Positions 1 to 64,000 of a stretch of 64,000 nt of DNA are shown in pieces (position 1 is the first letter of the stretch; each line of letters opens with the position of its first letter). Source of the DNA: Allacma fusca. Lineage: Eukaryota > Arthropoda > Collembola > Symphypleona > Sminthuridae. The DNA lies in NCBI GenBank assembly GCA_947179485.1, contig OX359246.1, positions 310,001 through 374,000 of the forward strand. The letters run 5' to 3'. The notes beneath the pieces are model-generated. The model saw only the letters and a program-made list of their open reading frames with translations. It searched no databases and was not told the origin of the DNA. A program made the position numbers and the translations under genes.

Positions 1-130
1 ATCCGTTATGAAGCTGTTACGTGTCGCTATACGGGTGCGGTTTGCCGACGTGCAGTTGCCTGTTTTTATCTACAGGTTTGATAGTTACACAAATCATGAT
101 AATGTTTACCACAAATAAGTACAATACGAC

Positions 131-315
131 TCTGACTCGGGAACGGGCTAGGGAACACCAGCTGAGGGTACGGGTACGGGTTCACAGCATTTTTAATTTC
201 TGGGTACGGGAACATGAACGGGTCCGGGTACGAATTTTTATTATGATCATCGGAATGGGAACCTAAAATACTCTTCCCCCTATCACGGGAACACTCAGGG
301 GAGGACCTATTGATT
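131..315. repeat. GGGTACGGG/GGGAAC-rich low-complexity patch
   Basis: A cluster of near-repeats of GGGTACGGG, GGGAACA and CGGGTCCGGG. Open frames on both strands here only reflect the repeats (Pro/Tyr-rich on the minus strand) and are not taken as genes. The same word style (GTACGGG, CGGGTC) occurs in the hAT-like terminus at 47095, so this may be a worn subterminal region of a related element. No terminus or target duplication was found. Confidence 0.4.
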
Positions 316-1507
316 GGGAACATGAACTGGAACAAACGGTTTTTACCCAAGACGACCAATGGTATAAACAAAACTTACGAAACAAAGGTGTAGTGTAAGT
401 TTAAAACAACAAAACGTGTCTAATGCGTGCAAATATCTTTCTTACTATTTATAACGTTGCAATTTCACTTAGAAAGCCGATATTATGCCCAAATGAAACC
501 CACTATAAATTACATCAAGCAGCGCTTCAAGAAAGTCCGTTCAAGAAAACGTACTGGCGCAAGATCAGAAACAAACCCGCTTTTTGTTCCTACACATGAA
601 TTCTACTAGCCTGTTCTCCGTTTGTGTGAATATTGTCAGAAATAAAGGGAAGTAACACAAATGATATCACCAGCGTAGTAGGTAGGTGAAACCGGAATAT
701 AGTGACAGTAAGTGACATAGTGGGTGGGTAAATTTTTCGTTCCATGATGTCATCGTTGTATTTCGTCAAGTACATCTACACTCACTACAATAAATTATTA
801 ACAAACATTTTCAGGAAATAAAATAATGCACTAATGTATTAACTATAATGAAAAAAAAACAACTTGTTTTCCTCGTTCATGATGAACGTTGAGCCGATCA
901 ATGGTCACTGTGGTCTGATTATGAGATGAAATCCCGAAATCCTATTCCTTTCTCAAACGTTTTTTTTAAATAATGGACGCTAAAGTGGAATGCATTGTTT
1001 ATTTTTACGCTTGCAAATTATCAATTCACATGGATTCAAAATTACCGGCTACTACAACATTTCAAACATACAATGCGCATTCATGATATCACAATCCAAG
1101 GAGGGTGGGTGGCTGAACTAAAAAATGATATCTAATGATGAAGGGGTAGGGGAGTAGCAAAATGCCCTAAACTGTGATGATGTCATTTGTGTCACTCCCC
1201 TAAGACTTTTATTCCAAAAGTATAAATGTTCTAACAGTATAGCAAAACGTTTGCGCTCGCACACACTCACCTGCATTTTATAATAGTGAAGTTACTTGTA
1301 ATAAGGAATGATAGTTTTAGCAGGTTTGCACACAATATGTAAGATAGAAAGTACGTATAAATGTCTTTGACTATAAGCATATTTCGTAGAGTTAATTTGC
1401 TTGAGTATTATGAGACAATGTATCGGTGTTCATAACAACAATCGTATATTAAGAAATGTAAGATTTAAACTAGGCCCAATTTTTCAATTCTATATTAGTA
1501 ATGATGA
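316..1507. other. non-coding stretch, nothing recognised
   Basis: AT-rich sequence with only short chance open frames. No RNA gene, repeat array or transposon terminus was recognised. Confidence 0.4.
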
Positions 1508-2344
1508 ATGATTGCAATATTCCAGGTGCTGTTTGTTCCTCGTTTGTTGTGCAGCTCAGCGTACTTTAAACGGAAGCTTTCTACTTTTAACTTAGGCGTA
1601 CACTTTACAGGAACGGCTGAGGCTGAAATGTTTCTGTGGAATGAAACTATTGCAATGCATACATCTAAGGATGTTATTAGCTGCCTCTATAAGCTCATCA
1701 CTAATAGAGTGACAAAATTGAATAGCGGAGAAACACGAAAATTCGTCTTGTTGTCGGACAGATTTGTTGGGCAGTTTAACAACTGTTACATGATACTGTT
1801 TTTAAAATTTCTTATTGATAAAGCATATTTCAGCCAGGCCGATCACAAATTTTTTATCACCGGCCACAGTTGGATGAGTTGTGACAGGGATTTTGGTTTA
1901 ATCGAGAAGCAATATAAAAAACTCAACCCAATAGTTCCTGAAGATATCGTTGATGTTGTATCGACTGCACGCCCCACAAATCCTTTTCGGATCCAGAAAA
2001 TGACTCAGGCTGACTTTTGTGATTTTAATACCTTAACGAATTACGTTGCTTTACCACAAAGTTTGCAGGTCACCAAGTATCATTGGTTCAGATATACCAG
2101 AGGTAATCCAAACTTTGTGTACGCTAAGGTCAGGCACTCCGAACACGATAATTGGCAGAAATTTCAGTTCGTTATCAAGCAACGGAACGAATTTGGAAGC
2201 TTCGAGAAACCACCTAGGGCTTACAAGAAGCCCATTCAGATTCACGCTGAAAAAGCAAAGGATTTACGTGTACTAATGTCAAAAATTCCTGATCGGAGGA
2301 AACTCAAGTTCTACGACAATTTGACGAAGTTTGTGTTAACATGA
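1508..2344 (+). CDS. DUF7869-like transposase-related ORF (probably a 5'-truncated exon or pseudogene)
   Basis: An open frame of 278 codons ending in TGA. From memory of the family it resembles DUF7869 proteins, which are common in arthropod genomes and look transposase-derived. Visible family-like blocks are FNLGVH (residues 27-32), LWNE (43-46), a hydrophobic strand ending in SD followed by GQFNN (83-92, where relatives have SD..GGQN), and GHSWMSCDRD...IEK (119-134, where relatives have GHTHMECD.D..IE). The acidic residues of the last two blocks would be the catalytic candidates; that is inference. The N-terminal Cys/zinc region usual in full-length relatives is absent. ATTCCAG just before 1526 could be a 3' splice site, so the exon may really start at GTG 1526 in the same frame and the ATG at 1508 may not be the start. 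A candidate AATAAA lies at 2507-2512. No internal stops or frameshifts are seen. Confidence 0.6.
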   Translation: MIAIFQVLFVPRLLCSSAYFKRKLSTFNLGVHFTGTAEAEMFLWNETIAMHTSKDVISCLYKLITNRVTKLNSGETRKFVLLSDRFVGQFNNCYMILFLKFLIDKAYFSQADHKFFITGHSWMSCDRDFGLIEKQYKKLNPIVPEDIVDVVSTARPTNPFRIQKMTQADFCDFNTLTNYVALPQSLQVTKYHWFRYTRGNPNFVYAKVRHSEHDNWQKFQFVIKQRNEFGSFEKPPRAYKKPIQIHAEKAKDLRVLMSKIPDRRKLKFYDNLTKFVLT

Positions 2345-2790
2345 TTGTTGTAAAAATAAGATATTTTGTTTGAATTGGTAATCTTTCTTAATTCAGACTA
2401 AATCTAATGTATTCGAAAGTAAAAATGTAAGTTCTCTTCACCAAAAATAGTTTCAAAAATCATAAATATTTGTTATAGTCTTGTATCCTTCTCTTGTTAA
2501 TTCATTAATAAATAATACTCTTCATAAGGAGTTAACGCTGTGTTCTGATGAAATTGCGCAATTGAGGCTGTTATTCTCATGAACATTGGGTTAATGGGAG
2601 GTAATGGTTTAACGACACGCTGTACAAGTCATATTAATGTAGACTGGTACTCTAATTAGCTTATGGTCTTGTTAAAATTTTTAGACAAGCATGCATTATT
2701 GATTTGTATTTATTATACTTAAATATATACTTAATTTTTTTTAAACTCCAGATGCAGTGTGTGGTTTTTCTTTTCATTTCCACATTATTA
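2345..2790. other. 3' flank of the DUF7869-like ORF
   Basis: Non-coding. Apart from the AATAAA at 2507-2512, which could serve the preceding ORF, nothing was recognised. Confidence 0.35.
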
Positions 2791-2869
2791 TAGGCAAATA
2801 GGGAGGTGCATTATGTTAGTTTAATTATAGGAAGGAAATAGGCTAGGTGAATTAAAAGGCCCATCTTTG
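2791..2869 (+). mobile_element. solo right terminus of a hAT-like element
   Basis: These 79 bp match 58905-58983 with a few substitutions and end in the same terminus, GGCCCATCTTTG (reverse complement CAAAGATGGGCC). At 47874-58983 that terminus bounds a complete element with 8-bp target duplications. No matching left terminus was found upstream, so this is a fragment. Confidence 0.6.
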
Positions 2870-3539
2870 GTATAGTGGCACCCTCTTTAATGGTATTCCC
2901 TCTATACTGGCACTATTATGTGTTACGGTGGCTCGGACAATGCGAAATTATAATGGCAGTTGGCATAAAATTAGCTAGATAATGGCTACAAAAGTATAAC
3001 ATGATGTTATAAAACGTGCGGGCGGTTAATAATGCTTATCTCGGTTGGTTCAATTTTAATTTCAAATGTTAATACAGTTTGATAAATATTTTGGTTTATT
3101 GAAGCCCTGGTATGATTAGCTGGATTTACGTCATATGATCCGTGACTTAAGTTAAAACGAAGTTATAACACAAATCATTGCCAATTTTGTCTGGGCTCAC
3201 TTCTAATAAGTTTCAATTCGTGTTGATTTTTTAAAAAACCTTTTTAAAATAATAAAATAAATAAAAAAGCAAAACCTCATAGTGACAAAACCGCAGAGTA
3301 CTCAGTGGAAGTAATTCCCATTAACATAATTCCAGGAATTTGGTTTCTGGAATGGTGACGTTGCAGTCGAAAAGTTTGTTACGACTAACATTATTAATAG
3401 TATGAGGAAACCTAAAGTTACTGAACATCTTAAACTCAATGAGGCAAATATCTCATCATTTTGAGCATTCTGTAAATGTATTTAGTTACAGTTATTGTCT
3501 ATAAACATTAATAGTACATAGTTTACCATTAGTCACATA
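2870..3539. other. non-coding stretch with AGTGGCA-type MITE remnants
   Basis: 2872-2925 holds words such as TATAGTGGCACCCTC and CTATACTGGCACTATTA that resemble the small MITE at 3540-3608. The remainder is AT-rich with nothing recognised. Confidence 0.35.
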
Positions 3540-3608
3540 CAGTGGCATCCCTATATAGTGGCAGGAATTTGTCACTCCCTTGGAAACCACTATATAGGAA
3601 ATTCACTG
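3540..3608. mobile_element. 69-bp palindromic MITE, TA-flanked (pogo/mariner-like)
   Basis: The element begins CAGTGGCATCCCTATATAG and ends CTATATAGGAAATTCACTG, so the two halves can fold back on each other. It is flanked by TA on both sides (3538-3539 and 3609-3610), the target duplication of Tc1/mariner/pogo elements. It is too small to encode anything. Copy A of the long dispersed repeat starts immediately after it. Confidence 0.7.
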
Positions 3609-3610
3609 TA

Positions 3611-6600
3611 CTTAGTATGTGTATGAATGGATAAAGTCACAGTGGTACAAGAAAATCACCTACAGTTCGCCTGATATTTATAGTAACGTAGAATGCAATC
3701 TTTATTACAAATAAATTTTATAGTCCATGGTACAAAAACTATTAACGTTGACGCACCCATAAATTATGCAATTGTAACTCATTAATAACACAGTAAGGAT
3801 TTACAATGATGAATCCCCATCCGTATCATTTATAGGAAACTGAAATGCCAGCAATTATAATGTCGGAACTTGAACAGAGCTTCTAGTGATTAGGGACATT
3901 CACAAGTAGTGTACATTTGAAATCCCTCTTGTTGATGGTCCTAAACCAGAAGTTCTATGCGGGAATTATCTGGCAAGGACGGTGAGAATTGTAAACTGGA
4001 AACGATGAGATCCATCCATTTTGTCACTCCTGGGCTCCAGATTTAATTCTTTCACAGACAGGCAAATCTGCCATTTTTAGTCGCTCTCTTCTGAAAGGAT
4101 CGAACGTTGCGAGCTGATGCTGACACGCCCCTGTTAATAGAAAACAATTGTCATAAATTGGATTACATATAGATACGTTCAAACGGGTTTGCTCCACAGT
4201 TGTAAACAAATGTTCCAATAAATACATTAAAGAGAGATTGCACTTTATACTTATGTAAACATTTGCAAAATATGCGTATGTATTTACACATATTTTGCAG
4301 TACTGGATCAATCCCACCAACCATCACATCACTAGCAGTGGGATCAATTGTAGAATGGAATGAAACTCTGGAAGAAACAATTACAATTAGTAGTGACACA
4401 TATTTGTGTAACATTGAAATGTTAAAATGTCTAATTTCGTGGATGCAGAGTAAAGCAATGCTCCATGCTCCTCATTTGTCGACTTCTAATATATGTTTTC
4501 TATTAATGGCACTCCCGACAAAGGTTTTAATGTTTTAAAAAATATTTCCATTTGAAGTGACAAGAAAAATTATTGACCACAGCAACAAGTAGTGCATAGT
4601 TACATACCTAAATACGTATCAACACAGGTAAGATTTAAAGTGAAAATTATACACATGGATGAATCAAACTGAATAACGTAGCTATATTGCCGCTAATTGA
4701 TAGTATCAAACTTCGATAGATCAACTTCTAATTAGAAATATTATCTCCAGTCGTATTTTAAATAAAATATGCGTGCATCCTTTGTGATGAAGCACCAGCA
4801 GGTTTGAAGAACTAACCTGAAGTTAATGGAATGTTTATGATACAGTCTGTGAATGGTTGACTGTAGATTTAGTGTCCAGCATCTACAGCATTTCCCGTAT
4901 AATTCCAGCTCAGATTTCTGCTTTGGAATTCTGGAAATGTTGCCTGCAAAATTAATGTTAGACAATCCCTGAGAAAATCCGGTTCGGAATGTGTGGTGAT
5001 TGACAGGTGTCACTAGCTCGCGATAAGTTGCCTGGTCCAAGGAAATCCGGATATAAAGTTATTTTGGCAAGAATAATTTGTATTGTAATGGATTTATTCC
5101 GTCAAATCAAACAGTACGTAGCGCTATGATCTCCAGCTACAGACAAATAGGTATAATTTGATATTTTTCCTTTGGTTTGTTTGTGTTTCTAACAAATTGG
5201 GGCATCTTGAGACCAGAATAAAGTTCCAGGGAGAAAATACGGAGAATGTAACACTCTTTGAAGTTTTGAACTAATTCGGTGTGTAATTATATACTTTAGG
5301 TTCAAGTTTGACACGGAGTTCAAACACAAAAGTTCTCTTAACTGCTCGTAAAACTGACTGTTGCTTTTTCCGAAGGATCTGAGAAGAAGTAGAAAAACTC
5401 ATTGGGTTCCCGAACATGGAATTACTCTCGGAAAGGTACGAATGAGGCGGAGTAAAAGCAGCCATCATGCTCGTATTCAAAATTCCCAACATATGTACAC
5501 GCATACACAACGGACTAGGATATGTTTGGAATGTGTTACTAACTGTAAGTTTACCTGTTGCTAAGGAAAGTAGGTTTTCTACAGGGTGTTTCATGTCTTC
5601 CTCCTCCTCCGCCTAGTCGTTAGGGAATATTTAACTCGCACAATAATTGATCTCCCCAGTTTGTAGAAAAGTTGTGTTAAAAAATTTAATTAAAATGGTT
5701 GCATTGACCTCAGGTCAAGGAACAAGGTGGATGCTTTTACGTAATTTGATTTCAGCAGTTACTGATCTTAACAACGTTTGTAGGAGTAGGAAACCTTACT
5801 GACTTTCACAAGTGGCCTGGGCTGAGAACTCGTGACATGGCGTGTAAGAATGGAGAGCAAGGTTGGAGAAATGCTACGACAGGAATGAAAGTAAGTGTTC
5901 TCTTAGGTCATGCCCACATTTCTCATTCATGACCCGTTCAATGATATTTGAAGGTCATGGTTTAAATATTTCGGACACGACCGGTGAATATAGAGACCCA
6001 GGTCAATTTCAGCCCCCAGAGCGGAAGTGAGGAGAGAGGAATTTCGGATGACGTGAATTCATCTTGGACGATCTGGAGCTCTCAAAATTATTTCAAAACA
6101 GCTTTTTGCAGTAATTATCAATAAGATATATCTAATTAAGCTTAATTTCATTACGCCATGGTCAAACCTGCAGCCACAGGATCCTATAATATGATAAGGG
6201 ATGTTGGTTGTGGCTGTACGTAGTGTTTTCAACTAAATCGGTTTTTCCTGGGTGAAGAGGCAAAATGATCTACAAGCATCACATTCTCTCATTTCTGTTT
6301 AATTTTTACACGGTTGAAGTGTTTGCTTTTTTGCCAAGAAATCAGGCCAATTTTAGGGAATCGATTTATCCCAGCAGGCCATAAAGTGGATATTTGAAAA
6401 TGGTTTCAACCACGGCTGAACTTCCCCACCTTACTTTGTTGTCTACAGATAAAATTGTTTGTCGGTTCCTTTGATTTATTTCCCCCATCATCACGGGTGA
6501 GACTTCAAATATATTTGCTGGATCTTATTCCGGCTAAGTATGCATCCAATCTCCTCGATAAAAATTCAGCCTAACAAACTCCCCTGGTTTTGGAATCATC

Positions 6601-7683
6601 TCTGCTGTTTCCCAGTGACGACTTATTGAAACTTAAGAATAGTTATTGTAACAATTTCGAAGTGCTTTTCATTCATAGCAGGAAAACCTGGTGAATACAA
6701 AAAATACATTGGAATTGGCACAGATAGAATCAGCATTATAACTGGATTAAATAAACATATTATTAGATTTGTGCAGTCACAAGAAACTATCCTTTAATAT
6801 ATGACTTTAAAATATGTATGTATGTACGTGATATATACTTCCATTCTTTTTATTGGTGTTTCACTATACACAATTTTAGTAGGTACAGGGAATACATTGT
6901 ACAGTGGTTCCTCTTAGAAAGTATACCCTTTATATCGGCATAGTGCAGAACTTGCTGGGGTTACATGAAAATTATATACATAAAGATAATTTTATGTAAG
7001 ACAGTGGCATCTTCACATTATTGTATTTGTATTGCGTCTCGTTAGAATCATTGCATAGGGAAGTCACTGTATTAAATATAGATATTAGTAACCTTTCCAT
7101 ATTCAAACAAAGAGTTGGCTGCCTACATATTTGAAAATACGCAAAATGAACATGCCAGATTTTTCACGCCAATATTAAAGCATTAATATATTGACTTTTC
7201 TGTGAGAACTACTTTCACTCAATTCCGATTTCTTCAAAGATCTGTCCTAAGTTTTCAATGTAACTCCATCCTTCATTTTCATAGCATTAGCTACTAAAAT
7301 AGTGAATATGACTTAAAACCAAGGAAACGTTTGCACTGGGTAACATTAGGACGCCTGTCCAACTCGAATGTAATTCCATGTTTTAGGATGTGTAATCAAT
7401 TAATATGCAGCTTAAAGATTTTTCAGACTTGCTTCGTATCAGTGACAATTGATTCTACGAACAAAACGCAGTGTAAAAACAATTTTCTAAGGGCTATCTC
7501 AACACCTATTCCTTTAGCTGGTTGGAAGGTTTGTAAGTTATTACTATAGGTATGGGAGTTATAGCACATTGATTCCTATTAAAGTTCTTTTTGCGCTATA
7601 AAACACATGCTTGTGAGAATTTCATCTCTCTTAACAAAACCATATCATTGTTACTTTGCATTGCTGTGCAAAATGTTCCTATA
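3611..7683 (+). repeat. copy A of an unclassified long dispersed repeat
   Basis: About 4.1 kb that reappears, diverged and in broken order, as copy B: 3611-3869 matches 13856-14120, 3861-4540 matches 36954-37601, 4540-4940 matches 37602-38590 in reverse, 5480-5900 matches 39110-39400, 5960-6650 matches 45430-46440, and 7190-7683 matches 59730-60197. No coding domain is recognised, so it may be an old non-coding transposon or a segmental duplication. It preserves the uninterrupted site TGTCGGAAC at 3861-3869 into which a 22.8-kb element was inserted in copy B. A small MITE interrupts it at 6902-7069. Confidence 0.7.
6902..7069. mobile_element. 168-bp MITE, TA-flanked (pogo/mariner-like)
   Basis: It starts CAGTGGTTCCTC and ends GGGAAGTCACTG, and is flanked by TA at 6900-6901 and 7070-7071. 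The inverted repeats are imperfect. A second internal CAGTGGCATCTTC at about 7002 suggests rearrangement or nesting. It is related in terminal sequence to the MITE at 3540-3608 and has no coding capacity. Confidence 0.55.
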
Positions 7684-8944
7684 GTGTATAATTAGCGTAA
7701 TTTTGGTATAAGAGACGCTTGCTCCTTTCAGATATATCTATTCTTACAGAAAATGATTTCTAGGATACCACAAACCATACAATTCTATACCAGCACTGCA
7801 AAATGAAAGACGATATCTGGGAATCAGGGGTCGGATTGTTGTGGGAAGACGCGAAGATTCTTCCCAGGGAAAAAATATTTCTGGCAAGGGCTTTGAAAGT
7901 GGAGGGATTCTTTTCTGTGTACAAGGATTTTTAAATTTGTTGACCTTCTATTTGGCTGGGAATTTCTAATTTGTTGGCGTGTTTCACAGTAATTTTTATT
8001 GCAAACATGGAATTTTTAGTTTGGTTGACATTATTTGGCAGGGATTTGCCATTCTGTTAGAAAATTATTTTTGCCAACAGGGATATCGGTAATCGTTGAC
8101 CTTTTCTTCAGCAGGGATTCTGGACTCGTTGAGGACATCCCTGCAGTGACACAAGTTTCAGCAGGAAAATTCGTGAATGATCTTGCAGAGAGATTTACGA
8201 TACCCCCACCCCTGCTGGGCAGGATATACATAGATATATACTTATGAGATGAGCATAAACCTTCAATTTGTTAAATAATAAAAACATCTGGCCATAGCAT
8301 TTCTCAAATACAAATTTATTTCCAAATGGCCAGCCTACTTCAGTTTGGTTTGATATTGTCCAAGAAAGGTATTTCCCAATTAACTGTCTGAACTGAAGAC
8401 TCTAAGTTTGACTCTCTCGAAATAGGAAGGCTGACAATGATAATCGATAGTAGTTTTCTTGGAGTAAATACTCATTTGACCGGGAAAATCCCGTTGAATG
8501 GAAATTGTGCAATGCTTATAAATTCTGAGCTCATCTGAAGGAACCAGGAACCCATATTTAATCCTATTTGAACAGAAGTCCCATAATTGCAGTCAATTTG
8601 AATCTCCCAGTATTTTTAAAAAACTTCATAGTTACTAAAATAATTATTGTGTAATTACTGCAAGGTCTCAGTACGTGTATATCAAGTCCGTTTATTGCAT
8701 TTAAATGCCGATACTTAATAACAAAAGCGTTTCACATGGTGACTTCAAAAATCCAACTCACACGTAATCAACGCAATTTGAAGATTTTATTGAAAATGTC
8801 ACAGGCCGTCTCGGTATTTTTGCCTGATATTTCATTTAGATTTGTCGGAGTCTCTAGTAAAAATACATGTTTTAAAGTTGCTTATGCATTGACTCCAAAC
8901 AACATCTCTATCATAATTTAATGGTACTCTCTATGTGTTGGAAT
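7684..8944. other. non-coding stretch, nothing recognised
   Basis: Short opposing open frames near 8031-8247 occupy the same bases on both strands and show no family motif; I do not call them genes. Confidence 0.35.
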
Positions 8945-9150
8945 CAGAGATGTCCAAATGAAATTGCCTTCCTTCAAACCTTCGAAGGCAATTTTTTGAA
9001 AAAACGCATTCCTTCATCCTTCTATTAAAGGAAGCCTTCAAAATATTTTGCCTTCCTTCAGCCCTGTTTTACTTATTAATTTAATGACTCCAGCCTTCAG
9101 CCTTCAAAAAAAAAATCAGCCTTCCTTCCTATTCAGCCTTCATAACACGG
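8945..9150. repeat. GCCTTCC-repeat patch with a hAT-like terminus
   Basis: It starts with CAGAGATGTCC, a plausible hAT-type terminal sequence, followed by many copies of CCTTCC, GCCTTC and AGCCTTC to about 9150. No second terminus or target duplication was located, so classification is tentative. Confidence 0.4.
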
Positions 9151-9707
9151 AATACCATAGCAATGCATTTAAACAACCCTTTTGCAGGTAAAACACCTGA
9201 AAATCAGCGATACAATTTACTCAATTGAGTTCGTTTATTAAAATCAGAACCAATGAAGTAAATCTCATTGTGCATATAACTGTACAAATAACATCATTAG
9301 AGACATTGGTTCCTTCCCGAACATTTGCTAACACAAGCACATAGAATGACATATGTAGATAATTACCTCATAAATTCCTGTATCTTCTCATACAGCTTAC
9401 CGCATGTGAGCCACTTTCTCCACCCTCTCCTTCCTTTCACTTTCCGCTTATCCCACGATTCATCGTCTGCATGTAATACAGTCCCCTGACTTAACTCTTC
9501 CTCTCAGACACTTCATTTAATCTACATAGGTAATTACTATACATAGTTAAGTCGTCAATTATTGTTATGACAGGACCGCTGAATGGAGCAACAGTGGCCG
9601 CTGGTCCTAAGAATGTAATACAGTATTAGAAATCACGTATAACATGGTGGTAAACGAGAATTAGCCAGAACATTGTAATTACTTATACTGAGAATTATGT
9701 TTCTAAG

Positions 9708-11800
9708 AAGGTAAGATTTTGGGATGGTACAAGCCGATTCAAAAAAAGCATAGCACATGTTTTAGTACTCAACTAGTATGTTTCAAAACTCATGTAACTC
9801 GAGTGCATTTTGCCCCGTTCTCCTAGGACACGCCACCAAAGTTTCAAAATTTAAAACGATACCACAGGTCTTTTCCACCTGTCTTTTCAAAAAAAGTTAA
9901 TGTTAAATCCCATAAGGATTTTGAGTTTTTGAAAGTCGATGAAATTTTGATTTTCGCTATTTCAATGAAAATCAAGTTTTTACGTACACATTTATATATC
10001 CTTCAACAAAATTCCCCAAAACTTAATCCCTCCATCATGGCGCATCTGTATGCATGTTGTCGATACGATATATTAACTCCATATTTAATCACTTACACAT
10101 ACGCATAAACTGGACTATTGAGAGTTGCCCTATGATGTACTTACATATGTAGAACATTAATAATTAGCCCCCCCACGCAAATACCATCACAAACGTAATC
10201 CCTCCAACATGATCACTGTTGATTTCCTCCTCAATGAATCCCTCCAGCATAGTTTGCTTATCTCTAATGTGCATATGTACAGCCTGTATAGATAGCCCCC
10301 CACGCAAATATCGTCAAATTTTCTCTACAGGTAATCCCTCCAAATTTATATTTGTGTCTCCCTTTCCAATAAATCTTCTATAAATAATCTCTAAATAAAT
10401 GTTTTTATGGGTGGGCAAATTATGGAGGTTGTGAATATACACACTAGAGAAATTAAAAATGCCTTGACATTTTCGGCTTTATCCCTGTCCAAATTGCCCT
10501 GGCATTTTCGGCCTTTTCATTTAATGGTATTTTGGGCATCTATGGCACGTTGGGTAGTTGGGCATGTATTTTCAGCCTAAGGCAGACATTTTTGCTATGT
10601 TCGCGAGAATTGTTTCAATATGTAGCTTTAGCTATGGATCTACTAACTTTGCATACTAAAACAACAAGCAGTATGTTACCAGTTGAAATAGGCAACTTTA
10701 TGGAAAATATAATAATTATTTTGTATTTATTTTATTGTAAGAATTCGTTTGCACCTAATCATTTAGCGTGAAAACGCATTTTTGCAAAAATGTAACAAAC
10801 AAAGATTAAATAACTGTTATCTATATGCAATAGTTTCTGCATTGTCGCATTTTTGACTCCTAGGTTTGCTTACTTGGGCTGCTAAAATTCAATTTTCAAA
10901 ATCGGCCCAAAAATTGATACATAAGCTCCAAGTTTGAATTGTTTATAAAATTTATGTATTTTTGTTAAAAACATTTAAATATAGTCGTCATTAAAATTCG
11001 GAACTTACACAGGCACTGCGCTAATTACAATTTCAAAACAAAAACTCTTATGTCCTTAAAAAACTTTAAATTTTTTAAACCACTAACCATGTAATTAATT
11101 ATGCCTATTGATTTTTCATAAACTTAACAATAAAATTTTCTAAAACTGTATGGGTTCGATTATATCAAAATGCTCCGGAAAAACCGCTGATCGACCAACA
11201 ACAGTGTATATGTTTCTACTAACGTCACCAATACGCTAAAAACGGCCAAAATACCGGGCACTATCAGACTAGCGCATTTTCAGTGCATTTTCAGGTAGGT
11301 AAGTATTCATAAAACCCATGACATTTTCATTTGAGCAACCCTAGTTGTACTTATGTACATCATAGGGCAACTCTCAATAGTCCAGTTTATGCGTATGTAT
11401 AAGTGATGAAATATGGAGTGAATACTATATCGTATCGACAACATGCATACAGATGCGCCATGATGGAGGGATTACTTTTTGGGGAATTTTGTTGAAGGAT
11501 ATATAAATGTGTACGTAAAAACTTGATTTTCATTGAAATAGCGAAAATCAAAATTTCATCGACTTTCAAAAACTCAAAATCCTTATGGGATTTAACATTA
11601 ACTTTTTTTGAAAAGACAGGTGGAAAAGACCTGTGGTATCGTTTTAAATTTTGAAACTTTGGTGGCGTGTCCTAGGAGAACGGGGCAAAATGCACTCGAG
11701 TTACATGAGTTTTGAAACATACTAGGTGAGTACTAAAACATGTGCTATGCTTTTTTAGAATTGTATTTTTTTTGCTTGTACCATCCCAAAGTCTTACCTT
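9708..11800. mobile_element. inverted-repeat element with ~430-bp arms
   Basis: The left arm 9708-10140 matches the right arm 11355-11800 in reverse with few differences. The outer ends read AAGGTAAGATTTTGGGATGG on the left and, reversed, AAGGTAAGACTTTGGGATGG on the right. The 1.2-kb centre has copies of AATCCCTCCA and CCCCCACGCAAATA but no convincing ORF. The structure fits a non-autonomous DNA transposon with long terminal inverted repeats. I could not fix a target duplication; a TAAG near both ends is only suggestive. Confidence 0.65.
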
Positions 11801-13855
11801 GTAAGATACAGAAAATTGTATGTGAATATTTTCCAGGCACCACTTCATACCTCTGAGTATGATTTCAATATGTAAGTGTAATTACGACACATGAGGATAC
11901 ACATGTTTTTGTTAAACGTAATGATAAAAATCATGTACATTTTACCGGGTAGGGAGAGGATAGTGCTGTGTGTGAATTTGACAGAAAATATAATCTGATA
12001 ACTGCAAGTGTGCCTCCGTGGGTGTATGCCAACCAAAAGCAACTATTAATGTAAGACCAGTAATTTGGAAATCACCTTACAAATACGTCCATGAATGCTG
12101 GGTCATGTTTTTTCTATGAGTTTGCTCCTCAAAAATCATCTAGCCAGGAAGTATTACTGACATTCCTGAAATATTTAAAGCTTGCGTCAGAATCTGTCCA
12201 ATTTCCAATAGTAAGTAGTTCTCTTTTGCAGTTTCCAAATACTATAAAGTTTCTCTCGTATATTTTGCAGAATTACTGCATATACTGTAGATGGCAGTGT
12301 ATTGCTACTCCTGGGCATATAAATACCTATCTGTAAGTGTACAGTGCGCTTTGTTTTAAAAGCACCCCTCATTGAATTAAAATTTTAATCTTACAATTAC
12401 TTGTCTTTAATAGGAACAGATATTGGGACAACCTGAATTTTAGCATCCTATTTGCTCAATGCATTAATTTTATGTGGAGGAAATGCTACTATTTGATTGG
12501 AGGAAAACAATCTAGATATATTAGTGCATGTAATATTTTAGCACAATCAGTGAATGTATTCACGATTTCTAAATGTGTTGCATGCTGTTATAGTCCCCAA
12601 ACGTTTTTTGCAGCAACGGTCAAGAAAGTGAGACGAAGCCAGGATTTTGTTGCCCAGTTTATTCAAATCTACTGTTAACTAGCTGAAAATATTTATTATG
12701 GTATTTGTGAAAATGAAAGCTTTTAGTGCAACAGGAAATTAGTTTGGAGTCTAATATGAACTGTGAGGGAATAAGGGTCTAATAATTTATTTTGGTTATT
12801 TTACCAAACAAGCGATTTAAACTTCCTTAAATTTTTCGTGCATGCAATCCTTGTCCAGCAAAATTTAACAACAGGGTTAAGATCCAAAGTTAGGAAAATA
12901 GCCGGGTAACCGGAGTACACACTAATTTAAGTTTTACCATAACCATCCTAAATGTTTATTTTCTGACTGCAAAATTTCCTCCACTATTTTCTTCACGCGT
13001 CATGCATGAAAGGAATTCATCAAAATTTGTAGTATCAGGAACGAGTCATTCACTTGTTCGTGTTTCCAGTCTTTTGCATTCCCAAATCAAGACTCCAAAC
13101 TTAGATCAAATTAATTTAGGGGGAAAATCGAATTTCCTATTTTGTGTTTAAATCTTACACAAAACGTGTTTGTTACTCTGTAATATGCATGTATATATAC
13201 ATAAGACCATGGAAAGGCGACAACGTAATTCAGTTGATATTATTTGTGTCCCTTTAGTCGTCTGTATGGTTTATTGGATTTTGTAGCTGGCGGTAATTTA
13301 AAGTTCATTGAATTTAATCCGTAAACACGTCTAATTATAAAAGACTTGGATCAACCTACTCTTATTCCTACTGCAACATCCACTAATGTAACATAGGGAC
13401 ATGAGGGTACCTTTCCCAGTCCTTAACTTTAACCAATAGTACTTGTTGGATTAGCTTTCGTGGAAATGAGCAGCTACACGTTTGCTCAACTCGTAGACAA
13501 CCCCGCATGCTTTCAATGTTACAACCTGGGTAGCCTTTAATTATTATACTATGTTAGTTAATTGTCTCGTGGAACTAATGGCTTTTTGCAATGGGATCTT
13601 GATCGACTATAACAATTCCTTGGCGATTTTTTTCTTGCAAAGAAATTGTCCTTCGAACGAGCCTCCTGATATGAAGGAATATTTCTTTTAATGCTCACAT
13701 GTTCACACTTCATATCATCTCTAAAATAAATTTCTGGTTGAAGGCAATGTCAAGATCTCTCTTTGTATGTACAACATGTCAACAGAAATTGACTCCCAGC
13801 AACGAAATATAGTAAAATGGAAACTACTGTCAAATATAAATATTATAGATAGATA
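11801..13855. other. non-coding stretch, nothing recognised
   Basis: About 2 kb of AT-rich DNA between the inverted-repeat element and copy B. No repeat array, RNA gene or coding motif was recognised. Confidence 0.35.
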
Positions 13856-14120
13856 CTTACGTATGCGTTTCAATGGATGAAGCCACGATGGTACGAGAAA
13901 ATCATCTAGTTTGCGTGGCATTTGAAGTGAATTTATTAGAAAGCAATTTTTATTGCAAATAAATTTTAGATTCCATGTTATACAAACTATTAACGTTGAC
14001 GCACACAGGAATTATGTTGTTGCAACTCCATCGTAACACAGTATATACATGTATAATAAAGAATCCCCATCCGTGTTGTTTTATGGAGAATATAAATGCC
14101 AGCGATTACAGTGTCGGAAC
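13856..14120 (+). repeat. copy B of the long dispersed repeat, first piece
   Basis: It aligns with 3611-3869. Shared landmarks include ACTATTAACGTTGACGCAC and GAATCCCCATCCGT. It ends in TGTCGGAAC (14112-14120), after which the sequence diverges abruptly because a foldback element was inserted. The match to copy A resumes at 36954. Confidence 0.75.
14112..14120. other. left 9-bp target site duplication of the foldback element
   Basis: TGTCGGAAC, repeated exactly at 36954-36962 and present once at the unoccupied paralogous site 3861-3869. Confidence 0.85.
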
Positions 14121-14244
14121 ATGACAAGCAAGTTGTCCCCGAAAACCTATATCCCCCAACATTCAAAAATGGAGAAAAAATTTTATTACCCACCACATGT
14201 GTCAAACTCAAATCATTAATTACCATGCTAGAAAGCGGTACAAA
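14121..14244 (+). repeat. left terminal inverted repeat unit of the foldback element
   Basis: It is the reverse complement of roughly 36834-36953 with about a dozen differences. It contains the landmarks CATTCAAAAATGGAG, ACCCACCACATGTG and CAAATCATTAATTA. The satellite array starts directly after it. Confidence 0.8.
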
Positions 14245-17200
14245 ACTCCAGTTTCAGGGAATTCGGAACAAGTCTGTCAAACTTGACCTTTGACTTTTCC
14301 GGGTGATATTCCTATTCGAATAGATAAGTCGAGTAAAAATGAAAATATTTGAAAAATTCTTGCACAGGCGTAAAGCCCTACCATATTGCTAGCGGGACAA
14401 ACTCCAGTTTCGGGAAATTCGGAACAAGTCTGTCAAACTTGACCTTTGACTTTTCCGGTTGATATTCCTATTTGAATGGATAACTCGAGTAAAAATGAAA
14501 ATATTTCAAAAATTGTTGCACAGGCGTAAACATCTACCATATGGCTAGCGGGACAAACTCCAGTTTCGGGGAATTCGGAACAAATCTGTCAATTATGACT
14601 TTTGACTTTTCCGGGTGATATTCCTATTTGAATGGATAACTCGAGTAAAAATGAAAATATTTGAAAAATTCTTGCACAGGCGTAAAGCCCTACCATATTG
14701 CTAGCGGGACAAACTCCAGTTTCGGGAAATTCGGAACAAGTCTGTCAAACTTGACAATTGACTTTTCCGGGTGATATTCCTATTTGAAAGGATAACTCGA
14801 GTAAAAATGAAAATATTTCAAAAATTCTTGCACAGGCGTAAACCCCTACCATATTGCTAGCCGGACTAACTCCAGTTTTCGGGAATTCGGAACAAGTCTG
14901 TCAAACTTGACCTTTGACTTTTCCGGGTGATATTCCTATTTGAATGGATAACTCGAGTAAAAATGAAAATATTTCAAAAATTCTTGCACAGGCGTAAACC
15001 CCTACCATATTGCTAGCCGGACTAACTCCAGTTTTCGGGAATTCGGAACAAGTCTGTCAAACTTGACCTTTGACTTTTCCGGGTGATATTCCTATTTCAA
15101 TGGATAACTCGAGTAAAAATGAATATATTTCAAAAATTCTTGCACAGGCGTAAAGCCCTACATTATTGCTAGCGGGACAAACTCCAGTTTTGGGGAATTC
15201 GGAACAAGTCTGTCAAACTTGACCTTTGACTTTTCCGGGTGATATTCCTATTTGAATGGATAACTCGAGTAAAAATGAAAATATTTCAAAAATTCTTGCA
15301 CAGGCGTAAAGCCCTACCATATTGCTAGCGGGACAAACTCCAGTTTCGGGAAATTCGGAACAAGTCTGTCAAACTTGACCTTTGACTTTTCCGGGTGACA
15401 TTCCTATTTGAATGGAACATCGAGTAAAAATGAAAATATTTCAAAAATTCTTGCACAGGCGTAAACCCCTACCATATTGCTAGCCGGACTAACTCCAGTT
15501 TTCGGGAATTCGGAACAAGTCTGTCAAACTTGACCTTTGACTTTTCCGGGTGATATTCCTATTTGAATGGATAACTCGAGTAAAAATGAAAATATTTCAA
15601 AAATTCTTGCACAGGCGTAAACCCCTACCATATTGCTAGCCGGACTAACTCCAGTTTTCGGGAATTCGGAACAAGTCTGTCAAACTTGACCTTTGACTTT
15701 TCCGGGTGATATTCCTATTTCAATGGATAACTCGAGTAAAAATGAATATATTTCAAAAATTCTTGCACAGGCGTAAAGCCCTACATTATTGCTAGCGGGA
15801 CAAACTCCAGTTTTGGGGAATTCGGAACAAGTCTGTCAAACTTGACCTTTGACTTTTCCGGGTGATATTCCTATTTGAATGGATAACTCGAGTAAAAATG
15901 AAAATATTTCAAAAATTCTTGCACAGGCGTAAAGCCCTACCATATTGCTAGCAGGACAAACTCCAGTTTCGGGGAATTCGGAACAAGTCTGTCAAACTTG
16001 ACCTTTGACTTTTCCGGGTGATATTCCTATTTGAATGGATAACTCGAGTAAAAATGAAAATATTTCAAAAATTCTTGCACAGGCGTAAACCCCTACATTA
16101 TTGCTAGCGGGACAAACTCCAGTTTTGGGGAATTCGGAACAAGTCTGTCAAACTTGACCTTTGACTTTTCCGGGTGATATTCCTATTTGAATGGATCACT
16201 CGAGTAAAAATAAAAATATTTCAAAAATTCTTTCACAGGCGTAAACCCCTACCATATTGCTAGCCGGACTAACTCCAGTTTTCGGGAATTCGGAACAAGT
16301 CTGTCAAACTTGACCTTTGACTTTTCCGGGTGATATTCCTATTTGAATAGATAACTCGAGTAAAAATGAAAATATTTCAAAAATTATTCCACAGGCGTAA
16401 AGCCCTACTATATTGCTAGCGGGACAAACTCCAGTTTTCGGGAATTCGGAACAAGTCTGTCAAACTTGACCTTTGACGTTTCCGGGTGATATTCCTATTT
16501 GAATGGATAACTATATTGCTAGCGGGACAAACTCCAGTTTTGGGGAATTCGAAACAAGTCTGTCAAACTTGGCCTTTGACTTTTCCGGGTGATATTCCTA
16601 TTTGAATGGATCATTCGAGTAAAAATGAAAATATTTCAAAAATTATTGCACAGGCGTAAAGCCCTACGAGATTGCTAGCGGGACAAACTCCAGTTCCCGG
16701 GAATTCGGAACAAGTCTGTCAAACTTGACCTTTGACGTTTCCGGGTGATATTCCTATTTGAATGGATAACTCGAGTAAAAATGAAAATATTTCAAAAATT
16801 CGTGCACAGGCGTAAACCCCTACCATATCGCTAGCGGGACAAACTCCAGTTTCCCTAAATTCGGAACAAGTCTGTCAAAATTGACCTTTGACTTTTCCGG
16901 GTGATATTCCTATTCGAATAGATAAGTCGAGTAAAAATGAAAATATTTGAAAAATTCTTGCACAGGCGTAAAGCCCTACCATATTGCTAGCGGGACAAAC
17001 TCCAGTTTCGGGAAATTCGGAACAAGTCTGTCAAACTTGACCTTTGACTTTTCCGGTTGATATTCCTATTTGAATGGATAACTCGAGTAAAAATGAAAAT
17101 ATTTCAAAAATTGTTGCACAGGCGTAAACATCTACCATATGGCTAGCGGGACAAACTCCAGTTTCGGGGAATTCGGAACAAATCTGTCAATTATGACTTT

Positions 17201-20200
17201 TGACTTTTCCGGGTGATATTCCTATTTGAATGGATAACTCGAGTAAAAATGAAAATATTTGAAAAATTCTTGCACAGGCGTAAAGCCCTACCATATTGCT
17301 AGCGGGACAAACTCCAGTTTCGGGAAATTCGGAACAAGTCTGTCAAACTTGACCTTTGACTTTTCCGGGTGATATTCCTATTTGAATGGAACATCGAGTA
17401 AAAATGAAAATATTTCAAAAATTCTTGCACAGGCGTAAACCCCTACCATATTGCTAGCCGGACTAACTCCAGTTTTCGCGAATTCGGAACAAGTCTGTCA
17501 AACTTGACCTTTGACTTTTCCGGGTGATATTCCTATTTGAATAGATAACTCGAGTAAAAATGAAAATATTTCAAAAATTATTCCACAGGCGTAAAGCCCT
17601 ACTATATTGCTAGCGGGACAAACTCCAGTTTTCGGGAATTCGGAACAAGTCTGTCAAACTTGACCTTTGACGTTTCCGGGTGATATTCCTATTTGAATGG
17701 ATAACTATATTGCTAGCGGGACAAACTCCAGTTTTGGGGAATTCGAAACAAGTCTGTCAAACTTGGCCTTTGACTTTTCCGGGTGATATTCCTATTTGAA
17801 TGGATCATTCGAGTAAAAATGAAAATATTTCAAAAATTATTGCACAGGCGTAAAGCCCTACGAGATTGCTAGCGGGACAAACTCCAGTTCCCGAGAATTC
17901 GGAACAAGTCTGTCAAACTTGACCTTTGACGTTTCCGGGTGATATTCCTATTTGAATGGAACATCGAGTAAAAATGAAAATATTTCAAAAATTCTTGCAC
18001 AGGCGTAAACCCCTACCATATTGCTAGCCGGACTAACTCCAGTTTTCGGGAATTCGGAACAAGTCTGTCAAACTTGACCTTTGACTTTTCCGGGTGATAT
18101 TCCTATTTGAATAGATAACTCGAGTAAAAATGAAAATATTTCAAAAATTATTCCACAGGCGTAAAGCCCTACTATATTGCTAGCGGGACAAACTCCAGTT
18201 TTCGGGAATTCGGAACAAGTCTGTCAAACTTGACCTTTGACGTTTCCGGGTGATATTCCTATTTGAATGGATAACTATATTGCTAGCGGGACAAACTCCA
18301 GTTTTCGGGAATTCGGAACAAGTCTGTCAAACTTGACCTTTGACGTTTCCGGGTGATATTCCTATTTGAATGGATAACTATATTGCTAGCGGGACAAACT
18401 CCAGTTTTGGGGAATTCGAAACAAGTCTGTCAAACTTGGCCTTTGACTTTTCCGGGTGATATTCCTATTTGAATGGATCATTCGAGTAAAAATGAAAATA
18501 TTTCAAAAATTATTGCACAGGCGTAAAGCCCTACGAGATTGCTAGCGGGACAAACTCCAGTTCCCGGGAATTCGGAACAAGTCTGTCAAACTTGACCTTT
18601 GACGTTTCCGGGTGATATTCCTATTTGAATGGATAACTCGAGTAAAAATGAAAATATTTCAAAAATTCGTGCACAGGCGTAAACCCCTACCATATCGCTA
18701 GCGGGACAAACTCCAGTTTCCCTAAATTCGGAACAAGTCTGTCAAAATTGACCTTTGACTTTTCCGGGTGATATTCCTATTCGAATAGATAAGTCGAGTA
18801 AAAATGAAAATATTTGAAAAATTCTTGCACAGGCGTAAAGCCCTACCATATTGCTAGCGGGACAAACTCCAGTTTCGGGAAATTCGGAACAAGTCTGTCA
18901 AACTTGACCTTTGACTTTTCCGGTTGATATTCCTATTTGAATGGATAACTCGAGTAAAAATGAAAATATTTCAAAAATTGTTGCACAGGCGTAAACATCT
19001 ACCATATGGCTAGCGGGACAAACTCCAGTTTCGGGGAATTCGGAACAAATCTGTCAATTATGACTTTTGACTTTTCCGGGTGATATTCCTATTTGAATGG
19101 ATAACTCGAGTAAAAATGAAAATATTTGAAAAATTCTTGCACAGGCGTAAAGCCCTACCATATTGCTAGCGGGACAAACTCCAGTTTCGGGAAATTCGGA
19201 ACAAGTCTGTCAAACTTGACCTTTGACTTTTCCGGGTGATATTCCTATTTGAATGGAACATCGAGTAAAAATGAAAATATTTCAAAAATTCTTGCACAGG
19301 CGTAAACCCCTACCATATTGCTAGCCGGACTAACTCCAGTTTTCGGGAATTCGGAACAAGTCTGTCAAACTTGACCTTTGACTTTTCCGGGTGATATTCC
19401 TATTTGAATAGATAACTCGAGTAAAAATGAAAATATTTCAAAAATTATTCCACAGGCGTAAAGCCCTACTATATTGCTAGCGGGACAAACTCCAGTTTTC
19501 GGGAATTCGGAACAAGTCTGTCAAACTTGACCTTTGACGTTTCCGGGTGATATTCCTATTTGAATGGATAACTATATTGCTAGCGGGACAAACTCCAGTT
19601 TTGGGGAATTCGAAACAAGTCTGTCAAACTTGGCCTTTGACTTTTCCGGGTGATATTCCTATTTGAATGGATCATTCGAGTAAAAATGAAAATATTTCAA
19701 AAATTCTTGCACAGGCGTAAACCCCTACCATATTGCTAGCGGTACAAACTCCAGTTTTGGGGAATTCAGAACAAGTCTGTCAAACTTGACCTTTGACTTT
19801 TCCGGGTGATATTCCTATTTGAATGGATAATTCGAGTAAAAATGAAAATATTTCAAACATTATTGCACAGGCGTAAACATCTACCATATTGCTAGCGGGA
19901 CAAACTCAAGTTTCCGGGAATTCGGAACAAGTCTGTCAAACTTGACCTTTGACTTTTCCGTGTGATATTCCTATTTGAATGGATAACTCGAGTAAAAATG
20001 AAAATATTTCAAAAATTCTTGCACAGGCGTAAACCCCTACCATATCGCTAGCGGGACAAACTCCAGTTTCCCTAAATTCGGAACAAGTCTGTCAAACTTG
20101 ACCTTTGACTTTTCCGGGTTATATTCCTATTCGAATAGATAAGTCGAGTAAAAATGAAAATATTTGAAAAATTCTTGCACAGGCGTAAAGCCCTACCATA

Positions 20201-23200
20201 TTGCTAGCGGGACAAACTCCAGTTTCGGGGAATTCGGAACAAATCTGTCAAACTTGACCTTTGACTTTTCCGGTTGATATTCCTATTTGAATGGATAACT
20301 CGAGTAAAAATGAAAATATTCCAAAAATTGTTCCACAGGCGTAAACATCTACCATATGGCTAGCGGGACAAACTCCAGTTTCGGGGAATTCGGAACAAAT
20401 CTGTCAATTATGACTTTTGACTTTTCCGGGTGATATTCCTATTTGAATGGATAACTCGAGTAAAAATGAAAATATTTGAAAAATTCTTGCACAGGCGTAA
20501 AGCCCTACCATATTGCTAGCGGGACAAACTCCAGTTTCGGGAAATTCGGAACAAGTCTGTCAAACTTGACCTTTGACTTTTCCGGGTGATATTCCTATTT
20601 GAATGGAACATCGAGTAAAAATGAAAATATTTCAAAAATTCTTGCACAGGCGTAAACCCCTACCATATTGCTAGCCGGACTAACTCCAGTTTTCGGGAAT
20701 TCGGAACAAGTCTGTCAAACTTGACCTTTGACTTTTCCGGGTGATATTCCTATTTGAATAGATAACTCGAGTAAAAATAAAAATATTTCAAAAATTATTC
20801 CACAGGCGTAAAGCCCTACCATATTGCTAGCGGGACAAACTCCAGTTTTCGGGAATTCGGAACAAGTCTGTCAAACTTGACCTTTGACGTTTCCGGGTGA
20901 TATTCGTATTTAAATGGATAACTATATTGCTAGCGGGACAAACTCCAGTTTTCGGGAATTCGGAACAAGTCTGTCAAACTTGACCTTTGACTTTTCCGGG
21001 TGATGTTCCTATTTGAATAGGTAACTCGAGTAAAAATGAAAATATTTCAAAAATTATTCCACAGGCGTAAAGCCCTACCATATTGCTAGCGGGACAAACT
21101 CCAGTTTTCGGGAATTCGGAACAAGTTTGTCAAACTTGACTTTTGACGTTTCCGGGTGATATTCCCATTTAAATGGATAACTATATTGCTAGCGGGACAA
21201 ACTCCAGTTTTGGGGAATTCGAAACAAGTCTGTCAAACTTGACCTTTGACTTTTCCGTGTGATATTCCTATTTGAATGGATAATTCGAGTAAAAATGAAA
21301 ATATTTCAAAAATTATTGCACAAGCGTAAAGCCCTACGAGATTGCTAGCGGGATAAGCTCCAGTTCCCGGGAATTCGGAACAAGTCTGTCAAACTTGACC
21401 TTTGACGTTTCCGGGTGATATTCCTATTTGAATGGATAACTCGAGTAAAAATGAAAATATTTCAAAAATTCTTGCACAGGCGTAAACCCCTACCATATTG
21501 CTAGCGGTACAAACTCCAGTTTTGGGGAATTCAGAACAAGTCTGTCAAACTTGACCTTTGACTTTTCCGGGTGATATTCCTATTTGAATGGATAACTCGA
21601 GTAAAAATGAAAATATTTCAAACATTATTGCACAGGCGTAAACATCTACCATATTGCTAGCGGGACAAACTCAAGTTTCCGGGAATTCGGAACAAGTCTG
21701 TCAAACTTGACCTTTGACTTTTCCGTGTGATATTCCTATTTGAATGGATAACTCGAGTAAAAATGAAAATATTTCAAAAATTATTCCACAGGCGTAAAGC
21801 CCTACCATATTGCTAGCGGAACAAACTCCAGTTTCGGGGAACTCGGAACAAGTCTGTTGAACTTGACCTTTGACGTTTCCGGGTGATATTCCTATTTGAA
21901 TGGATAACTCAAGTAAAAATGAAAATATTTCAAAAATTCTTGCACAGGCGTAAACCCCTACCATATTGCTAGCGGGACAAACTCCAGTTTTGGGGAATTC
22001 AGAACAAGTCTGTCAAACTTGACCTTTGACTTTTCCGTGTGATATTCCTATTTGAATGGATAACTCGAGTAAAAATGAAAATATTTCAAAAATTATTCCA
22101 CAGGCGTAAAGCCCTACCATATTGCTAGCGGGACAAACTCCAGTTTTCGGGAATTCGGAACAAGTCTGTCAAACTTGACCTTTGACGTTTCCGGGTGATA
22201 TTCGTATTTAAATGGATAACTATATTGCTAGCGGGACAAACTCCAGTTTTCGGGAATTCGGAACAAGTCTGTCAAACTTGACCTTTGACTTTTCCGGGTG
22301 ATATTCCTATTTGAATAGGTAACTCGAGTAAAAATGAAAATATTTCAAAAATTATTCCACAGGCGTAAAGCCCTACCATATTGCTAGCGGGACAAACTCC
22401 AGTTTTCGGGAATTCGGAACAAGTCTGTCAAACTTGACCTTTGACGTTTCCGGGTGATATTCCCATTTAAATGGATAACTATATTGCTAGCGGGACAAAC
22501 TCCAGTTTTGGGGAATTCGAAACAAGTCTGTCAAACTTGACCTTTGACTTTTCCGTGTGATATTCCTATTTGAATGGATAATTCGAGTAAAAATGAAAAT
22601 ATTTCAAAAATTATTGCACAAGCGTAAAGCCCTACGAGATTGCTAGCGGGATAAACTCCAGTTCCCGGGAATTCGGAACAAGTCTGTCAAACTTGACCTT
22701 TGACGTTTCCGGGTGATATTCCTATTTGAATGGATAACTCGAGTAAAAATGAAAATATTTCAAAAATTCTTGCACAGGCGTAAACCCCTACAATATTGCT
22801 AGCGGTACAAACTCCAGTTTTGGGGAATTCAGAACAAGTCTGTCAAACTTGACCTTTGACTTTTCCGGGTGATATTCCTATTTGAATGGATAACTCGAGT
22901 AAAAATGAAAATATTTCAAACATTATTGCACAGGCGTAAACATCTACCATATTGCTAGCGGGACAAACTCAAGTTTTGGGAAATTCGGAACAAGTCTGTC
23001 AAACTTGACCTTTGACTTTTCCGTGTGATATTCCTATTTCAATGGATAACTCGAGTAAAAATGAAAATATTTCAAAAATTATTCCACAGGCGTAAAGCCC
23101 TACCATATTGCTAGCGGAACAAACTCCAGTTTCGGGGAACTCGGAACAAGTCTGTTGAACTTGACCTTTGAAGTTTCCGGGTGATATTCCTATTTGAATG

Positions 23201-26082
23201 GATAACTCGAGTAAAAATGAAAATATTTCAAAAATTCTTGCACAGGCGTAAACCCCTACCATATTGCTAGCGGGACAAACTCCAGTTTTGGGGAATTCAG
23301 AACAAGTCTGTCAAACTTGACCTTTGACTTTTCCGTGTGATATTCCTATTTGAATGGATAACTCGAGTAAAAATGAAAATATTTCAAAAATTATTCCACA
23401 GGCGTAAAGCCCTACCATATTGCTAGCGGGACAAACTCCAGTTTTCGGGAATTCGGAACAAGTCTGTCAAACTTGACCTTTGACGTTTCCGGGTGATATT
23501 CGTATTTAAATGGATAACTATATTGCTAGCGGGACAAACTCCAGTTTTCGGGAATTCGGAACAAGTCTGTCAAACTTGACCTTTGACTTTTCCGGGTGAT
23601 ATTCCTATTTGAATAGGTAACTCGAGTAAAAATGAAAATATTTCAAAAATTATTCCACAGGCGTAAAGCCCTACCATATTGCTAGCGGGACAAACTCCAG
23701 TTTTCGGGAATTCGGAACAAGTCTGTCAAACTTGACCTTTGACGTTTCCGGGTGATATTCCCATTTAAATGGATAACTATATTGCTAGCGGGACAAACTC
23801 CAGTTTTGGGGAATTCGAAACAAGTCTGTCAAACTTGACCTTTGACTTTTCCGTGTGATATTCCTATTTGAATGGATAATTCGAGTAAAAATGAAAATAT
23901 TTCAAAAATTATTGCACAAGCGTAAAGCCCTACGAGATTGCTAGCGGGATAAACTCCAGTTCCCGGGAATTCGGAACAAGTCTGTCAAACTTGACCTTTG
24001 ACGTTTCCGGGTGATATTCCTATTTGAATGGATAACTCGAGTAAAAATGAAAATATTTCAAAAATTCTTGCACAGGCGTAAACCCCTACCATATTGCTAG
24101 CCGGACTAAGTCCAGTTTTCGGGAATTCGGAACAAGTCTGTCAAACCTGACCTTTGACTTTTCCGGGTGATATTTCTATTTGAATAGATAACTCGAGTAA
24201 AAATGAAAATATTTCAAAAATTATTCCACAGGCGTAAAGCCCTACTATATTGCTAGCGGGACAAACTCCAGTTTTCGGGATTTCGGAACAAGTCTGTCAA
24301 ACTTGACCTTTGACGTTTCCGGGTGATATTCCTATTTAAATGGATAACTATATTGCTAGCGGGACAAACTGCAGTTTTGGGGAATTCGGAACAAGTCTGT
24401 CAAACTTGACCTTTGACGTTTCCGGGTGATATTCCTATTTGAATGGATAACTCGAGTAAAAATGAAAATATTTCAAAAATTCTTGCACAGGCGTAAAGCC
24501 CTACCATATTGCTAGCGGGACAAACTCCAGTTCCCGGGAATTCGGAACAAGTCTTTCAAACTTGACCTTTGACGTTTCCGGGTGATATTCCTATTTGAAT
24601 GGATAACTCGAGTAAAAATGAAAATATTTCAAAAATTCTTGCACAGGCGTAAACCCCTACCATATCGCTAGCGGGACAAACTCCAGTTTCCCTAAATTCG
24701 GAACAAGTCTGTCAAACTTGACCTTTGACTTTTCCGGGTTATATTCCTATTCGAATGGATAAGTCGAGTAAAAATGAAAATATTTAAAAAATTCTTGCAC
24801 AGGCGTAAAGCCCTACCATATTGCTAGCGGGACAAACTCCAGTTTCAGGAAATTCGGAACAAGTCTGTTAAACTTGACCTTTGACTTTTCCGGTTGATAT
24901 TCCTATTTGAATGGATAACTCGAGTAAAAATGAAAATATTTCAAAAATTGTTGCACAGGCGTAAACATCTACCATATGGCTAGCGGGACAAACTCCAGTT
25001 TCGGGGAATTCGGAACAAATCTGTCAATTATGACTTTTGACTTTTCCGGGTGATATTCATATTTGAATGGATAACTCGAGTAAAAATGAAAATATTTCAA
25101 AAATTGTTGCACATGGGTAAAGCCCTACCATATTGCTAGCGGGACAAACTGCAGTTTTGGGGAATTCGGAACAAGTCTGTCAAACTTGACCTTTGACGTT
25201 TCCGGGTGATATTCCTATTTGAATGGATAACTCGAGTAAAAATGAAAATATTTCAAAAATTCTTGCACAGGCGTAAAGCCCTACCATATTGCTAGCGGGA
25301 CAAACTCCAGTTCCCGGGAATTCGGAACAAGTCTTTCAAACTTGACCTTTGACGTTTCCGGGTGATATTCCTATTTGAATGGATAACTCGAGTAAAAATG
25401 AAAATATTTCAAAAATTCTTGCACAGGCGTAAACCCCTACCATATCGCTAGCGGGACAAACTCCAGTTTCCCTAAATTCGGAACAAGTCTGTCAAACTTG
25501 ACCTTTGACTTTTCCGGGTTATATTCCTATTCGAATGGATAAGTCGAGTAAAAATGAAAATATTTAAAAAATTCTTGCACAGGCGTAAAGCCCTACCATA
25601 TTGCTAGCGGGACAAACTCCAGTTTCAGGAAATTCGGAACAAGTCTGTTAAACTTGACCTTTGACTTTTCCGGTTGATATTCCTATTTGAATGGATAACT
25701 CGAGTAAAAATGAAAATATTTCAAAAATTGTTGCACAGGCGTAAACATCTACCATATGGCTAGCGGGACAAACTCCAGTTTCGGGGAATTCGGAACAAAT
25801 CTGTCAATTATGACTTTTGACTTTTCCGGGTGATATTCATATTTGAATGGATAACTCGAGTAAAAATGAAAATAGTTCAAAAATTGTTGCACATGGGTAA
25901 AGCCCTACCATATTGCTAGCGGGACAAACTCCAGTTTTGGGGAATTCGGAACAAGTCTGTCAAACTTGACCTTTGACTTTTCCGGGTGACATTCCTATTT
26001 AAATGGATAACTCGAGTAAAAATGAAAATATTTCAAAAATTATTTCACAGGCGTGAACCCCTACCATATTGCTAGCGGGACA
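14245..26082 (+). repeat. left 156-bp satellite array with a 103-bp variant and higher-order repeats
   Basis: Monomers recur every 156 bp, for example at 14245, 14401, 14557, 14713 and 14869, from ACTCCAGTTT to the next ACTCCAGTTT. A 103-bp variant, in which ...GGATAAC joins directly to TATATTGCTAGC (53 bp missing), occurs at 16428-16530 and repeatedly after that. Larger units are visible: ~1867 bp (16801 to 18668), ~1350 bp (18691 to 20041), 1298 bp three times (21021, 22319, 23617; equal to 7x156 + 2x103) and 780 bp twice (24361-25140, 25141-25920; 5x156). Roughly 80 monomers are present. In the reverse direction one frame is open for 51 of 52 codons; I do not regard it as coding. Confidence 0.9.
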
Positions 26083-27020
26083 ATTCGAATTCAATTTCAA
26101 TATTGGTAATACTTTTTTAGTCTTATTATACCTGTAGCACATGTATGTTGTACCGCGTAGCTAAAATATATTATTTTAGGGAAACAGCTATTAGGACGTA
26201 TAAATAAATGAACATGTATCAGGAGCTATTATGTATGTGTGTATGTAATGTTTTATTGATTTGGGCTACTGCCCCTTCAATAGTTGGATACAGTGAGTTA
26301 GGATTTTAACTTATAAGCTTACTAAGTTCAAGAAAGAAATTGTATATAGAAAGGCAACAGTCTAGATCATTTGTTTGTATTAAATTATACCACTTCATGG
26401 TAATATCGTCATCAGTCTTAATTTCTCCAGCAATCATAAATAGAGACTTTCTTAGGTAACTTAATTCACTGCACGAGAAGATGTAGTGATTCCAATTTTT
26501 TTGATCTATAGGTGCGTTGCAGAGGTTGCAAATATCACCTTGGGGAGATTCCCGCTCGAGCTAATTTCGCCCAAAGAATCGAATGGGATACTGAATCGAA
26601 AGCTCCAGAGAGGTCAATAAAAAAACAGTAAAGGAGGATTATGACAAATTAGAATTAGAAACAGGATCCAATTCAATTTTATACACAATTTCGTCGTAAT
26701 TTATATTTACTCATTAAATTGTATAAAGTGTGTGCGACATGCATTGTAGTTCATTAACCAAGATGAATAAAATGTAAAGAGTAGAGTTCTGGTTGAATTT
26801 GATGGTAACCGTAGTTGAGAAGTACAAGGTGGGCATTTGCAAGATACTAATAGTTACTATTAGCACGGTACAACCAGCAATTGCTGGATCAGCGAGAAAA
26901 TATAAATAGGGTAGGCAGTTAATAGTTGTATACATACAATAGCATAATATTAGCATAACCCTTGTAAAAGTGTAGACTAACGTACGGCAAAATGATTTTT
27001 TAATTTAATTTTGCTTTAAA
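26083..27020 (+). repeat. inner inverted arm of the foldback element, left
   Basis: It matches 29541-29967 in reverse, with shared words such as CCGTACGTTAGTC and CAGCAATTGCTGG. Compared with the right arm it carries an extra ~410 bp (26234-26643), a retrotransposon fragment. Confidence 0.75.
26234..26643 (-). mobile_element. internally deleted non-LTR (LINE) retrotransposon fragment
   Basis: Read on the minus strand, about 26632-26557 encodes IDLSGAFDSVSHSILWAKL, a standard reverse-transcriptase block of non-LTR elements (F.DL..AFD.V.H..LW). It then jumps, with a frame change, to a C-terminal Cys/His segment (26530-26306) with CNLCN...WNHYIFSC and a TAA stop, typical of the C-terminus of jockey/I/CR1-type ORF2. 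The middle of ORF2 is missing. The 3' tail is AT/CA-rich (AATAAAACATTACATACACA). It is absent from the opposite arm. GGAGCTATTATG on one side and GGAGGATTATG on the other look like an imperfect target duplication. Confidence 0.7.
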
Positions 27021-27616
27021 ACTTTTATCAGCAAATCAGAAAATGCACAATTGGCACAATGTTTCTCAAATATTTCTAAGTTGACTAAATACTACACAAC
27101 AAATGTATTTACATTTTCAGACATTGGACGGTACCTCGAAGAGGTTTTTGCAATTGAAAGGCACTGTTAATTGCGCCATATTCAGGCCAGTACCCATGTG
27201 CGTGTAATTTTACGCGCATTATATATTTACCGGCACTAAGTCAAACAGTCGAGCGATAACAGTTGCTTAGATGTATATATTATAAATTTTGTTTTGCGAT
27301 GCATTTTGTATCACCTGCTCCATATGTTGTTGCATACACTATTTTGTACGTAGACATAAATCATTTGCATTTATTGCTTCTGACTTGACGCGTCGACTAT
27401 TCAATTTCTAGTTTAGTCTGCACATTCAACTCATTTTCTCATCTCCATATCTCCATATACATATCCTACTTACTAAGTTGAAACAGTGGGCCGGGATTGT
27501 TTACGCCTTCGTCTTGGTGGAATACGAATTTATTACGCGAATTTTTTATTGGCTGAGCCAGCAGTAACTGGCTAAATAAACTACTAATTTTTTTTATTAA
27601 CAAAAATATATTTATA

Positions 27617-27648
27617 CTAGCAATCAGGCCATCCGCCGAGGCGGATGG
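27617..27648 (-). mobile_element. Helitron-like 3' terminus
   Basis: On the minus strand a GC-rich hairpin, CCATCCGCC-TC-GGCGGATGG, is followed 8 nt later by CTAG and then T. A short hairpin a few bases before CTRR|T is the diagnostic 3' end of Helitrons. The body would extend to higher coordinates, but no 5' terminus was identified. Confidence 0.55.
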
Positions 27649-28059
27649 ATTTCATGTCTGGTGGCAATGAATTTTAATTGTAATAATAATTTGAATGCAA
27701 CAAATAATATTTTATACAAATACCCTGGAAGTTCTATTTTTGCAGTAATTACACAGAATTATTATATAAAATAACAAAACAGCTAAATCATCTTATGAAG
27801 GGTTTAACTATCTAATTTGCCCCTTCTGTAGCTTATTTCAGATATTTTCTAATATGAAATAATTACTGTCACAGCTGTTTCGTAAATATCTATTTCTAGT
27901 AACTTCATTGCTGGAGTGGTTTTATCTGTTGTGACAATAAACAAAAATCATATGGAAACTGGCGTGGAGTTTTATAGCCCATCAAAAAAAATAAGCTCAT
28001 CCAATTTATGTTAAAGGGTCAATATCGGATCAGCTGTTTTTAAATTAGATTAGATGCAT

Positions 28060-28091
28060 CATAGTGCATAGATGATGATCTATGCACTATG
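28060..28091. repeat. perfect 14-bp inverted repeat
   Basis: CATAGTGCATAGAT and ATCTATGCACTATG are separated by 4 nt and form a perfect hairpin. Function unknown; possibly the centre of a small inverted-repeat element. Confidence 0.6.
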
Positions 28092-29273
28092 GGACGCATG
28101 TAGCTATGTTGACAATAAATAAATTTCAGAAACGTTTGTAAATTAATCTGACGTTGTGGGGTATAAACGTTTTTTAAAATAATTAAATGCTTTAATTAAT
28201 ACTTTTTAAATGGGATCTCCAATGAAAATGGTACTTTTTAGAATTTAGCCAACGATATGGTGCTTTTAAAACTTAAACTATTTAAGCAAACCAAATGTTG
28301 TTGCCTGTCTTGTTTTGAAATTATATTAGTTAATATGAATTATGCTGGACAACTTTAATAAAATCATTAAACCTGGTCACAAAATTTTTGATTCTAGGAA
28401 AAAACGTGTTTCAACATTATGTCGCTAATATTGTTGCAAAAAGGTGGTAACTATTTTCAATATTGCAGTGTAATTTCAATATATTCAGGACAGCGACTCT
28501 CTCGCTAAAGTTGAGCACCAGTGACGAATTATTTTTAAAATCGAGTGGGCTAATTATTAATATATATATATGGTTATAACCATGTATAACCATATGGTTA
28601 TGTGAGCCAGTCAACTGTATGCACGAAAGTGTAGGCTATTCGTTGGAGATTTTGTTAACGTGGACGTGAAACATTCAAACATGGCTTACAAAAAATGTGA
28701 ACATACTTAGGTTCTTGATTATTACGTCACTTGATTTTTGACCACGAACGGGTAACAATATTTGCACCATCCAGAACGCTATCAGTGCATGACAGCTACA
28801 TCATTTAAATTCATTTAATGTCTAATATGTATTGATGGACGATTTACCCAAAGTAAGAATTTAATAGTGTTGGTTAAAATATGATGACTGATCATATATC
28901 TAAGCCACACTGTACTAAATATTCAAAGGCGTACATAATAAGTAAGTCGTAGTTTATTCTAATAAACCATACAAATTCCAAGATGCAAGATATAGGTAGC
29001 TTGTTTATCATTGCGGTATGTATTTCTGTTCTCTCTTTTTTACATTATTTTTACATTTTTGTATTCTGAAATGGCATTATTTTTTGTTGACTTGAACAGA
29101 ATTAAGTTGAAAACTTGGTTACTTTACCTAAAGCCTGCCCAAGTCAACAAAAAAGAAATGTTAAAATAAAAATATGCTTTGATTTTTATTTAAAGTATTT
29201 TTTTCTATAAAAAATGAAAGAAAAATGAACCGCTATGCTTCAACATGGCATGTACATAAGGACGACAACCATC

Positions 29274-29299
29274 ACTACTACTACTACTACTACTACTAC
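29274..29299. repeat. (ACT)n microsatellite
   Basis: About eight uninterrupted ACT/CTA trinucleotides. Confidence 0.85.
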
Positions 29300-29540
29300 G
29301 ATGAAGCTTTTAGTAAGAAGGATTATTTTTTTTAATTAAAAAAATGTTAAAACTATTTTTTTAACTTAAACCAAAATATTAAGATTATTGTTTTTAGTTA
29401 AAAAAACTTATGCACTATTCATGCAATTAAAAAGCATTATGCAGTATCAAATGCCGCAACATACCCACGGGCTGCCGTCTGACCAGGATGGTCCGCTCTT
29501 TCAAATTAACAGAGAGAAAAATATTTATTTTAAAAAATTA

Positions 29541-29967
29541 TTAAAGCAAAATTAAATTAAAAAATCATTTTGCCGTACGTTAGTCTACACTTTAACAAGG
29601 GTTATGCTAATATTTTGCTATTGTTTGTATACAACTATTTACTGCCTACACTTTTTATATTTTCGCGCTGATCCAGCAATTGCTGGTTGTACCGTGCTCC
29701 TAGTAACTATTAGTATCTTGCAAATGCCCACCTTGTACTTCTCAACTACGGTTACCATCAAATTTACCAGAACACTCCAGATCCTGTATCTAATTCTAAT
29801 TTGTCATAATAGCTCCTGATCCTTGTTCATTTATTTATACGTCCTAAAAGCTGTTTCCCTAAAATCAAATATTTTAGCTACGCGGTACCACATACATGTG
29901 CTACACGTATAATAAGACTAAAAAGATATTAACAATATTAAAATCAAATTCGAAAACACTTAAACCC
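29541..29967 (-). repeat. inner inverted arm of the foldback element, right
   Basis: It is the reverse complement of 26083-27020 without the ~410-bp retrotransposon insertion. It joins directly to the inverted satellite array. Confidence 0.75.
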
Positions 29968-32900
29968 AGCAGCAATGTGGTAGGGATTTACGCATGTACA
30001 ATAATTTTTGAAATATTTTCATTTTTACTCGAGTTATCCATTCAAATAGGAATATCACCCGGAAAAGTCAAAGGTCAAGTTTGACAGACTTGTTCCGAAT
30101 TCCCCGAAACTGGAGTTAGTCCGGCTAGCAATATCGTAGGGCTTAACGCCTGTGCGATAATGTTTGAAATATTTTCATTTTTACTCGAGTTATCCATTCA
30201 AATAGGAATATCACCCGGAAAAGTCAAAGGTCAAGTTTGACAGACTTGTTCTGAATTCCCCAAAACTGGAGTTTGTCCCGCTAGCAATATGGTAGGGGTT
30301 TACGCCTGTGCAAGAATTTTTGAAATATTTTCATTTTTACTCGAGTTATCCATTCAAATAGGAATATCACCCGGAAACGTCAAAGGTCAAGTTTGACAGA
30401 CTTGTTCCGAATTCCCGGAAACTGGAGTTTGTTCCGCTAGCAATCTCGTAGGGCTTTACCCATGTGCAACAATTTTTGAAATATTTTCATTTTTACTCGA
30501 GTTATCCATTCAAAAAGGAATATCACCCGGAAAAGTCAAAGGTCAAGTTTGACAGACTTGTTCCGAATTCCGGGAAACTGGAATTTGTCCCGCTAGCGAT
30601 ATGGTAGGGGTTTACGCCCGTGCAATAATGTTTGAAATATTTTCATTTTTACTCGAGATATCCATTCAAATAGGAATATCATCCGGAAAAGTCAAAGGTC
30701 AAGTTTGACAGACTTGTTCTGAATTTCCCAAAACTGGAGTTTGTCCCGCTAGCAATATGGTAGGGGTTTACGCCTGTGCAACAATTTTTGAAATTATTTC
30801 ATTTTTACTCGACTTATCTATTCGAATAGGAATATCACCCGGAAAAGTCAAAGGTCAAGTTTGACAGACTTGTTCCGAATTCCGGGAAACTGGAGTTTGT
30901 CCCGCTAGCTATATGGAAGGGGTTTATGCCTGTTCAAGAATTTTTGAAGTATTTTCATTTTTACTCGAGTTATCCAATCAAATAGAAATATCACCCGGAA
31001 AAGTCAAAGGTTAAGTTTGACAGACTTGTTCCGAATTCCCCGAAACTGGAGTTTGTCCCATTAGCAATATGGTAGATGTTTACGCCTGTGCAAGAATTCT
31101 TGAAATATTTTCATTTTTACTCGAGTTTTCCATTCAAATAGGAATATCCACCCGGAAAAGTCAAAGGTCAAGTTTGACAGACTTGTTCTGAATTCCCCAA
31201 AACTGGAGTTTGTCCCGCTAGCAATATGGTAGGGGTTTACGCCTGTGCAACAATTTTTGAAATTATTTCATTTTTACTCGACTTATCTATTCGAATAGGA
31301 ATATCACCCGGAAAAGTCAAAGGTCAAGTTTGACAGACTTGTTCCGAATTCCGGGAAACTGGAGTTTGTCCCGCTAGCTATATGGAAGGGGTTTATGCCT
31401 GTTCAAGAATTTTTGAAGTATTTTCATTTTTACTCGAGTTATCCATTCAAATAGAAATATCACCCGGAAAAGTCAAAGGTTAAGTTTGACAGACTTGTTC
31501 CGAATTCCCCGAAACTGGAGTTTGTCCCATTAGCAATATGGTAGATGTTTACGCCTGTGCAAGAATTCTTGAAATATTTTCATTTTTACTCGAGTTTTCC
31601 ATTCAAATAGGAATATCCACCCGGAAAAGTCAAAGGTCAAGTTTGACAGACTTGTTCTGAATTCCCCAAAACTGGAGTTTTTCCCGCTAGCAATTTGGTC
31701 GGGCTTTACCCATGTGCAACAATTTTTGAAATATTTTCATTTTTACTCGAGTTTTCCATTCAAATAGGAATATCACCCGGAAAAGTCAAAGGTCAAGTTT
31801 GACAGACTTGTTCTGAATTTCCCAAAACTGGAGTTTGTCCCGCTAGCAATATGGTAGGGGTTTACGCCTGTGCAACAATTTTTGAAATTATTTCATTTTT
31901 ACTCGACTTATCTATTCGAATAGGAATATCACCCGGAAAAGTCAAAGGTCAAGTTTGACAGACTTGTTCCGAATTCCGGGAAACTGGAGTTTGTCCCGCT
32001 AGCTATATGGAAGGGGTTTATGCCTGTTCAAGAATTTTTGAAGTATTTTCATTTTTACTCGAGTTATCCAATCAAATAGAAATATCACCCGGAAAAGTCA
32101 AAGGTTAAGTTTGACAGACTTGTTCCGAATTCCCCGAAACTGGAGTTTGTCCCATTAGCAATATGGTAGATGTTTACGCCTGTGCAAGAATTCTTGAAAT
32201 ATTTTCATTTTTACTCGAGTTTTCCATTCAAATAGGAATATCCACCCGGAAAAGTCAAAGGTCAAGTTTGACAGACTTGTTCTGAATTCCCCAAAACTGG
32301 AGTTTGTCCCGCTAGCAATATGGTAGGGGTTTACGCCTGTGCAACAATTTTTGAAATTATTTCATTTTTACTCGACTTATCTATTCGAATAGGAATATCA
32401 CCCGGAAAAGTCAAAGGTCAAGTTTGACAGACTTGTTCCGAATTCCGGGAAACTGGAGTTTGTCCCGCTAGCTATATGGAAGGGGTTTATGCCTGTTCAA
32501 GAATTTTTGAAGTATTTTCATTTTTACTCGAGTTATCCATTCAAATAGAAATATCACCCGGAAAAGTCAAAGGTTAAGTTTGACAGACTTGTTCCGAATT
32601 CCCCGAAACTGGAGTTTGTCCCATTAGCAATATGGTAGATGTTTACGCCTGTGCAAGAATTCTTGAAATATTTTCATTTTTACTCGAGTTTTCCATTCAA
32701 ATAGGAATATCCACCCGGAAAAGTCAAAGGTCAAGTTTGACAGACTTGTTCTGAATTCCCCAAAACTGGAGTTTTTCCCGCTAGCAATTTGGTCGGGCTT
32801 TACCCATGTGCAACAATTTTTGAAATATTTTCATTTTTACTCGAGTTTTCCATTCAAATAGGAATATCACCCGGAAAAGTCAAAGGTCAAGTTTGACAGA

Positions 32901-35900
32901 CTTGTTCCGAATTCCCGGAAACTTGTGTTTGTCCCGCTAGCAATATGGTAGGGCTTTACCCATGTGCAACAATTTTTGAAATATTTTCATTTTTACTCGA
33001 GTTATCTATTCAAATAGGAATATCACCCGGAAAAGTCAAAGGTCAAGTTTGACAGACTTGTTCCGAATTCCCGGAAACTGCAGTTTGTCCCGCTAGCGAT
33101 ATGGTAGGGGTTTACGCCTGTTCAAAAAATTTTGAAAATTTTTTTTTATTTTTACTCGAGTTATCCATTCAAATAGGAATATCACCTGGAAAAGTCAAAG
33201 GTCAAGTTTGACAGACTTGTTCCGAATTCCCGAAAACTGGAGTTTGTCCCGCTAGCGATATGGTAGGGGTTTACGCCTGTGCAAGAATTTTGGAAATATT
33301 TTCATTTTTACTCGAGTTATCCATTCAAACAGGAATATCACCCGGAAAAGTGAAAGGTCAAGTTTGACAGACTTGTTCCGAATTCCCCGAAACTAGAATT
33401 TATCCCGCTAGCAATATGGATTGGGCTTTACGCCTGTGCAAGAATTTTTGAAATATTTTCATTTTTACTCGGGTTATCCATTCAAATAGGAATATCACCC
33501 GGAAAAGTCAAAGGTCAAGTTTGACAGACTTGTTCCGAATTCCCCGAAACTGGAGGATGTCCCGCTAGCAATATGGTAGATGTTTACGCCTGTGCAAGAA
33601 TTTTTGAAATATTTTCATTTTTACTCGAGTTATCCATTCAAATAGGAATATCACCCGGAAATATCAAAGGTCAAGTTTGACAGACTTGTTCCGAGTTCCC
33701 CGAAACTTGAGTTTGTCCCGCTAGCAATATGGTAGGGCTTTACCCATGTGCAACAATTTTTGAAATATTTTCATTTTTACTCGACTTATCTATTCGAATA
33801 GGAATATCACCCGGAAAAGTCAAAGGTCAAGTTTAAAAGACTTGTTCCGAATTCCGGGAAACTGGAGTTTGTCCTGCTAGCGATATGGTAGGGGTTTACG
33901 CCTGTGCAAGAATTTTTGAAATATTTTCATTTTTACTCGAGTTATCCATTCAAAAAGGAATATCAACCGGAAAAGTCAAAGGTCAAGTTTGACAGACTTG
34001 TTCCGAATTCCCCGAAACTGGAGTTTGTCCCATTAGCAATATGGTAGATGTTTACGCCTGTGCAAGAATTTTTGAAATATTTTCATTTTTACTCGAGTTA
34101 TCCATTCAAATAGGAATATCACCCGGAAAAGTCAAAGGTCAAGTTTGACAGGCTTGTTCCGAATTCCCCGAAACTAGAATTTGTCCCGCTAGCAATATGG
34201 TAGGGCTTTACGCCTGTGCAAGAATTTTTGAAATATTTTCATTTTTACTCGGGTTATCCATTCAAATAGGAATATCACCCGGAAAAGTCAAAGGTCAAGT
34301 TTGACAGACTTGTTCCGAATTCCCCGAAACTGGATTTTGTCCCGGTAGCAAGATGGTAGATGTTTACGCCTGTGCAAGAATTTTTGAAATATTTTCATTT
34401 TTACTCGACTTATCTATTCAAATAGGAATGTCACCCGGAAAAGTCAAAGGTCAAGTTTGACAGACTTGTTTCGAATTCCCCGAAACTGGAAGATGTCCCG
34501 CTAGCAATATGGTAGATGTTTACGCCTGTGCAAGAATTTTTGAAATATTTTCATTTTTACTCGAGTTATCCATTCAAATAGGAATATCACCCGGAAAAGT
34601 CAAAGGTCAAGTTTGACAGACTTGTTCCGAGTTCCCCGAAACTTGAGTTTGTCCCGCTAGCAATATGGTAGGGCTTTACCCATGTGCAACAATTTTTGAA
34701 ATATTTTCATTTTTACTCGACTTATCTATTCGAATAGGAATATCACCCGCAAAAGTCAAAGGTCAAGTTTAAAAGACTTGTTCCGAATTCCGGGAAACTG
34801 GAGTTTGTCCCGCTAGCGATATGGTAGGGGTTTACGCCTGTGCAAGAATTTTTGAAATATTTTCATTTTTACTCGAGTTATCCATTCAAATAGGAATATC
34901 ACCCGGAAAAGTGAAAGGTCAAGTTTGACAGACATGTTCCGAATTCCCCGAAACTAGAATTTGTCCCGCTAGCAATATGGTAGGGCTTTACGCCTGTGCA
35001 AGAATTTTTGAAATATTTTCATTTTTACTCGAGTTATCCATTCAAATTGGAATATCACCCGGAAAAGTCAAAGGTCAAGTTTGACAGACTTGTTCCGAAT
35101 TCCCGAAACTGGAGTTAGTCCGGCTAGCAATATGGTAGGGGTTTACGCCTGTGCAAGAATTTTTGAAATATTTTCATTTTTACTCGAGTTATCCGTTCAA
35201 ATAGGAATATCACCCGGAAAAGTCAAAGGTCAAGTTTGCAGACTTGTTCCGAGTTCCCCGAAATTGGAGTTTGTCCCGCTAGCAATATGGTAGGGCTTTA
35301 CCCATGTGCAACAATTTTGGAAATATTTTCATTTTTACTCGAGTTATCCATTCAAAAAGGAATATCACCAGGAAAAGTCAAAGGTGAAGTTTGACAGACT
35401 TGTTCCGAATTCCCCGAAACTGGAGTTTGTCCCGCTAGCAATATGGTAGATGTTTACGCCTGTGCAAGAATTTTTGAATTATTTTCATTTTAACTCGAGT
35501 TATCCATTCAAATAGGAATATCTCCCGGAAAAGTCAAAGGTCAAGTTTGACAGACTTGTTCCGAATTCCCCGAAACTGGAGTTTGTTCCGCTAGCAATAT
35601 GGTAGATGTTTACGCCTGTGCAAGAATTTTTGAAATATTTTCATTTTTACTCGACTTATCTATTCAAATAGGAATATCACCCGGAAAAGTCAAAGGTCAA
35701 GTTTGACAGACTTGTTCCGAATTCCCGGAAACTGCAGTTTGTCCCGCTAGCGATATGGTAGGGGTTTACGCCTGTGCAAAACTTTTTGAAATATTTTCAT
35801 TTTTACTCGAGTTATCCATTCAAATATGAATATCACCCGGAAAAGTCAAAGGTCAAGTTTGACAGACTTGTTCCGAATTCCCGAAAACTGGAGTTAGTCC

Positions 35901-36833
35901 GGCAAGCAATATGGTAGGGGTTTACGCCTGTGCAAGAATTTTTGAAATATTTTCATTTTTACTCGAGTTATCCATTCAAATAGGAATATCACCCGGAAAA
36001 GTCAAAGGTCAAGTTTGACAGACTTGTTCCGAGTTCCCCGAAACTGGAGTTTGTCCCGCTAGCAATATGGTAGGGCTTTACCTATGTGCAACAATTTTTG
36101 AAATATTTTCATTTTTACTCGAGTTATCCATTCAAAAAGGAATATCACCCGGAAAAGTCAAAGGTGAAGTTTGACAGACTTGTTCCGAATTCCCGGAAAC
36201 TTGTGTTTGTCCCGCTAGCAATATGGTAGATGTTTACGCCTGTGCAATAATGTTTGAAATATTTTCATTTTTACTCGAGTTATCCATTCAAATAGGAATA
36301 TCACCCGGAAAAGTCAAAGGTCAAGTTTGACAGACTTGTTCCGAATTCCCGAAAACTGGAGTTAGTCCGGCTAGCATTATGGTAGGGGTTTACGCCTGTG
36401 CAAGAATTTTTGAAATATTTTCATTTTTACTCGAGTTATTCATTCAAATAGGAATATCACCCGGAAAAGTCAAAGGTCAAGTTTGACAGACTTGTTCCGA
36501 ATTCCCGGAAACTTGAGTTTGTCCCGCTAGCAATATGGTAGATGTTTACGCCTGTGCAATAATGTTTGAAATATTTTCATTTTTACTCGAGTTATCCATT
36601 CAAATAGGAATATCACCCGGAAAAGTCAAAGGTCAAGTTTGACAGACTTGTTCCGAATTCCCCGAAACTGGAGTTTGTCCCGCTAGCAATATGGTCGGGC
36701 TTTACCCATGTGCAACAATTTTTGAAATATTTTCATTTTTACTCGAGTTATCCATTCAAATAGGAATATCACCCTGAAAAGTCAAAGGTGAAGTTTGGCA
36801 GACTTGTTCCGAATTCCCCGAAACTGGAGTTTG
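29968..36833 (-). repeat. right satellite array, inverted relative to the left array
   Basis: The same 156-bp satellite in the opposite orientation; for example GAGTTATCCA recurs at 30031 and 30187. Monomers are close to full length, and I did not see the 103-bp variant that is frequent on the left. A ~1094-bp higher-order unit (7 monomers) is duplicated, starting near 30791 and again near 31885. Roughly 44 monomers. The array-specific variants imply separate amplification of the two arms. Confidence 0.88.
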
Positions 36834-36953
36834 TACCGCTTGCTAGCATGTTAATTAATGATTTGAATTTTGCACATGTGGTGGGTATTAAAATTTTTGC
36901 TCCATTTTTGAATGTTGGGGGATATAGTTGTTCGGGGACAACTTGCTCTTCAT
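36834..36953 (-). repeat. right terminal inverted repeat unit of the foldback element
   Basis: It is the reverse complement of 14121-14244 and ends ...TTGCTCTTCAT just before the 9-bp duplication. Confidence 0.8.
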
Positions 36954-36962
36954 TGTCGGAAC
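36954..36962. other. right 9-bp target site duplication of the foldback element
   Basis: TGTCGGAAC, identical to 14112-14120. The sequence after it (TTGAACAGAGCTTCTAG) matches 3870 onward in copy A. Confidence 0.85.
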
Positions 36963-37323
36963 TTGAACAGAGCTTCTAGTGATTACGGATGTTCACAAGT
37001 GGTCCAATTTGGAAATCCCGCTTGTTTCAAGGTCCTGATCCAAATGTTCTATCCGGTAATTATCTGGCAATGACGGTAAACATTGTAAACTGAAAACGAC
37101 GAGATGCATTTAACTTAATTTCCTTCGGAAGAATTCTTCTCCAGAAATGATAATCTATCATTTCTCAGTCGTTCCTCTTCAGAAGGGATCAGAAGTTGTG
37201 AGCTTGTGCTGGCATATGCCTGTTAAAATTTGTTTTTCAAAATGTGATTACATCGTTCAAAGGGGTTCGATTCTCAGAAAAATGCTCCATTAAAGATCAT
37301 TTAAGAGAGATTTCACTTTATGC

Positions 37324-37601
37324 TCGAAGTTTGATTGTTTAGTATTATATGTACAAACATTTGCTTATATTTATACACACTCACTTGTGTACATAGACAC
37401 CTTGGGCCTGACTAGATCAATCTCATCACCCATCACTTGACTGTAGAAAGAAGCGATATCCTAGAAGAAACAATTACAATTAGTAGTGACACATGTTTGT
37501 GTTAATATTGAAATGTTGAAATGCGTAACTTCATAGATTCACAGTAAAGCAACATAGCATAACTACTTCTCATCTTGCGACACCCACTACATGCAACTTC
37601 T
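37324..37601 (+). repeat. 278-bp inverted duplication, left arm
   Basis: It is nearly identical in reverse to 38591-38868; both arms are 278 bp long. The 989-bp spacer is an inverted piece of the surrounding repeat. Confidence 0.8.
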
Positions 37602-38590
37602 CACATTTCCAGAATTACGAAACAGAGGTCTGATTGTGAGCTGGAATTATACTTTAAATCCTGCCGATGTTGAACTGACTAATTCTACGGTCAACCATCC
37701 GTAGGCTTCACCTTAAACCTTCCATTAACTTTAGGTTAGTCCTTCGTACCTGCTGTTGCCTAGTTTCAAAGGAGGCAATCATATTTTATTCAAAATATGA
37801 CTGGCGATATTATATTGTTAAGTTTGTTGGGCACATACATAGTGTAAAACTTACAATCCGCGTTAAACGTATAAGTTGTGTCTACTCACAACCTTAGGTT
37901 GAGCTAGCTCTATTTTTATTAATGATGAGTAATCAAATACATGTGTATGTAATTGTAATGATGAAGCATTTCTCACCGGCTAAGGCCAACAAATGCCAAT
38001 GACCGGTTACAAGTAATGCATCGTACTTTCTACACTTTGTAAAGTAAACATCGGCTCCAGTAGTCACTTGTTAATGTAAAGAGTCTTCCAGGCTCTTCAG
38101 TGAATAACATCTATTCCTGTAACACCTATTTTTAAGTTGTTTAATCTGAAGCTTCAATTTCCTTTTGATTTCCCTTTTAATGAAAATGCAATTAGTCTTC
38201 GGATTAATGTAAAACTGTATCTAAAAGTTTTATTCACTTCCTTCGTTTCAGCACATCATTAATTACTTACAATTAGTGATTTTCCTCCTTTTCGAAAGTT
38301 GAAGTCATACGTAAGTAATTCACAAGTTAGATTTAATGAAAATGCACTTAAGCACTCTCAATATTTAACCGTACGTGATATTGAAGACGTTTTGTGATAC
38401 CAACTTACATCAATACAACTATGTTATTCAGTTGGATTCATCCATGTGTGTAACTTTAACTTGATATCTTATGTGTGTTGACATATAATTATTTAACTAT
38501 TTACCACTTGTCGCTGTTGTCCATCATTTTTTGTCAGTTCAAATGGAAACAGATTTTAAACATTACGACCTTTGTCAGGAGTGCCACTAT

Positions 38591-38868
38591 AGAAGTTGCA
38601 TGTAGTGGGTGTCGCAAGATGAGAAGTAGTTATGCTATATTGCTTTACTGTGTATCTATGAAGTTATGCATTTCAACATTTCAATATTAACACAAACGTG
38701 TGTCACTACTAATTGTAATTGTTTCTTCTAGGATATCGCTTCTTTCTACAGTCAAGTGATGGGTGATGAGATTGATCTAGTCAGGCCCAAGGTGTCTATG
38801 TACACAAGTGCATGTGTATAAATATTAGCAAATGTTTGTACATATAATACTAAACAATCAAACTTCGA
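38591..38868 (-). repeat. 278-bp inverted duplication, right arm
   Basis: It is the partner of 37324-37601. The arms share the ends TCGAAGTTTGATTG and CATGCAACTTCT. Confidence 0.8.
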
Positions 38869-39430
38869 TTCAACTTCAACTTGCAATTTTTGAAGTTATA
38901 TAGCTAATTTTCACTGTTTGAATTTTTTGGTTCCCCATGAGCCCCCCTCATATTTTGCTAACTTTGACCCGGGATATCTCCGAATCCCGTCGTCAGATTT
39001 TTTAGGAGCAATTATCAAAAATGATCTACGCATCAAGGCGCACCCTGCAGTAATTTTTTCGTTAAAATCAAACAGAGGGCATTTTCTCGTAAGGATTGTG
39101 CGGTGTCCTTTCACACTCTCTTCGTACACAATGAATTACGACATGTTTGGAGTGTATATCACTAACTGTAAGTTTACATGATGGCGAGGAAAATACGTTT
39201 TATACAGGGTGTTTCATATCCCGTTCCTCCCAGCCTAGTTTTAAAGGAGTAAGTCACAAAATAATTGATCTCCCTTTGCAGAAAATTCTGATTTTATAAA
39301 ATTTGTTACACTGGTGTCTGTGCTGAGAAATTTTGACATGACGTGTAAGACCAGAGAACATGGTTGGGGAAGTTTCACTTCAGGGGCAAAGATGGGGGGA
39401 AAGAATCTGTCGTCTTATCATTTTATAAGG

Positions 39431-40136
39431 ATCAGCTGGCGGTCGTAAAGCTGTTCCAGAGTGCTGTAATTATTTTAATTGTAATTTGAGTTAAATATCA
39501 TCTTCCTAAATTAAAAACAGACCTCTTAGGATGTGAGAATGTAATGCAAACAAATATTTTGTTATTGCAGCTCTTTGAAACAAACGCTAAACATTCCCTT
39601 AAACTCTAGACCTTATGGCTCAGATTTTGACCAAAAATGATGATGCTAAACTCAAATAAGACACCCATGAAATTCGATACAAAAGATTCAGAAACACCAG
39701 GTCGTCATCAGAAAATAGATTCTGAAGCAAAATGTCTCCACTCTTGCTCTCTGTTGTTGTTGCAAGTCATGTCTACATCTCTCACCGTAAATACCTGGGT
39801 GATAGCTCACTGTAAAGAATATTCCCAAAAAACTACATCACAAACTGTTATAAAAAAATCATCTGTGATCAGCACTACGTGTTAAGACACCATGGGGAGA
39901 AGCGCCGGCGGAATGTGCAACAAAGGTTATTAACAGTAATGCGGTGCGTACAATGTACAAGGAAACGTGTATTTAATTTTCCCCCGTACTGGTCACATTT
40001 ATATGTACTGGGCAAAGGTGTAAACTGAAGCAAAATAAAAAATGGTTTATACATGTGCTTCCTTGTATGACGTATTATATTCAGTACACATCTCTAAATT
40101 ACTGGCCGTATCCTGCTGTTATATGTTAATTTAAAT
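39431..40136. other. non-coding stretch, nothing recognised
   Basis: An 82-codon open frame at 39637-39885 has no family motif and is not called. No clear match to copy A was noticed here. Confidence 0.35.
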
Positions 40137-40330
40137 CAGTGCTGCGGACTAGTTTTCAAGTCAAGTTCAATTTCGGGTCAAGTTCAATTAGGACAACTTT
40201 TTTACTTGAATCTTTCGGGTCAAGTTCAAGTACGTACTCGGCTTGACCATAACATTTTAAGACAAGTCAGGATCAAGTACAAGTAAGGGAAATTTACTTC
40301 AACCTCAAGTCAAGTTCAGGAAACCAGGAG
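40137..40330 (+). mobile_element. hAT-like left terminus with CAAGT-rich subterminal repeats
   Basis: It starts CAGTGCTGCGGACTAG and continues with many TCAAGTCAAGTTCAA words, the same pattern as the complete hAT-type elements at 42656 and 62456. No matching right terminus was found, so it is a fragment. Confidence 0.5.
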
Positions 40331-40668
40331 ACGTTATGTATTATGTTGTTCCCGGAATTATAATGGCTAGATATTTTGTATGTAAACTTACACACGCTAG
40401 TTCTAGTCTACAGCTGACAATTATGTAGCGTTAACAAAAGTATAGTACTTTGGAATCACATAGAAATGGACCCTAGCCAATCAGCCATCCAGTTGTGCTG
40501 GCTCGCCTCCCCGGCCCTCATTGGCTCGTTATTCCAAAATGAATGTTTTGTATTATTCAGCGCGAAATGTACGGCTCTATGTACGTACCATATAAATTAC
40601 ACGACTGATTGTTCACATTGCAACCATGGCTTTAACATCTAAGTGATTGAATTATATATAATTTTAAA

Positions 40669-40839
40669 ATGAGTACGGCTAGCAAATTGCAACTCACAGT
40701 AAGTGAACAACTTTTTGTGAAAAACGTGTACGCCTTTTTACAAGGGATTAAACATGACATTCGGTGCATTGTGAAACCAAGTAGTGTGTTCTGGCAGACC
40801 CTAAAAACTAACTCCCTAATTACAACTCCTAACGCCTAA
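40669..40839 (+). CDS. short conserved-start ORF in the inverted arm (possible exon 1)
   Basis: 56 codons beginning MSTASKLQLTVSEQLF. The opposite arm, read inward on the minus strand from 44992, begins MSTANKLQLTVSEQL before diverging. TATAAA at 40591-40596 and CCAAT at 40477-40481 lie upstream at plausible promoter distances. GTAAGT at 40699-40704 occurs in both arms and could be a 5' splice site, in which case only about the first 10 codons are exon. The reading frame runs into the minisatellite. I do not recognise the protein; the first exon of a lost transposase gene is a guess. Confidence 0.3.
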   Translation: MSTASKLQLTVSEQLFVKNVYAFLQGIKHDIRCIVKPSSVFWQTLKTNSLITTPNA

Positions 40840-41340
40840 CTACCAAATCCTAACTCCCTCCCAGATTCTAACCCCCATGTTTTACTCGCAAATCCTAACT
40901 CCCTCCCAGATTCTAACCCCCAAGTTTTACTCGCAAATCCTAACTCCCTCCCAGATTCTAACCCGCAAGTTTTACTCGCAAATCCTAACTCCCTCCCAGA
41001 TTCTAACCCCCCAAATCCTAACTCCCAACTTCTAATCCCCTTCCAAGTTCTAACTCCCAAACCCTAACTCCCTCTCAGATTCTAACCCCCAAGTTTTACT
41101 CGCAAATCCTAACTCCCTCCCAGATTCTAACCCGCAAGTTTTACTCGCAAATCCTAACTCCCTCCCAGATTCTAACCCCACAAATCCTAACTCCCAACTT
41201 CTAATCCCCTTCCAAGTTCTAACTCCCAAACCCTAACTCCCTCCCAGATTCTAACCCAAAAGTTCTAACTCCCAAATCCTAACTCCCAAGTGCTAACTTC
41301 CAAATCATATATACCTCCCAGATTCTAACTCCCAAATCAA
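40811..41340 (+). repeat. CCTAACTCCC minisatellite, left
   Basis: A 45-bp unit recurs at 40845, 40890, 40935 and 40980 (AAATCCTAACTCCCTCCCAG...). It is then mixed with shorter variants and a longer repeated block. Its reverse complement forms the right-hand arrays at 43745-44216 and 44638-44700. Confidence 0.85.
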
Positions 41341-41537
41341 GGGAGTACGTTAGCACTTGGAGGGAGTTATTCCTTGTTAGTTTTGAGGGAGCGAGGATTT
41401 AATAGGTAGAAAGGAGTCAGTTCCCTTGAGTTGGGAGGGAGTTAGGTTCTGGGAGTTGGGAGTCAGATTGCAAGTTGTGAAGGAGCTAAAATTGGGGAGA
41501 TAGTAATTGTAGCTCGGAGGGCAAGGGAATTTAGGAC

Positions 41538-42648
41538 CAGGGTGGCTTGATTTAAATCACGTTGATTTAAATCGTGATTTAAATCAAGATTTAAATCACT
41601 TGATTTTTTTCAAATAAATCACTGATTTAAATCAATGTTGACCATTCAACTTTCGGGGTTAGGATAAATGTAATTTTACATCTCGAAACGTTGTAAAACG
41701 TGCAATTTTGTGGTTTTATGAATTTTGGTCATGAGACCATTTAGAATTTTGATAATTTTCAGGATAATTTGGGTACGCAACCGTATTGATTATCTGCCAT
41801 GCTGTCACAGTGCCATAAAATTTAGATATAAGTGAGTTTTGAAATATTGTATATTAATAGAGCCTCTGCTGGGGACAATTTTAATGCCCACAAAAGATTC
41901 CGTCTCGCTTTGGAATCCAGGAACAAAATTAAGTATCCCGATGTCATCCCGAAATAACACGGGACAATATTTATGTCCCAAAATTGTCTTGTCCCTAACA
42001 GAAACTCAGTATCTACAGAAAACATCCCAACATCCAATCATTCTAAAAGAGTTTGCATTTTTTAAATGCTATACTCATTATACTATTTTAACTATATTCA
42101 ATATTAACTATTTTATATTATTTATACTTTATAAATTTTATACATAATTTAAATGTTGTACGGAGAGATATTCACAGTTTAAACGGAATACAGTATATTC
42201 CCAATTTGCAAATAATTTTTCTGTCCCAACATACTCTACCATCCCGTCCCGAAGCACAAATATGTACACGATGCACATTTAATGAAATGTGTATAGCGTT
42301 TGGCTTCAAAGACAAAACTCAATTCGAAATTGTTACAATTTACAAACAATTCTGTTAATGTTTGGAATTGGCCTTTGACCAGCTTTTTATTTCATTAGGT
42401 AGTTAACTTTATTTTGTAAATTTCTCTCAATATATTTTCCTAATTGTTCAAGTATCATTAGTACCAACAGTATACAATATTATTAGGAAAATTAAAATCC
42501 AAAAATGTGTACGGTAAATTTAATTGTATGATAAAATTTTGAATTTAAATCAGAAAATATTGATTTAAATCAAAAAAATCCGATTTAAATCAAATAAATC
42601 CGATTATTTTGATTTTTTTCAAAAAAATCAAAAAAATCAGCAACCCTG
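41538..42648. mobile_element. 1.1-kb hAT-type element, 8-bp duplications TTTAGGAC
   Basis: The ends are CAGGGTGGCTTGATTT and, reversed, CAGGGTTGCTGATTTTTT. Perfect 8-bp direct repeats TTTAGGAC lie at 41530-41537 and 42649-42656. Subterminal regions are dense in GATTTAAATCA palindromes (about 41545-41640 and 42540-42640). An open frame at 41839-42147 has no transposase motif, so the element is non-autonomous. Confidence 0.8.
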
Positions 42649-42655
42649 TTTAGGA

Positions 42656-43736
42656 CAGAGCTGTTTTCAAGTCCATGTCTGTCTTGGCTCATTCAAGTCA
42701 AGTCTAAGTCATGTTCGTGCAAACGAAAATTTTGACTTGAAATTTCAGGTAGAGGGTCAATTCCGTAACGAAATTTGAACACGAACTCATGTTCAAGTCT
42801 ATTCAAGTCCATGTTCTTCTAAAAGACTTGACAACCAAGTCTATTTCATGTTCAAGTTAAATGACATGACGTGATTTGTGAAATGACTTGACTCCTCAAG
42901 TGCAATTCCCATGTCTAAACGAGCAGTTGACGTTTACTCACGGGTTGCTAATTCCTACAGAAATCGCGCTCCCTACCGTTACTGTCGTAGAAGTGATGGT
43001 TGCACAGGTTTTAAATCTTACCCAACCTGAGAAACACTGACTAAGATTCGCAGGAACCATCAAGGAGCCCTAAACCTTCGAGAAAGCGTTTTTTATTAGA
43101 CGTTTGTCTGTTATTAAAATTGTAGTGTTAGGATGAACAAACATTAATGTACTATTTAAGTGTCTTCAACTATAGTTCCAATGGAATGCTTATTTTCAAT
43201 GGGAATCGATCTTTTAACCCAAAAGAGACTATCAAGAATGATGGATGAAACTATTCAGCTGTGCATGAAAATAGTTAGATGCATGGCTAAGATTAAAATC
43301 CCATATTTGCAGAATTTTGATCAAGTTCGAGCTGAAGCTGTCGCTAAAAACGTTTTTGGAGAAACGGATGACTGAATTGCATAATATTTTTTAATACTCG
43401 TTGATATATTTAAACGGTATTTGGTACTTTAGTCATTTAATGATTAATAACATGATTAACTGTAACTTAATTGACTTGAAGTCCCAGGTTCATGTCATGA
43501 TCAAGTCACGTCTCAAGTCATGATCAAGTCACGTCATTTGAAACCACACATTCCAAGTCCTATTCATGTCCAAGTCATGTAATAAATGACGTGAAGGGAT
43601 CTGATTTGAAAATTCATGTTCAAGTCTCAAGTCAAAATATCAAGTCCAGGTTGAACATATTTTTGGACGTGATATTCAATTCCAAGTCAAGTCCATGGTC
43701 GGGTCAGCGTAAAGACATGACTTGAAAACAGCTCTG
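42656..43736. mobile_element. 1.1-kb hAT-type element with CAAGT subterminal repeats
   Basis: The ends are CAGAGCTGTTTTCAAGTC and its near-perfect inverse GACTTGAAAACAGCTCTG (the right end reads ACATGACTTGAAAACAGCTC). The flanks GTTTAGGA and ATTTAGGA agree at 7 of 8 positions. Both subterminal parts are rich in TTCAAGTC/GACTTGAA words. It contains a remnant of a hAT transposase C-terminus at 43160-43375. It abuts the 41538-42648 element, sharing the TTTAGGA sequence between them. Confidence 0.78.
43160..43375 (+). pseudogene. hAT transposase C-terminal dimerisation-domain remnant
   Basis: About 70 codons with SSTIVPMECLFSMGIDLLT, then QKR, MMDETIQLCMKI and a TGA stop. This matches the usual end of hAT transposases (S...ER.FS..G..L...R..L......L). 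The conserved ER is replaced by EC. The upstream RNase-H-like catalytic domain is missing from the element, so it cannot encode an active enzyme. It supports assigning the surrounding element to hAT. Confidence 0.65.
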
Positions 43737-43744
43737 ATTTAGGA

Positions 43745-44216
43745 TTTGAAGTTATGATCGAGTTAAAATTTTGGAGTTACAAGTTGGGGTAGAGTTAGGA
43801 TTTGGTTGTTAGGATTTCGTAGGTATATTTGACTTTAAAGTTACAACTTGGGAGGGAGTTAGGATTTGGGAGTTACAATCTGGGAGGGTGTTAGGATTTG
43901 GGAGTTACAATCTGGGAGGGAGTTAGGATTTGCGAGTTACAATCTGGGAGGGTGCTAGGATTTGGGAGTTACAATCTGGGAGGGTGTTAGGATTTGCGAG
44001 TTACAATCTGGGAGGGTGTTAGGATTTGGGAGTTTGGCGTTGACAGGAAGTTAGAACTTGGGAGTAAGCACTTGGGAGGGAGTTCGGATTTGGGAGTTAG
44101 AACTTGGGGTTAGAATCGAGGGATATAGGATTTGGAAGTTAGAACTTGGGGGTTCGAATCTGGGAGGGAGTTAGGATTTGGAAGTAAGAACTTCGGAGGG
44201 AGTTAAAATTTGGTAG
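43745..44216 (-). repeat. GGGAGTTAGGATTT minisatellite, right
   Basis: Units of about 32 bp such as TTACAATCTGGGAGGGTGTT are followed by AGGATTTGGGAG. It is the reverse orientation of the 40811-41340 array. Confidence 0.85.
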
Positions 44217-44219
44217 TTA

Positions 44220-44634
44220 GGGACTGTGTACTAATGACGTCATACATTTAGGGGGAGTAGCAGAATGAGTGACTTCGGGTGACAGGAGGAGGGGAGGGGC
44301 AAGTGTTGTCTGACATCATACAAAAATAACGAGGGTTTATTGTACTACGTAAAAGCAGTAATCTTAGATATTTTAGAATTCAGTTACAACAAATCTTTTT
44401 GATGGCTTTCACAGACATCGGAATCCAGCCACACAATATGCACAAATTATTAATATTTTACTTAATCCCGCTTTAATCAAGGATGCAGCCTTTATTGTAT
44501 TAATGAATACATGAGTATTACACATGACGTCAGATGGTGGGGGTGGGGTTGACAAAATATGATTTCATGTGATTTTGGGGGAGGGGGTATTGAAAAGTGG
44601 GCAATTTGGAGTGACGTCATTAGTACACAGTCCC
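44220..44634. mobile_element. 415-bp PIF/Harbinger-type MITE
   Basis: 23-bp perfect terminal inverted repeats begin GGGACTGTGTACTAATGA. The flanks are TTA on both sides (44217-44219 and 44635-44637), the target duplication of PIF/Harbinger elements. The interior is non-coding with G-rich stretches. It was inserted into the right minisatellite. Confidence 0.85.
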
Positions 44635-44637
44635 TTA

Positions 44638-44700
44638 GAGCTTGGGTGGGAGTTAGGATTTGGGAGTTAGACGTTAGCAGTTGGGAGTTGGGGAAAAAGA
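44638..44700 (-). repeat. minisatellite continuation after the MITE
   Basis: GGGTGGGAGTTAGGATTTGG and GGGAGTTAGACG words resume where the MITE ends. Confidence 0.6.
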
Positions 44701-45429
44701 AAATGTTGATCCAAAAGTTCCGAGACCAATTATTAAACAAATTGAATGTGATACATTTACAATCGCCGAAATAAAGAGTTAGACTTTTAAGGTAGAAATT
44801 ATATTCGCAAAAAGCCTGTATTTGGAATAATATTAGGTCCTACCAGGAGAATAATTTTAATATTTTTGAGTACTGACCTAATTTTAGTAGTACATACAAT
44901 AAAATCCTAGTTGCTGTGTTGCGCTTAGCATATTGCTTTTTGTCACAAAGTTGCTCACTTACTGTTAGTTGTAATTTGTTAGCCGTACTCATTTTAAAAT
45001 TGTATTAAATTCAATCACTTGAATGTTAAAGCCATGGTTGCAATGTGAACAATCGGTCGTGTAATTTATATAGTACGTACATATTGCCGTAAAATTCGCG
45101 CTGAATAATACAATACATTCATTCTGGAATAACGATCCAATGAGGGCCGGAGAGGCGTGCCAGCACACCTGGATGGCTAATTGGCTAGGGTCCATTTCTA
45201 TGTGATTCCACAGTAGGTTATCATCATACGCTTATCGTCATCAAATGTATATTAACCGTATGTATCCCTTGCAATAATTTTAAAAAACGAACAGGGGACT
45301 CACCAAATGTGTGTCAAAATTCAGTTGAAAAACTGAAGTGTAACCTCAAAATTTGTCTTTAAACTGCTTTGTCCCTCCTCTGCCAAGTATTTAATTCCGA
45401 TTTCGATAGGATTTAGGGATTCTAGTTTA

Positions 45430-46440
45430 GAAATTTTGGACACTATCGGTAAATATGGAAACCCAAGTGAAGTTCAGCCCCACAGCGGAGGTGAGGAGAA
45501 ATGAATTTCTGATGTTGTGACTTTATCTTGGACGAGCTGGAGCTCTGAAGTTTGGACCCGCAGGATCCTATAATGTAACACACCTACTACATACAAACAC
45601 GTATATTCATGTATGCCCTGGCTGTATAAGTTTTTCTGCATTGAAGAGCAATTCGGATCAGAGTATTTTCTTCTACATATTCCCTGCAGCAACAAGGAAT
45701 TTCATATATACTAATTTCTGATCAATATTTCAACATTTCTGTCTCAATTTCTGTCTTACCTTGTTTATTTAAATTCAGCGTCATCAACTCTCCTCTGATT
45801 TTGGAATCGTCACTAGTTTCCCTGTACAGAAAGTAAAAATATAATTTCATATGATCAGTTGCAAGAAAATGTCATAGTAATCATAGAGTAATTAGAGTTT
45901 AAGTATAATTAAGGTTTAAATACTTAAGACTAAATTTACAAATAACTATAGCAAATTACAAAAAACGTTGTAAGGGCCCATGATATTTAATCGAACTGAA
46001 TAAAATATTCATATTCTACACATTCTTTCCAACAAAAACATCAAGTAAACGTTTAGTAAAATTTTATTCAAAAGTTGTACAGATACTCATTTCAGAGGTC
46101 TCGTTCATTGGTCAAAGATAAAAGAGAATTTGTCCAACTTGTGAAGCAATCCAGTGCATCAGAATCCTAAAGAGCATTTCAGACCAGATTAAATACCATA
46201 GAGTATTTTATTTACTACATCTTTACTGAAAAAACAAAAAAATGTCATATAAATTATTTTCTAATCAATATCTCAACAACTCTTTGACCAATGATTTAAT
46301 CCTGCGTATAAGGGCAATGTCTATCTTACCTCGTTGATTGAAATTCAGCCTAATAAACTCTCCTCTGGTTTTGGATTCGTCACAAGAGTTTCCCAGTGAC
46401 GATTTACTGAAACGTCAAAAATGGTAATTACACAATTTGA
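45430..46440 (+). repeat. copy B of the long dispersed repeat, third piece
   Basis: It matches copy A 5960-6650. Shared landmarks are GGAGCTCT near 45538, TCTTGGACGA, and near the end GGTTTTGGA and TTTCCCAGTGACGA. The gap between this and the previous piece is occupied by the inverted-repeat element at 40451-45210. Confidence 0.6.
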
Positions 46441-46640
46441 AAATATTTTCTAGTCAAACACGAAAATCACTCAGCGTTATAGTCAGGCAGAAAGCAAAAA
46501 TGTAATTGCATATGACCAGTTTCAATAAAATATCATTTACATAATGTAAAAACGTGGACGCATGTAATGTACACACCACTTCCGTACGTTTTACTGGAGT
46601 TAAATTGCGCATGTTATTACACGGAATTTCCTGTAGAGTA

Positions 46641-46740
46641 CAGTCAACTCTCGTTATAAGGGAATCTCTGAGGACTGGGATATTTTGTCTCTCATAAAAA
46701 CTTTCCCTTATATGAATATAAGGGACAAACTCCCTTATAG
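46641..46740 (+). mobile_element. pogo-like terminus fragment
   Basis: CAGTCAACTCTCGTTATAAG follows a TA dinucleotide, the style of pogo/Tigger ends and of the complete element at 61254. A perfect 10-bp-arm hairpin, TCCCTTATAT-GA-ATATAAGGGA, lies at 46704-46725. No second terminus was found. Confidence 0.45.
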
Positions 46741-46793
46741 TGTATGCTAGAAAATAATTATATCTAATTTGGAATCTCTTTTTAATCATACAC

Positions 46794-47094
46794 TTGTTCC
46801 TAATAATAATAACCTTAGGACATATCCTTGGTAAATGCCCCAGAGGTGAATTATTACGTAATAATCGTCATCACAGCATTCGTTCATTGTTAGCTACAAA
46901 ATTTAAAGAAAATAAATATATAGTCCAAGAAGAAGTATATTGTGAAGATAAAAATGGGACAAGTAGAAGAGTTGACATTCTTGCTATTGAACCAAACTCT
47001 AAAAAAGGATACATTTTAGATCCAACAATAAGAATGGAACAAGATATTCACCAGCCTGAAAAAGTGAACCAAGAAAAGAAATCAATTTATGATC
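46794..47094 (+). pseudogene. R2-like retrotransposon C-terminal endonuclease fragment
   Basis: About 100 codons resembling the C-terminus of R2-type non-LTR retrotransposon proteins. It starts with a Cys/His segment (LGHILGKCP...NRHH), then SLLATKFKENKY, then a restriction-like nuclease core with RRVDILAIEP and GYILDPTIRMEQD, then the family-typical VNQEKKSIYDP. The two Asp residues of RRVD and LDP are the PD-(D/E)XK candidates by family knowledge. The upstream reverse transcriptase is absent. The similarity stops exactly at 47094, where a hAT-like terminus (CAGAGCTCCGTACGGG) begins; the open frame then runs on to 47225 in unrelated repeat sequence. Confidence 0.62.
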
Positions 47095-47345
47095 CAGAGC
47101 TCCGTACGGGTCGGGTAATTTTTGATACCGAACTTGAACCGGAACCGTACTTGAATTTTCGGCTAAAGGCGGAGTCAAATCCGGACTTGCTCGTTCAAGT
47201 ACGAGTACAAAATCCGATACTCTGAGTGCGGGTTAAAGTACAATGTAGGCGTACTCGTACTCGGACCGAATTTTCAAGTATTTGTTAAAAACCGGACCGA
47301 CCCGTACTTGAACTCGTACTTGGACCGTACTCGAGGTTCAAGTAC
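47095..47345 (+). mobile_element. hAT-like left terminus with GTACTTG repeats
   Basis: It begins CAGAGCTCCGTACGGGTCGG and continues with ACCGTACTTGAAC and ACTCGTACTTGGACC words. A matching right terminus (reversed CAGAGCTACGCACGGGTTCG) lies at 59641. The two may be the ends of one element later split by nested insertions, but the expected 8-bp duplications do not match (TTATGATC versus CTGTTGAC). Confidence 0.5.
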
Positions 47346-47865
47346 TTTTTCAATTACTTTTTTTAATTTTAGTTTAAATGAGTTAGCCGCAATTAATTTA
47401 TCAGAATAAAATTATTCATTGTTTTTGCTAATATTGCTAGCCTTTATATATTACGCGTATCTTCAACGAGCAAAATTATCTGTTTTGCAGATAAATTTCC
47501 AAATAATTCATCGTCTGACATCACCGGTGTAGCTGATGTGGTCGCATTTCTTTACCTAATGATAGTTAACTCTAATTGAGTTTTACCCATGAAATGTTTG
47601 AAACAAATAGACAACAACATGACATAGTGTCAGAACTGCCAGCTGTGTCATTAAAAAAGTTGATATTAAAGTCTTCCATATCCGAAATATTTTTAACTAT
47701 TACCATTAATACGTTATTGAAGAGAATTTCTTAAACCTTGTTTCCTGTATTTTCTGTATATGTTCGCAACTCGCCACAATCGTTTATATAAACATACATA
47801 ATGGCTCTCTGGAAAGCCTACACAATTTTCGACCAAATAGCGCTAAAACTTATTATTTATATATA
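47346..47865. other. non-coding stretch, possibly interior of the 47095-59641 hAT-like unit
   Basis: AT-rich, no coding motif. It lies between the left hAT-like terminus and the next nested element. Confidence 0.35.
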
Positions 47866-48728
47866 CTTCAAACCAAAGATGGGCCCCTTGCCTATATCTA
47901 GGCCCTTTTGTAGGCAAAAATTCTAGGGAGGAAGAAAAAAACAAGGTTCTAGGCTAGGATGTAGGCAAGGTTCAATGGGATTTATATGCAAATAAAATAT
48001 TATAGGAAGTTTGGGATATAAAGATAGGCACCTAGGAAATTTAGGCTAGGGGCTTCATAAATAAATATAATATGAAGGGAACAGGTATGCTACTGATGCC
48101 GACATCCCGAGTAGGGGTGTAGTCATGCAACTGACGCACTGGATAATAAAACGTGTACACATAATTTCGAAAAAGAATGTATAAATTTGAATTAGGAATT
48201 CCCTACCTTTACGCTACAACAAATTAACAATGGTTTTAAAAATGTGGAGAAGTAAAGCATGGTATAGCACGTTTGTTAAGACATCTGGACAATGATATAA
48301 ACAAATTTTCAGCGTGGAAAAGACCAACAGACCAACGTAGCAATAAATAAATATACAGTAATTACTATTACGTTCAGGCTATTTCGACATACACACATGC
48401 GGGGTTTTTGGTTTTCTGCATGGACTTTAAGCGTGTGCTTATATAGGGAAGCAGTAGGTTTGGATTTTGGACTTCCTAATAGGGTATAGTTGCATGATAC
48501 TCTCAAAAGAAATATTATAAGAACATTTATAGGGATGCACATATGTAGGTAGGCATCTCCCTGTTTCCTATTGTTAACCGATATCTGGTTACTTAACACT
48601 TAATAAATGTAACGTTAACATTAATGTACATATATGTACTGTTAAGATGTAAAGTTTCCATAGGAAAAGTGTTAGGTACTTACTTTAACCTAATATTATT
48701 GGTCAAAATGAAAACCTTTGTGAATACT

Positions 48729-48756
48729 GGAGGTGGGCTCTTGTGAGCTCACCTCC
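48729..48756 (+). promoter_or_regulatory. LTR hairpin directly upstream of the TATA box
   Basis: GGAGGTGGGCTC and GAGCTCACCTCC pair over 12 positions (one G-T) with a TTGT loop. The stem ends 1 bp before TATAAAA. It could bind a regulator or be chance; the function is not known. Confidence 0.5.
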
Positions 48757-48757
48757 G

Positions 48758-48764
48758 TATAAAA
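48758..48764 (+). promoter_or_regulatory. TATA box of the LTR promoter
   Basis: TATAAAA in the left LTR; the right LTR carries the same at 58430-58436. Position relative to the AATAAA fits an LTR promoter. Confidence 0.7.
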
Positions 48765-48877
48765 CCTCGTGCCTCCGTAGGTACGAAGAGGAGAGGAATT
48801 CCAGATCTCGTGCTGAACACAAGCAAGAGCACACGCAAGAGACGAACACAGTGTATCAAATCTACGCACTATATGTG

Positions 48878-48883
48878 AATAAA
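48878..48883 (+). terminator. polyadenylation signal in the LTR
   Basis: AATAAA, about 120 bp after the TATA box. The copy at 58550-58555 in the right LTR would be the one used to end the transcript. Confidence 0.6.
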
Positions 48884-49119
48884 GTATATCTCGTGAGTAA
48901 CTACATATACGCACATACGCGTCTTATTTCTCGTATCTTGAGACCACAAGCCCGAAATCCCTCACTCCAAGGCAAGTGCATCTCTGCCGTCTACATTTCC
49001 CCATCATCTCATACTCACACTCTCAATGTCATCAATATTCCCTTTATTTCCATGATCGGCTCATCATTACATTTTTCCTCATTACGAACCATCAACTAAC
49101 AACAACGATAATAATAACA

Positions 49120-49139
49120 TGGTGAAAGTGCGGGTTTCG
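49120..49139 (+). promoter_or_regulatory. primer binding site candidate
   Basis: TGGTGAAAGTGCGGGTTTCG starts on the base after the LTR. TGG complements the CCA end of a tRNA and the reverse complement runs into a TTCGAAAC-like T-loop sequence, as expected for a tRNA 3' end. I did not identify which tRNA. Confidence 0.6.
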
Positions 49140-49367
49140 ACGTCTCTCAAATACTCAGGTTCGTAAATAACATTATACGACTATTTTCCAATAACTTTGA
49201 CAATTCTGTGACAAAACACACTCGTGGCGTCAGCCGCTAAACAGAACTCTGCCCAAAAATTCCATTTTTTCCTACCACATTGTCCATTAACATCTTACGT
49301 GGCGTCAGCCGCCGCCGGAGGCTATGCCTGATTTTTCTATAAATTGTCTCAAGTTTCCCCGTGCCAC

Positions 49368-52004
49368 ATGTCACCTCACGATATCAGATTTATTAGAGTA
49401 GCTGAACTCTTTAATCACCCCGAATTCATCATCTGTAATAATCAAAAATACATAGCACTCTTACTCAGTGAGGCCGCACTGGTTCAACTCACTCACGACG
49501 ACGAAATACGTGCGCGTGTCAAATATAGTCATTTATCTTCCACCCGTGCCCTCTACTTATATAAATTTTATAAGTTATTCAAACAAAAACTGCCTCGCTA
49601 CGTTAATTCTGACATTACACCTCAACCAGTTGATAGGAGTGACATAAAAGTTATCCGGAAAAACCCAAGCAGAATTCCGCGATCAATAAACAGTTCGACT
49701 ACGACCCTGCCTGAAACCACCGTGGTGACCGTCCCCGACGACATCCTCAACCACGTACCATCCAGTGAAGGCGAAACTGACACCGAAGGACCAACACCGG
49801 AACCCACAACACCTCTTGGAGGCTTTGCGAGTTTTCACCCTAGTAGGACTTCCACTCCCGCTGTCTCTTCTGGTCCCGCAGAAACCGATTCGATCTTCGT
49901 CACTACTCAATCAGTAAGTACAAACTTTAATTTGTCTAACAATCATACTCTCACGGGCACTCCCGTAGCCCCCCACATACAACCCACGTCATCCAGGCTC
50001 TTCACTACCCGAGACTACCTTGAGGATATCTCACAAAAATTAGTGGACGACATAAAAACCAAGCAAGAAATCGACTCTTCAGGAACTAGCATCCTTACAT
50101 ACTCCCATTACCAACAATTGCTGTATGATCTCAAGTTAACCACAGAAGTTACATCTGACGGTCATTTCCTCAACACCAGAGAAACATTTACAAAAATTGT
50201 AGCACGAATCCTCCGCATCTTTACACTTTGGCAGACTAATTCGACTGAATTTGCACCCATCATTGAAGAAATCGAGGATATCCAAACTTCATTACTAGCT
50301 CAAGAATTCTGTCCAACCGTAACTACTACTCCAGTCACGACAACTACTCCTTCCGTGTCCACTGCTAAGACCCCTACCTATGTTATCGAAACACACAGCT
50401 ACACACCTGTAATCATAGCTTGGACCTCCCGCCTCCAAGCGGACCACAATTCCACTCAGGACATTGCCCATCTTCTCAGTTACGCATCTTACTTAGGCAT
50501 AGTACAGGAATTTAATCTCGCCTCCAAATATACCCACAACCACTGTCACTTCTCCTCCCAACAAGCTTACAAGGAAGGACTCTTTCTTTTAGACCAACAG
50601 TTTATTTCAATTGCAACACAAACATATCCTGACATTTTTTCCGCTCCCGTCACTCACCCAGACAATCACACCGATAATCATTCTCATACAGCTCCTCAGG
50701 ATAATACCGCTGTTCTCATTCCTGACGTTGACACTACCGCCGCATACGACAGTGACAATCCTATCTATAATATTAACCTAACCCCTCCACCTCTTTCAGA
50801 TTCAAACTCCGATTCAGGGTCACTCCACTCAGAATCTCTCCATTTCACCACTGCCACCGACAGCTCTCCCTCTTCCCGTTCGACTTCTCCTATTCCAACT
50901 CCTCCCCTTATTCCTCCAATTATTCCTACAAAAAATTCCACCATGGACTACACCAGATTTCTTTTCGACAAACCCTCTTACCCGTCTCCAAAAATCTCCT
51001 CCGAGGATTTATCCGATTTCCTTCTCCGCTGCGATGATTTCTTCACTACCTTCCAACCTGATGACAAGATGAAAAAGTCTTATGTCTACAGAAAGCTCTC
51101 CGATGCTACAAAAACTGGAAAAGACTATTTGTCTCATTATTATAATCTTACATCTACTTCCCGCCAGACTTATGCCCAGTTTCGGGACACACTCTTGAAC
51201 AAAATGCCCCGTGATGTTCCCGACAGGAAGAGTAAACTTTTAGATGCATTGTCTATGACACCGTTTCCACATGAACAACCAACCAAGTTTGTCCTCCGTG
51301 TTAAATCAGCTGCCGGTACGGACTGGTCAACATTTCCAGAGGCTACTACCGTGAAAACATTGTTGGACAAACTCGACACAACGGTGAAGATTTTCATAAC
51401 CAGCAAAAACCTGAAAATTAAAAATTTCAATCATCTCTTGGACGCTCTACGCGACTATGAATCATGCACAACTCCCCATACAGACCATAATGCTGTTACT
51501 CTTGCAACCCCAGTCCTTCCTTCATCATTGGAACAAACCCTGGCCACGCTTCTTGAGAAAATTGAAAAATTGGAAGCTAAAGACACTCCCATTATGGCAG
51601 TCACTCCACATGCTCAGCCACAGCGCCCACAGTACAACAACTTTCAACCTGGACTCGGTTCTAACATTCAACGAACCTACACGTGTTACAAGTGCAACCA
51701 AACCGGCCACACAGCCCGGTATTGCCCAATTCAACCTACTCAACCTCAAATTCCAGCTTCTCAATCCCCAGAAATTTTCGGGCGTTGCTCCCGTCCAGGC
51801 CATCATGCTAACCGTTGCCGACAGCCAGTTGCTATACATTACCAACAATTTCCACAATATATGCAACGACGACGTGAAGAAAGACAACAACAACTACAAG
51901 GCCAGCCTTTAAACTCCAACGGGCAGGCTCCACAAGGCCTGCCCCGACGCCAGCTTCTACCTATACAAGCTGCAGACCACCAAACCTCACAAGACAGCCA
52001 CTAA
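49368..52004 (+). CDS. gag: Gag polyprotein of the Ty3/gypsy element
   Basis: The structural protein that forms the particle and packages element RNA. 878 codons from the first in-frame ATG; the frame is open from 49332. It is much longer than the usual 300-500 residues. Residues 1 to about 525 are a Ser/Thr/Pro-rich extension with no recognised domain. The capsid-like part follows (FLFDKPSYPSP... to about 720, with SDFLLRCDDFFTTF), then a classic zinc knuckle CYKCNQTGHTARYC (773-786). A second, degenerate knuckle (about 803-817) has RCSRPGHHANRC but lacks its first Cys. An internal ATG at 50943 in a perfect CCACCATGG context would give a 353-residue Gag of normal size. The last ~90 bases overlap pol in the -1 frame, and a frameshift signal sits at 51908. 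Confidence 0.88.
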   Translation: MSPHDIRFIRVAELFNHPEFIICNNQKYIALLLSEAALVQLTHDDEIRARVKYSHLSSTRALYLYKFYKLFKQKLPRYVNSDITPQPVDRSDIKVIRKNPSRIPRSINSSTTTLPETTVVTVPDDILNHVPSSEGETDTEGPTPEPTTPLGGFASFHPSRTSTPAVSSGPAETDSIFVTTQSVSTNFNLSNNHTLTGTPVAPHIQPTSSRLFTTRDYLEDISQKLVDDIKTKQEIDSSGTSILTYSHYQQLLYDLKLTTEVTSDGHFLNTRETFTKIVARILRIFTLWQTNSTEFAPIIEEIEDIQTSLLAQEFCPTVTTTPVTTTTPSVSTAKTPTYVIETHSYTPVIIAWTSRLQADHNSTQDIAHLLSYASYLGIVQEFNLASKYTHNHCHFSSQQAYKEGLFLLDQQFISIATQTYPDIFSAPVTHPDNHTDNHSHTAPQDNTAVLIPDVDTTAAYDSDNPIYNINLTPPPLSDSNSDSGSLHSESLHFTTATDSSPSSRSTSPIPTPPLIPPIIPTKNSTMDYTRFLFDKPSYPSPKISSEDLSDFLLRCDDFFTTFQPDDKMKKSYVYRKLSDATKTGKDYLSHYYNLTSTSRQTYAQFRDTLLNKMPRDVPDRKSKLLDALSMTPFPHEQPTKFVLRVKSAAGTDWSTFPEATTVKTLLDKLDTTVKIFITSKNLKIKNFNHLLDALRDYESCTTPHTDHNAVTLATPVLPSSLEQTLATLLEKIEKLEAKDTPIMAVTPHAQPQRPQYNNFQPGLGSNIQRTYTCYKCNQTGHTARYCPIQPTQPQIPASQSPEIFGRCSRPGHHANRCRQPVAIHYQQFPQYMQRRREERQQQLQGQPLNSNGQAPQGLPRRQLLPIQAADHQTSQDSH
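51908..51944 (+). promoter_or_regulatory. -1 ribosomal frameshift signal between gag and pol
   Basis: The slippery heptamer TTTAAAC (51908-51914) is in the required phase (T TTA AAC in the gag frame). A 6-nt spacer (51915-51920) follows, then an 8-bp GC-rich stem, GGGCAGGC (51921-51928) with GCCTGCCC (51937-51944), closing an 8-nt loop in which one extra G-U pair is possible. Pol is open in exactly the -1 frame from 51878 to 56479, so slippage here makes Gag-Pol. All parts are seen directly; efficiency is unknown. Confidence 0.82.
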
Positions 52005-55000
52005 TAATTCCTTCCATTACTACAAAATGTACCACTAACATCAGTGTACACTCACTTTCCTGTTCTCTTAAAATAATTGTCGATATAAACGGTATAAACC
52101 TCCCGTGTCTTATCGACACAGGAGCAGCTGCTTCGTTGATCCATCCCTCATACGTGCCTCCTGGTACACAAATCACGAAGACCAATCTCACACTTATAGA
52201 TGCCTCAGGAAACCCCATGCCCAATACAGGACTCGCCCTTGTAAAAATCAAGATAGGAGACTGTACATTTTTACACCCTTTTATAATTGCTCCTTCCACA
52301 GCACTTCGCTGCATCTTGGGAACAGACTTCTTATATTCTAAAGGAGGATTCCTTATTAACACTGAGAAAAATATCCTATTCAACAAATTCACAGGAAACA
52401 TCCCGTTAATTCATACTCTCGTACAACACGATAATGCACTTAGAGAACAATGCGAACTTCCAGTACAACTCATACAAAACTTTTCAACCAGGACACAACT
52501 GTCAAATAAATCTCATTCTAACAAAGACCAGGAAGCTACCTTCTTGCCCAACCCTTGGTTTGCATCTCCTACACCACCTGTGACCTCTTTTCCGATCTCA
52601 ACATCTACTCAAACTCTTCCAACTTTCCAGGACCAAGCTTCCCAAACTCTCACAACAACGAGAAATAAATCTCAACATGGGAATAAATATTCACAGCCTG
52701 AAAAATATTCTCCAACTCCAGACATATCTTCTGATGAGACAGACCAGGATTACTTCCATCGCTCCACCCATCCACTTCGCCGACGTATTTCTACCTCCCG
52801 AAGATTTACTCTCAAAACTACACCTACTCCCATATCGTCTGTCTCAGCTAAGCCTTCTACAACGTCCAAACTTACAACAATTCTTTGTGTTTCCACTACC
52901 ATGGAAGACGATGTTCTCCGTGTCCATGGAACACAGGTTATTTCACCCAGGTCTCATGTAACCATTGCAACCATACACTCCATTGAACAAACTTCCCCTT
53001 TATATTTCCAACCTCATGACTCCTTACATAACCAATTCCATATCCTTGCTCCTCATGCAATACTCAGCCCTGACTCTAAATTCTTCCTTCTCACAAATCC
53101 AACTTCTATGACTATTACCTTACCAGACGGTTTGGGTCTCGGAAATTTAAACCCTCTGGACACACACGATAATTCTATGAACCCCATACATATAAATGCG
53201 ATCGATACATCCCAATTGGAAACTGAAGTAGCATCATTTAAAATCAATCCAGACCTACACCCTCATGACCAAACTAAACTCCGCTCATTGTTACGAGACT
53301 ACAGGAACTCGTTTGCATTCAACGCCAATGAACTCGGTAAATGTTCCACGATTCCCTTCCGAGTTGAACTACAGTCTGGAGGCATAGTAGCTCATAAACC
53401 TTACAAAACCTCCTCATACCAGGACGCCATCATTGATGCCGAAGTTAAGAAATTACTCGATAATAACATTATCGAGCCATCCACGTCACCTTTCTCAAGT
53501 CCCGTAATAATAGTATTTAAGAAACCCAATGACCAGGGCATAAGGAAGCCCCGAATGGTCATTGATTTCCGATCCCTCAACGCCATCACTAAACCTATGC
53601 ATTGGCCCTTGCCCAGCATAGACGAGATTCTCCGTCGTCTCCAGAATCAAAAGTATTTTTCAACTCTAGACCTCGCGTCCGGGTTCCATCAAATAACGGT
53701 GGAACCCGCCTCCAGAGAAAAGCTCAGCTTCATCACAAGAAATGGACAATATCAGTATAAGGACATGCCATTCGGTACACGCAACTCACCCTCGCATTTT
53801 TGCCGGGTGATAGATGTTATTCTGGCAGATCTCAAATACAATACCGCTCTAGCATATGTAGATGATATAGTCATCGCAAGTCAAACTATTGACGAGCATA
53901 TTTCTAAACTCAGGAAAATCTTCATACGCTTCGCACAACATAATCTCAAATTTGAGCCGACCAAATGTAAATTTGGTTACGAAACAATAAACCTCCTTGG
54001 TTTTACAATTACGGCCTATGGAATTCAGCCCTACGATGACAATTTAAACGGATTAAGGCAGATGCCCGCCCCAACTAACATCACTACAGTCCAGTCATTT
54101 CTTGGAATGGCTAACTTCTTCCGCAGATTTGTGCCCAATTTTGCACATATAGCAGCACCATTACGAGAACTCACGAAAAAGAACACCCCGTTCCTGTGGA
54201 CTCACGAATGTGATCAAGCATTTCAAGCTCTCAAAAATTTATTGTTATGCAAACCAGTCTTAGCACACTATGATCCACAAAAAGAAACATTTTTATATAC
54301 AGACGCTTCCTACCAAGGACTAGGAGCCTACATGACCCAACTACACCCTGATGGTTTGGAACATCCAGTTTTCTTCCTCAGCCGACGTTTAAATAAATAT
54401 GAGGCTAAGTATCATATACGACTTTTAGAACTTTTGGCCATTACATGGTCAGTCATGAAGCTAAAAGAGTACTTACTTGGGATACACTTTACAGTGCGCA
54501 CAGATCACCATAGCCTGTGCTATATTATGAAGAGTAAGGATAGCTTGGACCCCAAGCTACAACGACTGCAACTTCTATTGATGCCCTACGACGTTACTAT
54601 AAAATATGTCAAGGGTACAACTCATAAGGTCGCCGATTGCCTCAGCCGCAATCCTTTCCAAGAGCCCACACACTCCCAGACCGACGATGAAGCATGCCTC
54701 TCCGTTCATACAATAGACATTGGTACTCTCCAACAAGAACAGGCAAAAGATCCAGCACTCCTGGATATAATTAATAAGCTTCCAACAAATTGGAGAGTAC
54801 GTTCAACGTACGCCCTTTACAATAATATCTTGTATAAACATAACAAAAAACTTGGAGAAAAATCTCTACTCATGATTCCACAACACATGATACCAGATAT
54901 TATTAAACGTCATCATAACCCAGTGTCCCACACAGGACACACAAAAGCCCTGAGGGAAATACAACATAGTTACTTCTGGAAAAATATGAACCACGATGTC

Positions 55001-56479
55001 AAAGATTTTATCCAATCTTGTCAATTCTGTCAAGAAAGAAAATCTCCCCGTGGTCAAAAACAGCCCGGAGAGTTCCAATTCATTCCTATTCCCCTCAGAC
55101 CCTTCGAAAGAATTCAGATGGACGTACAGGGTCCATTGACGAATAAAGAAGGACGTCCAAGATATATAATCACTGCAATTTGTTATCTCACTAAATTTCT
55201 CGTAGCTGAGGTTGTACCCACAGCAGACGCTTCCGCTATAGCCAAATTCATCTTCAACAAAATAGCTGCTGTCTATTCCCTCCCCGAAATTATACAGTCA
55301 GATCAAGGGACAGAATTTAACAATGCTGTCATTACAGAACTTTCCAAAATATTTGATTTTAAAATGAACTATAGCACTGCTTTTCACCCCCAAAGTCAGG
55401 GTCTCATCGAGAGATCCCATCAAACATTGGGTGACTGTATTGCTATGTACAGAGCGGAAAATAAGGCCGACTGGCCCCAAGCCATCCCAGCAATTACATT
55501 CCATCTCAACAATACTCAGCACAGCTCCCACGGTTTTACACCGTTCTATGTGCTGCATGGTTTTCATGCACGCACCCCGTTGAGGAATGCATTTCCTACC
55601 TTTACTCCAGAAAACCGGAATGTCCAAGATATGACTGTCCTATGGAAAACTACCCATAAAATTTTAAACCGTCATAGAGAAAAGTACGCTGAACGCGTAA
55701 ATAAATCTAAAAGAACCGTAAATTACAACATCGGAGATAATGTACTCCTTCAACATACTTCAGTCCAACCTGGAACGAGTACTAAATTACTGCCCCGATG
55801 GAAAGGCCCCTTTTCTGTTATTGATCAACCCTCTGACGTTAATTATACTATTAGAGGATCTGTTGGAAACACTGTTAAAACACTCACAGCCCATGTGTCC
55901 AGGTTAAAAATATTTTATGAACGCCCCAATGTGTTCAATACTAAATCTCTGCTCAATAATGACGATGCACCTCCAGTGCAGGACATTCCTCAGGAACTTA
56001 CTAAATCTACAGGAGAACTACCTTCTCCAGAACCTAATATTACTCCTGAAATTATTGCTGAACAACCCTCAAGTCCACCCGACGTTATTCTTGAACCAAA
56101 TTTACCTACAGCTGACACTCATGAATTTCCACTACGGGATACAGTGCCTCCATTTCCCGTTCAACAACCTACTACAATTCCTCCAGAAATTCAAGAGCAG
56201 CCTCCTAAACCTACCTATAGAGAAGCACTATTGTCTGCACCTAAAAATTCTACTGTGGAAATTCCTCGTTCCTCCTCTATAACAATTCCTAATAAACGTG
56301 TTAGGAGAACACAGCAACAATTATTGGAACAGGAATGTCAAAAAATATTACCCACAGATTTTTATTCCCGAACAGATACAGAATTTAGACGTAGCACAAG
56401 AACAAATATCCATGCTATGGATAACCTATTCAACTTCACAACAATTTGCCCTACAAATAATCACAGTTATCAACTATAA
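51914..56479 (+). CDS. pol: Pol polyprotein (protease, RT, RNase H, integrase)
   Basis: The start given is the first base read after the -1 slip; Pol has no start codon of its own. Motifs in order: aspartic protease LIDTGAAAS (Asp codon 52115) and LGTDFL; a long poorly conserved linker (about 52400-53350); reverse transcriptase with LDLASGFHQI and the catalytic YVDD (53855-53866); RNase H TDASYQGLGAY (Asp codon 54302) and RTDHHSL; integrase with an N-terminal His/Cys zinc region ending CQFCQERK, then Asp 55121, Asp 55301 and Glu 55409, i.e. D-59-D-35-E; a GPY/F-like module (RWKGPFSVID); and a Pro-rich tail. It copies the RNA in the particle and inserts the cDNA. About 1520 codons with no internal stops. 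No envelope gene follows. Confidence 0.93.
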   Translation, partial: LQRAGSTRPAPTPASTYTSCRPPNLTRQPLIIPSITTKCTTNISVHSLSCSLKIIVDINGINLPCLIDTGAAASLIHPSYVPPGTQITKTNLTLIDASGNPMPNTGLALVKIKIGDCTFLHPFIIAPSTALRCILGTDFLYSKGGFLINTEKNILFNKFTGNIPLIHTLVQHDNALREQCELPVQLIQNFSTRTQLSNKSHSNKDQEATFLPNPWFASPTPPVTSFPISTSTQTLPTFQDQASQTLTTTRNKSQHGNKYSQPEKYSPTPDISSDETDQDYFHRSTHPLRRRISTSRRFTLKTTPTPISSVSAKPSTTSKLTTILCVSTTMEDDVLRVHGTQVISPRSHVTIATIHSIEQTSPLYFQPHDSLHNQFHILAPHAILSPDSKFFLLTNPTSMTITLPDGLGLGNLNPLDTHDNSMNPIHINAIDTSQLETEVASFKINPDLHPHDQTKLRSLLRDYRNSFAFNANELGKCSTIPFRVELQSGGIVAHKPYKTSSYQDAIIDAEVKKLLDNNIIEPSTSPFSSPVIIVFKKPNDQGIRKPRMVIDFRSLNAITKPMHWPLPSIDEILRRLQNQKYFSTLDLASGFHQITVEPASREKLSFITRNGQYQYKDMPFGTRNSPSHFCRVIDVILADLKYNTALAYVDDIVIASQTIDEHISKLRKIFIRFAQHNLKFEPTKCKFGYETINLLGFTITAYGIQPYDDNLNGLRQMPAPTNITTVQSFLGMANFFRRFVPNFAHIAAPLRELTKKNTPFLWTHECDQAFQALKNLLLCKPVLAHYDPQKETFLYTDASYQGLGAYMTQLHPDGLEHPVFFLSRRLNKYEAKYHIRLLELLAITWSVMKLKEYLLGIHFTVRTDHHSLCYIMKSKDSLDPKLQRLQLLLMPYDVTIKYVKGTTHKVADCLSRNPFQEPTHSQTDDEACLSVHTIDIGTLQQEQAKDPALLDIINKLPTNWRVRSTYALYNNILYKHNKKLGEKSLLMIPQHMIPDIIKRHHNPVSHTGHTKALREIQHSYFWKNMNHDVKDFIQSCQFCQERKSPRGQKQPGEFQFIPIPLRPFERIQMDVQGPLTNKEGRPRYIITAICYLTKFLVAEVVPTADASAIAKFIFNKIAAVYSLPEIIQSDQGTEFNNAVITELSKIFDFKMNYSTAFHPQSQGLIERSHQTLGDCIAMYRAENKADWPQAIPAITFHLNNTQHSSHGFTPFYVLHGFHARTPLRNAFPTFTPENRNVQDMTVLWKTTHKILNRHREKYAERVNKSKRTVNYNIGDNVLLQHTSVQPGTSTKLLPRWKGPFSVIDQPSDVNYTIRGSVGNTVKTLTAHVSRLKIFYERPNVFNTKSLLNNDDAPPVQDIPQELTKSTGELPSPEPNITPEIIAEQPSSPPDVILEPNLPTADTHEFPLRDTVPPFPVQQPTTIPPEIQEQPPKPTYREALLSAPKNSTVEIPRSSSITIPNKRVRRTQQQLLEQECQKILPTDFYSRTDTEFRRSTRTNIHAMDNLFNFTTICPTNNHSYQL

Positions 56480-58243
56480 CAACACAGATATCGGATCCAG
56501 CTTCATTTATAAATATATGCTCTATGCTCAACAAAATTCATGAACACCCTTCAAGTTACAACAGAATTTTATTCCATATACAACACATACAACTCCCATT
56601 TCGGAGTCGTTTACAAATCCAAAATTCAATGCGCTACATACTGCTACTCTAGGTTCACTGACCTCTCTTGACCTCAAAAATTTCTATGTTTTTATTTACA
56701 AGAAAAAATTGGCGTGACCCGTGTACGCCAGTACCACCCGAGGGTTTCCCCCCCCAACCCCCCCTAAGTGGAAGGTCACCCCTCCCTCACGGAGTGACCC
56801 TTCCCCCTTAAAAGTCAGCCCTTCTAAAGGTATCGCATCATGACCTGTCATCTCTCATTAACCAGACGTGCTGTATCAAGATAAACTACAGAAAATTCAA
56901 AATAATAATCTGTGCCTTTCAAAGGTCACATCCTCGGTCATCTGTTTCCATTCCATGTACAATGAACTTGTCCCACATTATTAAACACTAGCTTGCCATT
57001 ACCAGGCAAAGGTCCCCGAGTCACTCTGAGCACTTGGACCGCAATTTAATAAATTGAACCCTCAAGCATCTACTGCTCATAATGTGAACACACAATACAT
57101 TGTACAATCACCAACTTCATCAACAGATTCCCTGGATCTACGAATTGCAAGGGCAAGACAACCGCAGACCCGTACTCCTAACAAAAATAAAAAATTCAAG
57201 AAAGAAAAGAAGAACACTGTACGAAGAACAAATAATATTAATTGGAACTTCACAATTTCTTCAATGATGATCAGCACCAGCCCACAGTCTTCCGTTGTCA
57301 CCCTGTAACATTACAAACCCTGCATTATTATTTTATTCTGAGGAAAATACTAATGTGCACATTTCTTTTGAGTTCCAGCAAAATTCCTCACTCACTTTTG
57401 CAGACTTCACAACATGACCCACATTCCCGGATATTCAGGTCAGCACCCTCTATGATGACCGCTCCAACTGCAAGCACACATGGGACGCCATAACATTTGC
57501 AAGTCATCTACAATCAAGAAAAATACAAAAAAAAATATATTATATTTCATTACTAACAATTTTCCCTAGCTTCACAAACACTTTCACATAATTCTCACAC
57601 CTCACACTCTTATATTACATATTTATACATTTTTGTCTTCATTCTATACCTATGAGCTGCAGCTCCAAACATATTTTCCTTATTTCAAGAAACTGTAGCT
57701 GATCACTACATTTCGCCTCTTCCCATTAGACACCCTGTACACACACAAAATTTCTGTAAAATCTGTTATACACACACTTTAAGGTTCATACTATAAGCTA
57801 TTTTTCAATTTCAATCTCACTAACCCAATACAAAATTGTTACTCACCGTATATAAGGTCTCCATCTTGTGAATTCCCTCTCCAAAGTTTCCTCAATTCTA
57901 TCTTAATAATTCTGAGGACAGAATTTTCTGCCACTCCAGGAAGTTTATACAAACATTTACGCTAATACTACACAATTTTGATGTTATTTTAACGAAATAT
58001 TACAGTTTTATGTAAAGTCTACATGTTAAAATGATATTACTGGAACAAATAATATCCGCAGAGCTAAAACTTTGTATTTAACTACAGTGGAAAGAGTTCA
58101 AGCAAAGAAAAACCAGAGGAAAAAGAAACTACGTCGTCCCAGTTCAAGATAGAAGCGGACTAAAAATACCAACGGTACAAAAAATCTGTTACAGTTCCTA
58201 CCCTTTTAAACAATGGGGACATTGTTTCCCCTTTCCCGTAGAA
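56480..58243 (+). other. 3' non-coding region of the Ty3/gypsy element
   Basis: 1.76 kb without a convincing ORF; the Lys-rich frame near 57054-57308 lacks any transmembrane or signal segment and is not an env. It contains C-runs at 56748-56764, an imperfect GGAAGGTCAC...GTGACCCTTCC hairpin (about 56771-56803), and purine runs such as 58115-58128. A standard polypurine tract directly against the right LTR is not seen. Confidence 0.6.
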
Positions 58244-58791
58244 TGTTAACCGATATCTGGTTACTTAACACTTAATAAATGTAACGTTAACATTAATGTA
58301 CATATATGTACTGTTAAGATGTAAAGTTTCCATAGGAAAAGTGTTAGGTACTTACTTTAACCTAATATTATTGGTCAAAATGAAAACCTTTGTGAATACT
58401 GGAGGTGGGCTCTTGTGAGCTCACCTCCGTATAAAACCTCGTGCCTCCGTAGGTACGAAGAGGAGAGGAATTCCAGATCTCGTGCTGAACACAAGCAAGA
58501 GCACACGCAAGAGACGAACACAGTGTATCAAATCTACGCACTATATGTGAATAAAGTATATCTCGTGAGTAACTACATATACGCACATACGCGTCTTATT
58601 TCTCGTATCTTGAGACCACAAGCCCGAAATCCCTCACTCCAAGGCAAGTGCATCTCTGCCGTCTACATTTCCCCATCATCTCATACTCACACTCTCAATG
58701 TCATCAATATTCCCTTTATTTCCATGATCGGCTCATCATTACATTTTTCCTCATTACGAACCATCAACTAACAACAACGATAATAATAACA
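58244..58791 (+). repeat. 3' LTR
   Basis: 548 bp with no difference from 48572-49119 found by eye. It carries TATAAAA at 58430-58436 and AATAAA at 58550-58555. Followed by the CTAT duplication. Confidence 0.95.
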
Positions 58792-58991
58792 CTATATTAT
58801 TAGGAAGGAAATTCGTGTTGCTTTAGCTTTCATAGGATTTAAGGAAGGCGTTTGGTTGAACACTTCCTTAAAAGGGGGAGATAACTTGACGAGGCTACAA
58901 ATTATAGGCATATAGGGCGGCGCTTAATGTTAGTTTAATTATAGGAAGGAAACAGGCTAGGTGAATTAAAAGGCCCATATTTGCTTCAAAC

Positions 58992-59369
58992 ACTGAATAA
59001 TCAAAAACCATGGAAATTTTATAAAGCTGACATTGCTTTACTCTTTGAACCGTGACCTCAGGTAAATGAGTAAATTAAAAAATATCTGAGGTGAAATCTC
59101 CCGTATCCCGTGACAGATTAACCTCGCAAATACCCATGGCAATGAAGTCTACCCCTGTAAACTGAGTGTGAACTAAAGTTTCAATACTGTAGCCGCAGCG
59201 GTTAGAGTTCTATATACCATACGACTATACCATTCATTGTATTTTCAGTAGTTTCACTAAAGTATAACTTTCCATATGTACATGTGTTATACAAGGCGGT
59301 TCTCGGCTCACATCAAAATAACAACCAATGATACAGGATTTAAGGCATGACTTTTCTACGCATGATTAG
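58992..59369. other. non-coding stretch between hAT-like termini
   Basis: No motif recognised. It lies inside the possible 47095-59641 unit. Confidence 0.3.
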
Positions 59370-59641
59370 GTGGAAGTACTCGAGTACTTTTTGTATTTCA
59401 AGTACGAGTACCAAGTAATTTCAAATTTAATACTTGTACTTGTACTCGTATCTTGCTTCGAGTACTTTTTGAGGACTCGTACTTGTTACGATACTCGGTT
59501 CAAAATTACTCAAATACAAGTACGCATAGAGTAACTTGACCCGAGAGTACGAGTACATAATTTGCTGTGACTCCGTACTCGACCCGTACTTGTACTCGTA
59601 CTTGAAACTCGAGTAGGTACTCGAACCCGTGCGTAGCTCTG
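59370..59641 (-). mobile_element. hAT-like right terminus with GTACTCGAGTAC repeats
   Basis: Dense TACTCGAGTACTT and GTACTTGTACTCG words end in CGTGCGTAGCTCTG at 59641. Reversed, the end reads CAGAGCTACGCACGGGTTCG, close to the left terminus at 47095. Directly after it, from about 59644, the sequence matches copy A near 7115. Confidence 0.5.
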
Positions 59642-60197
59642 CTGTTGACTCCCTATTTAAAAGCACACAAAATGAACACAGACTTTTCACTACATTTTTA
59701 AATCATTTCTCTATTAACCTCTCTGCGAGAATAACTTTTACACTAGGGATATTCCTATTCAATTAAAGACCTTTCATAAGTTCTCAATGTAACCTTCCTC
59801 CTTGATTATGTAAAGTACTGAAATTGTGAATGTTGTATAAAATGAAGAAACAGTTGTCCACTGGGTATAATTAGAACCAGTTGGAAAAATGCATTGTTAT
59901 AGATGTGCAATCAATTCTTAAGAAGCTCAAAGGTTACCCAGAATTACTCCCTATCATTGACAATTGCATCCAGGAAGGAGTCTTGGTATAGCAAACATTT
60001 TCGAGCTATGCACATTAGGGTTATCTCAATACGTATTCCTTGAGCGGGCTGGAAAGTTGGTAAGGTATTGCTATAGATAGGGGGTGTAGTACATTAATTC
60101 TTATTACAGTTCATTTTGCCCCATAAAACACATGCTTGTGAGAATCTCATCCCTCTAAGCAAAAACAATGCTGTTTTGCAGTAGAAAATGTTCCTGT
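59642..60197 (+). repeat. copy B of the long dispersed repeat, last piece
   Basis: It matches copy A about 7115-7683. Landmarks are TTCTCAATGTAAC, CACTGGGTA, AAAACACATGCTTGTGAGAA and AAAATGTTCCT, in the same order and orientation. Confidence 0.65.
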
Positions 60198-61253
60198 ATC
60201 TTCTCTCGCAAAGAATGCCATCGTGGTCTGAATACAGTAAAGGCAAAAACGGGACCACCAGAAAGGATGCAATTTGTAAGACGTCGCAGTCACATCACAT
60301 GCCACATTACTTCAAGAGGAAAATTAACATTCTATGTTACGAGTACGTAAGACAAATGATATGAAGTCATTGGATGAACGCTTCTACAAAATCAAAATTT
60401 ATATCAAAACATAAAAGCTGAATTCCACGTAACCTTTTTGAAGTAGGTGTGGGATTTTTGAAATGTTAATTGAAATTATTCCACATTTACAACATAGCTT
60501 TAACAATAACGTGCAGTCAGAAGATCAACTGAACAGTGTATAAAGGATTTTGAGAAACTAATCTTGGGTCACATTACGAAATCTAAAAATTCATCTATTG
60601 ACTTCCTCTGAGTTCATACTCACTACTCTTTCAATTTCTTAAAAAGCAAGTTGTTGTTACTATATAACAATATGAGCTGTTAAATATTTTTAACGTATGA
60701 AGGAAGTGTTCGAAACATAGTTGTCATTGAATCATAGTTATCCATTTCGTATTTGAACATTAAAATTTGTTCAATGACGTGATGAACTAATAAAAACGGT
60801 ATATAATTATATAGACACGTATGTAATTTATTACAGTTAGTGATTCCTCTCTGTAGATTTCCTTCATATAGCATTGTTGAAATACGGCCAAAGATAAAAT
60901 TATTACATATAGGCAAATTCAAGTTCTCGATGTACTTCCTTTAAGCGAGCTTACTCCAAGAGTTTTAAGGGTTCGAGCATACGTACACACATGCAGACAA
61001 AAATACATCTTGGAAAGGTACGATTACTTGAGATTCAGTTTCTGGATAGGGCGATCAATGCATCGCATGCAGTACACTCTCAGTTTAAGAGCATCCCTCT
61101 AAGTAGCTAAATTTTGCTTCTGTAGGGGGGACGTTCCCAAAAGAGAAAAATATTATATTTAAGACAACCCGGAGCGAGTTTGAAAATTCCTGTCCTTACA
61201 AAGAAATTGCCGTTAAAAGGTTGTTCGCTCTTGGAGTCTAGTGTATGCTTATA
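60198..61253. other. non-coding stretch, nothing recognised
   Basis: No coding motif, array or terminus recognised. Confidence 0.35.
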
Positions 61254-62097
61254 CAGTCCACTCTCCCCATAAAGTCACTCTCCCTATAAAGTCACACTCC
61301 CTATAAAGTCACTCTCCCTATAAAGTCACTCTCCCTATAAAGTTATCATGGGCTCCTCCCAAGCTGCACTATATGATAATTTCTACCTTTATAGCGTCAC
61401 TCGTTATAACGTCAGTTCCTTTATAAAGTCGCTTTTTTTGTAGCAGTAAGGTGAAAAACATACCCTTATAACGTCATGTTGACGTTGCAAAGCGTCAAAC
61501 CTAGCTAAATAACATACTGGTGCTGTCATTTTAAATTTTTTACGCTTCAATTTCACTGTAATTGCACTGGCTTATTATAAAGCGACGTTATAAAAGACTG
61601 GAAGGAACGTATTATTGCAAATATATGTGCAAGCGTGGGTAACGACATTGACTAAGTCCCATCGAGGAAAATCCACATTTCCAATCTTTTAGATTTATTT
61701 TCTCATCCAGTGAAGAACTGATATTCATAGTTTTAACGGCATTACATTTTTTACTGTTTGAAAACTTTTGTAAATGATCTGACAAGTGTCTTATTGAGAT
61801 TCAGAAAATACTTTATTCAATCCTGACCTTTGTTATTGAAGGTGTTTGTTGCTTGGCAAACTTTGAAAAATATGATTATTTATCATTTAATATGCACTAT
61901 TTTTATTCTCATTCTGCATAAACATATAGTATATGCTATAATTATGTCTGCCATGAAACGAGACATGAGTCCAATTTAACTAAAAACGAAAAATTACACA
62001 TTAAACCATCATTTATTTATGTGCCTTTAAAACATCGTTCCCTTATAACATTACTTTTTGGGAGATTTATTGATGTCGTTATAAAGAGAGTGGACTG
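61254..62097. mobile_element. 844-bp pogo-like MITE, TA-flanked
   Basis: It starts CAGTCCACTCTCCCCATAAAG and ends TTATAAAGAGAGTGGACTG, giving imperfect terminal inverted repeats with a perfect outer 12 bp. TA flanks both ends (61252-61253 and 62098-62099). It contains no transposase ORF. The left end carries five 17-bp tandem repeats. Confidence 0.75.
61260..61344 (+). repeat. 17-bp minisatellite inside the pogo-like MITE
   Basis: Five tandem units of ACTCTCCCTATAAAGTC with one or two substitutions each. The unit is derived from the terminal inverted repeat itself. Confidence 0.85.
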
Positions 62098-62099
62098 TA

Positions 62100-62455
62100 G
62101 TTGGAAGTGAAGGTTTTGCCCTGTCTGTACGTTTGTAGAAATAAGTAGCAAGGGTTGGACTACTCCCCTTGCGCTTTAATTCTTTCACTGCAAACTTCCC
62201 TTCACCAATGCTGTCTTCTCTTCATTCCGGCTTCATTCATGAGTTCAACCCTTCATGTTTTCTTGCTTAATTGCTGGTTATACGAACCGCATTCCTGATA
62301 TGTAATATATGGGTATATGGGCTTATGACATTTACCATCAGTATTTTTTGAATATCCATAAGAATGGAAGGAAACCACCCCAAATAATTCAACCTAGATT
62401 CAACTGCGCACTCCGAAAAAACTTCTTACTTCTACGAGTAACTAATACATGGAAA
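62100..62455. other. non-coding stretch, nothing recognised
   Basis: Nothing recognised. Confidence 0.3.
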
Positions 62456-63675
62456 CAGAGCTGCGTTCAAGTTCAAGTATAACTTGAATAGTTCAAGTGC
62501 GTATCAAGTCAAGTCAAGTGCAGACAATTTTATAACTTGAAACTTGAACATCAAGTTCAAGTGAAATTGTAATTTTAACTTGAATTTTCAAGTTCAAGTT
62601 CGATCAAGTTCAAGTTAATAATTTATTACTTGATTTCAAAATCAAGTCAAGTTCAAGTACACTGAATGGAAGTACTTGAATAAAACTTGAGTATAACTTG
62701 AGTTTTGTCACTGAAAAGCAATGTTGCCTAATTAGTGGCATCATTGCATCCCACTAAAAATAATACTGGGTGTCAATCATGATAGTAATGACATCTTTGA
62801 ATTGTTTTCATTCCATCGACATTAAAGTTGCCCCTACGATGCCCAGTGGCCGAGAATAATTCTTATGTTGTGTTTCCATACTTTGAATTTTGAATAATTA
62901 AAATTTCGGACTTATTGTTTTATAAAGATGTTCTTGATACTCGGGGTTCTTGTTCCATTATAAAAATGAAGTGATTGTTCACTTCACCTGTTCTGAGGCT
63001 AAGAAGAAGTTAAAGAATAATTTATTATGTCATGTAAGAATAATTTTTGCTGTTATTAAACATGATGACGCAGACGAACAACCAACGTTCAATCTTATAA
63101 ATCAACCATGGTTAAGTAAAATTAACGACGACAAATATTTATGAATATACAGAACTTCTGGTTACACTCACCAGATGAGTGTAACACTAATGTTAACAGG
63201 CCAATAATATGATTTCTAAACTCTTAATAGTGCAAATTAGTAAATTAGATTGGACTACAATGTTTAGTTATTTGATCAAGTTTTTTACATTTTTTAGTAA
63301 TTTTAAAGTGAAGAATATCATCCTCATGCCGTTTAGTCGATCCTAATTACGGCCTAGCCATTATTAGCTATAATAGTTGTGGACGAAATTGCTAGTATTG
63401 TTTATTCAGTTAAGAAAAAATACTTGAATAATCAAGTTCAAGTTCACGTTCAAGTCAAGTTATGTGCCCAACTTGAACGTCAAGTTATGATCAAGTTCAA
63501 GTTCAATAAAATGAACTTGAAAATCGAGTACTTGAATACTCAAGTTGCTTGAGAAACTTGATTCATCAAGTACAAGTGCGGATACCTCACTTAGTCAATT
63601 TTTTCAAGTTCAAGTCAAGTTCAAGTCAAGTTCAAGTCAAGTTGTGTAAAATAACTTGACTTGAGCGCAGCTCTG
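62456..63675. mobile_element. 1.2-kb hAT-type element with CAAGTTCAAGT subterminal repeats
   Basis: The ends are CAGAGCTGCGTTCAAG and, reversed, CAGAGCTGCGCTCAAG. The flanks CATGGAAA and CATGAAAA agree at 7 of 8 positions. Both ends consist of AAGTTCAAGTCAAGT repeats (62465-62720 and 63420-63665) that can pair with each other. A 64-codon open frame at 62950-63144 has no recognised motif. It is related to the element at 42656-43736. Confidence 0.75.
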
Positions 63676-64000
63676 CATGAAAATCATTAAATTCTGAGGT
63701 TAAGCAAGTAGAGCACAAGTATAACTCAATTTAAACGAAAAATATTATTGTAATAGTATGTGCAAAATTACATGTAATTCTTCGAAGGATGTGATAAGGA
63801 GCATTACTATGATACTGTCCGTAACATTATTAAATCTAAATTACCCGTAACTTTTTAACTGACTAAAGGTTCCTGTACTTACCGTTTCATACTACTAACA
63901 AAATGTTTAAACTCAAGTAAATTTAAATTAACAAGCGCACCCGACATCCAATAATTACAAAGATAATGAAATAGCTAACTCAACATTTTTAACAGGATTA
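63676..64000. other. non-coding flank to the window end
   Basis: AT-rich, nothing recognised. Confidence 0.3.

What the first reader, a model, noticed from the sequence alone, without database searches (positions are those of the whole stretch)
14121..36953. A 22.8-kb foldback element made of opposed satellite arrays, with its empty site in the same window
The termini match over about 120 bp. Perfect 9-bp direct repeats TGTCGGAAC flank the element, and a paralogous sequence at 3611-4540 is continuous through TGTCGGAAC (3861-3869). The left flank matches 13856-14120 and the right flank matches 36954 onward. So a unit that looks like a satellite block is in fact one transposed element. Satellite arms of 11.8 and 6.9 kb are very large for a Foldback element and suggest that satellite arrays can be dispersed or seeded by transposition.
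Basis: partly seen in the sequence, partly recalled or inferred. Interest (0 to 1): 0.88.

Follow-up and report, generated by a model that had tools for sequence, protein, structure and literature searches.

The report
Giant satellite-armed foldback transposon insertion
In the genome of an arthropod, probably a springtail, a jumping gene with no recognisable enzyme of its own has landed in a site that is still empty in an old copy nearby, and its two inverted ends have each swollen into long arrays of satellite DNA, a clear example of how a transposon can seed satellite blocks.

Summary
Positions 14121-36953 (22,833 bp) are one insertion between perfect 9-bp repeats TGTCGGAAC; an old paralogue runs straight through a single TGTCGGAAC at 3861-3869. 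Each inverted arm has three parts: a 113-bp terminus (90% identical), an opposed array of a 156-bp satellite (80 left, 44 right monomers kept), and an inner domain (91-95%). The 2.5-kb centre shows no known protein domain.

This is the plan of foldback elements such as Tetris of Drosophila virilis. Sequenced arms in the papers I read reach 1.2-1.7 kb, against about 12.9 and 7.4 kb here, though fibre hybridisation already showed long arrays inside Tetris.

That a satellite block moved as a unit is not shown. Duplicates of at least 98.5% over 468 bp cover 94% of the left arm and 48% of the right within the same arm, and none between arms; 103-bp monomers occur only on the left. The arrays grew separately in each arm, perhaps after insertion. 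'Seeded by transposition' fits; 'dispersed by transposition' stays open. Other copies could not be searched. Verdict: real; a large variant of a known kind.

The parts
14112..14120 (+). left copy of 9-bp target site duplication TGTCGGAAC
   Evidence: exact match
36954..36962 (+). right copy of 9-bp target site duplication TGTCGGAAC
   Evidence: exact match
3609..4458 (+). empty-site paralogue; single TGTCGGAAC at 3861-3869
   Evidence: colinear matches to both flanks meeting at the 9-mer
14121..14233 (+). left terminal domain of the TIR (113 bp)
   Evidence: 90.3% identical to right terminus
14234..26083 (+). left satellite array, 156-bp unit, with 12 shortened 103-bp units and recent segmental duplications
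   Evidence: TRF; monomer tiling; blocks
26084..27026 (+). left inner domain of the TIR, carrying about 410 bp of extra sequence (26228-26637, probably a LINE remnant) and a further extra stretch from about 26669 to 26785
   Evidence: alignment; identities
27027..29533 (.). unique central region, no recognisable coding domain
   Evidence: 29 of 29 ORFs of 40 aa or more overlapping 26000-30000 scanned against Pfam, none above a curated cut-off
29534..29955 (-). right inner domain of the TIR
29971..36840 (-). right satellite array in opposite orientation, 156-bp unit, no 103-bp units
   Evidence: TRF; monomer tiling
36841..36953 (-). right terminal domain of the TIR (113 bp)

Best explanation
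The unit is a non-autonomous foldback-type DNA transposon. Shown: it sits between a perfect 9-bp target duplication at a site that is unoccupied in a paralogous stretch of the same window; its ends are inverted repeats built of a terminal, a tandem-repeat and an inner domain; no known protein domain was recognised in its centre. Inferred: a transposase made elsewhere, which cuts its target with a 9-bp stagger (most likely Mutator/Rehavkus-like), recognised the 113-bp termini and inserted an element whose arms already held some satellite monomers. Each arm then lengthened on its own, by unequal exchange or slippage that duplicated blocks of several monomers (up to 2.15 kb), giving arrays of 11.8 and 6.9 kb. 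The transposon seeded the satellite; whether a full-size array ever moved is undecided.
For: TSD and empty site. Tripartite TIRs; in both arms the array starts 113 bp from the terminus and at the same point of the unit. Centre without recognised domain. Growth within arms: 468-bp windows at 98.5% give 20 left-left, 7 right-right and 0 left-right blocks; they cover 94.2% of the left arm (14121-26083), 47.5% of the right (29971-36953), and 0% between arms, also at 96.5%; 12 short monomers among 80 left, 0 among 44 right; identical full-length monomer pairs 33 LL, 10 RR, 0 LR in one cutting phase; 14 arm switches on the monomer tree against a mean of 36 and a minimum of 30 in 500 label shuffles. 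Several monomer lineages predate the separation of the arms or are exchanged: mean identity RR 0.921 is no higher than LR 0.924.
Against: One insertion only; the terminal unit has no further match in the window outside the arms (E 1e-8), and the host genome could not be searched. No transposase was found, so the enzyme is inferred from TSD length alone. The termini begin ATG, while PMC13359780 reports conserved G/C in the first three bases of most arthropod MULEs. Arms are not wholly separate: with 300-bp windows at 96.5% there are 33 left-right blocks, the longest 438 bp; at 95.5% over 468 bp about 35% of each arm has a cross-arm match; and one monomer cut in another phase is identical in both arms, with further cross-arm pairs at 99.4%. 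Homogenisation within an arm by gene conversion could imitate recent growth.
Confidence: 0.78

Rival explanations
1. The element transposed as a finished unit of about 22.8 kb with both long satellite arrays in place, so satellite blocks are dispersed by cut-and-paste.
For: The TSD is intact, 9 of 9. Monomer diversity within the right arm equals that between arms (RR 0.921, LR 0.924), so multi-monomer arrays probably existed before the arms became independent; the within-arm duplications could also have happened in the donor copy.
Against: 94% of the left arm lies in duplications of at least 98.5% inside that arm, none between arms, whereas the TIR domains differ by 5-10%: the left array in particular was rebuilt after the arms separated. 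The arms also differ in length and in the 103-bp units.
Confidence: 0.25
2. Two satellite arrays were placed in opposition by an inversion or by array reorganisation, with no transposition; the 9-bp repeat is chance.
For: A small rearrangement with inverted duplicates does lie nearby (37324-37601 and 38591-38868).
Against: Matching non-satellite termini and inner domains, a perfect 9-bp repeat exactly at both termini (2e-6 at a fixed place) and an uninterrupted paralogue.
Confidence: 0.03
3. A transposon inserted into, or captured, an existing genomic satellite, and the arms are captured satellite rather than amplified TIR repeats.
For: The terminal domain shares no sequence with the monomer above shuffles, unlike Tetris, where 37 bp are shared.
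Against: Both arms start the array at the same point of the unit and the same distance from the terminus, as expected if the array was part of one TIR that was copied in inverted form. The arms have no match elsewhere in the window (E 1e-8), a small sample of the genome.
Confidence: 0.2
4. The structure is a misassembly of reads across a repeat.
For: No reads are available here; arrays of this length are error-prone in assemblies.
Against: Monomers of the two arms differ by about 8% and the arms differ in length; both termini carry the TSD and the flanks match the paralogue. The exact copy number may still be wrong.
Confidence: 0.05

Closest known systems
Tetris, foldback element of Drosophila virilis (PMC4079207)
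   Same: Non-autonomous; TIR of flanking, tandem-repeat (about 220 bp) and inner domains; centre without coding capacity; TSDs of 8-10 bp; internal repeats amplified into satellite-like arrays; fibre-FISH shows long repeat arrays between two flanking domains, described as within Tetris (abstract, passages, sections 14 and 20).
   Different: Sequenced Tetris TIRs reach 1,735 bp; arrays of up to 66 copies were found in the assembly, and the authors suggest that amplification may have disrupted the element. Here arms of about 12.9 and 7.4 kb are sequenced in one copy with both termini and a perfect TSD. Unit 156 bp, and no homology found between terminus and unit.
Tm1, Mutator/Foldback family of root-knot nematodes (PMC3169594)
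   Same: TSDs mostly 9 bp (8-10 bp in 45 of 53), composite TIRs with variable numbers of tandem repeats, unequal between the two ends; mean TIR identity within an element 93% (passages).
   Different: Repeat unit of about 14 bp, a described copy of 1,080 bp, short asymmetric outer motifs, members with a putative transposase known.
Rehavkus elements (described in PMC6446971)
   Same: 9-bp TSD, arthropod and annelid hosts, a minisatellite before the 3' TIR (passages).
   Different: TIRs of 26-400 bp, transposase with PHD finger; no transposase to compare here, and arrays lie in both arms.
Galileo of Drosophila (PMC3573991)
   Same: Foldback-like TIRs, some with two or three tandem copies of about 210 bp, numbers changing independently in the two TIRs (passages).
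   Different: P superfamily, flanked by 7-bp sequences; longest TIRs about 1.26 kb.
Helitron/Helentron-borne satellite-like arrays (PMC12628747 passages; PMC7492417 listing only)
   Same: A transposon carries and seeds satellite-like arrays.
   Different: A different class of transposon; that it lacks TIRs and TSDs is recalled, not taken from a call.

Membership tests
Foldback-type elements (structural class) | long TIRs made largely of tandem repeats, with distinct outer and inner domains | tested here: met
Foldback-type elements (structural class) | target site duplication and unoccupied site | tested here: met
   (one insertion)
Foldback-type elements (structural class) | dispersed multi-copy family | not testable with these tools
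   own-genome search did not complete; no second copy in the window
Mutator-like elements (MULE) | TSD of 8-11 bp | tested here: met
   9 bp; range from PMC6446971
Mutator-like elements (MULE) | MULE transposase in the element or in an autonomous partner with the same termini | tested here: inconclusive
   no Pfam domain above cut-off in 29 of 29 ORFs of 40 aa or more; a partner elsewhere could not be searched
Mutator-like elements (MULE) | conserved G/C in the first three bases of the terminus, reported for most arthropod MULEs | tested here: not met
   termini begin ATG; criterion from PMC13359780, not universal
Rehavkus | 9-bp TSD with minisatellite near a TIR | tested here: inconclusive
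   TSD fits; arrays lie within both TIRs rather than before the 3' TIR only
Rehavkus | transposase with PHD finger | not testable with these tools
   no coding partner available
P superfamily / Galileo | 7-bp TSD (Galileo) | tested here: not met
   9 bp; 7 bp in PMC3573991

The most novel reading that the evidence does not exclude
A cut-and-paste transposase moved a foldback element whose arms were already kilobase-scale satellite arrays, so satellite blocks of 20 kb and more can be carried to new sites as discrete, TSD-flanked units, and each landing site founds an independently evolving inverted pair of satellites.
Probability: 0.25. Interest if true: 0.75.

Novelty: new variant of a known kind. 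Interest (0 to 1): 0.45.

Why it matters
How satellite arrays reach new chromosomal places is an open question. This locus gives a clean case: one defined insertion with target duplication and empty site, and two sister arrays that start at the same point of the same unit and then grew separately. Comparing left with right array is a built-in control for how satellites expand. If other copies in the same genome share array structure, that would be direct evidence that satellite blocks travel by transposition; if they have short arms, it shows growth in place. It also warns that opposed satellite arrays in assemblies may be transposon arms.

Tried and rejected
Searching public collections for the satellite: an 18-base piece gave 1 viral-contig and 20 prokaryote-contig matches. 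With a satellite dimer as query, each of the 21 loci matched over only about 18-31 bases at the searched site, plus shorter matches, so they were judged chance. Searching printed text for three short pieces of terminus and unit: 0 papers. Rfam: no match at gathering score. Pfam on the centre: only sub-threshold matches (Ac110_PIF 17.7 bits against 25, tRNA_lig_CPD 17.6 against 23, DUF6460 11.7 against 26.7; SDH_protease 11.2 against 31.3, PH_17 11.9 against 22.4; HTH_24 11.9 against 21.9), judged chance. Terminal domain derived from the monomer: no homology above shuffles, score 11, with 153 and 170 of 300 shuffles as good for the two termini. Ancestral order of monomers shared between arms: no correlation of positions (Spearman 0.15, p 0.22; -0.03, p 0.86). 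The idea that the arms share nothing recent was softened (see evidence against). A first search for near-identical blocks with megablast gave no right-right blocks; the ungapped scan found 7, so one search was set aside. One search matched flanks that I had cut at the element's ends, so the exact 9-bp overlap there is partly by construction; the uncut search is used instead. Dating the insertion from TIR divergence was rejected, because TIRs of a donor may already differ. The Gypsy pol search did not identify the host. The LINE reading of 26228-26637 rests on recalled reverse-transcriptase motifs in the frames; Pfam gave nothing for the 84-aa ORF.

Full report
OBSERVATION. The 9-mer TGTCGGAAC occurs at 14112-14120, 36954-36962 and 3861-3869 on the + strand, and not on the other strand. 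The first two copies flank 14121-36953 (22,833 bp). In the uncut window, 3609-3873 matches 13854-14124 (75.5%, 273 columns) and 3861-4458 matches 36954-37552 (68.5%, 639 columns with gaps). So the right match starts exactly at the duplication, and the left match ends 4 bases past it (TTGA in the paralogue, ATGA in the element; three of four alike). Joining the flanks with one repeat removed aligns through the junction without a gap. At a fixed place this 9-mer has a probability of 2e-6 from base composition. The bases next to the duplication differ between the two sides, so it is 9 bp, not longer.

ANATOMY. From outside inwards the element has: a 113-bp terminal domain, 90.3% identical between ends (11 mismatches); an array of a 156-bp unit, 14234-26083 on the left and 29971-36840 on the right in opposite orientation; an inner domain, 26084-26227 against 29816-29955 (90.6%) and 26786-27026 against 29534-29776 (95.0%); and a unique centre, 27027-29533. 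The left inner domain holds about 410 bp (26228-26637) that the right lacks, and further extra sequence from about 26669 to 26785. The 410 bp look like a LINE remnant: a reverse-transcriptase-like stretch can be read in the printed frames, a recalled motif, and Pfam found nothing in its 84-aa ORF. All 29 ORFs of 40 aa or more overlapping 26000-30000 were scanned against Pfam, 4, 10, 10 and 5; none reached a family's cut-off. The element is therefore taken as non-autonomous.

HOW THE ARRAYS GREW. Tiling the arms gave 132 pieces, of which the 124 with 95 bases or more were kept, 80 left and 44 right (8 fragments dropped). In both arms the array starts 113 bp from the terminus at the same point of the unit. 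Twelve units on the left are shortened to 103 bp, none on the right. Mean identity was 0.935 within left, 0.921 within right and 0.924 between arms. Nearest neighbours lie in the same arm for 0.89 of monomers, against 0.54 on average and 0.69 at most in 500 label shuffles. On a FastTree tree, arm changes number 14 against a mean of 36 and a minimum of 30 in 500 shuffles. Ungapped windows of 468 bp at 98.5% give 20 left-left and 7 right-right blocks, the longest 2,154 bp (99.0%) and 1,249 bp (98.9%), and no left-right block. Such windows cover 94.2% of the left arm (14121-26083) and 47.5% of the right (29971-36953); between arms none is found at 96.5% or above, and about 35% of each arm is covered at 95.5%. 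With shorter windows (300 bp, 96.5%) 33 left-right blocks appear, the longest 438 bp.

Two things follow. Recent growth was largely private to each arm. But because right-right identity is no higher than left-right, several monomer lineages must be older than the separation of the arms, or arms exchange units now and then; in another cutting phase (61 monomers) one unit is identical across arms and further cross-arm pairs reach 99.4%. The positions of best cross-arm partners do not correlate, so no ancestral order was detected.

MECHANISM. Shown: insertion at a defined site with a 9-bp duplication; tripartite inverted termini; mostly arm-private duplication. Inferred: mobilisation in trans by a transposase with a 9-bp staggered cut. 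By TSD length, Mutator-like elements (8-11 bp) and Rehavkus (9 bp, arthropods and annelids, with a minisatellite) are the best candidates (passages of PMC6446971). Against this, the termini start ATG, whereas PMC13359780 reports conserved G/C in the first three bases of most arthropod MULEs (passages). Also inferred: growth by unequal exchange or slippage. The size at insertion cannot be told from one copy. The 5-10% divergence of the TIR domains reflects time since the two ends were alike and need not date the insertion.

COMPARISON. Tetris of D. virilis (abstract, passages, sections 14 and 20 of PMC4079207) has the same plan, 8-10-bp TSDs and repeats that became a satellite, and its abstract claims the first evidence for foldback elements generating satellites. 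Its sequenced TIRs reach 1,735 bp. Arrays of up to 66 copies were found in the assembly, fibre-FISH shows long arrays flanked by two flanking domains and labelled as within Tetris, and the authors suggest that amplification may have disrupted the element. So long arrays inside a foldback element are not new in principle; what this locus adds is the sequence of both giant arms in one copy with termini, perfect TSD and empty site, and the comparison of the two arms. Galileo TIRs reach about 1,264 bp (passages, PMC3573991), arthropod MULE TIRs 1,193 bp in the text and 1,527 bp in the table of PMC13359780, and Tm1 has mostly 9-bp TSDs with 14-bp repeats (passages, PMC3169594). A 2025 review (passages, PMC12628747) lists transposon-to-satellite routes and cites Tetris. 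In the listings of my literature searches, no title or opening of an abstract reports foldback arms of this length; these cover open-licence papers only, the lists were capped, and I opened seven papers in part.

HOST. The ORF 1508-2344 carries a DUF7869 domain. Its best relatives are three proteins of the springtail Allacma fusca (61, 55 and 53% identity; 5 hits in all). The Gypsy element at 48572-58791 has only distant relatives (34-44% identity among the 120 listed of 456). The host is thus probably an arthropod near springtails; I could not name it. The own-genome search did not complete.

SURROUNDINGS. The flanking paralogy continues in order as 3609-7642 against 13854-60167, with one stretch inverted and several interruptions. 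These include this element, a second foldback-like unit at 40446-45215, and a young Gypsy element with identical 548-bp LTRs. The window is thus a nest of insertions in an old duplicated stretch.

VERDICT. It is a new, very large variant of a known kind.

Noticed in passing
40446-45215: A second foldback-like structure: 279-bp inverted ends (91%) followed by opposed short-period arrays (CCCTAACTCC-like units at 40844-41338 and about 43736-44221) around a centre of about 2.4 kb; no target duplication seen at its ends. Opposed tandem arrays inside inverted ends thus occur twice in this window.
   Followed up: partly
37324-38868: Relative to the paralogue, 37602-38590 is inverted and flanked by 278-bp inverted duplicates (37324-37601, 38591-38868; 97.5%), as expected from an inversion through staggered breaks (recalled mechanism); it lies about 370 bp from the element's right end.
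   Followed up: partly
48572-58791: Complete-looking Ty3/Gypsy element with identical 548-bp LTRs and a probable 4-bp target duplication CTAT read from the flanks printed; two long overlapping ORFs with zinc knuckle, protease, RT, RNase H and integrase domains.
   Followed up: partly
9695-11813: Inverted repeats of about 460 bp with a long perfectly identical core around a spacer of about 1.2 kb; no clear target duplication seen.
   Followed up: partly
1508-2344: ORF of 278 aa with DUF7869, 61% identical to a protein of the springtail Allacma fusca.
   Followed up: partly
46758-47225: ORF of 155 aa that resembles the C-terminal part of an arthropod LINE (recalled resemblance; no Pfam match).
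   Followed up: no
26228-26637: About 410 bp present only in the left inner domain, bounded by a short ATTATG repeat, probably a LINE remnant on the - strand.
   Followed up: partly
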